Origin: an uncultured Bacteroidales bacterium
GTDB lineage: Bacteria > Bacteroidota > Bacteroidia > Bacteroidales > F082
Direction: 5' to 3'
DNA: 33,307 nt
Assembly (NCBI GenBank): GCA_900317155.1
Contig: ONFO01000041.1
Coordinates: 1-33,307, forward strand
A program made the position numbers and the translations under genes. Under the pieces are notes generated by a model that worked only from the letters and a program-made list of their open reading frames with translations, made no database searches and was not told where the DNA came from. Positions 1 to 33,307 of this stretch are shown here, in pieces (positions within the stretch are counted from its first letter, which is position 1; every line of letters starts with the position of its first letter).

Positions 1-779
1 ACCAACACAGTGTGATGGAAGTTGTTGTACTCCCAGCTGTCCTGCACCGGGTCGGTCATACCAGGATAGTAACTGATCTTAGCTCCATAATACTCTCCTT
101 GAAGAGGGAGTTTCTTCAGACTGCTTTCAGCATAGCCTTGGTCCATAACATATTGTTTGGAGCCATAGATACTGTCCGTAATAAGGCCAATTTCATGGAT
201 GTGTTCGGGACCCATGGCTCTCACCACCTGGCCACGGAAATGTCTGATTTTTTCTGACAACTCGTAAGCTTTACCTCCATTACCTGGACCTTCAGGGTTA
301 CCCATCATATATTCGGTAGGACGGTTGTAGTTGTCTCTTGACTTCACCTTTGAGGTATTGATGTCGTAGATTCTACGGCCGTTCCTCAAGGTGTCAGTAT
401 TTTTCAGCAGACCTCTTTCAAGAGCCATCGAAACAGCTTCGGCCGGAGTCCCAGCCTTGTCACATTCAATCTTCTTCACCAAGTCCCACTTAAGGGCCTC
501 GACGTAGTTGATGAGGTCGGTGGCTTCATCTCTCAGGGCTTGAGCCTGTTCCCAATAAGGACCGACTTTTTCCTGATCAAGGCCATATTGCTCCTCGAAA
601 GCAGCGTATTTCTGGGCGATCTGATTCGAAAGGGTGATGTTGGTGGTTTGCACACCGTTGTTCACCGTATCGAAGGCATCCAAGATGTCCTTCGAGACGT
701 TCATGGCTAACAAGGCAGTGTAGACCAGGTACATCATACCGATCATTTTCTGTCTTGGGGTTTCTTTTGCGCCTGACAT
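1..779 (-). CDS. gldM: Type IX secretion/gliding motor protein GldM (PorM), 5' part only
   Basis: The frame starts at 779 with MSGAKETPRQKMIGMMYLVY and stays open to the window edge, giving about 259 codons of a protein that is usually over 500 residues. The single N-terminal membrane segment (about residues 12-30) is followed by a periplasmic region, as in the GldM/PorM family. GldM forms the shaft of the type IX secretion motor; its membrane helix sits in the GldL ring and the periplasmic part contacts the GldK/GldN ring. It lies 44 bases downstream of gldL in the usual gldK-L-M order, so gldN is expected just outside the window. The C-terminus cannot be judged. Identification is firm from the N-terminal motif and gene order. 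Confidence 0.95.
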   Translation of the reverse strand, partial: MSGAKETPRQKMIGMMYLVYTALLAMNVSKDILDAFDTVNNGVQTTNITLSNQIAQKYAAFEEQYGLDQEKVGPYWEQAQALRDEATDLINYVEALKWDLVKKIECDKAGTPAEAVSMALERGLLKNTDTLRNGRRIYDINTSKVKSRDNYNRPTEYMMGNPEGPGNGGKAYELSEKIRHFRGQVVRAMGPEHIHEIGLITDSIYGSKQYVMDQGYAESSLKKLPLQGEYYGAKISYYPGMTDPVQDSWEYNNFHHTVL

Positions 780-823
780 AATCTTACTCCTTTTTTATAT
801 TAAACAATCAGGTTCGAGTAGAA

Positions 824-1669
824 TTATGCCTTGATGTTCATTGCTGACAACATTCCACCATAGACGTTGTTCAAAGCGGTCAAGCGCTGTGACAACTGGG
901 TCAACTGTTGGTTGAGTTGGCCAGCATTCTGTGATGAAGCGGTGAGGTTATCCATGTACTTGTTCATAGTTTCGGTCAACTTCTTGCTGGCAGCTGAAGT
1001 CTGCTCAGCACCTTGCAGCTGAAGCTCATAGATTGAATTCAATGACTGCATGCTGTTGGCTACCTTCTTGATGGTATTGGCATCAAGGGCGCTGAAGTCG
1101 AGCTTACCCAAAGAGTCAGACAGCTTCTGATTGGTTTGGATGTATGCGTTGGAGAATTCAGAGATGGACTTCGTAGCACGATCCATAGCGTTAGCATAAT
1201 TGGTTGTGGCAGCCATAGCATTGCTTATGTCAGCCATTTGCCCAGCATTGGCAGCCAGTTTGTCGAGACCTTTACCAATCTTATTGAAAGTTTCTTCACT
1301 GACATTCATCTTTTCAAACATCTTGCTGAGCATAGCGTCTTCCGCATTTGTGGGTTGAGCTTTGCCCGTGGCACCGGTGGTGGCAAATTGTGTTTTCTGT
1401 ACACCGTCCCAGTCTTCTTCCAACTCGACGAAAACGTTATCCCAAGCATAATCCACATGTTGAGGCTCGAAAGCCGACATAAAGAAGATTAATGCTTCGA
1501 TACCCAAACCCAAGGCCAACATGAAGTCAGCACCAGGAATGTGGGTCAGTTTGAAGTATGCACCTATCATAACCACAGATGCACCCCAACCATAGAGGTA
1601 ACCCATAAAAGTCTTGAACTTTCTCGACACGAGAAATTGTTGGAATTTGCTAAGTTCTTTTTTTGCCAT
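824..1669 (-). CDS. gldL: Type IX secretion/gliding motor protein GldL (PorL)
   Basis: This 281-residue protein has two hydrophobic helices near the N-terminus (about residues 22-40 and 48-66) and a long polar, coiled-coil-like cytoplasmic tail rich in Ser, Asn and Gln. This is the GldL/PorL layout. Glu58, inside the second helix (GLGIEALIFF), matches the conserved membrane glutamate thought to carry the proton-driven motor function. GldL forms the inner-membrane ring around the GldM helix. It sits 57 bases after gldK and 44 bases before gldM on the same strand, which indicates co-transcription. The length is in the range of Bacteroidales homologues and nothing appears broken. Confidence 0.96.
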   Translation of the reverse strand: MAKKELSKFQQFLVSRKFKTFMGYLYGWGASVVMIGAYFKLTHIPGADFMLALGLGIEALIFFMSAFEPQHVDYAWDNVFVELEEDWDGVQKTQFATTGATGKAQPTNAEDAMLSKMFEKMNVSEETFNKIGKGLDKLAANAGQMADISNAMAATTNYANAMDRATKSISEFSNAYIQTNQKLSDSLGKLDFSALDANTIKKVANSMQSLNSIYELQLQGAEQTSAASKKLTETMNKYMDNLTASSQNAGQLNQQLTQLSQRLTALNNVYGGMLSAMNIKA

Positions 1670-1726
1670 GACAATTGTAATTTTAAAAGATTGTTATTCT
1701 GTTATTTTTAATTGTTGATTTCTTGA

Positions 1727-3136
1727 TTATCTGTAAACCCTTGACATTCTCGGATTGTCACCCTTGTTACGGCCTAAGTAAGGCTGGATGCAACGGAAGC
1801 CAGTGTAGCAGTTGGCGGTATCCTGATACTGATAATCACGGGTCGTGACTTGCATATAGTAGGACACGTCCTTCCATGAACCACCGCGAACGACTTTACG
1901 TTTCATAACCGGCGGATCATCAGCCTTTGCGTTATAGGTGTAGTTGGGATTCATGTCCCAAGTGAAGTTATACGAATTGGGGTCATAGGCCGTGTTGGTC
2001 CATTCGGCCACGTTACCGGCCATGTCGTAAAGGCCCCAGCCATTGGGAGGATAGCAACCCACCACAAGGGTACGCAGACCACCGTCGGCGAGGTAGTTGC
2101 CTCTTCTGGGCTTGAAGTTGGCCATGAAACATCCCTTGGCGTTGCTAGCGTTAGGACCGCCCCACGGATAGGGGTTCAACATCTTGCCGCCACGGGCTGC
2201 CCATTCCCATTCGGCCTCGGTGGGCAGACGGAACTCAGAAAGGTCGGCATCTTTCTTGGTGCGAAGATAAGCATTGAGCAACTCTGTGCGCCATACACAG
2301 AAGGCACGTGCTTGCTGCCATGTAACACCAACCACCGGATAGTTGTCGTAGGCTGGATGCCAGAAATATTTCTCGGTCATCGGGTCATTGAATGAATAGC
2401 TGTAGTCGTGAATCCAGCAGAGCGTATCGGGATAGACGTTGATAACTTCGGCACGGGCATAAACCGAACGGTCGCTATAGCCTTGCTTACGATTCGACCA
2501 AGCGCCCTTGCGGTCCACATTAATACCAGCGTCGGCCTCACCCAAGGAATAATCGTTTTCAACCAACTTGTCGTCGGCGAAATCCTTTTTGGCTGCGGCC
2601 ACCATGTCAAACCAATAATAGGAATAATACAACTTTCTGGTATCAATTTCCTTTCTACGGAAATATCTCTCATGCTCAGGAAGATACATCGGTTCGAGGG
2701 CTTCGCGGACATCCTGTTCCTTGCTGTTCCAATCGATTTTTTCTTTCCAATTAATCCTCGGTGGGTCGTACACCTCACCCGATTTGCTCTCAGTTATGGC
2801 ATATTTGTCGGGAAAGTTGTCGGCAAGTATTCTTCTTGCGATGGAGTCTCTGACCCAATAGACAAATTGGCGGTACTCGTTGTTGGTGATTTCAGTCTCA
2901 TCCATGAAAAAGGCGGATACTGACACCGTTTTTGGCTCATTAAGATAGGATGAGGTAATGTCTTCACCACCCGCACCCATTGTAAAACTGCCTTGCGGGA
3001 CAAACACCATCCCGTAAGGATCAGGCTGATTAAAGGTCTTGTTTGACTTTCTCACTCCAACCAGCTCGCCTTGGTTTGAATTGCCGCAGGCTGTGAGCAG
3101 CAGCGCCACGGAAAACACGAACAGTAGTCTTTTCAT
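1727..3136 (-). CDS. gldK: Type IX secretion lipoprotein GldK (PorK), FGE-sulfatase fold
   Basis: The 469-residue protein begins with a lipoprotein signal peptide whose lipobox LLTAC places the acylated cysteine at residue 17. A formylglycine-generating-enzyme/sulfatase-modifying-factor fold follows. Typical blocks are visible: MVFVPQGSFTMG near residue 43, RLPTEAEWEWAARGG in the middle, and GNVAEWTNT and VVRGGSWKD toward the end. In the type IX system GldK forms the outer-membrane-associated periplasmic ring with GldN; the fold is used structurally, not as an enzyme. It heads the gldK-L-M run and has a TAnnTTTG promoter box about 100 bases upstream of its start, so the core secretion genes may be transcribed separately from porP. 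Confidence 0.96.
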   Translation of the reverse strand: MKRLLFVFSVALLLTACGNSNQGELVGVRKSNKTFNQPDPYGMVFVPQGSFTMGAGGEDITSSYLNEPKTVSVSAFFMDETEITNNEYRQFVYWVRDSIARRILADNFPDKYAITESKSGEVYDPPRINWKEKIDWNSKEQDVREALEPMYLPEHERYFRRKEIDTRKLYYSYYWFDMVAAAKKDFADDKLVENDYSLGEADAGINVDRKGAWSNRKQGYSDRSVYARAEVINVYPDTLCWIHDYSYSFNDPMTEKYFWHPAYDNYPVVGVTWQQARAFCVWRTELLNAYLRTKKDADLSEFRLPTEAEWEWAARGGKMLNPYPWGGPNASNAKGCFMANFKPRRGNYLADGGLRTLVVGCYPPNGWGLYDMAGNVAEWTNTAYDPNSYNFTWDMNPNYTYNAKADDPPVMKRKVVRGGSWKDVSYYMQVTTRDYQYQDTANCYTGFRCIQPYLGRNKGDNPRMSRVYR

Positions 3137-3231
3137 CTTCTTGACAATGATATAATTACTATTTTATTTCTTTTATTCTCTTGTTCTCATTTTGCCGACC
3201 TATAGGTACAGCTTTACTTCCTAAAAACCGC

Positions 3232-3239
3232 CAAAATTA
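3232..3239 (-). promoter_or_regulatory. -7 promoter box upstream of gldK
   Basis: The minus strand reads TAATTTTG here, an exact match to the Bacteroidetes TAnnTTTG -7 element, in the 208-base A+T-rich gap between porP and gldK. It would give a leader of roughly 90 bases. No clear -33 TTTG at ideal spacing was found. Confidence 0.5.
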
Positions 3240-3344
3240 GAAAATATTATATTTCGTTCCTCATTTTTTTCCAACTTTTTCCTTAATTTGCCTCTAAGTC
3301 AACATTTCTTTCTCTTTAAACGACCTCTATTCACCACAAAAAAA

Positions 3345-4328
3345 TCACAAATAACGGACGCTACGGTAGTCGCGCGGCGTTCGATCGAGGTCAAGCTTGA
3401 AACAATAACTCAGCCCTATTTCGTGTGAGCCTGGCAACCCTGGCAAGCCCATCGTATTAATATCGTAAGAATAGCCAATGGTCAAATCCTTGATAGTGAC
3501 ACCTGCCATTAATCCAACGGACTCTTGGAATCGGTAATTGACACCCAAAGAAAACAAATTGTTATAAATTACACGAGCACTGGCATTAAATTGTGTCGAG
3601 GCAATATCACTCATCACACTCACCGACGGGACAAAGGTCAGATAAGGCAAATCCTCAAACTGGAAGGGATAGCCAGCAACAGCATAGAATGTACGGTCGG
3701 TAGTGAAGCTGGCGCTGGTCTCTGAGTTATCACCAAGCGCCTTGGTCATGCTCTCAAGCACATTGACGACCGAAAAGCCCACATAGAACGATTCGGGAAT
3801 CTGCCAAAACAAGCCTACATTAAAGTCGAACAGCATATCGCTCTCTTCGCCCAATCCTTGCAACAAAGGGTCACCTTCCTGATTGGGATGTAATTGCGAG
3901 AAATCGACGGAACGGTTGAGAAGCGTTCCGGCCAAGCCTATACCAAGAGTTGAACCGCCCAAATCGAGATGGAAGGAGTAGCCCAAACCTACATTGACAT
4001 TGTTCTCGAAACCCAACTTGTCCTGCATGATGGAAAACTCAAGGCCACCGTGCAGTTTGCGGAAGGGCATGTCACCAGTCAAAAGGAAAGTGGTGGGAGC
4101 CACTTCGTTACCGTCCATATCCGTAAAACCCGCCCATTGCATACGATAGAGTCCCAACACATTAACACCTTCGCTCATGCCAGCAAAACCCGCATTGGCG
4201 TAAGCGTATGAATTCGAGTAGTTAGTGAAGATAGGCGCCTGTTGTGCATTCGCTTCACCGAGGAAGGTCAACAACAGAGCGAAAAGGAGGGTTATATGAT
4301 TGATTTTCGTCTTCAAATCCAGAAACAC
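3345..4328 (-). CDS. porP: PorP/SprF family type IX secretion outer membrane protein
   Basis: The 327-residue protein has an N-terminal signal sequence ending near EANAQQAP and then the PorP/SprF beta-barrel pattern: early YSNSYAYANAGFAGM, a QWAGF block near residue 70 and repeated amphipathic strands. The family is an outer-membrane barrel that links the type IX machinery to gliding adhesins or the surface. It precedes gldK on the same strand by 208 bases, matching the common porP-gldK-L-M-N order. Several PorP paralogues normally occur per genome, so the exact orthologue is uncertain, but the position beside gldK favours the core one. The C-terminal tail is polar (LDRTPRDYRSVRYL). Confidence 0.9.
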   Translation of the reverse strand: MFLDLKTKINHITLLFALLLTFLGEANAQQAPIFTNYSNSYAYANAGFAGMSEGVNVLGLYRMQWAGFTDMDGNEVAPTTFLLTGDMPFRKLHGGLEFSIMQDKLGFENNVNVGLGYSFHLDLGGSTLGIGLAGTLLNRSVDFSQLHPNQEGDPLLQGLGEESDMLFDFNVGLFWQIPESFYVGFSVVNVLESMTKALGDNSETSASFTTDRTFYAVAGYPFQFEDLPYLTFVPSVSVMSDIASTQFNASARVIYNNLFSLGVNYRFQESVGLMAGVTIKDLTIGYSYDINTMGLPGLPGSHEIGLSYCFKLDLDRTPRDYRSVRYL

Positions 4329-4428
4329 TATTGTGATTGAAACCGCGAATTTACGAAAATAGTATTTATCCGAACAAATTAATTTTCAAGCAAAACATCT
4401 AAATACTTGAATTTCAGTGTAATATTTT

Positions 4429-5907
4429 TTACTTAAACAATCTGATGATATCATTGCCATTGGCCAAGATAACCAATCCCAGCACCAGGACTAGACCCAC
4501 CGTTTCAGCCACTTCCATGAACTTGTCGGAAGGCTTGCGACGCGTTATTATCTCAAAGAGTAGGAAGAGAATATGACCACCATCCAATGCCGGGATGGGC
4601 AAAATGTTCATCACTGCTAGTGCGATGGAGAGGAAGGCCGTCATGCGCCAGAAGATGCTCCAAATCCACTGGTCGGGGAATATCTTGCCAATGGAGATGA
4701 AGCCACCCACGCTCTCATAAGCTTTAGTCTTGGGGGTGAAGATGAGTTTGACCTGTTTCCAATAGTCGTTCAACTCAGAAAAAGTCTTCTTGAAACCTGC
4801 AGGGATGGCTTGGAAGAAGGTGTATTCCTTGGTTTCCAAGTCATAATAATCGGTCAGATAAGTCTGGCAATACGCGCCTATCACACCTTCCTCGGAGAGA
4901 TGCATAGGGATTGACAGCGTGTCAGCATCGCGCAGGACAACGACAGTAACATCTTGATTCTTAAAACATTTGATGTTTTTTACAAAATCTTGATAATAAA
5001 GCGTTTCAATGTCATTAATGCCGATGATGACATCGCCACTCTTCAAGCCTCCGATTTGTGCTGCCGAATTTTCCATCACATCGGCCACGACAAATGGGAT
5101 GCGATAAGAGATAAATGCCGCATCTTGCGAACCCAACAGTTTGGTCACGGCATCCTCGGGAAGATTAATGAGGGTGTCTTTGCCATTACGCTCCACCTCG
5201 ACGGTCTTGGCCTTGTCGAGAATGATCTGCATCGGAACATCCTGGAACTTCTCGATGTATTCGCCATCAACGGCCAAAATCTTGTCACCATCACGGAAGC
5301 CCAACTCGTAGCCCAAACTATCAACTGAAATACCATATTTGTTGACTTCGGCAGTAGGCAGATACTGCTCACCTTCCTTGGCCAACAAACCGATATAGAT
5401 GACAACAGCCAGCACCACATTCATGAACACGCCAGCCACCATGATGATGAAACGCTGCCAGGCAGGCTTTGAGCGGAACTCCCATGGTTGTGGAGGCTGC
5501 TGCATCTGCGACTTGTCCATCGACTCGTCAACCATACCTGCGATCTTGTTGTAGCCACCCAAAGGGAACCAACCGATACCGTATTCCGTGCTGTCGCTGC
5601 GACGCCAGTCATCCTCAGGCAGTGTGCTGAGGTCAATAGGTTCATAGTTCTTCTGTTTTTTCCCCGCCGGGTCTGTATATTCGCTAACGGTATATTTTTC
5701 AGGCACATTCTTCGAGAAGAACTTGAAGCGCCACTGTCCGTTTACCTTCTTGCAACGGAAAAGCGAAAAACCCCAATCGAAGAAGAGGTAGAATTTCTCG
5801 ACACGAGTTTTAAAAGCTTTTGCGGCAAGGAAATGGCCCAATTCATGGACGAAAATCAAAATGGAAAGAGAGAGGAAAAACTGTAATACCTTTATTAATA
5901 TAGTCAT
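4429..5907 (-). CDS. rseP: RseP-type site-2 zinc metalloprotease
   Basis: A 492-residue inner-membrane intramembrane protease of the M50 family. The zinc motif HELGH is at residues 21-25 inside the first membrane segment, and the third ligand lies in the C-terminal LDGGH motif following MNILPIPA. Between them are an N-terminal insertion (about residues 40-130), two PDZ-like regions (about 195-260 and 270-350) and further membrane helices. Such proteases cleave anti-sigma factors and leftover signal peptides. The gene follows the M23 peptidase by 47 bases, and the pair probably forms one unit. All catalytic residues seem present. The protein is somewhat longer than the E. coli enzyme, as is usual for Bacteroidales forms. 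Confidence 0.95.
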   Translation of the reverse strand: MTILIKVLQFFLSLSILIFVHELGHFLAAKAFKTRVEKFYLFFDWGFSLFRCKKVNGQWRFKFFSKNVPEKYTVSEYTDPAGKKQKNYEPIDLSTLPEDDWRRSDSTEYGIGWFPLGGYNKIAGMVDESMDKSQMQQPPQPWEFRSKPAWQRFIIMVAGVFMNVVLAVVIYIGLLAKEGEQYLPTAEVNKYGISVDSLGYELGFRDGDKILAVDGEYIEKFQDVPMQIILDKAKTVEVERNGKDTLINLPEDAVTKLLGSQDAAFISYRIPFVVADVMENSAAQIGGLKSGDVIIGINDIETLYYQDFVKNIKCFKNQDVTVVVLRDADTLSIPMHLSEEGVIGAYCQTYLTDYYDLETKEYTFFQAIPAGFKKTFSELNDYWKQVKLIFTPKTKAYESVGGFISIGKIFPDQWIWSIFWRMTAFLSIALAVMNILPIPALDGGHILFLLFEIITRRKPSDKFMEVAETVGLVLVLGLVILANGNDIIRLFK

Positions 5908-5954
5908 TTTTCGTTTTTATTTGTGGGGTAAAAAGTGTGCAAAGATACAATTTT

Positions 5955-6890
5955 TTAGTTTTCGACAGACTGATTAATGGTCATATAATCGGCAGGGTTG
6001 ACAGCAATGCCGTTATGCCATAGTTCAAAATGGAGATGTTCGTACTCTTCGGATTCACCCGACTTGCCCAAGATGGCAATGGCCTCACCTGCTTTCACAT
6101 AGTCACCTTCCTTTTTCAATAAGGTTGCATTATGCTTATACACAGAGAAATAACCATCGGAATGTTGAATACCGATACAATAGCCGTTGTTGATGCTCCA
6201 GGTTGAAAACACCACGGTACCTTCTAAAGTAGCGTTGATAACCTGATCCCTATCGGAAGAAATGTCGACACCCAAATGTCCTTTTTCAGCATTAAAGGCA
6301 TTTAAAATCGTACCGTTGAGCGGAACAAAGAAGTTCTTAACCAAAGAACTCGGCTTGGCTGGAGGCAGATAGTCGTCACCGAAAAGGTTATACTGGTTTT
6401 GAGCTTCATATTCAGCGCGCAAGATGCTGTCTTGCACAGATTTCTTCAGTGTAATGGTATCGGTGACACCCTTCGGCAGTGGCTCATAGATACTCAACGA
6501 GGCCAATGCGCTATCGGCGGCGAAATCGTAGCCTTCCACGATCTTCTTGATGTTGTCGAAGTAGACATCCTTTTTCTGCATCTCCTTTTCGAGCGAATCG
6601 GCACGGAGGCTAAGCAGATAGACCTCACGGTTGAGGTTGGTGTCGGTGTAGCCTGGAATGTATTCGCGCAAAGGCGTAAAGGCGATGATAAAAGTCGTGA
6701 TGATGATGAGCAGTAGGGCGATGCCGATGATGACCAGCACCAGATTCAACAAATTCAACTTGAAACCTAGTATTTCTTTTTTGGATTCATCATGTCTCAT
6801 CAAGAAGTCATATCTGCGATTCAGTTTCTTCAGCGAAACGTTGCGAAGTTTAGGCTTCTTCGGCTTTGTATTTTGGGGTGTTTCTGACAT
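5955..6890 (-). CDS. Membrane-anchored M23 (LytM) peptidoglycan endopeptidase
   Basis: The start chosen is the Met of MSETPQNTKPKK at 6890, because an exact TAnnTTTG -7 box lies just upstream at 6921-6928 and a longer reading frame would run through it. The 311-residue product has a basic cytoplasmic N-terminus, one membrane helix around residues 45-70, a coiled-coil-like stretch and a C-terminal LytM domain. Zinc and catalytic residues are visible: HLGVD (His205, Asp209), His253 in YKHN and HLHFE (His285, His287). It should cut peptide cross-links in the periplasm, so it is probably an active enzyme and not one of the degenerate LytM regulators. It is followed closely by rseP. Confidence 0.9.
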   Translation of the reverse strand: MSETPQNTKPKKPKLRNVSLKKLNRRYDFLMRHDESKKEILGFKLNLLNLVLVIIGIALLLIIITTFIIAFTPLREYIPGYTDTNLNREVYLLSLRADSLEKEMQKKDVYFDNIKKIVEGYDFAADSALASLSIYEPLPKGVTDTITLKKSVQDSILRAEYEAQNQYNLFGDDYLPPAKPSSLVKNFFVPLNGTILNAFNAEKGHLGVDISSDRDQVINATLEGTVVFSTWSINNGYCIGIQHSDGYFSVYKHNATLLKKEGDYVKAGEAIAILGKSGESEEYEHLHFELWHNGIAVNPADYMTINQSVEN

Positions 6891-6920
6891 TTTGCTATGT
6901 AATAGGTCATTAATCACCTG

Positions 6921-6928
6921 CAAAAATA
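6921..6928 (-). promoter_or_regulatory. -7 promoter box of the M23 peptidase gene
   Basis: The minus strand reads TATTTTTG, an exact TAnnTTTG match about 30 bases before the chosen start at 6890. A TTTTTG lies about 22 bases further upstream but overlaps the terminator of the preceding gene. The box supports the internal start of the peptidase. Confidence 0.6.
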
Positions 6929-6950
6929 GGAAAAAATTGCAACATACACG

Positions 6951-6986
6951 CAAAAAGGCCGACCGCTTTCGCAGTCAGCCTTTTGC
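6951..6986 (-). terminator. Rho-independent terminator after the secreted-cargo operon
   Basis: On the minus strand, CAAAAGGC-TGAC pairs with GTCG-GCCTTTTTG around a short GAAA-containing loop, followed by pyrimidine-rich sequence. It begins about 20 bases after the stop codon at 7006 and closes the four-gene cargo operon before the peptidase promoter. Confidence 0.75.
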
Positions 6987-7005
6987 TCGATTTGAAAAGT
7001 GATCC

Positions 7006-10000
7006 CTATTCTTTCACCACTACCCGCTCCGTATAGTTTCTCCCTTCTGCATCCATGATGCGCACCAGATAAACCCCTTCCACCAAATCCGCTACATCGA
7101 TCTCATTCGTCCCCCGCACGGTCTTCACCAACTGCCCAAGCGCATTGTACACCATCACTTCTGAAGCCTCGACTCCAACTACTGTTACCTTTCCTGTAGT
7201 GGGATTGGGATATAATATAAGATTCTTATTTTCAACAATTTCACTAATGCTCCATGTATCGCAAACCTCTGCCCAGTCGATGGATGGGTCTTCGGCATTG
7301 GGTGCAGGTTGCGACTCGCAAAGGTGGCCATATTCATCGCGGAATGTCATGGTGACTTTGTAGTTGTAGCAGGAATATTCTGTTTCGTCAATCGGGTCAA
7401 AATAACGCACATGGCTCCAATAGCCTGGGTAGGGGAATTGGGCGATTTTCTCGTAACTTCCATTGTCGTGCGAGCGATACAAATTGTAATGCAGATTGCC
7501 TATCGTGGGTTCTTCCAATTGTAGCAATTCTTCACCGTCCAATTGGTTATCAATGTCGGCCCTGACCATGAATGAGCCATTCAATTCAGGCTTGTACCAA
7601 CTGTCATGAAGGCAAACCCAACGACCATCATCCGTTGAGCCGTCATCGTGCGCGTAGGCGGCTGGATTTTCAATGCCTTGTTGGTGAATAACGATCCATA
7701 AAGGCCATGCCATAATCTGGTACGGATTGTCGAAGGTGAGTGTGTGCCATTGGTTTACGCCAGTGAGTTGCACGGTCTGTTGCCAAACAATCGTAGTGGG
7801 CGAATTGTAGCCTGAATAGATCAAAATGTCGTATTCCCCATCGGCAACGCTGTAAAGCGATACGCTTTTTACGAAAGAGCCCAACATGTCTGCCCCCGAT
7901 GCTTTAAAGCCCCAAGAAAGGTTTCCATCATAGCCCACCGCATCGATAAATTCCCCGTTTTCATACTGGCAATGCGCTTTGAAAAAGTCTTCTCCCCAAT
8001 GCAACTCCACGCCGTCAGTGCCTTGGCTCCATTCGGCCTCGGCTGCTATGCTACCTATTATCTCACATTCGCCGTACTGCTCAGCAAAATCGCTTTGGCA
8101 TGAGCCTGTGGGGAAGACATTGTAGTCGTTCACCTTGTAATAATAGGTGCCTTGGGAAACGGTGTCCAAGTATTCAAAGGTTTCCGATGTGTTGTCCTTG
8201 GCCAAAGCGCCAATCAAAGCATATTGATTATCCAAAATGCTCTTGCGGTAAATCTCATAGTAAGTTTTTACATCGTCGCGCAAAGGGATGTTGTCTTCCT
8301 TGTCCCAAGTCAGGCGGTTGAGTTCGTCCGTTCCGTTCAGAGGCTCGGTGCTGACTTCTAAATTCTTCGGGGGATAACATGGCCTGACCTCAATGCTTTG
8401 CAGGCAGGCTTTGGTAGGATAGTCGAAGATAAGGTGGTCATAATAGACATTTTGGATACTGTAGGTGTGTATGCCGTGAGGAACATTCTCATCGATATAA
8501 TAACATTGGTTCACGCCGTGGGCAATCAGTTCGTCATCGCGGAAGATGTCGCTATAGGCCACGCCAAAAGAAAGAGGTATATAGCCAATGATGTCGAAAG
8601 CAATGCCTTGTTGGGTTTGCGTTCCAGGGTCAAGCATGGGCTGCCATCCAGTGGTTTCGGAATAGATGCGAGCTTCGCCAGTGGTGGTCTCGCCCAATCG
8701 AGTGACAGGAATCACATGAACGTTGTCGTACAACGAGCCTTTGAACGATGCCACAAACCAATAGGTGTGATTTGGTTCCAATTCCATCCCCATTCCCACA
8801 TGTTCCAAATGGGCTAGGGTGTAAAAAACAGGCCGACTGACATCCGAGAAATCGTCCTCGCCGGTGCGGTAGATGTGAGCCCATTCATAGCAGTCATACC
8901 AACCAGAATAAAGACAATTGATGCCATCCCCACCGCCTATAGGACTTCCTCCATTCAGCGGGTCGCCGTCATAAATAGTAAGGTAGGCAGCCGTAATGGT
9001 TGAAATTGGTGTTGGGCCTTCGAAAACATAGAAGCGAAGTCCGGCAAAACTGGTGGGAGCACCTTCGGGAATGGTGAACTTGTCCATCACCTTGAAACCT
9101 GCTTCTTTGTCGGCGTTGAAACCATAGGCCGTCAAGCCGTCATGCAAGGTGCTGACATCCCAGCCGTCGTTGTATCCAGCACCTGGGTGAGTGACTACAT
9201 CGGGCTCACCAATGAACCACTTCTGATTTTCTCCGTCTTTGGATTTGAAAATCTCATACGGCGTATCCCAAGTCAGTTCCACATGGGTCGAGTCGATGAA
9301 CTTGCCGTGAAATTCGTAAACACCGTCGAAATTGGAGCAGGAAGAATAAGTGAAAGTTAACGATGTGGTATCGGAGATGCCGTCGGTGAGGATGCTTGCC
9401 ACCGAAAGGGTATAGTCGTGGCCTTCCTGCAAGGTGTCCGTGTCGATTTGGTACTCGTTTTCAATAATATCGCCAATCAGAACATCATCCAGCCACAACC
9501 TGAAACCGAGGATGTTGTTGGAAACAGGTTCTTCCGTTTCACCAATAATGCACACATTGTCGATGGCAAAATGGTCTTGGGGGTAGCGACTCTTGAAGCG
9601 GAAACGCATCTCGAAATGATGTGAAATCATCTCGGTTATTTCGCCAAGGAACCTTCCTGATTGGGCGTTCCAAGGCAAGAAAAGACTTTCCCATGACCAA
9701 GACACGCCATCACTTCTCATTTGACACTCGCCCTCGGTATCGCTCCAATCCTCCATATAATTATAGTCGAACATGACGAAAGCCCTTTTGTAGCCACGCA
9801 AATCGATGGCGGGTGAATGGAAACACTCTTCCATGTAATCTGTGCTGTTCAATTGGTTGGATTGGGCATAGAGATAGGTAGAACCGTCAGGCGGAAAGTT
9901 GAGTTGCGGATTGGTGGCAGGCGACTCAAAACGCCATGGCTCCACAATGTCGCCTTCGCTGTACAATGTCCAGCCTTCAGGCAGTTGGCCATCATTAAAG

Positions 10001-10158
10001 TCGAAAACGGTTTGTTCAAGATAATCAGGACTCACCCAAGAGGCATACCCCGTAGCTCCGACTTGCAGTTTGAACGGCTTCTGCGCTTGCCCTTGCATCG
10101 TCACCCCTCCCGCCATCAGCAGGAGCGCAAGCAGGGCATAAATCTTCAAGTATTTCAT
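7006..10158 (-). CDS. Large type IX secreted cargo protein with choice-of-anchor J-like and fibronectin-like domains
   Basis: A 1050-residue exported protein. The signal peptide (LLALLLMAGGVTMQGQ) is almost the same as in the three cargo genes upstream. Residues about 45-210 look like a MAM/choice-of-anchor J jelly-roll domain (FNDGQLPEGW, then HFAIDNVCI). Several fibronectin-III-like segments follow (for example LTWDTPYEI, LTWDKEDN and YRKSILDNQYALIG). The last 70 residues form a complete type A sorting domain with LYPNPTTGKV, NALGQLVKTV, GVYLVRI and ending VVVKE. Such proteins cross the outer membrane through the type IX system and are attached or released at the surface. The start codon overlaps the upstream stop as ATGA. 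It is the only array member with a fully intact copy of the shared NALGQLVK-type tail. No catalytic motif was recognised, so adhesion or scaffolding is more likely than catalysis. Confidence 0.85.
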   Translation of the reverse strand: MKYLKIYALLALLLMAGGVTMQGQAQKPFKLQVGATGYASWVSPDYLEQTVFDFNDGQLPEGWTLYSEGDIVEPWRFESPATNPQLNFPPDGSTYLYAQSNQLNSTDYMEECFHSPAIDLRGYKRAFVMFDYNYMEDWSDTEGECQMRSDGVSWSWESLFLPWNAQSGRFLGEITEMISHHFEMRFRFKSRYPQDHFAIDNVCIIGETEEPVSNNILGFRLWLDDVLIGDIIENEYQIDTDTLQEGHDYTLSVASILTDGISDTTSLTFTYSSCSNFDGVYEFHGKFIDSTHVELTWDTPYEIFKSKDGENQKWFIGEPDVVTHPGAGYNDGWDVSTLHDGLTAYGFNADKEAGFKVMDKFTIPEGAPTSFAGLRFYVFEGPTPISTITAAYLTIYDGDPLNGGSPIGGGDGINCLYSGWYDCYEWAHIYRTGEDDFSDVSRPVFYTLAHLEHVGMGMELEPNHTYWFVASFKGSLYDNVHVIPVTRLGETTTGEARIYSETTGWQPMLDPGTQTQQGIAFDIIGYIPLSFGVAYSDIFRDDELIAHGVNQCYYIDENVPHGIHTYSIQNVYYDHLIFDYPTKACLQSIEVRPCYPPKNLEVSTEPLNGTDELNRLTWDKEDNIPLRDDVKTYYEIYRKSILDNQYALIGALAKDNTSETFEYLDTVSQGTYYYKVNDYNVFPTGSCQSDFAEQYGECEIIGSIAAEAEWSQGTDGVELHWGEDFFKAHCQYENGEFIDAVGYDGNLSWGFKASGADMLGSFVKSVSLYSVADGEYDILIYSGYNSPTTIVWQQTVQLTGVNQWHTLTFDNPYQIMAWPLWIVIHQQGIENPAAYAHDDGSTDDGRWVCLHDSWYKPELNGSFMVRADIDNQLDGEELLQLEEPTIGNLHYNLYRSHDNGSYEKIAQFPYPGYWSHVRYFDPIDETEYSCYNYKVTMTFRDEYGHLCESQPAPNAEDPSIDWAEVCDTWSISEIVENKNLILYPNPTTGKVTVVGVEASEVMVYNALGQLVKTVRGTNEIDVADLVEGVYLVRIMDAEGRNYTERVVVKE
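7076..7130. repeat. 55-bp sorting-domain repeat, copy 1
   Basis: This segment in the tail of the 1050-residue cargo gene is identical base for base to 10189-10243 in the tail of the 307-residue cargo gene. It encodes KTVRGTNEIDVADLVEG. The flanking sorting-domain sequence diverges on both sides, so the identity is local. Confidence 0.9.
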
Positions 10159-10193
10159 CTAATCGTGATTTTGTTCGTGTAAACTTTACCTTC
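10092..10193. repeat. 102-bp gene-junction repeat, copy 1
   Basis: The block holds the last codons of one cargo gene (EGKVYTNKITIR and stop), the ATGA overlap, and the signal-peptide codons of the next (MKYLKIYALLALLLMAGG onward). It matches 11934-12035 without a mismatch. It therefore repeats a gene end plus a gene start as one module. Confidence 0.92.
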
Positions 10194-11078
10194 CACCAAA
10201 TCCGCTACATCGATCTCATTCGTCCCCCGCACGGTCTTCACCATCTGGCCGAGGGCGTTGTAGAACTGCACCTCAGAGGTTTCAAGGCCTTCAATAACAG
10301 CCCTGCCCTTTGCCGGATTGGGATATATCGAAATCGTTTGCGTATCGTTTTCTTCAGGAAGGTTTTGATATTGAGGATTGATGTAATCGCAATTGTTCCA
10401 GTAATAACTGACATGACCTATTTCCGTATCTGAGTAGCACCTCAAATAACCTCCTTCATTAGCATCGAATGTCCAATGATCTTCTGGAAACAAATAAACG
10501 CCTATAGGTCCAATTCGTTCAATGACTCTAATCGTATAAGGCTGTTGTCCATACATATAATCCCCATATCCCCAATTAGAATCTTCTGCGTCAATAATAT
10601 CAATGTATCTCAATTCTGTGCCATTGATGGTGACAGTTCCTTTTCCTTGTAGAATCATAAAACCAGCCGTATCGCCAATTATGTAATCTTGTTCAACGGG
10701 AACAGTCCAGAAGTCGCCAACATTGGCACCAAAATCAAACCATTTCATAAAGGATTGGTTCCGATATAGATATACGACATCTCCCAAGCACATTACAAAC
10801 TCTGAAGGCTTATGGTGTTCATAAACACCTTCTTCTCCGTGAAGGAAAGGATCATCAATATAAACCACTTGTTTTTTTTCAAGTTCCACGCAATTGAATC
10901 CATCTATGATAGTGTCTTTTGTTGCCTTGATGTTGACATAACCTTCTTCAAACATCCCAAAATAATTATAATGCCACTCTGCTCTCAAAGGAGCAAAAAC
11001 AATGTCGCTTTCTTGTGCTGTCACCCCTCCCGCCATCAGCAGGAGCGCAAGCATGGTCATAATTCTCGTTGTTTTCAT
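10155..11078 (-). CDS. Type IX cargo protein with shortened sorting domain
   Basis: A 307-residue exported protein whose signal peptide core is MLALLLMAGGVTAQ. The middle (about residues 25-235) resembles no domain I can name; it has repeated aromatic and beta-strand-like stretches and may be an all-beta surface protein. The tail begins like a normal type A sorting domain (ISIYPNPAKGRA, NALGQMVKTV, DVADLVEG) but jumps directly to KVYTNKITIR and stops. The usual GVYLVRI strand and about ten residues are missing compared with the 1050-residue neighbour. The tail DNA is shared in part with that neighbour (55 bp) and in part with the array member two genes upstream (102 bp). It overlaps the next gene by ATGA and starts 4 bases after the previous stop. 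Whether the shortened signal still works is unknown. Confidence 0.8.
   Translation of the reverse strand: MKTTRIMTMLALLLMAGGVTAQESDIVFAPLRAEWHYNYFGMFEEGYVNIKATKDTIIDGFNCVELEKKQVVYIDDPFLHGEEGVYEHHKPSEFVMCLGDVVYLYRNQSFMKWFDFGANVGDFWTVPVEQDYIIGDTAGFMILQGKGTVTINGTELRYIDIIDAEDSNWGYGDYMYGQQPYTIRVIERIGPIGVYLFPEDHWTFDANEGGYLRCYSDTEIGHVSYYWNNCDYINPQYQNLPEENDTQTISIYPNPAKGRAVIEGLETSEVQFYNALGQMVKTVRGTNEIDVADLVEGKVYTNKITIR
10189..10243. repeat. 55-bp sorting-domain repeat, copy 2
   Basis: Identical to 7076-7130. Its end at 10189-10193 overlaps the 102-bp junction repeat, so the tail of the 307-residue cargo gene is a mosaic of two sequences found elsewhere in the array. Confidence 0.9.
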
Positions 11079-11082
11079 TGAA

Positions 11083-12000
11083 TTATTGTTTTATCCAATT
11101 TCCGTTTTCTGCTTCTTTGTTGTTGGCACAAACCTTCCAAACATAAACCCCTTTAGCCCAAGCCGTTGCATCAATCGCCATCACATTCTCAGTAACGGCT
11201 TGGCTGTGAACGAGTCTTCCATTGGCGTCATACACTTCCACATGGGCGTTCTGCAACGCTGTGCGGATGTTGAGCGTGTTGCCGCCTGGGTTGGGATAGG
11301 CCGTTGATGCCGTTAGATCCATCAGTTCCTCAACACCCCAAGGGTCGTTAGTGACATAGGCACGAATCATCCATTGGATTTCATACCACATTTCATTGTC
11401 AAGTAGCACATCCATCCATTTGTTTTGTTCAAATTGCACCCATCTCGCATTTGGATTGGGATCGACATTGTTTTGGCTGACTGTAGCTGGGTAATAATAA
11501 TTTGTAATGTTGGTCTCGGAGAAGACTATCCAAAGGCATCGTGTCGCATCGATTTCGACAGGATGCTCCAATTCATAGCTACAGAAGTCCGACCAATTTG
11601 CAGTGGCTACCAACTGTTCGTTCATCAATACATTAGGTTCGTGTTCGGTCCCATAATACACACCCAACAACAGGTTTCCATAGTTGCATTCGTTTTCATA
11701 CATTGACACTCGGGTCAAGGTAAAGCCTTCGTATTGTTGAAGCACGGAAGAAGGGAACATCACCGCCCATGAGAACGGAATGCCATCTGGGACATAGTAC
11801 ATATTGGTATAATAAACACCATCATCATAATGCAGCCAGGCATCTTCAACAGAGAGCATAGTCGGCATTTGCAACGGGATGGCTTCTGTAACTTTACGGC
11901 TTCCAAAAAGGCTCTTCTGTTTCTCTTCCTGCGCTTGCATCGTCACCCCTCCCGCCATCAGCAGGAGCGCAAGCAGGGCATAAATCTTCAAGTATTTCAT
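11083..12000 (-). CDS. Type IX cargo protein with a distinct, intact sorting domain
   Basis: A 305-residue exported protein. The signal peptide (MKYLKIYALLALLLMAGGVT, then MQAQ) is encoded by the 102-bp repeat and equals that of the 1050-residue cargo. The middle part (about residues 45-225) contains a jelly-roll-like region with WAVMFPSSVLQQYEG and CLWIVFSETNITNYYYP, similar in style to regions of the large neighbour. The tail is a different, complete type A sorting domain: AYPNPGGNTLNIRT, EVYDANGRLVHSQ and KGVYVWKVCANN. The array thus contains two sorting-domain lineages. It lies 4 bases before the next gene. It overlaps the extended, frameshifted end of the previous gene by 107 bases. No enzymatic motif was seen. 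Confidence 0.82.
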   Translation of the reverse strand: MKYLKIYALLALLLMAGGVTMQAQEEKQKSLFGSRKVTEAIPLQMPTMLSVEDAWLHYDDGVYYTNMYYVPDGIPFSWAVMFPSSVLQQYEGFTLTRVSMYENECNYGNLLLGVYYGTEHEPNVLMNEQLVATANWSDFCSYELEHPVEIDATRCLWIVFSETNITNYYYPATVSQNNVDPNPNARWVQFEQNKWMDVLLDNEMWYEIQWMIRAYVTNDPWGVEELMDLTASTAYPNPGGNTLNIRTALQNAHVEVYDANGRLVHSQAVTENVMAIDATAWAKGVYVWKVCANNKEAENGNWIKQ

Positions 12001-13591
12001 CTAATCGTGATTTTGTTCGTGTAAACTTTACCTTCACCAATTGGCCGAGGGCGTTGTAGAACTGCACCTCATCAACCAAAGCATCTTCGGGCAACACAAT
12101 CCGTACAGTATTGTTAGTTGGGTTAGGATAAACCTGCGAGGTCCTTTCTTGCGGCTGCTGCCATTCCGGCACTTGATAAGTCGTGTAATCCACTGTGTCC
12201 GTGACATGAAGAACCCAATAATTCATAGTGTGACCATCAAAAAGTGTGTCGTTGGTGCAATAATAGTCGCCATTGTGCTCGCCAAGCATGGTTTCGGAGG
12301 TTGCTGCAATGACGTATTCCCTGTCACTCTCTTTTAAAACATCGCCAATTCCTATCCTCGAGCACATGGTGTGTCCTATGGCTCTTTCCCAAAGCAAGTT
12401 GCCGTTGGCATCTGTGCGGAACATCCAAATTTTTCTGCCCAAGTCACCAGTGGGATAGATTAGGTTTTGGGCACTTTGTACATCGCCGTCTTTCGATTCG
12501 GTAAGTCCAAACACGGTAAATCCGCCGTCTACATTTTGGAAAACCCGCCAGGGGGTATCAAACCCGCTACCGCCATAGCAACGGCTCCAGAGGATGTTGC
12601 CATCCATGTCGGTACGCAAAAGCCACACATCGGTGGTGCGGACACCGGTATGCCAATAGCCTAAATGGTAGTTGGCGTCTTGGAGATCTCCATCCTCGGA
12701 ATCACTGTTTCCTGCTAGGATTAAGCCATTGCCAAGTTCCATTAAACAATAACTGTTCTCACTATTGCTCCCGCCATAGCATCGGGTCCATTCCACCTCA
12801 CCTTGGTGGCTGAGCTTGACGAGGATGTTGTCATTGGTATAGAGCCCCACATGTATGTCGCAGGCCTCGATGGAGCCATCCCCTATGGTATAGCCCGACA
12901 AGAAGGCATAGTAACCTCCATCGGCTGCGTTGGAGAGATGGTGTATGAATTCAGTTCCCGTCGTACCAATCGAAATCTCCCACTCCACCTGCCCAAGACT
13001 ATCAAGCTTGGTAATCCATCCATCGCTTTGACCATAGTAGAGTCCTATGTCTCCTCCCTCCGAAAAGGTCAGCTGCGCCCCTCCTATCACACCTCCATCG
13101 GTGGTGGCACAGCCATATTTCTCGTAAGGGAAGCTGTAGTTCTCGTTCCCCAAGTTCCGTGACCACAGCAATTCTCCTTCCGAATCGTACTTGGCCATGC
13201 AGAGTGAAGCTTTTCCCGTTGTAGGATATCTTCCTTCACCAATAGAATAATAGACATTCTTATTGGCTATTGATCTATCTAAATCAAGAGGATAGATTGC
13301 TGGATAGCAAGTCTGCCAAAGCAGCTCACCATGGTAACCGATTTTTAGGAGCCAGTTCCCTGTAGCTTGTTGACCGAAATCGCAAGTGACCATCCCAGAA
13401 ATAGGCGAACGCCCAACTCCTGCGACAAGATACCCATCATCAGTGGGGGCTATTCCCCAAGCTTCGTCATCGCAGTTCGGCAATTGACCACCGTAGGTCT
13501 GCTGCCAATCGATGCGAAGTTGGGCTTGAAGATGAATCCCTCCCGCCATCAGCAAGAGTGCAAGCAGGGTGTAAATTCTTGTCGCTTTCAT
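11894..13591 (-). CDS. Type IX cargo protein with beta-propeller-like repeats; frameshifted C-terminus
   Basis: The first gene of the cargo array. After a signal peptide (LLALLLMAGGIHLQAQ) come at least five repeats of the type DxWLLKxDxxGxxxWxxxYGG (for example TDVWLLRTDMDGNILWSRCY), suggesting a beta-propeller-like surface protein. A sorting domain starts with QVYPNPTNNTVRI and NALGQLVK, then the frame is lost. Compared with the 307-residue neighbour, 46 bases are missing between CTTTACC and TTCACCA on the plus strand (near 12032), so translation reads through the next gene's start in another frame and stops at 11894. In the other frame the tail EGKVYTNKITIR would end at 11997 with an ATGA overlap. 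The product likely lacks a working sorting signal unless frameshifting or phase variation restores it. An assembly error is possible. Confidence 0.75.
   Translation of the reverse strand: MKATRIYTLLALLLMAGGIHLQAQLRIDWQQTYGGQLPNCDDEAWGIAPTDDGYLVAGVGRSPISGMVTCDFGQQATGNWLLKIGYHGELLWQTCYPAIYPLDLDRSIANKNVYYSIGEGRYPTTGKASLCMAKYDSEGELLWSRNLGNENYSFPYEKYGCATTDGGVIGGAQLTFSEGGDIGLYYGQSDGWITKLDSLGQVEWEISIGTTGTEFIHHLSNAADGGYYAFLSGYTIGDGSIEACDIHVGLYTNDNILVKLSHQGEVEWTRCYGGSNSENSYCLMELGNGLILAGNSDSEDGDLQDANYHLGYWHTGVRTTDVWLLRTDMDGNILWSRCYGGSGFDTPWRVFQNVDGGFTVFGLTESKDGDVQSAQNLIYPTGDLGRKIWMFRTDANGNLLWERAIGHTMCSRIGIGDVLKESDREYVIAATSETMLGEHNGDYYCTNDTLFDGHTMNYWVLHVTDTVDYTTYQVPEWQQPQERTSQVYPNPTNNTVRIVLPEDALVDEVQFYNALGQLVKVKFTRTKSRLDEILEDLCPACAPADGGRGDDASAGRETEEPFWKP
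11934..12035. repeat. 102-bp gene-junction repeat, copy 2
   Basis: Identical to 10092-10193. Here the upstream gene has lost the reading frame just before the block, so the tail codons in the repeat are out of frame, while the signal peptide of the downstream gene remains intact. Confidence 0.92.
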
Positions 13592-13619
13592 TTCAAAGTG
13601 TTTTTCTGTGTTATGCAGG

Positions 13620-13627
13620 CAAAATTA
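13620..13627 (-). promoter_or_regulatory. -7 promoter box of the secreted-cargo operon
   Basis: The minus strand reads TAATTTTG, an exact TAnnTTTG match, 29 bases before the start codon at 13591. None of the three downstream cargo genes has room for its own promoter, so this box probably drives the four-gene operon. Confidence 0.6.
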
Positions 13628-13671
13628 TTCAAAAAAACACCAAAATACCCATCTGTCAAGCCCTAAATCAG

Positions 13672-13780
13672 TTTTGTCCCTATTATTTTCGGTTTTGAAA
13701 TTTTCAATATATTGAAATTCAAATGTTTATGGAAAATCGGATATTGGGTTTGTCCCTATTTTTTTCTTGGTTTTAAGAGA
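13672..13780. promoter_or_regulatory. Direct repeats and palindrome upstream of the cargo operon
   Basis: Two imperfect direct repeats beginning TTTGTCCCTAT lie at about 13673 and 13749, and between them is a perfect 16-base palindrome TTTCAATATATTGAAA at 13702-13717. They lie about 45-130 bases upstream of the operon's -7 box, a plausible place for regulator binding. No reading frame was supported here. Confidence 0.4.
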
Positions 13781-13802
13781 AAAGACGAAACAATATACCG
13801 TC

Positions 13803-13864
13803 TGCAGCGGCCATAGATCCCAAGCCATCGCACTGCCAGCGCAGGGATGACATGTCCACTGCAG
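13803..13864. repeat. Imperfect inverted repeat in the groEL-cargo gap
   Basis: CTGCAGCGGCCATAGATCCC at the left is mirrored, with several mismatches, by GGGATGACATGTCCACTGCAG at the right. It belongs to the 429-base intergenic region 13592-14020, which holds no supported gene but carries this element, a terminator and a second palindrome. Confidence 0.4.
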
Positions 13865-13887
13865 CCTTGATGCTGAAGGTCAATAAC

Positions 13888-13923
13888 GCAAAAGACCCAC
13901 CCCTTTCGAGGCAGGTCTTTTGC
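13888..13923 (-). terminator. Probable terminator downstream of groEL
   Basis: GCAAAAGACC pairs perfectly with GGTCTTTTGC around a 16-base loop. It lies about 100 bases after the groEL stop codon and before the cargo promoter region. The U-rich part is inside the stem, so strength is uncertain. Confidence 0.6.
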
Positions 13924-13938
13924 TCGTTTTCTATCTAG

Positions 13939-13998
13939 GAACACGGATCCCACGGATTTAACGGAAATCCATCCGTGTCATCCGTGCTATCCGTGTTC
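13939..13998. repeat. Palindromic ATCCGTG repeat element
   Basis: The outer arms GAACACGGAT (13939-13948) and ATCCGTGTTC (13989-13998) are perfect inverses. Inside, CACGGAT and ATCCGTG form a second pair, and ATCCGTG recurs three times at about ten-base intervals. It looks like a REP-type dispersed palindrome just after the groEL gene. Confidence 0.6.
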
Positions 13999-14020
13999 AA
14001 TGATTATCCGCGTTTCAGGA

Positions 14021-15655
14021 TTACATCATCCCGTCCATTCCTCCGCCCATCGGCATCGGAGGTGTGGGAGGCGTAGGCTCCTTGTGGTTGCTGATGACGC
14101 ACTCGGTGGTCAGCAGCATGCCAGCGATGGAAGCAGCGTTCTCCAAGGCGACTCTCGACACCTTCACGGGGTCAATGACACCCGTCTGGAGCAGGTTCTC
14201 ATACACCTCGGTGCGTGCGTTGAAGCCGAAGTCGTTCTTGCCTTCCTTCACCTTGTTGACGACGACCGAGCCTTCCAAGCCGGCGTTCTCAACAATCTGG
14301 CGCAGCGGCTCTTCCAAAGCGCGCTTGATGATGGCGATACCCGTGGTCTCGTCCTCGTTGTCGCCCTTCATCTTCTCGATGGCCTTGATGGCACGGATGA
14401 AACCGACACCACCGCCAGGGATGATACCCTCTTCGATGGCAGCACGAGTGGCGTTCAAAGCGTCCTCGACGCGGTCTTTCTTCTCCTTCATCTCAACCTC
14501 GGAAGCGGCACCCACGTAGATGACTGCCACGCCACCAGCCAACTTGGCCAAACGCTCTTGCAGTTTCTCGCGGTCGTAGTCGCTCGTGGTGGTCTTGATT
14601 TGGGCCTTGATCTGGGCGGTACGGCCTTCGATGTCCTTCTTGGCGCCGTGGCCGTTCACGATGGTGGTGTTGTCCTTGTTGATGCTGACCTTGTCGGCCT
14701 GACCGAGCATTTGCAGGTCGGCATCCTCAAGCTTGTAACCCTTCTCTTCGCTGATGACGGTGCCACCAGTCAGGATGGCGATGTCTTCCAACATCTCTTT
14801 ACGACGGTCACCGAAGCCAGGAGCCTTGACGGCAGCGACTTTCAGCGAGCCACGCAGACGGTTGACAACCAAGGTAGCCAAGGCTTCGCCGTCGATGTCC
14901 TCAGCGATGATGATGAGGGCACGACCGGTTTGCAAGGTCTTTTCGAGCACGGGCAGCAAGTCCTTCATCACGGAGATCTTCTTGTCGTAGATCAGGATGT
15001 AAGGATTCTCATAGACGGCTTCCATCTTCTCGGTGTTGGTGACGAAGTAAGGCGAGATGTAGCCACGGTCGAACTGCATACCTTCGACGACGTCGACGTA
15101 GGTGTTGATGCCCTTGGCATCCTCAACGGTGATGACGCCTTCTTGCTTCACCTTGCCCATAGCCTCGGCGATGAGGCCACCGATTTCGCTGTCGTTGTTG
15201 GCAGAGATAGTAGCCACTTGCTTGATCTTCTCATTGTCGCCGTCGACCTTCACCGACATCTTCTTCAGCGAAGCGACCACAGCGGCAACAGCCTTGTCGA
15301 TACCGCGTTTCAGGTCAAGCGGGTTGGCACCGGCGGTGACGTTTTTCAGACCCGTGGCCACGATAGCTTGGGCCAACACGGTGGCGGTGGTGGTACCATC
15401 ACCAGCGAGGTCGTTGGTCTTGGAAGCGACTTCCTTCACCAACTGGGCACCCATGTTCTCAACGGGGTCGATGAGTTCGATTTCCTTGGCGACCGTCACA
15501 CCGTCCTTGGTGATTTGGGGAGCGCCATATGACTTTTCGATGACCACGTTACGACCTTTGGGGCCGAGGGTCACCTTCACTGCGTTTGACAATGCGTCGA
15601 CGCCTTTCTTCAGGCCGTCACGCGATTCGATATTGAAAAGAATGTCTTTTGCCAT
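14021..15655 (-). CDS. groEL: Chaperonin GroEL
   Basis: A 544-residue chaperonin of standard length. Recognisable blocks include the start [36 protein letters not shown], the nucleotide-binding [13 protein letters not shown] near residue 86, GGGVGFIRA around residue 412 and the flexible Met/Gly-rich tail ending GGGMDGMM. The 14-mer ring folds client proteins in ATP-driven cycles with GroES. It starts 46 bases after groES on the same strand and surely shares its transcript. A hairpin terminator and a palindromic element follow the stop. Confidence 0.99.
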
Positions 15656-15701
15656 AGTAATTTCAGATTTAAAGATTTAAAATTCAAAGATTCAAAACCC
15701 A

Positions 15702-15980
15702 TTAAATGATTGCGATGACGTCGTTTTCATGCATGATCATATAGTCTTTGCCGTCGAGGTGGAACTCGGTGCCAGCATATTTGCCATAGATGACCTTATC
15801 GCCCTCTTTCAGGGTCATTTGGTTGTCTTTCGTGCCAGGACCCACGGCTACGACGGTTCCTTGTTGAGGTTTCTCTTTGGCGGTGTCGGGGATGATGATA
15901 CCGCTAGCGGTTTTCTGTTCGGCTTCTGCGGGCTCGATGACCACGCGGTCGGCCAGAGGTTTGATTGATAATTTTGCCAT
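15702..15980 (-). CDS. groES: Co-chaperonin GroES
   Basis: A 92-residue protein with the full GroES pattern: [19 protein letters not shown], the mobile loop [36 protein letters not shown] and the end [13 protein letters not shown]. It forms the seven-subunit lid of the GroEL chamber. It is the first gene of groES-groEL. The divergent gap to the MATE exporter contains a sigma54-like promoter and an inverted repeat; no CIRCE element was seen. Confidence 0.99.
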
Positions 15981-16038
15981 AATTATTCTGATTTAAAATT
16001 TAATGATTCAAAATTCAAAGATTGAACGGCGGGGGTTA

Positions 16039-16056
16039 GTCACATTTCGTGCCAAA
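16039..16056 (-). promoter_or_regulatory. Sigma54-like promoter of groES-groEL
   Basis: The minus strand reads TTGGCACGAAATGTGACT. The TTGGCAC half is a perfect -24 box; at the -12 position GA stands where the consensus has GC, so it is a near match. It would start transcription about 50 bases before groES. Confidence 0.4.
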
Positions 16057-16073
16057 GTGGAAAATGGCAGGGT

Positions 16074-16094
16074 TTTGTCAGTTGGGGTGACAAA
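16074..16094. promoter_or_regulatory. Inverted repeat between groES and the MATE gene
   Basis: TTTGTCA and TGACAAA form perfect 7-base arms around a 7-base spacer. It lies just upstream of the sigma54-like box on the groES side and just upstream of the -7 box on the MATE side, so a regulator bound here could affect both. Confidence 0.45.
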
Positions 16095-16110
16095 GTGACA
16101 CAAAAAGGGC

Positions 16111-16118
16111 TATCTTTG
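16111..16118 (+). promoter_or_regulatory. -7 promoter box of the MATE gene
   Basis: TATCTTTG matches TAnnTTTG exactly and lies 19 bases before the ATG at 16137. It argues against an upstream start at 16095, which would place the start codon ahead of the promoter. Confidence 0.6.
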
Positions 16119-16136
16119 CACTCGAATTCGACGACC

Positions 16137-17528
16137 ATGTCAAACATCAACGACGAGCGGAAACTCAACGAGCGGTATAAGATGATGACGGAGCAGCCCG
16201 TCAGGCGGCTGATCCTCAAGATGGCTGTGCCGACAATCATCAGCATGCTCGTGACCACCATTTATAATATGGTGGACTCGTTTTATGTAGGACATCTGAG
16301 TACCGAGGCCGTGGCAGGCGTAGGCGTTTCGTTTGCCTACATGGCCTTTATTAATGCCTGCGGATTCTTTTTCGGGCATGGCTCGGGCAACTACATCTCA
16401 CGGGCCTTGGGCGCAAAACAGGGACAGAATGCAGGCAAAATGGCGGCCACAGGCTTCTTCACACCATTAATTGTAGGTGCCCTTGTGGGTTGGAGTTGTC
16501 TGCTGTTCATCTCGCCTCTGTCAAGAGCCATGGGCGCCACCAACACTATCCTCCCCTACGCCAACAACTACCTGCGATTCATCCTACTTGCCACGCCTTT
16601 CATGATGTCGTCGCTGACACTCAACAACCAACTGCGACTACAGGGCAATGCCCGTTTCGGCATGATTGGCATCGCCTCGGGTGCCATCCTCAACATCATC
16701 CTCGACCCGATTTTTATCTTTGTTCTCGACTTGGGTGTCAGTGGGGCTTCTTTGGCGACTGCCGTCAGCCAATGCTTCGGCTGGTGCATTTTGCTTTGGG
16801 GCACCTCGCGACCGGGCAACGTACACATCAAATTCAGGAACTTCACCCCTACCCTATACTATTATAAGGAAATCACGCGGGGCGGCTTGCCTTCGTTGGC
16901 ACGACAGGCTTTGTCAGTGGTAGCTACTATCAGCCTCAATCGTATGGCGGTGCATTATGCCTTGCCCGGCAACGAAGCCTCCACCGTGGCGGCTTTCACC
17001 ATCGTGTCGCGCATCACCATGTTCTGTTTTGCCGTCGTCATTGGGTTCGGACAAGGATTTCAGCCTGTTTGCGGCTATAACTATGGCGCCAAACTCTATG
17101 CGCGTGTCAAGGAGAGTTATATGTTTTGCATCACGATTTCCACGGCATTTCTGATTGTCTTAGCAACCGTAGTCTATATCTTCGCTCCTGACATCATCTC
17201 ATGGTTCCGTGGCGAGGATCCAGAGCTCATCCGCGTAGGCAGTCAGGCGTTGCGCTGGCAATGTATCGCTTTCCCGCTGATGGGTATGTGCACTGCGACC
17301 AACATGCTGTTCCAAAATATCGGCTACACATGGCAAGCCACTTTGCTCTCAATGTGCCGTCAGGGCTTGTATTTTCTGCCTGCGGTCTTCATCATGTCGT
17401 GGCTTTGGGGCATCACAGGCCTCGAAGCCGCACAAGCCGTCGCCGACGTTTGCACCTTCTTGACTTCTTTGCCGTTTGCTATTTGGATTAGCAGGGAACT
17501 TAGCGCGAAGTCACAAAAGTGTCCATAA
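16137..17528 (+). CDS. MATE family multidrug/Na+ efflux transporter
   Basis: The start at 16137 (MSNINDERKLNERYKMM) was chosen because it follows the -7 box. The 463-residue product has about twelve hydrophobic segments in two similar halves, with MATE signatures such as PTIISMLVTTIYNMVDSFYV in helix 1, GHGSGNYISRALGA and GFGQGFQPVCGYNYGA in the second half. MATE proteins export cationic compounds in exchange for Na+ or H+. The substrate cannot be told from sequence. The last codons, SQKCP and stop, lie inside a 71-bp direct repeat that also brackets the ATPase gene next door, so the C-terminal end appears to have been replaced by that repeat. Confidence 0.92.
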   Translation: MSNINDERKLNERYKMMTEQPVRRLILKMAVPTIISMLVTTIYNMVDSFYVGHLSTEAVAGVGVSFAYMAFINACGFFFGHGSGNYISRALGAKQGQNAGKMAATGFFTPLIVGALVGWSCLLFISPLSRAMGATNTILPYANNYLRFILLATPFMMSSLTLNNQLRLQGNARFGMIGIASGAILNIILDPIFIFVLDLGVSGASLATAVSQCFGWCILLWGTSRPGNVHIKFRNFTPTLYYYKEITRGGLPSLARQALSVVATISLNRMAVHYALPGNEASTVAAFTIVSRITMFCFAVVIGFGQGFQPVCGYNYGAKLYARVKESYMFCITISTAFLIVLATVVYIFAPDIISWFRGEDPELIRVGSQALRWQCIAFPLMGMCTATNMLFQNIGYTWQATLLSMCRQGLYFLPAVFIMSWLWGITGLEAAQAVADVCTFLTSLPFAIWISRELSAKSQKCP

Positions 17529-17581
17529 CTCGAAATTTTGTTGAGATATGGACACTTTTGAGTGTTATTGTCGGAACAAAT
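17511..17581. repeat. 71-bp direct repeat, left copy
   Basis: The block runs from the last MATE codons through a hairpin to the last ATPase codons (LFRQ and stop on the minus strand). It matches 19053-19124 with one inserted A and one substitution. The two copies bracket the ATPase gene. Confidence 0.9.
17515..17559. terminator. Bidirectional terminator between MATE and ATPase genes
   Basis: AAAAGTGTCCATA and TATGGACACTTTT are perfect 13-base arms, with CTC/GAG also pairing inside. It serves the convergent ends of both genes, overlapping the MATE stop codon. A second copy is at 19058-19102. Confidence 0.75.
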
Positions 17582-18992
17582 CATCCATAACAACCTCGTT
17601 TTGCACAATGCCGGAATGAATGCCGCGCAAAACGCCGTAGGTGGTCACCATAGTTGTAGCAAGGCTTTTTCGGGTCTTGGTCTTCGCCTTGAAGATGGCC
17701 AAACGATTGCGCAACTTTTCCTCATAATCCTTGGTGATGGTATATGGCGCCTCCGAGAATTTCATTTCGCATAGATTGATAACCCTATCTGAACGGTCAA
17801 TCACCAAATCGATTTGTGTTCCCTTTTCAGTTTCATCACCCAGCATCCTCCACGTGCCTGTTGTGGTTGATATTCCACTGATACCCAACCTTTGCTTGAT
17901 CTGTTCAAGATGTGTCAAGCAGATGGTCTCAAAACTGAATCCCTGCCACGACTCCACCGAATGGGAATGCATGTTGTTTGTCCACCAATGTTCGTCTTTG
18001 GTATTTTTCCCGTCCAAGAACTTGAAATAAAACAATGTGTATGGGTCACAAATGCGATAGACCGAGTTTCGGACGGATGACTTGTATTGCGAATATGTTT
18101 CGATGAAATCGCAGCGTTCCAGATTCTCAAGCACTTTGGTGAGCCTGCCTCCCGACTGTCCCGTCTTTTCGATAATCTCAGCCCTAAGCAACCCCTTCTT
18201 GCTTTCCGACAAAGCGTTCATTACCGCGATGTATTTGTCGGCATGGCTATACAAAGCGTTGAAAAGCTCATCGAACTCTTCGCGCATCGGGGCATTTTTG
18301 ACGAAAAACAAACGGTCTATATTCTGTGCGAGGCTTTGTTCTGGGTTTAACAAACTCATATAATATGGAACGCCGCCCAATGCCATATAGCACTGAAGGA
18401 TGGTGTATCTGTCCCATACACATCCGTTTGCGTGCAAGTATTCCTCACATTCACCCAATCGGAAAGGCCGCAGATAGATTTGTTCCGTAATGCGGTTGTG
18501 CAGCCCGCCCTTGTTTTTGACCAATTTATTCACCATCCACGAGGTGGCCGACCCACAAGCGATGAAAAGGATGTCGTTGCGTTGCGCCGCCCAAGCATTC
18601 CAAAAATATTCAAGTGCTTCCACGAAAGAACTCCGTGGGGTATCAATCCAAGGCATCTCATCGAAGAAGACAACCTTTCTGGTTCCTTTCGGCTTGCTTT
18701 CTATCAACGTCCGAAGGGCTTGGAAAGCCTCATCCCAATTGGCCAGAACCGGAGCAAATGGAGAGCCGCTATAGGCTTTCAGTTGTTCGGCAAATCGCTG
18801 AAGTTGTTTTTTCGGTTTCTGTTTTCTCGCCCCAACGTAAGCAAAGGTGAGCCTGTCGGCGAAGACATTGTTCACCAAAAATGTCTTTCCTATACGGCGA
18901 CGGCCATAGACAATGACAAACTCCGACTTCCCAGAGTTGAACTTCCGTTCCAGCGTGTCAATTTCGCTTGTTCTTGCAATAATCCTGTTCAT
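17565..18992 (-). CDS. DUF234-type ATPase with PD-(D/E)xK-like C-terminus
   Basis: A 475-residue protein of the prokaryotic P-loop ATPase family often annotated as archaeal-type ATPase/DUF234. The Walker A motif GRRRIGKT is at residues 30-37, Walker B KVVFFDE at about 106-112, and a sensor-like FIACGSATSWM near residue 142. A winged-helix-like region follows (around 255-310). The C-terminal part contains QIDLVIDRSD and CEMK (Asp395, Glu409, Lys411), a PD-(D/E)xK nuclease-like arrangement. The biological role of this family is not established; roles in mobile-element biology or defence have been suggested. It stands alone, with its own promoter, between two 71/72-bp direct repeats. A fragment of a second family member's C-terminus remains at the right repeat. 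Confidence 0.88.
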   Translation of the reverse strand: MNRIIARTSEIDTLERKFNSGKSEFVIVYGRRRIGKTFLVNNVFADRLTFAYVGARKQKPKKQLQRFAEQLKAYSGSPFAPVLANWDEAFQALRTLIESKPKGTRKVVFFDEMPWIDTPRSSFVEALEYFWNAWAAQRNDILFIACGSATSWMVNKLVKNKGGLHNRITEQIYLRPFRLGECEEYLHANGCVWDRYTILQCYMALGGVPYYMSLLNPEQSLAQNIDRLFFVKNAPMREEFDELFNALYSHADKYIAVMNALSESKKGLLRAEIIEKTGQSGGRLTKVLENLERCDFIETYSQYKSSVRNSVYRICDPYTLFYFKFLDGKNTKDEHWWTNNMHSHSVESWQGFSFETICLTHLEQIKQRLGISGISTTTGTWRMLGDETEKGTQIDLVIDRSDRVINLCEMKFSEAPYTITKDYEEKLRNRLAIFKAKTKTRKSLATTMVTTYGVLRGIHSGIVQNEVVMDDLFRQ

Positions 18993-19014
18993 ATTGTCCG
19001 ATTAAATACGCGGA

Positions 19015-19022
19015 CAAAAATA
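19015..19022 (-). promoter_or_regulatory. -7 promoter box of the ATPase gene
   Basis: The minus strand reads TATTTTTG, exact TAnnTTTG, 22 bases before the start codon at 18992. It lies inside the repeat-bounded unit, so the unit would carry its own promoter. Confidence 0.55.
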
Positions 19023-19052
19023 CAAAAAAACACAGATACGGACACTTATAAA

Positions 19053-19124
19053 TCACAAAAAGTGTCCATAACTCGAAATTTTGTTGAGATATGGACACTT
19101 TTGAATGTTATTGTCGGAACAAAT
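19053..19124. repeat. 72-bp direct repeat, right copy
   Basis: Counterpart of 17511-17581, including the 45-base hairpin (arms at 19058-19070 and 19090-19102) and the codons for LFRQ and stop. It lies upstream of the ATPase promoter. Confidence 0.9.
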
Positions 19125-19138
19125 GGGGCATGACAACC
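19108..19138 (-). pseudogene. C-terminal remnant of a second DUF234 ATPase copy
   Basis: Read on the minus strand this encodes VVMPHLFRQ and stop, compared with VVMDDLFRQ and stop at the end of the complete ATPase gene. Homology stops upstream, where a palindromic repeat begins. It looks like what is left after deletion or replacement of a second gene copy. Confidence 0.55.
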
Positions 19139-19147
19139 ATAAACAAA

Positions 19148-19241
19148 GCGGCTGCCTCGGTGCTTCGACAGGCTCAGCAAACTTGTGGCAGCCCTACACC
19201 ACCCCAACCAGGCTGTAGGGCTGTCATACCACGGCAGCCGC
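19148..19241. repeat. Nested palindromic (REP-like) element
   Basis: Outer arms GCGGCTGCC and GGCAGCCGC are perfect inverses; an inner hairpin pairs CAGCCCTACA (19189-19198) with TGTAGGGCTG (19214-19223). It contains CTTCGACAGGCTCAG at 19163-19177, also present inside the fucosidase gene at 25759. The gap 18993-19327 otherwise holds only the ATPase promoter and repeat, with no gene seen. Confidence 0.65.
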
Positions 19242-19327
19242 ATTATTCATTCGCGCATTGCAAATGCTGGTATTCAGGATTTTTGAATTGAAAATTCGGA
19301 AGGACGGGTAAACAAAACTCTTTTGAA

Positions 19328-20539
19328 TCATTCAAACAAACCCTCAAATTCATCAGGCGAATTCTCAAATGACAATGACCAATTACCACTACTCTTTATC
19401 ATCACATCCTTTGGCCTTCCTTCGTACGAAAAACTTAATGTGGGCTTGTCTACCACTAAATACTCTAAACAATTATACCCTGTATCCTTTTTCAGCCTTC
19501 GTTCAATAAACCCCAACTTTGTTAACCCATACTCATTTGCAATTTTTTCCTTTTCATCCATTTCCATTGGCTCCCAAAACAAACCCGTCTGCCTTTCTTT
19601 AAGTTCTTCAAATCTATAACAAATCGGTTCTGATATTTCAAATAAAGACGCTAAAAAACCACAATGAGCATTCTTGAAACTGCTGTCAACAACAGGAATC
19701 GCAATATTCTCCAAGTAATCTTCTTGATAAAGGAAATCTTTTGCCTGATGCGTAGAAGTATATGCTACACCCCAAGGCAAATCATAAAGACCACGTTCTT
19801 TTTTGTTTTTCTCTCTATTTGAAGAAATAATCAATTCTAATATCAATTGGGGTATTATATACTCGGGTTTAAATGTGTGTGTTTTATGAAGGACTTTAAA
19901 TTGACACGCGATGATATATACCAGCCGTATTAGAGTTTTTGGTAGATTTCCTTTTTCAAAAGCAACTTCATCCGGTTTTCGTAAATCATACACCATAAAA
20001 TCATCCTTGACCCGAAAACCCGAAAAAGATAATTCCTCAAAAGAAGGACGTCCCATCTCTTCCCAACAATCATAAACCGTATTACCCAAATAAAGACAAG
20101 GATAGCCTGGCGCACTAAACCGTTCTGTTTTCACTATACCTCTCTTATTATTTGGAATATGAAACATATCCTCAAAAGAACGAATACTCTCATCATTATT
20201 TCTTGCTCGATAATAGTATTCGCCTTTTTCTTTAGTTATTACATCAATATCCAAAAAACCATCAGTTTTTACAATTTGTTCTTTCAGCAATTGATAGGCC
20301 TCACTATGACATCCTTCATAGTATCTTTTCAACACCATCACAACATTTCTTATTCGAACTTTGACATCTTGAATTGTAGCATTTCTCAACTCTTCATCTC
20401 CAAAAGCATCTACTTCAAGACTTGAAATATCATCAAAATACCTTTTGTAGGTCTTCTTTACATCATAAATAAAGTCGTCTGAATCATGCTCTATTGGCAA
20501 ATCATTCCTAACTTTTTGAAATAATTCTACAGCATTCAT
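19328..20539 (-). CDS. RES-domain protein, possible HEPN-RES toxin/defence effector
   Basis: The start at 20539 (MNAVELFQKVRNDLP) is chosen because an exact -7 box lies at 20561-20568, within the longer alternative frame. In the 403-residue product, residues about 1-100 are helical and polar and could be the HEPN-like N-terminal domain known from some RES proteins. RES motifs follow: YYRAR at 109-113, RFSAPGYPCLYLG at 140-152 with Glu160/161 shortly after, and AYTSTHQAKDF near 258-268. RES toxins consume NAD+. No antitoxin gene of the usual Xre/DUF2384 type is adjacent, so this would be a stand-alone or self-controlled protein. The gene is visibly more A+T-rich than its neighbours, consistent with transfer. 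The RES assignment is moderately sure; HEPN is inference. Confidence 0.7.
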   Translation of the reverse strand: MNAVELFQKVRNDLPIEHDSDDFIYDVKKTYKRYFDDISSLEVDAFGDEELRNATIQDVKVRIRNVVMVLKRYYEGCHSEAYQLLKEQIVKTDGFLDIDVITKEKGEYYYRARNNDESIRSFEDMFHIPNNKRGIVKTERFSAPGYPCLYLGNTVYDCWEEMGRPSFEELSFSGFRVKDDFMVYDLRKPDEVAFEKGNLPKTLIRLVYIIACQFKVLHKTHTFKPEYIIPQLILELIISSNREKNKKERGLYDLPWGVAYTSTHQAKDFLYQEDYLENIAIPVVDSSFKNAHCGFLASLFEISEPICYRFEELKERQTGLFWEPMEMDEKEKIANEYGLTKLGFIERRLKKDTGYNCLEYLVVDKPTLSFSYEGRPKDVMIKSSGNWSLSFENSPDEFEGLFE

Positions 20540-20560
20540 AGGATACTCATTTTTAGACCA

Positions 20561-20568
20561 CAAAAGTA
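20561..20568 (-). promoter_or_regulatory. -7 promoter box of the RES gene
   Basis: The minus strand reads TACTTTTG, an exact TAnnTTTG match, 22 bases before the chosen start at 20539, implying a very short leader. Confidence 0.55.
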
Positions 20569-20586
20569 TAGTATTTCTGCATAATA

Positions 20587-20618
20587 AACCCCGAAAGTTG
20601 AACAATACTTCCGGGGTT
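20587..20618 (-). terminator. Terminator after the FISUMP lipoprotein gene
   Basis: AACCCCGGAAGT pairs with ACTTTCGGGGTT (one G-T type mismatch) around an 8-base loop, read on the minus strand and followed by TATTAT. It sits 36 bases after the stop at 20654 and just ahead of the RES promoter. Confidence 0.75.
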
Positions 20619-20653
20619 CAGTTTAATAATACCTATCTTTGATATTTTGACCT

Positions 20654-22240
20654 TTAATAATCTTGAACAAGACGGACGGAGTAGCCCCGATCACGGTGAT
20701 CAGAATAAGTCGCGTATATGCCATTACTATGGAAGCCAAAATACCGAGCATGATTTGCTGGGTATCCATTGTAATTTGATGAAGACCAATAATAGCCTGA
20801 AACATCCTCATTACTAATATCAAATTCAACTCTATATCCTGCGGTTGGTAGAAAAACTGCTCCTGCGGTTTCCATTCGATTCCATTGTTCTAAGGTGTAT
20901 TCATTACCCCAATCACTATTGCCAGAAATGAAATTCAAACCTTCAGGAAGTATCCAATTATCAGGGAGGATAATAATTCCATTAACTTCATTTACTCGAC
21001 CGTGTCCATATTTTTGTCCAGCAGAATTTCTGCTGTTGAATAAATAAATCCATTCTTCAGAAGTCAAGGTACGCCATGTGTGAATTATGTTGCCACCATT
21101 CAAGATGGTATTGTAACCCCAATCTGCCTGACCAGTTTGATCATAAAGATGGTATTGCCTATTTCCATAGGCAAAATAGTCAGAAGAGTTTATACTTGTC
21201 GACCAGGGCTGATAGGCGATAGCACCATGATTATAGCCACTCGTACCCCAGCCAAAGAGGTCTCGGTTAACCGTTTCGCTGTCGCTGTTTTGTCCTGTAG
21301 TCGTGCCAAAATAATCCCATTGATTATCAGCAAATTTCCAAAAAGGCGTTGTGGCACTACCAATAAATTGTAAATTACCTTTAGAAAAATACACTTGTTT
21401 CGCAACACTCACAGAAAACAAACCGTTTATTGTACCTACAGGGTATCCTCCAACATTAATTGTCATAGTAATTCCTTCTCCTAAATACCCATTCTCTATA
21501 ATTGTTGGTATTTCTGGACGTGTTCCCGAATAATTCATATCCTCCGAGTAAGCCGACCCTTCTTCTCCTTGTTCTAAAGCCTCTTGCGGCAGCAATATCG
21601 CCCATTTCTCAACATTCTCGCCACTTCCAGCAGGCAGCTTAATCACGCCTTCACCGTCCATATTGGGTGTCATCGTGTTTTGTGTGAAATCCACCGTCAC
21701 CTTGTTTTTCATTCCAGTAATGCAAATAGGCGAGTTTGAAGGTGTTGTCACATTGAACTTCACCAAAGCGCACTTGTTCAGCAAGTGGGCGGAATAGGCC
21801 GTTACACCCGAAACAAAGTTCTCATTGGATGCAGCGCACGAAATCACAGGCAAGTGCTCCGTTTGGTCGCTGATGATGACCGAACATTCCTCTGTTGTGC
21901 CTGCGGAAAGGGTTTCTTGTGGGGTCACATTACCGAGGAAATAGAATTGCAAAGGTTGGTTTTCAGTTGGGTTGGTGATGTTGCCGATGAAGTTGTTGCC
22001 GTTGTGAATCAAGAAGCCAACATATTTGCCACCACTGCCCACATAAATCTTGTCGCCAGTTTCAAAATCAACTGTGCCGGTAATTGTGTTTACTACCACT
22101 TTTGAGCCATTGTTTTGTTTCACATCAAGGGTGATGGTCACAACCTCATCGTTGGAGGTGGGTTGCCCTTCGTTCTTCTTGCATTGCGACATGGTTATGG
22201 CCAATGCAAGAGCTGCTAGAATAATGCTGATCTTCTTCAT
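20654..22240 (-). CDS. Surface lipoprotein with fimbrillin-like N-terminus and FISUMP-like C-terminal domain
   Basis: A 528-residue lipoprotein; the lipobox TMSQC gives acylated Cys20. Residues about 30-280 resemble fimbrillin/Mfa-like beta domains (TGDKIYVGSGG, then WAILLPQE). From about residue 285 the sequence changes to a Fibrobacter-succinogenes-major-domain-like region: VYFSKGNLQFIG, FGWGTSGYN, WRTLTSEEWIYLFNSR, FLPTAGYR, YYWSSS and YSVRLVQ at the end. Such proteins are common cell-surface or secreted proteins of gut Bacteroidales, and their ligands are mostly unknown. The start overlaps the stop of the 109-residue gene by ATGA, so the two are translationally coupled. A hairpin terminator follows. 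Confidence 0.82.
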   Translation of the reverse strand: MKKISIILAALALAITMSQCKKNEGQPTSNDEVVTITLDVKQNNGSKVVVNTITGTVDFETGDKIYVGSGGKYVGFLIHNGNNFIGNITNPTENQPLQFYFLGNVTPQETLSAGTTEECSVIISDQTEHLPVISCAASNENFVSGVTAYSAHLLNKCALVKFNVTTPSNSPICITGMKNKVTVDFTQNTMTPNMDGEGVIKLPAGSGENVEKWAILLPQEALEQGEEGSAYSEDMNYSGTRPEIPTIIENGYLGEGITMTINVGGYPVGTINGLFSVSVAKQVYFSKGNLQFIGSATTPFWKFADNQWDYFGTTTGQNSDSETVNRDLFGWGTSGYNHGAIAYQPWSTSINSSDYFAYGNRQYHLYDQTGQADWGYNTILNGGNIIHTWRTLTSEEWIYLFNSRNSAGQKYGHGRVNEVNGIIILPDNWILPEGLNFISGNSDWGNEYTLEQWNRMETAGAVFLPTAGYRVEFDISNEDVSGYYWSSSNYNGYPANHARYFGFHSNGIYATYSDHRDRGYSVRLVQDY

Positions 22241-22566
22241 TTTATATTCTCCTTTTTGTTTTTGTTGTTTCTTTTGTTTGATTTCATTGCTGCATAACCA
22301 GCCCCTGCCAAAAGCAAGGTAAATAATCCGCTTCCAAGTGGTGCACCAAAGGTTTGGTTAGTGACATTTACACCATCAGTCGGATTACCGAAAGCCTGGT
22401 TGGTTAAGGAAATTGACTCTTCGCCATTACGAAGAAATCCAGCATTCTGACCTGATTCTTCGCCCCTTTGGAACAATCCACCTTGGGCTGTTGCTACCAT
22501 CGGCATGGACAATGCCACCGTAATTGCCAAAACTCTAAGCATCTTACTTGTCTTGTTGTTTCGCAT
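22237..22566 (-). CDS. Small exported protein with C-terminal membrane anchor/sorting-like tail
   Basis: A 109-residue protein of unknown function. It has a signal peptide (cleavage probably after VATA, near residue 27), a Gly/Asn-rich middle with repeated units (LTNQAFGNPTDG and VTNQTFGAPLGS), then a hydrophobic helix FTLLLAGAGYAAM and a basic tail KSNKRNNKNKK. PLGSG, helix and basic tail resemble a tripartite C-terminal sorting signal of small Bacteroidales proteins, similar in layout to exosortase or PEP-CTERM-type signals. No sortase-like gene is in the window. The four-base overlap with the lipoprotein gene suggests the two act together. Start alternatives include an internal Met at residue 9. 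Confidence 0.7.
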   Translation of the reverse strand: MRNNKTSKMLRVLAITVALSMPMVATAQGGLFQRGEESGQNAGFLRNGEESISLTNQAFGNPTDGVNVTNQTFGAPLGSGLFTLLLAGAGYAAMKSNKRNNKNKKENIK

Positions 22567-22581
22567 GATTTGAAACCGTTT

Positions 22582-22605
22582 TTGCCCATTGGCTCAAATG
22601 GGCAA
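22582..22605 (-). promoter_or_regulatory. Hairpin/inverted repeat before the small exported protein operon
   Basis: TTGCCCAT and ATGGGCAA are perfect 8-base arms with an 8-base spacer, 16 bases before the start at 22566. A near-match -7 box (TAATGTTG) overlaps it at 22603-22610. It may be an operator or leader hairpin. Confidence 0.4.
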
Positions 22606-22836
22606 CATTACAAAGGTCTACAGAGCGGAGCCCCCATCTTATCCTTATTTTCGATGATTGGGTCTGGACTCCCAGAAGTGAAAAATAACGGATACGGTAA
22701 TGCTCCGCTGTTTATGCTGTGTAAAACATACACTCACATAACAGCGAAAACATTCATCAACCCATTATTCCTTTCACTTCAAATGAATTGTCCAGATTCA
22801 TCATCAAGGAATAAAGCGAAGAATGCGCTTTCTCTG

Positions 22837-22862
22837 GCCATTCCGATTTCTCCCGGAATGGC
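22837..22862. repeat. Palindrome in the 22567-22991 gap
   Basis: GCCATTCCG and CGGAATGGC form perfect 9-base arms around 8 bases. The 425-base gap also holds the hairpin at 22582 and an 8-base inverted pair AGCGGAGC/GCTCCGCT around 22624 and 22703. No gene in it could be supported. Confidence 0.45.
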
Positions 22863-22960
22863 AGGGGCAAAAATAGACAAAATTTCTTTTGGGTAGAGGG
22901 AAAAGAAGCAAATCTTTCACAAATCTGCCAGAAATACCCTTTCCGTTTGGAGAATATTGG

Positions 22961-22968
22961 TAATTTTG
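22961..22968 (+). promoter_or_regulatory. -7 promoter box of the toxin-antitoxin pair
   Basis: TAATTTTG matches TAnnTTTG exactly, 24 bases before the ATG at 22992. Confidence 0.55.
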
Positions 22969-22991
22969 CGGCAAATTTAGAAGGATAGATA

Positions 22992-23336
22992 ATGACGACA
23001 TTGGCACAAAAAATCACAGAAACACCTATGGCTCCATATATCGCTTTATTGCAGGCCATGAGTCATGAGGAAAAGCGGATAGTGGTCATGTTCCTGATAG
23101 AGACGATGAATGAGCAGGAAAGCGACATTGACGAGATACGCAGAAAACTAAATGTCCCCGAATCGCCAAAGACAAAATGGTTTCGCGAACACTCGACCAC
23201 TGGGCTCAAATGGAACAAGTTGGAGGCTTGGAGCCGCCTGACCGAGAAGCAACGCGAAGAAGCCACGCGCTTGAATCTGTCGGCTGAAGACATGGACGAG
23301 CGGACATTTTACATCATAGAAAAACACATGAGATGA
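22992..23336 (+). CDS. Putative antitoxin of a PIN-domain toxin pair
   Basis: A 114-residue acidic-to-neutral protein with a helical N-terminus (MAPYIALLQAMSHEEKRIVV) and a polar C-terminal part (residues about 45-114) rich in Trp, Arg and Glu. I recognise no classical DNA-binding fold, but size and position immediately upstream of a PIN gene with an ATGA overlap (23333-23336) are those of a VapB-like antitoxin. The C-terminal half would be the part that blocks the toxin. The function is inferred from context only. Confidence 0.65.
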   Translation: MTTLAQKITETPMAPYIALLQAMSHEEKRIVVMFLIETMNEQESDIDEIRRKLNVPESPKTKWFREHSTTGLKWNKLEAWSRLTEKQREEATRLNLSAEDMDERTFYIIEKHMR

Positions 23337-23749
23337 AGCGCGTTTTCCTCGACACGAACATTCTGATGGATGCCATAGAGTTTCGTCAACATGGGGCAGA
23401 AGCCAATCTGCTGTTGGACATGAGTCGTGCCAACATAATCCAAACTTGTGTTGCGGTGATGTCATTTTCAACGCTTTCTTATCTTCTGCGCCGCCGCACA
23501 AAAGAAGACATTCACCAGATTTTTGAGAATCTTGCTGATGCCATTGAGATTCTGCCAATGGACAACGAGCAATTCATTGAAAGTATGGCATTTGGTCCAG
23601 TGCAAGATTTCGAAGACATGATGCAATACCAATGCGCCAAAGCCAACGGCTGCGATGTCATCATAACGAATAATGGCAAGGACTACGCCGAGTTTTGCGA
23701 CCTGCCTTTTATGACTGCCACAGAGTTTTTAAAGGAATTAGGCAATTAA
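23333..23749 (+). CDS. PIN-domain (VapC-like) ribonuclease toxin
   Basis: A 138-residue single PIN domain. The first acidic residue is in VFLDTNILMD (Asp7), the central cluster is DFEDMMQYQCA (Asp92, Asp95) and the C-terminal end motif is IITNNGKDYAEF (Asp117). These acidic residues bind the metal ions that cut RNA, classically tRNA or rRNA for VapC toxins. Start codon overlap with the upstream gene suggests coupled translation with the antitoxin. No truncation is seen. The target is unknown. Confidence 0.82.
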   Translation: MKRVFLDTNILMDAIEFRQHGAEANLLLDMSRANIIQTCVAVMSFSTLSYLLRRRTKEDIHQIFENLADAIEILPMDNEQFIESMAFGPVQDFEDMMQYQCAKANGCDVIITNNGKDYAEFCDLPFMTATEFLKELGN

Positions 23750-23850
23750 AATACGATAAGCATGATACATCAACTAAACACTTTAGTCTCGTAATGTTTA
23801 ACTGAGTGGCGCAAATAGACATGGCGACCACTCACAACATTCGAGACATT

Positions 23851-24099
23851 ATGAGTAGAAGCAAAAAAAAGACACCTGCCAGCACCTGTTGCTGCTGCAA
23901 GTCACAAAAACGCGGAAAACAATTCTGCAGCCGCAAGTTTCGCCGCCGCGAACGAATGATGATGGTCAAAGGCCAATATGACCGACTGCCGAACAAACCC
24001 ATTGAGGTAACAGACCCATGGGACTTAGGCGGCGACGGCAAAACCTTCTGGGGTTTCAGCCCCGATGAAGATTGGTTCATCCGCCTGATGCGCAAATGA
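23851..24099 (+). CDS. Small basic Cys-rich protein of unknown function
   Basis: The start at 23851 (MSRSKKKTPASTCCCCKSQK) is preferred over an upstream ATG because homologous-looking small proteins begin with MSRSxKKTP. The 82-residue product has a strongly basic first half including a CCCC run and RKFRRRERMMM, and a more acidic, aromatic second half (DPWDLGGDGKTFWGF). Small proteins of this type are often seen near toxin-antitoxin genes, but I know no established function. The cysteines could bind a metal. Confidence 0.6.
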   Translation: MSRSKKKTPASTCCCCKSQKRGKQFCSRKFRRRERMMMVKGQYDRLPNKPIEVTDPWDLGGDGKTFWGFSPDEDWFIRLMRK

Positions 24100-24121
24100 A
24101 GATTTGTTTTCTCTAAACACC

Positions 24122-26344
24122 TTACCGCGAAGTCACTTTATAATGCGTGACCTTGCCGTCTTTCCAAGTACATTCCACCAATTTATTGCCACGGGCACAG
24201 AGTCCTTTGAAATGTCCGTCTTTCCATACTGAAGGCAGGGCGGGCAGCAATTCTATTTCGCCATCATGGCTCTGAAGTAGCATCTCGGCGATGCCAGCCG
24301 TGCCGCCGAAGTTGCCATCGATTTGGAAAGGCGGATGCGCGCAGAAGAGATTGGTGTAGGTGCCTGCTGAATGGCTTCCATCAAGATGAACCGCTGGCTC
24401 AAGAAGGTTCCTCAATAGAAGATAGGCATGGTCACCGTCGTGAAGTCGTGCCCAAAAACAGATCTTCCATGCCCGCGACCAGCCTGTGCCTTCGTCACCA
24501 CGGCGACGCAAGGTCTCGCGGCAGGCGTCCATTAATTCTGGCGTCTTCGATTGGGTCAGCATCGTACCAGGATACAAACCAAAGAGATGTGACACATGGC
24601 GGTGTTGCGGCTCCACCTCCTTATAATCTTTCAGCCATTCCTGCAAATAACCTTGCTCGCTGACTTGCATCGGCGGAAAATGGGATTTTGCAATATGTAT
24701 GATTTCGACGATAGAATCGTCGACTCCTAAAATGCCCGCCGATTGGCAAACTGCATCATACAGCTCACTGACAATCTGCACATCCATTGTGCTACCCATA
24801 CATACACTGACAGCGGTGCTATCGTTGAGCCAGAAAGCGTTTTCGGGTGATGTAGTCGGGGCGGTGACAAGCCAGCCGTGCTCGGGCTCCACTATCATCG
24901 CATCGAGGAAAAACAAGGCCGCCTCTTTCAATAATGGATAGGCTTCTCGCAAAAATGCCGTGTCTTGCGTAAACTCAAAATGCTGCCATGCGTGCAGGGC
25001 CAGCCAAGCTCCACCGGTGTTGGTGGCGCCCCACGAGGGATGCTCACCTGGTGCCGTGAAACCCCACGGATTGCACACCACATGAGCGGTCCAGCCTCGG
25101 GCACCATAGAAGTCGCGAGCCGTCTTACTTCCTGAAGGCATTAATCCCTCAGCAAAGTGAATTAATGGCAGATGCAGCTCCGAGAGATTGCAGACCTCGC
25201 ATGGCCAGTGGTTCATCTCCACATTGATATTCAGGTGGTAGTCGCCGTTCCAGGGCGTTTGGATGGTGTTGGCCCACAAACCTTGCAGATTGGGTGGCAA
25301 CAGGTCCTTGCGAGTGGAGCTGATGAGCAGATAACGTCCATAATGGAAATAACAGGTCGGCAACCATGGGTCGTCATTGACAAGGAAGTCTTTCCAATGG
25401 TCTTCCAAAGTCAGGTCTTGTTTCTCTTTTGGGTCGCCAATTTCCAACTCAACGCGGTCAAATAGTTCATGGTGGGCTTTCAGGTGGTCGTTTTTCACGG
25501 CCTCAAAGCCTTTATTGATGGCATTTTGCAGGTGTTCGTTGACGTATGTTTCTGGATCATCACACATGAAATCTGTTGCAGCGCAGAAATAGATGACGGT
25601 TTCATTGTTTTCGACAACTGTTTGTGCCTTAGCATAATATCGCATTCCTTCTACGCTCTCTAAATTGCTGTCCAGCTGACCGCGCATAATGACGCTGTCA
25701 GCATAGGTGAAAACCTTTGCTTTTTCAGGACGGGAGAGGTTTAGAGTGAGGGTCGGCCCTTCGACAGGCTCAGGAACCTTAACTCTAATTACTGCCACAT
25801 CATCATCACGGGAAACAAAGGTTTCGCGCTCGTAGTGTTGACTACCTTTATCAAAAGAAACCTTGTGGATGGCATCATTGAGGCAAAGCGTTCGCTTATA
25901 ATTGATTACGGAATCCGAATTTAGATATTGGTATTCGATGGTCATATTGCCCAAGGTCTGGTAACAACCAAAAGGTACCTTTGCGCCTTGACCGTGACCC
26001 GAGCCTTGACCACCGCAGACAAAAGTCTCATACATCAGGTTTTGGGCTTCGTCGTTCTTGCCTTCCTTCAACAGACGTTGGATTTCGGGCAGCGATTCCA
26101 AAGCCAAAGGATTGCTGTCGTCACTCGGTGCACCGCTCCATAAAGTTATGTCATTCAGCACAATGGTCTCCTTGTCAATGCCGCCATCAGGCATCATACC
26201 GAAGTGACCGTTGCCCAAAGGATAACACTCCTCCCAGATTTGGGCGGGGGAATTGGCAATAAGGTTCCATGATTGGGATTGATCCTTCTTCTGACAACCC
26301 ATCAATCCGGCCAATAGTAATATGCCTAGGATCCTCAGTTTCAT
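24122..26344 (-). CDS. GH95 alpha-L-fucosidase lipoprotein
   Basis: A 740-residue lipoprotein (lipobox LMGC, Cys17), thus probably exported and anchored. It follows the glycoside hydrolase family 95 plan: N-terminal beta domain (about 25-300), linker and (alpha/alpha)6 barrel. Motifs include [11 protein letters not shown], the NIN motif (Asn372, Asn374) in [20 protein letters not shown] with Glu501 as the likely acid, and QIDGNFGG with Asp676 as the likely base region. GH95 enzymes release alpha-1,2-linked fucose, or sometimes L-galactose, from glycans such as mucin. It starts 9 bases after a YfcC-like carrier gene, so the two are co-transcribed. The [10 protein letters not shown] stretch at 190-199 is an unusual in-frame repeat insertion in the N-terminal domain. 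Confidence 0.92.
25741..25788. repeat. In-frame PEPVEG (CTTCGACAGGCTCAG) repeat inside the GH95 gene
   Basis: CTTCGACAGGCTCAG at 25759-25773 is identical to 19163-19177 in the intergenic palindrome. It is flanked by 7-base inverted arms TTAGAGT (25741-25747) and ACTCTAA (25782-25788). Read on the minus strand it gives PEPVEG within the enzyme without breaking the frame. Confidence 0.7.
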
Positions 26345-26353
26345 ATTGTTGAA

Positions 26354-27967
26354 TTAGAATCCCGCCAACTCCATGGTCACGGTAGGAATCAGCAGCAAAG
26401 CGCCGATGACGACCAGCACAAGGATAAACTTCCAGATGAAACGCACCCATTTCTCCCACGGGATGCGAGCCACGCCAAGGGCGGCCATCAAGACACCGCT
26501 GGTGGGGGTAATCATATTGGTGAAACCGTCGCCAAACTGGAATGCCACCACCGTGGCTTGGCGCGAGATGCCAATCAGGTCGCTGAAGGGTGCCATGATA
26601 GGCATGGTGATGGCGGCTTTGGCCGAACCGCTCGGAATGACAATATTAATCAAGGTCTGGATGCCATACATGATTTCCGCCGAGGCGATCTTGCCCATGT
26701 TGCTCATCGACTTGGAGAGGCCATAAAGGATGGTGTCGATGATGCCACCGTCCTGAAGGATGATGACGATGCCGCCCGCCAAACCCACGATGACTGCCGC
26801 CGAGAGGATGTCACCCATGCCCTCGAGGAAGAGCTTCGCAATGTCGCTCGCGCTCTTGTCGACGGACAAGCCACTGGCGATGCCGAGCACTAAAAACAGC
26901 GAAGCAATCTCCATGATGTACCAATCATAGCCCAACACACCAATCACCAAGAAATAAACCGTGGCAAAGAGCAAAGTCAAGACGAAATAATGCACCGTTT
27001 TGCGCAAGGTGACGATGCTCAGCAGGATAAACAACGCCGTTCCGATGGGTAATAAAGGCAAAGTGGTTTCACTATTGCCGATTTTCAAGGTAGTCATCGG
27101 GTAAAGCACCGAGAACACGATTAATACTGCCGTCAGGAAGGCGAAGACCCACCAGGCTTTGCGCGGCGTGTAGCGTTCCAGTTCCTCTTCCTTCACCTCC
27201 GCCGACTTTCGCCAATAGGCATCGTCTTCGTACATGATGGACGACTGCGGGTTTTTCTTCACCTTGTTGGCATACCACAACACGAAAATGATGCCCACCA
27301 CGGTCAAAATTGCCCAACAGACGGCACGGTAGCCGATGCCCGTAAACAACGGAATCTCAGCGATACCTTGTGCAATACCAATGGTGAAAGGGTTAAGCAT
27401 TGCACCCGAAAAACCAATATGTGCCGCCACATACACCATACACAAACCCACGATGCTGTCGTAGCCCATCGAGACTGCCAAAGGAATGATAATCAACGCG
27501 AAAGCGATGGTTTCCTCACTCATTCCGAAAACGCTTCCAAAGAGGCTGAACAGCAGCATAATCAAGATGATGACAATGTTGTTCACCCCGATTTTCTGCA
27601 TTAATGGGCTGCGTTCCAAGCGTTTGGTGAACTTCAAAAAAGAATGAATGCCCATATCGATGGCCTTGCTTTTGTTCATAATCCAAAAGGCGCCACCTAT
27701 TATTAATATGAACACGATAATGTTGCTCTGCTTGACAAAGCCCTTGTAAAACGCTGAGAAAATCTGCCAAGTTTGGGGCTCGGCATGAAATTCACTGTCG
27801 CCAATTGCTGGAGGCAATTGGTCAGCATAATAAAAAGTCATCACCGTCTCGCCATCCACCTGCTCCGAGACATATTTCCCTGGCGGGATAATCCAAGTGA
27901 GCACCGCCGCAATGACGATGATAAAGAAAACGATGACGAAGGTATGCGGGACTTTGCGCTTTTTCAT
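26354..27967 (-). CDS. YfcC/DcuC-family membrane carrier
   Basis: A 537-residue inner-membrane protein with about 11-13 hydrophobic helices. It begins MKKRKVPHTFVIVFFIIV and has the family's early WIIPPGKY, FSLFGSVFGMSEE (about residue 140), SGAMLNPFTIGIAQ, and later IPSGSAKAAITMPIMAPFSDL and DGFTNMITPTSGVLM. This is the YfcC branch of the C4-dicarboxylate/short-chain acid uptake carriers; actual substrates are poorly known and may include acids, amino acids or peptides. It is the first gene of an operon with the GH95 fucosidase, which hints at uptake or export linked to glycan use, though that is inference. It diverges from the DPP-IV gene. Confidence 0.88.
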   Translation of the reverse strand: MKKRKVPHTFVIVFFIIVIAAVLTWIIPPGKYVSEQVDGETVMTFYYADQLPPAIGDSEFHAEPQTWQIFSAFYKGFVKQSNIIVFILIIGGAFWIMNKSKAIDMGIHSFLKFTKRLERSPLMQKIGVNNIVIILIMLLFSLFGSVFGMSEETIAFALIIIPLAVSMGYDSIVGLCMVYVAAHIGFSGAMLNPFTIGIAQGIAEIPLFTGIGYRAVCWAILTVVGIIFVLWYANKVKKNPQSSIMYEDDAYWRKSAEVKEEELERYTPRKAWWVFAFLTAVLIVFSVLYPMTTLKIGNSETTLPLLPIGTALFILLSIVTLRKTVHYFVLTLLFATVYFLVIGVLGYDWYIMEIASLFLVLGIASGLSVDKSASDIAKLFLEGMGDILSAAVIVGLAGGIVIILQDGGIIDTILYGLSKSMSNMGKIASAEIMYGIQTLINIVIPSGSAKAAITMPIMAPFSDLIGISRQATVVAFQFGDGFTNMITPTSGVLMAALGVARIPWEKWVRFIWKFILVLVVIGALLLIPTVTMELAGF

Positions 27968-28009
27968 TGTGTTCCAAATTTAACTACGTTGAATCTTCGA
28001 TTTGTGGGG

Positions 28010-28017
28010 CAAAGGTA
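28010..28017 (-). promoter_or_regulatory. -7 promoter box of the YfcC-GH95 operon
   Basis: The minus strand reads TACCTTTG, an exact TAnnTTTG match, 43 bases before the start at 27967. Confidence 0.6.
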
Positions 28018-28030
28018 TTGAAATAATCCC

Positions 28031-28038
28031 TATTTTTG
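28031..28038 (+). promoter_or_regulatory. -7 promoter box of the DPP-IV gene
   Basis: TATTTTTG matches TAnnTTTG exactly, 26 bases before the ATG at 28064. The two divergent -7 boxes are only 13 bases apart, so the polymerase sites would overlap and the promoters may compete. Confidence 0.6.
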
Positions 28039-28063
28039 CGCAAAATCTCAAATTTGAACAAAA

Positions 28064-30217
28064 ATGAAGAAAATTCTGACCCTCTTATCGCTGGCCGTCT
28101 TGGCGACTTTCGCCATGCCAGCCTTGGCACAGGAAAAGCAACTGTTCACTCCTGCCGACGCTTCCTACAACAACCGTAGCCTCTACGCCCAACGTCCCAA
28201 CCAACTGAAATGGGTGGGTAACACCGACATCCTCATGAAGGTGAAAGACAAAGAAATCGTCACGATGAACCCGACCTCAAAAAAGGAAACCTCTTTTCTT
28301 TCCCTTGAAGAGCTAAACACTTATACCAAAGGCGAAGGTGTCAACGATTTGATGCGCATACCCCAACTTACGTGGATCAACGATTTCCAAGCCTATTTCT
28401 ATGCCTTGGGCGACAACGGCATCACCCTCAATAAGATGGATATCAAGAAAAAGACCATCGATGCCATGACTTCAATTCCACAAGATGTTGAGAACCAGAC
28501 CATCTGCAAACCTACATTGAATGTGGCCTATACCATTGGCAACAATCTTTATGTGGCTAAAGGCGACAAGCAAATCCAAATCACCAATAACCCCGAAGGT
28601 GTGATTGCCGGTCAAAGCGTGCACCGCAACGAGTTTGCCATCAACGGCGGCATTTTCTGGTCGCCCGACGGCAAGCTCCTCGCCTACTACAGCATGGATG
28701 AACGCATGGTGACTGACTATCCTTTGGTCGACATCACGGAGCGCATCGCCACCACCAAGCCCATCAAATACCCCATGGCCGGCATGACGAGCCACCAGGT
28801 GACACTGCACATTTACAACATCGCCACGGGTAAAGAGGTCGTCGTCAAGACAGGCGAACCTGCCGAGCAGTACCTCACTGCCATCACTTGGAACCCTGAC
28901 AACAAGCGCATTTACATCGGTGTGTTGAACCGTGAACAGAATCACCTGAAATTCAACGAGTACGATGCCATCACGGGCGACTTCATCCAGACCATCTTCG
29001 AAGACCGCGACGAGCAATATGTGGAGCCGCAAGGTCCCGCCTACTTCCTGCCCAACAACCCCGACCAGTTCATCTGGAAGGCCCAGCGCGATGGCTATTA
29101 TCACCTCTATCTTTACACCATCAGCAAAGGCACTTGCAAGCAACTCACCAAAGGCAATTTCGTCATCACCGACTTCAACGGCTTCTCGAAAGACGGCAAA
29201 AACATTTACTACCGCTCTACCGAAGTGAGTCCGCTTGAACGCCACTGCTACGTGATGGAACTCAAGAGCGGCAAGGTGACCCAAATCACCAAGGAACACG
29301 GCACGCACGATGTGGTTCCCTCCGCCAACGGCAAGTATTTCCTCGACTTCTACAATAGCACCGATGTACCCTACAATGTTGATGTTCAAGACAAAAACGG
29401 CAAGTTTGTCAGACGCTTGCACGAAGCAGAAAATCCTCTGAAGGATTACTACATTGGCCAGACCACCATTGGCACCCTGAAAGCCGAAGACGGCCAGACG
29501 CTTTACACCCGCCTCATCAAGCCCTACAACTTCGATGCTTCGAAGAAATATCCCGTCATCGTTTACGTTTACGGTGGCCCTCATGCCCAACTCATCACCG
29601 ATGAATGGACGGCGGGCGCTGGCATTTACCTGAACTACCTCGCCCAAGAAGGCTTCCTCGTCTTCACCCTCGACAACCGTGGTTCTGCCGACCGTGGCGA
29701 GGCCTTCGAGCAATGCATCCACCGCCAGTGCGGCCAACTCGAGATGCGCGACCAGTTGGTGGGCATCGAATGGCTGAAGTCTTTGCCCTACGTTGATGCA
29801 AACCGCATCGGTTCTGATGGTTGGAGCTATGGTGGCTTCATGTCGACCTCGCTGAAGATCAACCATCCTGAGGTGTTTAAGGTGAGCGTGGCAGGCGGTC
29901 CTGTGCTGGATTGGAAGTACTATGAAATCATGTACGGCGAACGTTACATGGACACACCTCAAGAGAACCCTGAAGGCTATGAGCTGTGCAGCCTCGAAAA
30001 CAAGACTGACAAACTGGAAGGCAAGCTCCTGATGATCCACTGCACCACCGACCCAGTGGTGGTATGGCAGCACAGCCTCGTCTTCGTCGAGAACTGCATC
30101 CACAACGGCAAACAGTTAGACTATTTCGTCTATCCCGGCCACGACCACAATGTCTACGGCATGGATAGGGCGCATCTGATTACCAAGATCACGCAGTATT
30201 TTAAGGATAATTTATGA
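28064..30217 (+). CDS. DPP-IV-type S9B serine dipeptidyl/tripeptidyl peptidase
   Basis: A 717-residue exported peptidase with a signal peptide cut near ALAQ. An eight-bladed propeller domain (about residues 50-450) includes GGIFWSPDGKLLAYYSMDE, and the C-terminal alpha/beta-hydrolase domain carries the triad: GWSYGG with Ser588, HCTTD with Asp663 and GHDHNV with His695. These enzymes remove dipeptides or tripeptides after proline from the N-terminus of peptides. The exact Glu pair that holds the substrate N-terminus could not be placed, so DPP-IV versus prolyl tripeptidyl peptidase remains open. It is a single gene with its own promoter and a strong terminator, divergent from the YfcC operon. 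Confidence 0.92.
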   Translation: MKKILTLLSLAVLATFAMPALAQEKQLFTPADASYNNRSLYAQRPNQLKWVGNTDILMKVKDKEIVTMNPTSKKETSFLSLEELNTYTKGEGVNDLMRIPQLTWINDFQAYFYALGDNGITLNKMDIKKKTIDAMTSIPQDVENQTICKPTLNVAYTIGNNLYVAKGDKQIQITNNPEGVIAGQSVHRNEFAINGGIFWSPDGKLLAYYSMDERMVTDYPLVDITERIATTKPIKYPMAGMTSHQVTLHIYNIATGKEVVVKTGEPAEQYLTAITWNPDNKRIYIGVLNREQNHLKFNEYDAITGDFIQTIFEDRDEQYVEPQGPAYFLPNNPDQFIWKAQRDGYYHLYLYTISKGTCKQLTKGNFVITDFNGFSKDGKNIYYRSTEVSPLERHCYVMELKSGKVTQITKEHGTHDVVPSANGKYFLDFYNSTDVPYNVDVQDKNGKFVRRLHEAENPLKDYYIGQTTIGTLKAEDGQTLYTRLIKPYNFDASKKYPVIVYVYGGPHAQLITDEWTAGAGIYLNYLAQEGFLVFTLDNRGSADRGEAFEQCIHRQCGQLEMRDQLVGIEWLKSLPYVDANRIGSDGWSYGGFMSTSLKINHPEVFKVSVAGGPVLDWKYYEIMYGERYMDTPQENPEGYELCSLENKTDKLEGKLLMIHCTTDPVVVWQHSLVFVENCIHNGKQLDYFVYPGHDHNVYGMDRAHLITKITQYFKDNL

Positions 30218-30327
30218 TGGGGATTGCGTTGCAAGAAATCTTTCAAAAATCAATTCAAAATCAATCAAAAAAGCTTTTCTAAAGATTTTGAAATAGATTT
30301 TCTAAGATTTCTGCCGTAAGGCATCCA

Positions 30328-30363
30328 AAAAAAGCCCTCCGCCATTAAACGGAGGGCTTTTTC
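30328..30363. terminator. Strong bidirectional terminator between DPP-IV and hydG
   Basis: AAAAAGCCCTCCG pairs perfectly with CGGAGGGCTTTTT around an 8-base loop, with A and T tracts on both sides. It serves the DPP-IV gene, and could also stop hydG transcripts. The gap 30218-30541 holds this and a palindromic element, with no gene seen. Confidence 0.9.
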
Positions 30364-30423
30364 ACTATCTAATAATCATTTTTGGAATCTTTCAACTTTG
30401 AATGACTTCCTTTTTTCTTTTTG

Positions 30424-30513
30424 CCGTCATAGCGGACTTGATCCGCTATCTCCTATGCGCGGAGACGAATCCCTATCGCGAAGGAGATTGCGGGTCTGCG
30501 CCCGCAATGACGG
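30424..30513. repeat. BIME-like palindromic element
   Basis: Two hairpins, ATAGCGGA/TCCGCTAT (30429-30449) and ATTGCGGG/CCCGCAAT (30487-30508), are bounded by inverse ends CCGTCAT and ATGACGG. The composition is much richer in G+C than its surroundings. It resembles the paired REP elements dispersed in many bacterial genomes. Confidence 0.75.
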
Positions 30514-30541
30514 GTATGGTTTGGAGTTAGTCATTCTAGCC

Positions 30542-31996
30542 TTAGAAATAAAGGTCTCTCTCACCCTTCTTGATGCGCTCGATGCGGCTCTTCAACTCGT
30601 CTAAGAACTTCGGGTCGACGTTCTTGAAGTTGTTCTCGATGCACTTCCAGCCCTTGGCGGCGACTTCGGGCGTGGCATAGTCGACCAAGTATTCGCTCAA
30701 AGTAAGGATGGCATTCGGGGTGCAGTAGCGCTTGATGAAGCCCGGCACACTGAATTCCATGAAGTGCTCGCCCGTGCGACCCAAACGGTAGCAGGCCGTG
30801 CAGAAGCTCGGGATGAAATCGTGGTCAAGGAGCTTGTCGATGATGTCGCCCAACGAGCGGTCGTCACCGATCTTGAACTGCTCGCGGTGCAGGTTTTGGT
30901 CCTCCTGCTTGTCGCTGTTCTTCTCCTCTTCTTCGTGGTGATATTTGTAGTCGCCAATCTGCAGGTTGGTGCCGCCGTCGATTTGCGAGATGCCGTATTC
31001 GATGGCCTTGGCGCGGAAGGCGGCGTCCTCACGGGCGGTCAGGATCATGCCGGTGTAAGGCACGGCCAGACGGAAGATGGCGATGATCTTCTCGAAGGTG
31101 TCGTCGTCGACGAAATACTTCTTGTCGATGTTCAGGCCCGAAGCGTCTTTTATACGCGGGAACGAGATGGTGTGCGGACCCACGTTGAAGCAAGCCTCCA
31201 AGTGGTTGGTGTGGCGAATCATGGCCAGCACCTCATAACGCCAGTCGTACAGGCCGAAGAGGATACCGAGACCGTTGTCGTCGATGCCAGCCTGCTGGGC
31301 GCGGTCCATCGAGGTGAGGCGGTAATTGTAGTCGCCCTTTTTGGTGTTGGCGGGATGGTATTCGTTGTAGATTTCGGGGCAATAGGTCTCCTGGAAGATC
31401 TGGTAGGTGCCGATGCCCGCCTCTTTCACGATACGGAAGCCTTCCACATCCAAAGGAGCGGCGTTGATGTTAACGCGGCGGATGCTGCCCTTGCCTTTCT
31501 TGGTGGCGTAGGTCACTTTCACGGTGTGGGCAATGTACTCCGGTGAGTATTTCGGTGACTCGCCATAGACGAGGATAAGACGCTTCTGGCCGTCGTCCTC
31601 AAGAGCCTCCACGTTACGGATGAGTTCTTCATCGGTCAGCGTGGTGCGGATCTGCTCCTTGTTCGAAGAACGGAAGCCGCAATAAACGCAGTTGTTGACA
31701 CAGTAGTTGCCCACATACAAGGGGGCAAACAGCACGATGCGGTTGCCGTAGATGCGGCGTTTCAATTCGCGGGCGCCTTCCTTGATCTCTTCCACCAGTG
31801 CGGGGTCGATGGTGTTGACGAGGACGGCGGTCTCCTCCATCGTCAGGCGGTTCTTGTCCAACGACTTCTGGATGATTTCGTGCACACGCTCAGGGGTGCT
31901 CTTCGTGTTGTTGATGTAGTCCCAAATCTCTTCCGAGGAGATAAACGGGCGGTTGGGCTCGTCGGGGATACGACATTTTTCGGGATGGAATTGCAT
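30542..31996 (-). CDS. hydG: [FeFe]-hydrogenase H-cluster maturase HydG (radical SAM tyrosine lyase)
   Basis: A 484-residue enzyme that splits tyrosine to make the CO and CN ligands of the hydrogenase H-cluster. The radical-SAM cluster motif CVNNCVYC is at Cys99, Cys103 and Cys106. The auxiliary cluster CTACYRLGRTGEHF is near the end (Cys399, Cys402), which separates HydG from ThiH. Other conserved blocks are FAPLYVGNYC, IFQETYCPEIY and GLGILFGLYDWR. The linker before the second cluster (about residues 350-378) is unusually acidic and polar (HHEEEEKNSDKQEDQ). It follows a TM1266-type regulator gene by 20 bases. HydE, HydF and the hydrogenase itself are not in the window. Confidence 0.95.
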   Translation of the reverse strand: MQFHPEKCRIPDEPNRPFISSEEIWDYINNTKSTPERVHEIIQKSLDKNRLTMEETAVLVNTIDPALVEEIKEGARELKRRIYGNRIVLFAPLYVGNYCVNNCVYCGFRSSNKEQIRTTLTDEELIRNVEALEDDGQKRLILVYGESPKYSPEYIAHTVKVTYATKKGKGSIRRVNINAAPLDVEGFRIVKEAGIGTYQIFQETYCPEIYNEYHPANTKKGDYNYRLTSMDRAQQAGIDDNGLGILFGLYDWRYEVLAMIRHTNHLEACFNVGPHTISFPRIKDASGLNIDKKYFVDDDTFEKIIAIFRLAVPYTGMILTAREDAAFRAKAIEYGISQIDGGTNLQIGDYKYHHEEEEKNSDKQEDQNLHREQFKIGDDRSLGDIIDKLLDHDFIPSFCTACYRLGRTGEHFMEFSVPGFIKRYCTPNAILTLSEYLVDYATPEVAAKGWKCIENNFKNVDPKFLDELKSRIERIKKGERDLYF

Positions 31997-32016
31997 ATCT
32001 TTATGATTTTTAGAAT

Positions 32017-32262
32017 TTAATGAGCAGTTTTAAGCAAGGCAGACTTCACCTCGATGCCTTCAATGCGCCCCAACTGGCCTGTGAGGGAACCTATCTCATC
32101 AGTGGTGCCTTCGAAAATGACGGAAATGATGCTGTAATTACCACGGGGAAAGCCTTGGCGGCAGATGATGATGCCTGCGTGACGGGATAGCACTGCGTTG
32201 ACTTGTGGCGCAGCTTCACGGTTTCCCACATAAATAAGGACTGAGCCTATTCTCCTTTCCAT
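32017..32262 (-). CDS. TM1266-type iron-only hydrogenase system putative regulator
   Basis: An 81-residue ACT-like protein starting MERRIGSVLIYVGNREAAPQ, with INHHAGI-like SRHAGIIICRQGFPR and a C-terminal GRIEGIEVKSALLK. This matches the small family found beside HydE/F/G genes and called the iron-only hydrogenase system regulator. It may bind a small ligand; a DNA-binding role is not visible. A GGAGG ribosome binding sequence stands before its start, and hydG follows. Its function is inferred mainly from the constant neighbourhood. Confidence 0.85.
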   Translation of the reverse strand: MERRIGSVLIYVGNREAAPQVNAVLSRHAGIIICRQGFPRGNYSIISVIFEGTTDEIGSLTGQLGRIEGIEVKSALLKTAH

Positions 32263-32330
32263 TTGAATGTCCTCCGGATCAGATGATTATGATTCCCGCA
32301 ACGGCCTTGATGTAAACGCATTGTCTTCAT
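32247..32330 (-). CDS. Possible short leader peptide upstream of the hydrogenase regulator
   Basis: A 27-codon frame, MKTMRLHQGRCGNHNH followed by eleven more residues, starts about 30 bases after the -7 box and overlaps the first codons of the regulator gene. His, Arg and Asn are frequent. No strong ribosome binding site is seen. It may be chance, or a leader controlling the hydG operon. Confidence 0.25.
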   Translation of the reverse strand: MKTMRLHQGRCGNHNHLIRRTFKWKGE

Positions 32331-32361
32331 CTCAGCGATGGTGCGGCTTGATTTGAGGCTG

Positions 32362-32369
32362 CAAAATTA
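32362..32369 (-). promoter_or_regulatory. -7 promoter box of the regulator-hydG operon
   Basis: The minus strand reads TAATTTTG, exact TAnnTTTG. It predicts a leader of roughly 90 bases before the regulator start at 32262. Confidence 0.55.
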
Positions 32370-32419
32370 GTGTTTTTTTTGTTGTGGGAAACAAATCTGC
32401 CACAAATCTTATAACAAAT

Positions 32420-32899
32420 TCAATACTCCACCTTGTCCTGCTTCGCTTCCCAAGCGCGGAAAGTTTCAAGGGCCTCGTCGTGCAGCAAGGGAATGAAAGG
32501 TACGGAACGCTCGGTTATATGCTGCTCCAACTCCTTGTAGATGAAGTCGTCGGCGAAGTCGATGGCGGCAGCATCCTTTTTCGTGTTGCCGTAATAGATG
32601 CGTTTGATATGTGCCCAATAGATGGCGCCGAGGCACATGGGGCAAGGCTCGCAGGAGGTGTAGATGACACAGTCCGACAGGTCAAAGGTGCCCAGTTTGC
32701 GGCAGGCCTGACGGATGGTGTTCACTTCGGCATGAGCCGTGGGGTCATTGTCGCGGGTGACGCTGTTTGCGCTGCCGGCGACGATTTCTCCGTCTTTCAC
32801 GATGACAGCCCCGAAGGGACCGCCACCGTTTTTCACGCTCTCGTTGGCGAGGCGGATGGCCTCACGCATGTATTCTTTATCTTGTTCTGTAATGTTCAT
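32420..32899 (-). CDS. guaD: Guanine deaminase (cytidine/deoxycytidylate deaminase fold)
   Basis: A 159-residue zinc-dependent deaminase. The HAE motif gives zinc ligand His56 and catalytic Glu58; CEPCPMC gives ligands Cys86 and Cys89. The length, NDPTAHAEVN, and the C-terminal IDFADDFIY region with a helix-swapped end resemble the Bacillus GuaD type rather than tRNA adenosine deaminase TadA. The enzyme converts guanine to xanthine in purine salvage. It has its own -7 box at 32923-32930 and appears unlinked in function to hydG. A related small-molecule substrate remains possible. Confidence 0.8.
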   Translation of the reverse strand: MNITEQDKEYMREAIRLANESVKNGGGPFGAVIVKDGEIVAGSANSVTRDNDPTAHAEVNTIRQACRKLGTFDLSDCVIYTSCEPCPMCLGAIYWAHIKRIYYGNTKKDAAAIDFADDFIYKELEQHITERSVPFIPLLHDEALETFRAWEAKQDKVEY

Positions 32900-32922
32900 T
32901 GCTTATTTCATCTTTCTAACTG

Positions 32923-32930
32923 CAAAAATA
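32923..32930 (-). promoter_or_regulatory. -7 promoter box of guaD
   Basis: The minus strand reads TATTTTTG, an exact TAnnTTTG match, 23 bases before the start codon at 32899. Confidence 0.55.
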
Positions 32931-33037
32931 ACACATTTCTGCAAACTGATTTGGATATGATAAAAAAGTTATATCATTTGCAATGAATTAACCCAATATT
33001 AACTAAAAGTTGCGCCCGACACGAATTTAGGGATAAA

Positions 33038-33235
33038 ATGATGAAAAAAACACTAAAAGTAATGGCAATGCTGCTCTTCGTAGTTTCAATGACAGCTTTA
33101 ACTTCATGTAAGAAAGAGAATACAAAACTTATCGTCGGCAGATGGGAATGTGTCACTGCCTCCTATACCGATGACGGTATAACAGAATCAATTCCACCCC
33201 TTAAAGGAAGGCGTATAGGTCAAAATGCAGGCTGA
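33038..33235 (+). CDS. Short lipoprotein ORF, probably truncated at its 3' end
   Basis: The first 24 residues form a clear lipoprotein signal (MLLFVVSMTALTSCKK, acylated Cys24; a start at the second Met is also possible). KLIVGRWECVTASYTDDG then resembles the start of a small lipocalin-like or DUF-type Bacteroidales lipoprotein (VGxW pattern). After only about 50 residues the frame runs into a repeated sequence containing GCAGGCTGAAAA, and stops there with RIGQNAG. The normal protein would be longer, so the gene is probably cut by a repeat or mobile element that continues past the window edge. Confidence 0.6.
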   Translation: MMKKTLKVMAMLLFVVSMTALTSCKKENTKLIVGRWECVTASYTDDGITESIPPLKGRRIGQNAG

Positions 33236-33279
33236 AAAAAACGAGTTGTAGTTCAATGGGTCATTTTGCAGGCTGAAAA
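33219..33279. repeat. Two short direct repeats at the right edge
   Basis: GTCAAAATGCAGGCTGAAAA (33219-33238) and GTCATTTTGCAGGCTGAAAA (33260-33279) are spaced by 41 bases and share 13 identical consecutive bases. They may be the end of an insertion element or a tandem repeat; the rest lies outside the window. Confidence 0.5.
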
Positions 33280-33307
33280 TTTAATGCCAGATGTCAGTCG
33301 TTTGTTC

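What the first reader, a model, noticed from the sequence alone, without database searches (positions are those of the whole stretch)
7006..13591. Tandem type IX cargo genes with constant ends and variable middles
Four adjacent exported proteins share near-identical signal-peptide DNA and, in three cases, one sorting-domain lineage, while the middles are unrelated in length and content. A 102-bp perfect repeat spans a gene end plus the next gene start at two junctions, and a 55-bp perfect repeat links two tails. Perfect identity limited to the gene ends suggests recent recombination or gene conversion that shuffles surface-protein middles between fixed export signals. This could be a cassette-type diversification system for type IX cargo.
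Basis: partly seen in the sequence, partly recalled or inferred. Interest (0 to 1): 0.7.

Follow-up and report, generated by a model that had tools for sequence, protein, structure and literature searches.

The report
Swappable middles in exported surface proteins
In a group of gut Bacteroidales, a row of genes for exported proteins keeps similar start and end sequences while the middle part of the proteins is exchanged between related species, apparently by ordinary DNA recombination at the shared ends.

Summary
Four tandem type IX cargo genes between groEL and an M23 peptidase gene share signal-peptide DNA. A perfect 102-bp repeat spans a gene end plus the next gene start at two junctions, and a perfect 55-bp repeat links two tails. 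Same-genus genomes support the interpretation. The interval holds 0 to 4 cargo genes. In array-type loci the first gene has an MKAT-type head (15 of 15; non-first 2 of 22) and the last gene a characteristic tail (16 of 16; non-last 0 of 18), around several unrelated middles; two further genomes carry one cargo gene of another type. Middles travel: cargo1's is 99.8% identical in a species whose M23 is 78% identical, and cargo4's occurs elsewhere at 89.5% with an unrelated head and tail. Similarity ends vary and no tyrosine recombinase lies on five array contigs, so homologous recombination is favoured over a site-specific system. Caveats: draft assemblies, one genome per species; two tails in the window are truncated; the 102-bp repeat lies near the assembler's apparent resolution limit. 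New variant of a known kind.

The parts
14021..15655 (-). groEL, left flank of the variable interval
   Evidence: NCBIfam GroEL 857.8 bits; 93-96% nt in six of seven relatives compared, partly over part of the gene; in the seventh it lay outside the stretch
13592..14020 (-). groEL-cargo spacer with a terminator-like stretch and, presumably, the promoter of the cargo genes (promoter inferred, not scanned); absent from three empty sites aligned
   Evidence: alignment with 3 empty and 4 occupied sites; 94-96% nt in G029, G003, G055; its cargo-proximal part plus head recurs on other contigs at about 86-90%
11894..13591 (-). cargo1 (565 aa): first-position head, beta-propeller-like middle, truncated sorting domain
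   Evidence: middle 99.8%/99.6% nt to G021/G029
13520..13591 (-). first-position head (MKATRIYTLLALLLMAGG...)
   Evidence: MKAT-type head in 15 of 15 groEL-linked first array genes
11934..12035 (-). junction module J1, copy 1 (tail end of cargo1 plus head of cargo2), 102-bp perfect repeat
   Evidence: J1 seen in 10 junctions of 8 genomes
11083..12000 (-). cargo2 (305 aa), other sorting-domain lineage; best match of its middle among 99 genomes is 74% over part of it
10155..11078 (-). cargo3 (307 aa), sorting domain lacking an internal 33-bp segment; close relatives of its middle in three species
10092..10193 (-). junction module J1, copy 2 (tail end of cargo3 plus head of cargo4); stop and start codons overlap (ATGA)
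7006..10158 (-). cargo4 (1050 aa); its middle, 7193-10086, is found elsewhere with unrelated head and tail
7006..7161 (-). last-position tail
   Evidence: tail class in 16 of 16 last array genes, 0 of 18 others at the locus, 1 of 59 cargo-like ORFs at other loci; 95% nt G021 to G092 although the middles differ
6891..7005 (-). spacer between last cargo gene and M23, with terminator-like hairpin (by eye); largely shared with empty sites
5955..6890 (-). M23 peptidase-like gene, right flank
   Evidence: related to M23 models, all below their cut-offs
3..5907 (-). rseP and the T9SS core genes porP, porK, porL, porM (porM cut by the window edge)
   Evidence: NCBIfam; RseP, PorP, PorK, PorL above cut-off, the PorM fragment below it

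Best explanation
The groEL-M23 interval is a site for tandem T9SS cargo genes. Shown by comparison: in array-type loci the left end (spacer and first signal-peptide DNA), the right end (last sorting-domain tail and spacer) and internal stop-start junctions (tail end plus next head) are similar across species, while the middles between them differ in number and kind, and some middles occur near-identical in other species, in another order, at another locus or with other ends. Inferred: incoming DNA recombines by general homologous recombination in the conserved head, tail, junction and flank sequences, so a middle that enters is usually in frame with a signal peptide and a sorting domain. Inferred: the result is turnover of secreted or displayed proteins without loss of export. 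Possible but not shown: DNA uptake by natural transformation (ComEC and DprA genes are present).
For: Gene content differs at the orthologous site. MKAT head in 15 of 15 first array genes against 2 of 22 non-first; tail class in 16 of 16 last genes against 0 of 18. In the subset not found by the head query: first 8 of 8, non-first 0 of 12. Elsewhere MKAT heads are 9 of 59 and the tail class 1 of 59. The same middle changes head with position: cargo1 is first with MKATRIY in G000 and G029 but internal with MKYLKIY in G021; cargo4 is last with MKYLKIY/MKHLKFY in G000, G021, G089 but follows groEL with MKATKLY in G082. G021 and G092: M23, spacer and last 156 nt of the last gene 95.2% nt, groEL side 94.5%, no middle shared. 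Cargo1 middle 99.8% nt against M23 78%. Cargo4 middle at another locus in G049 and G083 with unrelated head and tail. J1 (90 nt) 95.6-100% between G000 and G021, G029, G055, G079, G092, M23 70-78%. Ends of local similarity vary: gene nt 1 to 73 at the head, about 17 to 164 nt past the PNP codons at the tail. Six tyrosine recombinases in the genome, none on array contigs C9, C41, C42, C62, C63. ComEC, DprA present, as in most of 14 control genomes.
Against: Draft genomes, one per species; exchange within a species was not seen. Several contigs break in the interval. G012 and G022 carry one cargo gene of another type there, with other head and tail; counting them, heads are 15 of 17 and tails 16 of 18. 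Some loci were found by queries containing the head or tail, which favours them; the tail class was defined after seeing the tails (strict form R[VL]VVK: 14 of 16). Two non-first genes have MKAT heads. J1 of G089 is diverged (82-86%) and, against its close relatives G021 and G092, less alike than M23 (83-86% against 93-94%). In G049/G083 the ends are unrelated to the array type, so homologous ends alone do not explain that swap. Similarity ends are from BLAST, not modelled breakpoints. Serine recombinases and transposases were not searched for.
Confidence: 0.78

Rival explanations
1. Ordinary tandem duplication and divergence: one cargo gene duplicated and the middles diverged while signal peptide and sorting domain stayed conserved by selection.
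For: Shared heads and tails within one genome; export signals are functionally constrained; some middles at the site are related, e.g. 44-72% protein identity.
Against: Several middle families at the site have no detectable mutual similarity (blastp E<1e-3); middles at 99% or more occur in other species with other ends; junction DNA is nearly identical, silent sites included, between species whose M23 is 70-78% identical.
Confidence: 0.05
2. A dedicated site-specific cassette system (integrase or invertase) recognises the junctions.
For: Junctions J1 and J2 are compact and conserved, and cargo2-cargo3 (1842 bp repeat spacing) is flanked by direct 102-bp repeats.
Against: Similarity ends are scattered through head and tail; no tyrosine recombinase on five array contigs; none among the window proteins that were scanned, not all ORFs.
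Confidence: 0.05
3. Assembly artefact: chimeric joins at repeats in short-read assemblies create the apparent shuffling.
For: Two pairs of contig starts (C62/C9, C28/C55) share exactly 99 bp among 28 contig ends examined, suggesting word length about 100, so the 102-bp repeat is at the resolution limit; two tails in the window are broken exactly left of the repeat.
Against: J1 and the positional pattern recur in separate assemblies; cargo1's near-identical middle sits in contigs with diverged flanks in G000, G021 and G029. The local order in this genome could still be wrong.
Confidence: 0.07
4. Whole-gene or operon horizontal transfer with no special role for the ends.
For: Some shared blocks cover more than one gene, e.g. 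the pair in G055 and G000 contig C62, or run on into flanks.
Against: Several similarity tracts stop inside genes, within head and tail, with unrelated flanks, and ends go with position rather than with middle.
Confidence: 0.1

Closest known systems
Type VI effector-immunity module exchange in Vibrio cholerae (PMC5361080; passages and section 12 read)
   Same: Exchangeable effector parts, homologous recombination with variable breakpoints, no specific integration site found
   Different: Here the exchanged part is the middle, enclosed by export signals at both ends; tandem, partly overlapping genes; type IX instead of type VI; immunity genes were not searched for here
Domain rearrangement and allelic exchange in Porphyromonas gingivalis surface proteins, some of them T9SS cargo (PMC5266723; abstract and passages read)
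   Same: Diversity of T9SS cargo by recombination and gene transfer, including a gingipain gene 99.5% identical in P. gulae
   Different: There adhesin domains and alleles of named genes vary, mostly within one species; here unrelated middles are found between position-linked ends among species
rhs C-terminal displacement (PMC2935791; search listing only) and polymorphic toxins (PMC3482391; start of abstract and passages; no hit for type IX or T9SS in the text held)
   Same: Constant module plus exchangeable module
   Different: There the variable part is C-terminal; here it is the middle, and the C-terminus is the export signal
Integron gene cassettes (recalled)
   Same: Row of exchangeable genes
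   Different: No linked tyrosine recombinase found and the junctions are coding sequence

Membership tests
T9SS type A cargo | C-terminal type A sorting domain | tested here: met
   All four above the NCBIfam cut-off of 23 bits (cargo3 just, 23.2); cargo1, whose tail is truncated, is below the Pfam cut-off, 23.9 against 27
T9SS type A cargo | N-terminal signal peptide | tested here: inconclusive
   Typical by eye; no predictor was run
T9SS type A cargo | T9SS machinery in the same genome | tested here: met
   PorK, PorL, PorP above cut-off, PorM fragment below it; other components not searched
T9SS type A cargo | secretion through T9SS | not testable with these tools
   needs experiment
Effector-module exchange by homologous recombination (V. 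cholerae T6SS type) | conserved flanks with non-homologous exchangeable parts | tested here: met
Effector-module exchange by homologous recombination (V. cholerae T6SS type) | variable breakpoints | tested here: met
   ends of BLAST similarity vary; no breakpoint model was run
Effector-module exchange by homologous recombination (V. cholerae T6SS type) | cognate immunity gene with each effector | not tested
   no search for immunity proteins was made
Site-specific cassette system (integron, shufflon) | linked recombinase | tested here: not met
   six tyrosine recombinases in the genome, none on five array contigs; other classes not searched
Site-specific cassette system (integron, shufflon) | fixed crossover site | tested here: not met
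Polymorphic toxin system | variable C-terminal toxin domain | tested here: not met
   variable part is the middle and the C-terminus is a sorting domain; toxin domains were not searched for specifically

The most novel reading that the evidence does not exclude
The conserved stop-start junctions are maintained as cross-species recombination handles: a gut (probably rumen) community shares one pool of secreted-protein middles that slot into positional export frames, an integrase-free cassette system for T9SS cargo.
Probability: 0.25. Interest if true: 0.8.

Novelty: new variant of a known kind. Interest (0 to 1): 0.62.

Why it matters
It gives a concrete, testable route by which uncultured gut Bacteroidales could renew secreted or surface proteins while keeping export intact, and it means that trees of T9SS cargo built on signal peptide or sorting domain need not track the middle that does the work. 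It also suggests that short-read assemblies tend to break in such arrays. No description of position-linked ends with exchanged T9SS middles turned up in the listings of eight searches of an open-access library; most subscription papers are not in it, and only three papers were opened.

Tried and rejected
Rejected: tandem duplication with divergence; fixed-site recombination; a purely assembly-made pattern. Not resolved: whether the cargo1 and cargo3 tail truncations are real; short shared strings (GAAG, GGAAGG) lie at the breaks (by eye). A third shortened tail lies on contig C62 of this genome, and two genes of G084 end in broken tails (by eye). Led nowhere: structure models of cargo2 (mean pLDDT 53.3) and cargo4 (31.6) are too poor to use; PDB sequence search for cargo4, no hit.

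Limits of counts. Head and tail labels were typed by hand; the genomes are related, so the Fisher values (1.5e-8 heads, 4.5e-10 tails) overstate independence. Loci came from several queries: M23 protein, cargo middles, and head/spacer and tail/spacer DNA (30 loci each kept, the second list cut). Seven of 15 first-gene entries (G002, G041, G092, G079, G030, G084, G080) rest on the head query or later fetches; the other eight do not. Left out: G012 and G022 (other cargo type; with them Fisher 1.1e-6 and 4.2e-8); as first genes G093 (groEL not in view, head MQTT) and G019 (groEL not in view, head MKAT); as last tail G084 (out of frame); as non-last tails those of cargo1 and of G084's broken genes; as non-first head G041's last gene. 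G019's second gene was counted as non-first although its first was left out. In G092 a non-cargo ORF lies between groEL and the first cargo gene; in G055 and G080 an ATPase gene lies between last cargo and M23. In one search one gene (case H) was cut a few bases wrong; the G055 M23 slice was shifted by a few bases, so its figures (70.0-76.7%) are slightly off.
Full report
What is there. The window is contig C63 of a draft genome of 3.80 Mb in 65 contigs. The closest public records of cargo1 are titled uncultured Bacteroidales bacterium RUG245, uncultured Bacteroidia bacterium RUG13948 and bacterium F082; that RUG stands for rumen genomes is recalled. On the minus strand, between groEL and an M23 peptidase-like gene followed by rseP and the T9SS genes porP, porK, porL and porM, lie four ORFs of 565, 305, 307 and 1050 aa, here cargo1 to cargo4 in order of transcription. 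All score above the NCBIfam cut-off for the type A sorting domain. The 73-nt signal-peptide family has four copies; the 102-bp and 55-bp repeats are exact.

Corrections. Cargo1 and cargo3 have incomplete sorting domains, lacking 79 and 33 bp relative to G021's cargo1; both breaks end at the left edge of the 102-bp repeat. Of 28 contig ends examined (of 65 contigs), two pairs of starts share exactly 99 bp, which suggests an assembler word length of about 100, so linkage through a 102-bp repeat is not certain. The repeat sequence itself is a conserved junction found in other assemblies.

Not only here. The 115-nt junction query has 20 matches in this genome, on contigs C63, C62, C41, C9, C25 and C42; 150 Por_Secre_tail matches were listed, of 225 candidates of which 150 were scored, so a lower bound. 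Further tandem cargo genes with similar heads and two tail lineages lie on C41, C62, C9 and C42.

The interval in relatives. In the loci fetched, 23 genomes (own included) show groEL and M23 on one contig (read by hand; in G024 and G032 groEL was recognised by its antisense ORF): 10 hold array-type cargo, 2 (G012, G022) one gene of another type, 11 no recognised cargo. Of these, 16 came from the M23 search alone: 5, 2 and 9. Others were broken inside the interval or lacked one flank. Three empty sites (G028, G043, G049) keep most of the M23-side spacer but lack the 429-bp groEL-side spacer.

Ends go with position. In array-type loci: MKAT-type head in 15 of 15 first genes and 2 of 22 non-first; tail R[VLT][VAI]VK[EDK] in 16 of 16 last genes and 0 of 18 others. 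In the part not found by the head query: first 8 of 8, non-first 0 of 12. Among 59 cargo-like ORFs at other loci, 9 have MKAT heads and 1 the tail class, so neither is unique to this locus. With tails trimmed, first genes fall into five families without mutual blastp similarity (cargo1-like, g486, g520/g525, g518, cargo4) and last genes into four (cargo4, g479, g306, g492); further ones had only weak or tail-derived matches. Cargo1 is first in G000 and G029 with MKATRIY and internal in G021 with MKYLKIY; cargo4 is last in G000, G021 and G089 with MKYLKIY or MKHLKFY, and lies directly after groEL in G082 with MKATKLY (in G082 the other end of the gene is on another contig). G021 and G092 are 95.2% identical through M23, spacer and the last 156 nt of the last gene, and 94.5% at groEL, but share no middle.

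Junction modules. J1 (tail end KVYTNKITIR, overlapping stop-start, head MKYLKIY) was compared in 10 junctions of 8 genomes: 45 pairs average 94.5% over 90 nt; the 32 pairs with both flanking middles different average 95.5% (82.2-100). J2 was compared in 4 junctions, mean 96.5%, with different middles on each side. Between G000 and G021, G029, G055, G079, G092, J1 is 95.6-100% and M23 70-78%; against the reading, J1 of G089 is 82-86% to all others, below its M23 identity with G021 and G092 (93-94%).

Middles travel. Among 99 same-genus genomes (own included): cargo1's middle is near-identical in G021 and G029 only, other matches being partial at 66-76%; identity is 99.78% and 99.64% where M23 is about 78%. 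Cargo3's middle matches G028 (99%) and G049 (100% over 629 of 670 nt) at other loci, their groEL-M23 site being empty, and G064 (94%) on a short contig without groEL or M23; weaker matches in G057 and G013. Cargo4's middle matches seven further genomes at 78-93%, in whole or part, and four more weakly. Cargo2's best is 74% over part. In G049 cargo4's middle aligns without gaps over 2894 bp at 89.5%, from gene nt 73 to 17 nt past the PNP codons, in a gene with a different head and tail at another locus; G083 has the same arrangement at 83.5%. In a table of 88 cargo-like ORFs, further pairs combine middles of 93% or more with tails of 77% or less. Similarity ends in other pairs vary within head and tail, and in some pairs run on into flanks.

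Mechanism. Variable similarity ends and absence of a linked tyrosine recombinase favour general homologous recombination. ComEC and DprA genes are present, as in 10 and 11 of 14 control genomes, so uptake by transformation is possible, not shown. The cargo1 middle resembles beta-propeller proteins (CylK chains, E 7e-15; SBBP family, below cut-off); what the middles do is unknown.

Comparison. V. cholerae type VI modules show similar logic with variable breakpoints (PMC5361080, section 12); P. gingivalis shows recombination among surface proteins including T9SS cargo (PMC5266723, passages). Exchange of a middle between positional export signals in tandem T9SS genes was not found in the searches named under Why it matters. 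I file it as a new variant of a known kind.

Noticed in passing
window 17565-18992: A 475-aa ATPase (ATPase_2/DUF234) is 99-100% identical in protein sequence in G021, G018 and G047 (96% nt in G021) although M23 there is 79-84% identical in protein, suggesting recent transfer.
   Followed up: no
L023:962-2629, L021:9464-11056: Cargo genes on other contigs are interspersed with genes of about 500-600 aa with similar C-termini; of two scanned, one has a LuxR-type HTH hit below its cut-off and one TPR hits, so possible array-linked regulators.
   Followed up: partly
L234 (G084:C43): Two cargo genes in G084 also end in broken sorting domains, one of them at the LGQLV motif as in the window (read by eye).
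   Followed up: no
L021:1-398 and L024:1-398: Contigs C62 and C9 begin with nearly identical sequence (first 99 bp exact) and both overlap the end of C42 by 59 bp: an unresolved branch in a cargo gene.
   Followed up: partly
window 24122-26344: Glycoside hydrolase family 95 gene near the locus.
   Followed up: no
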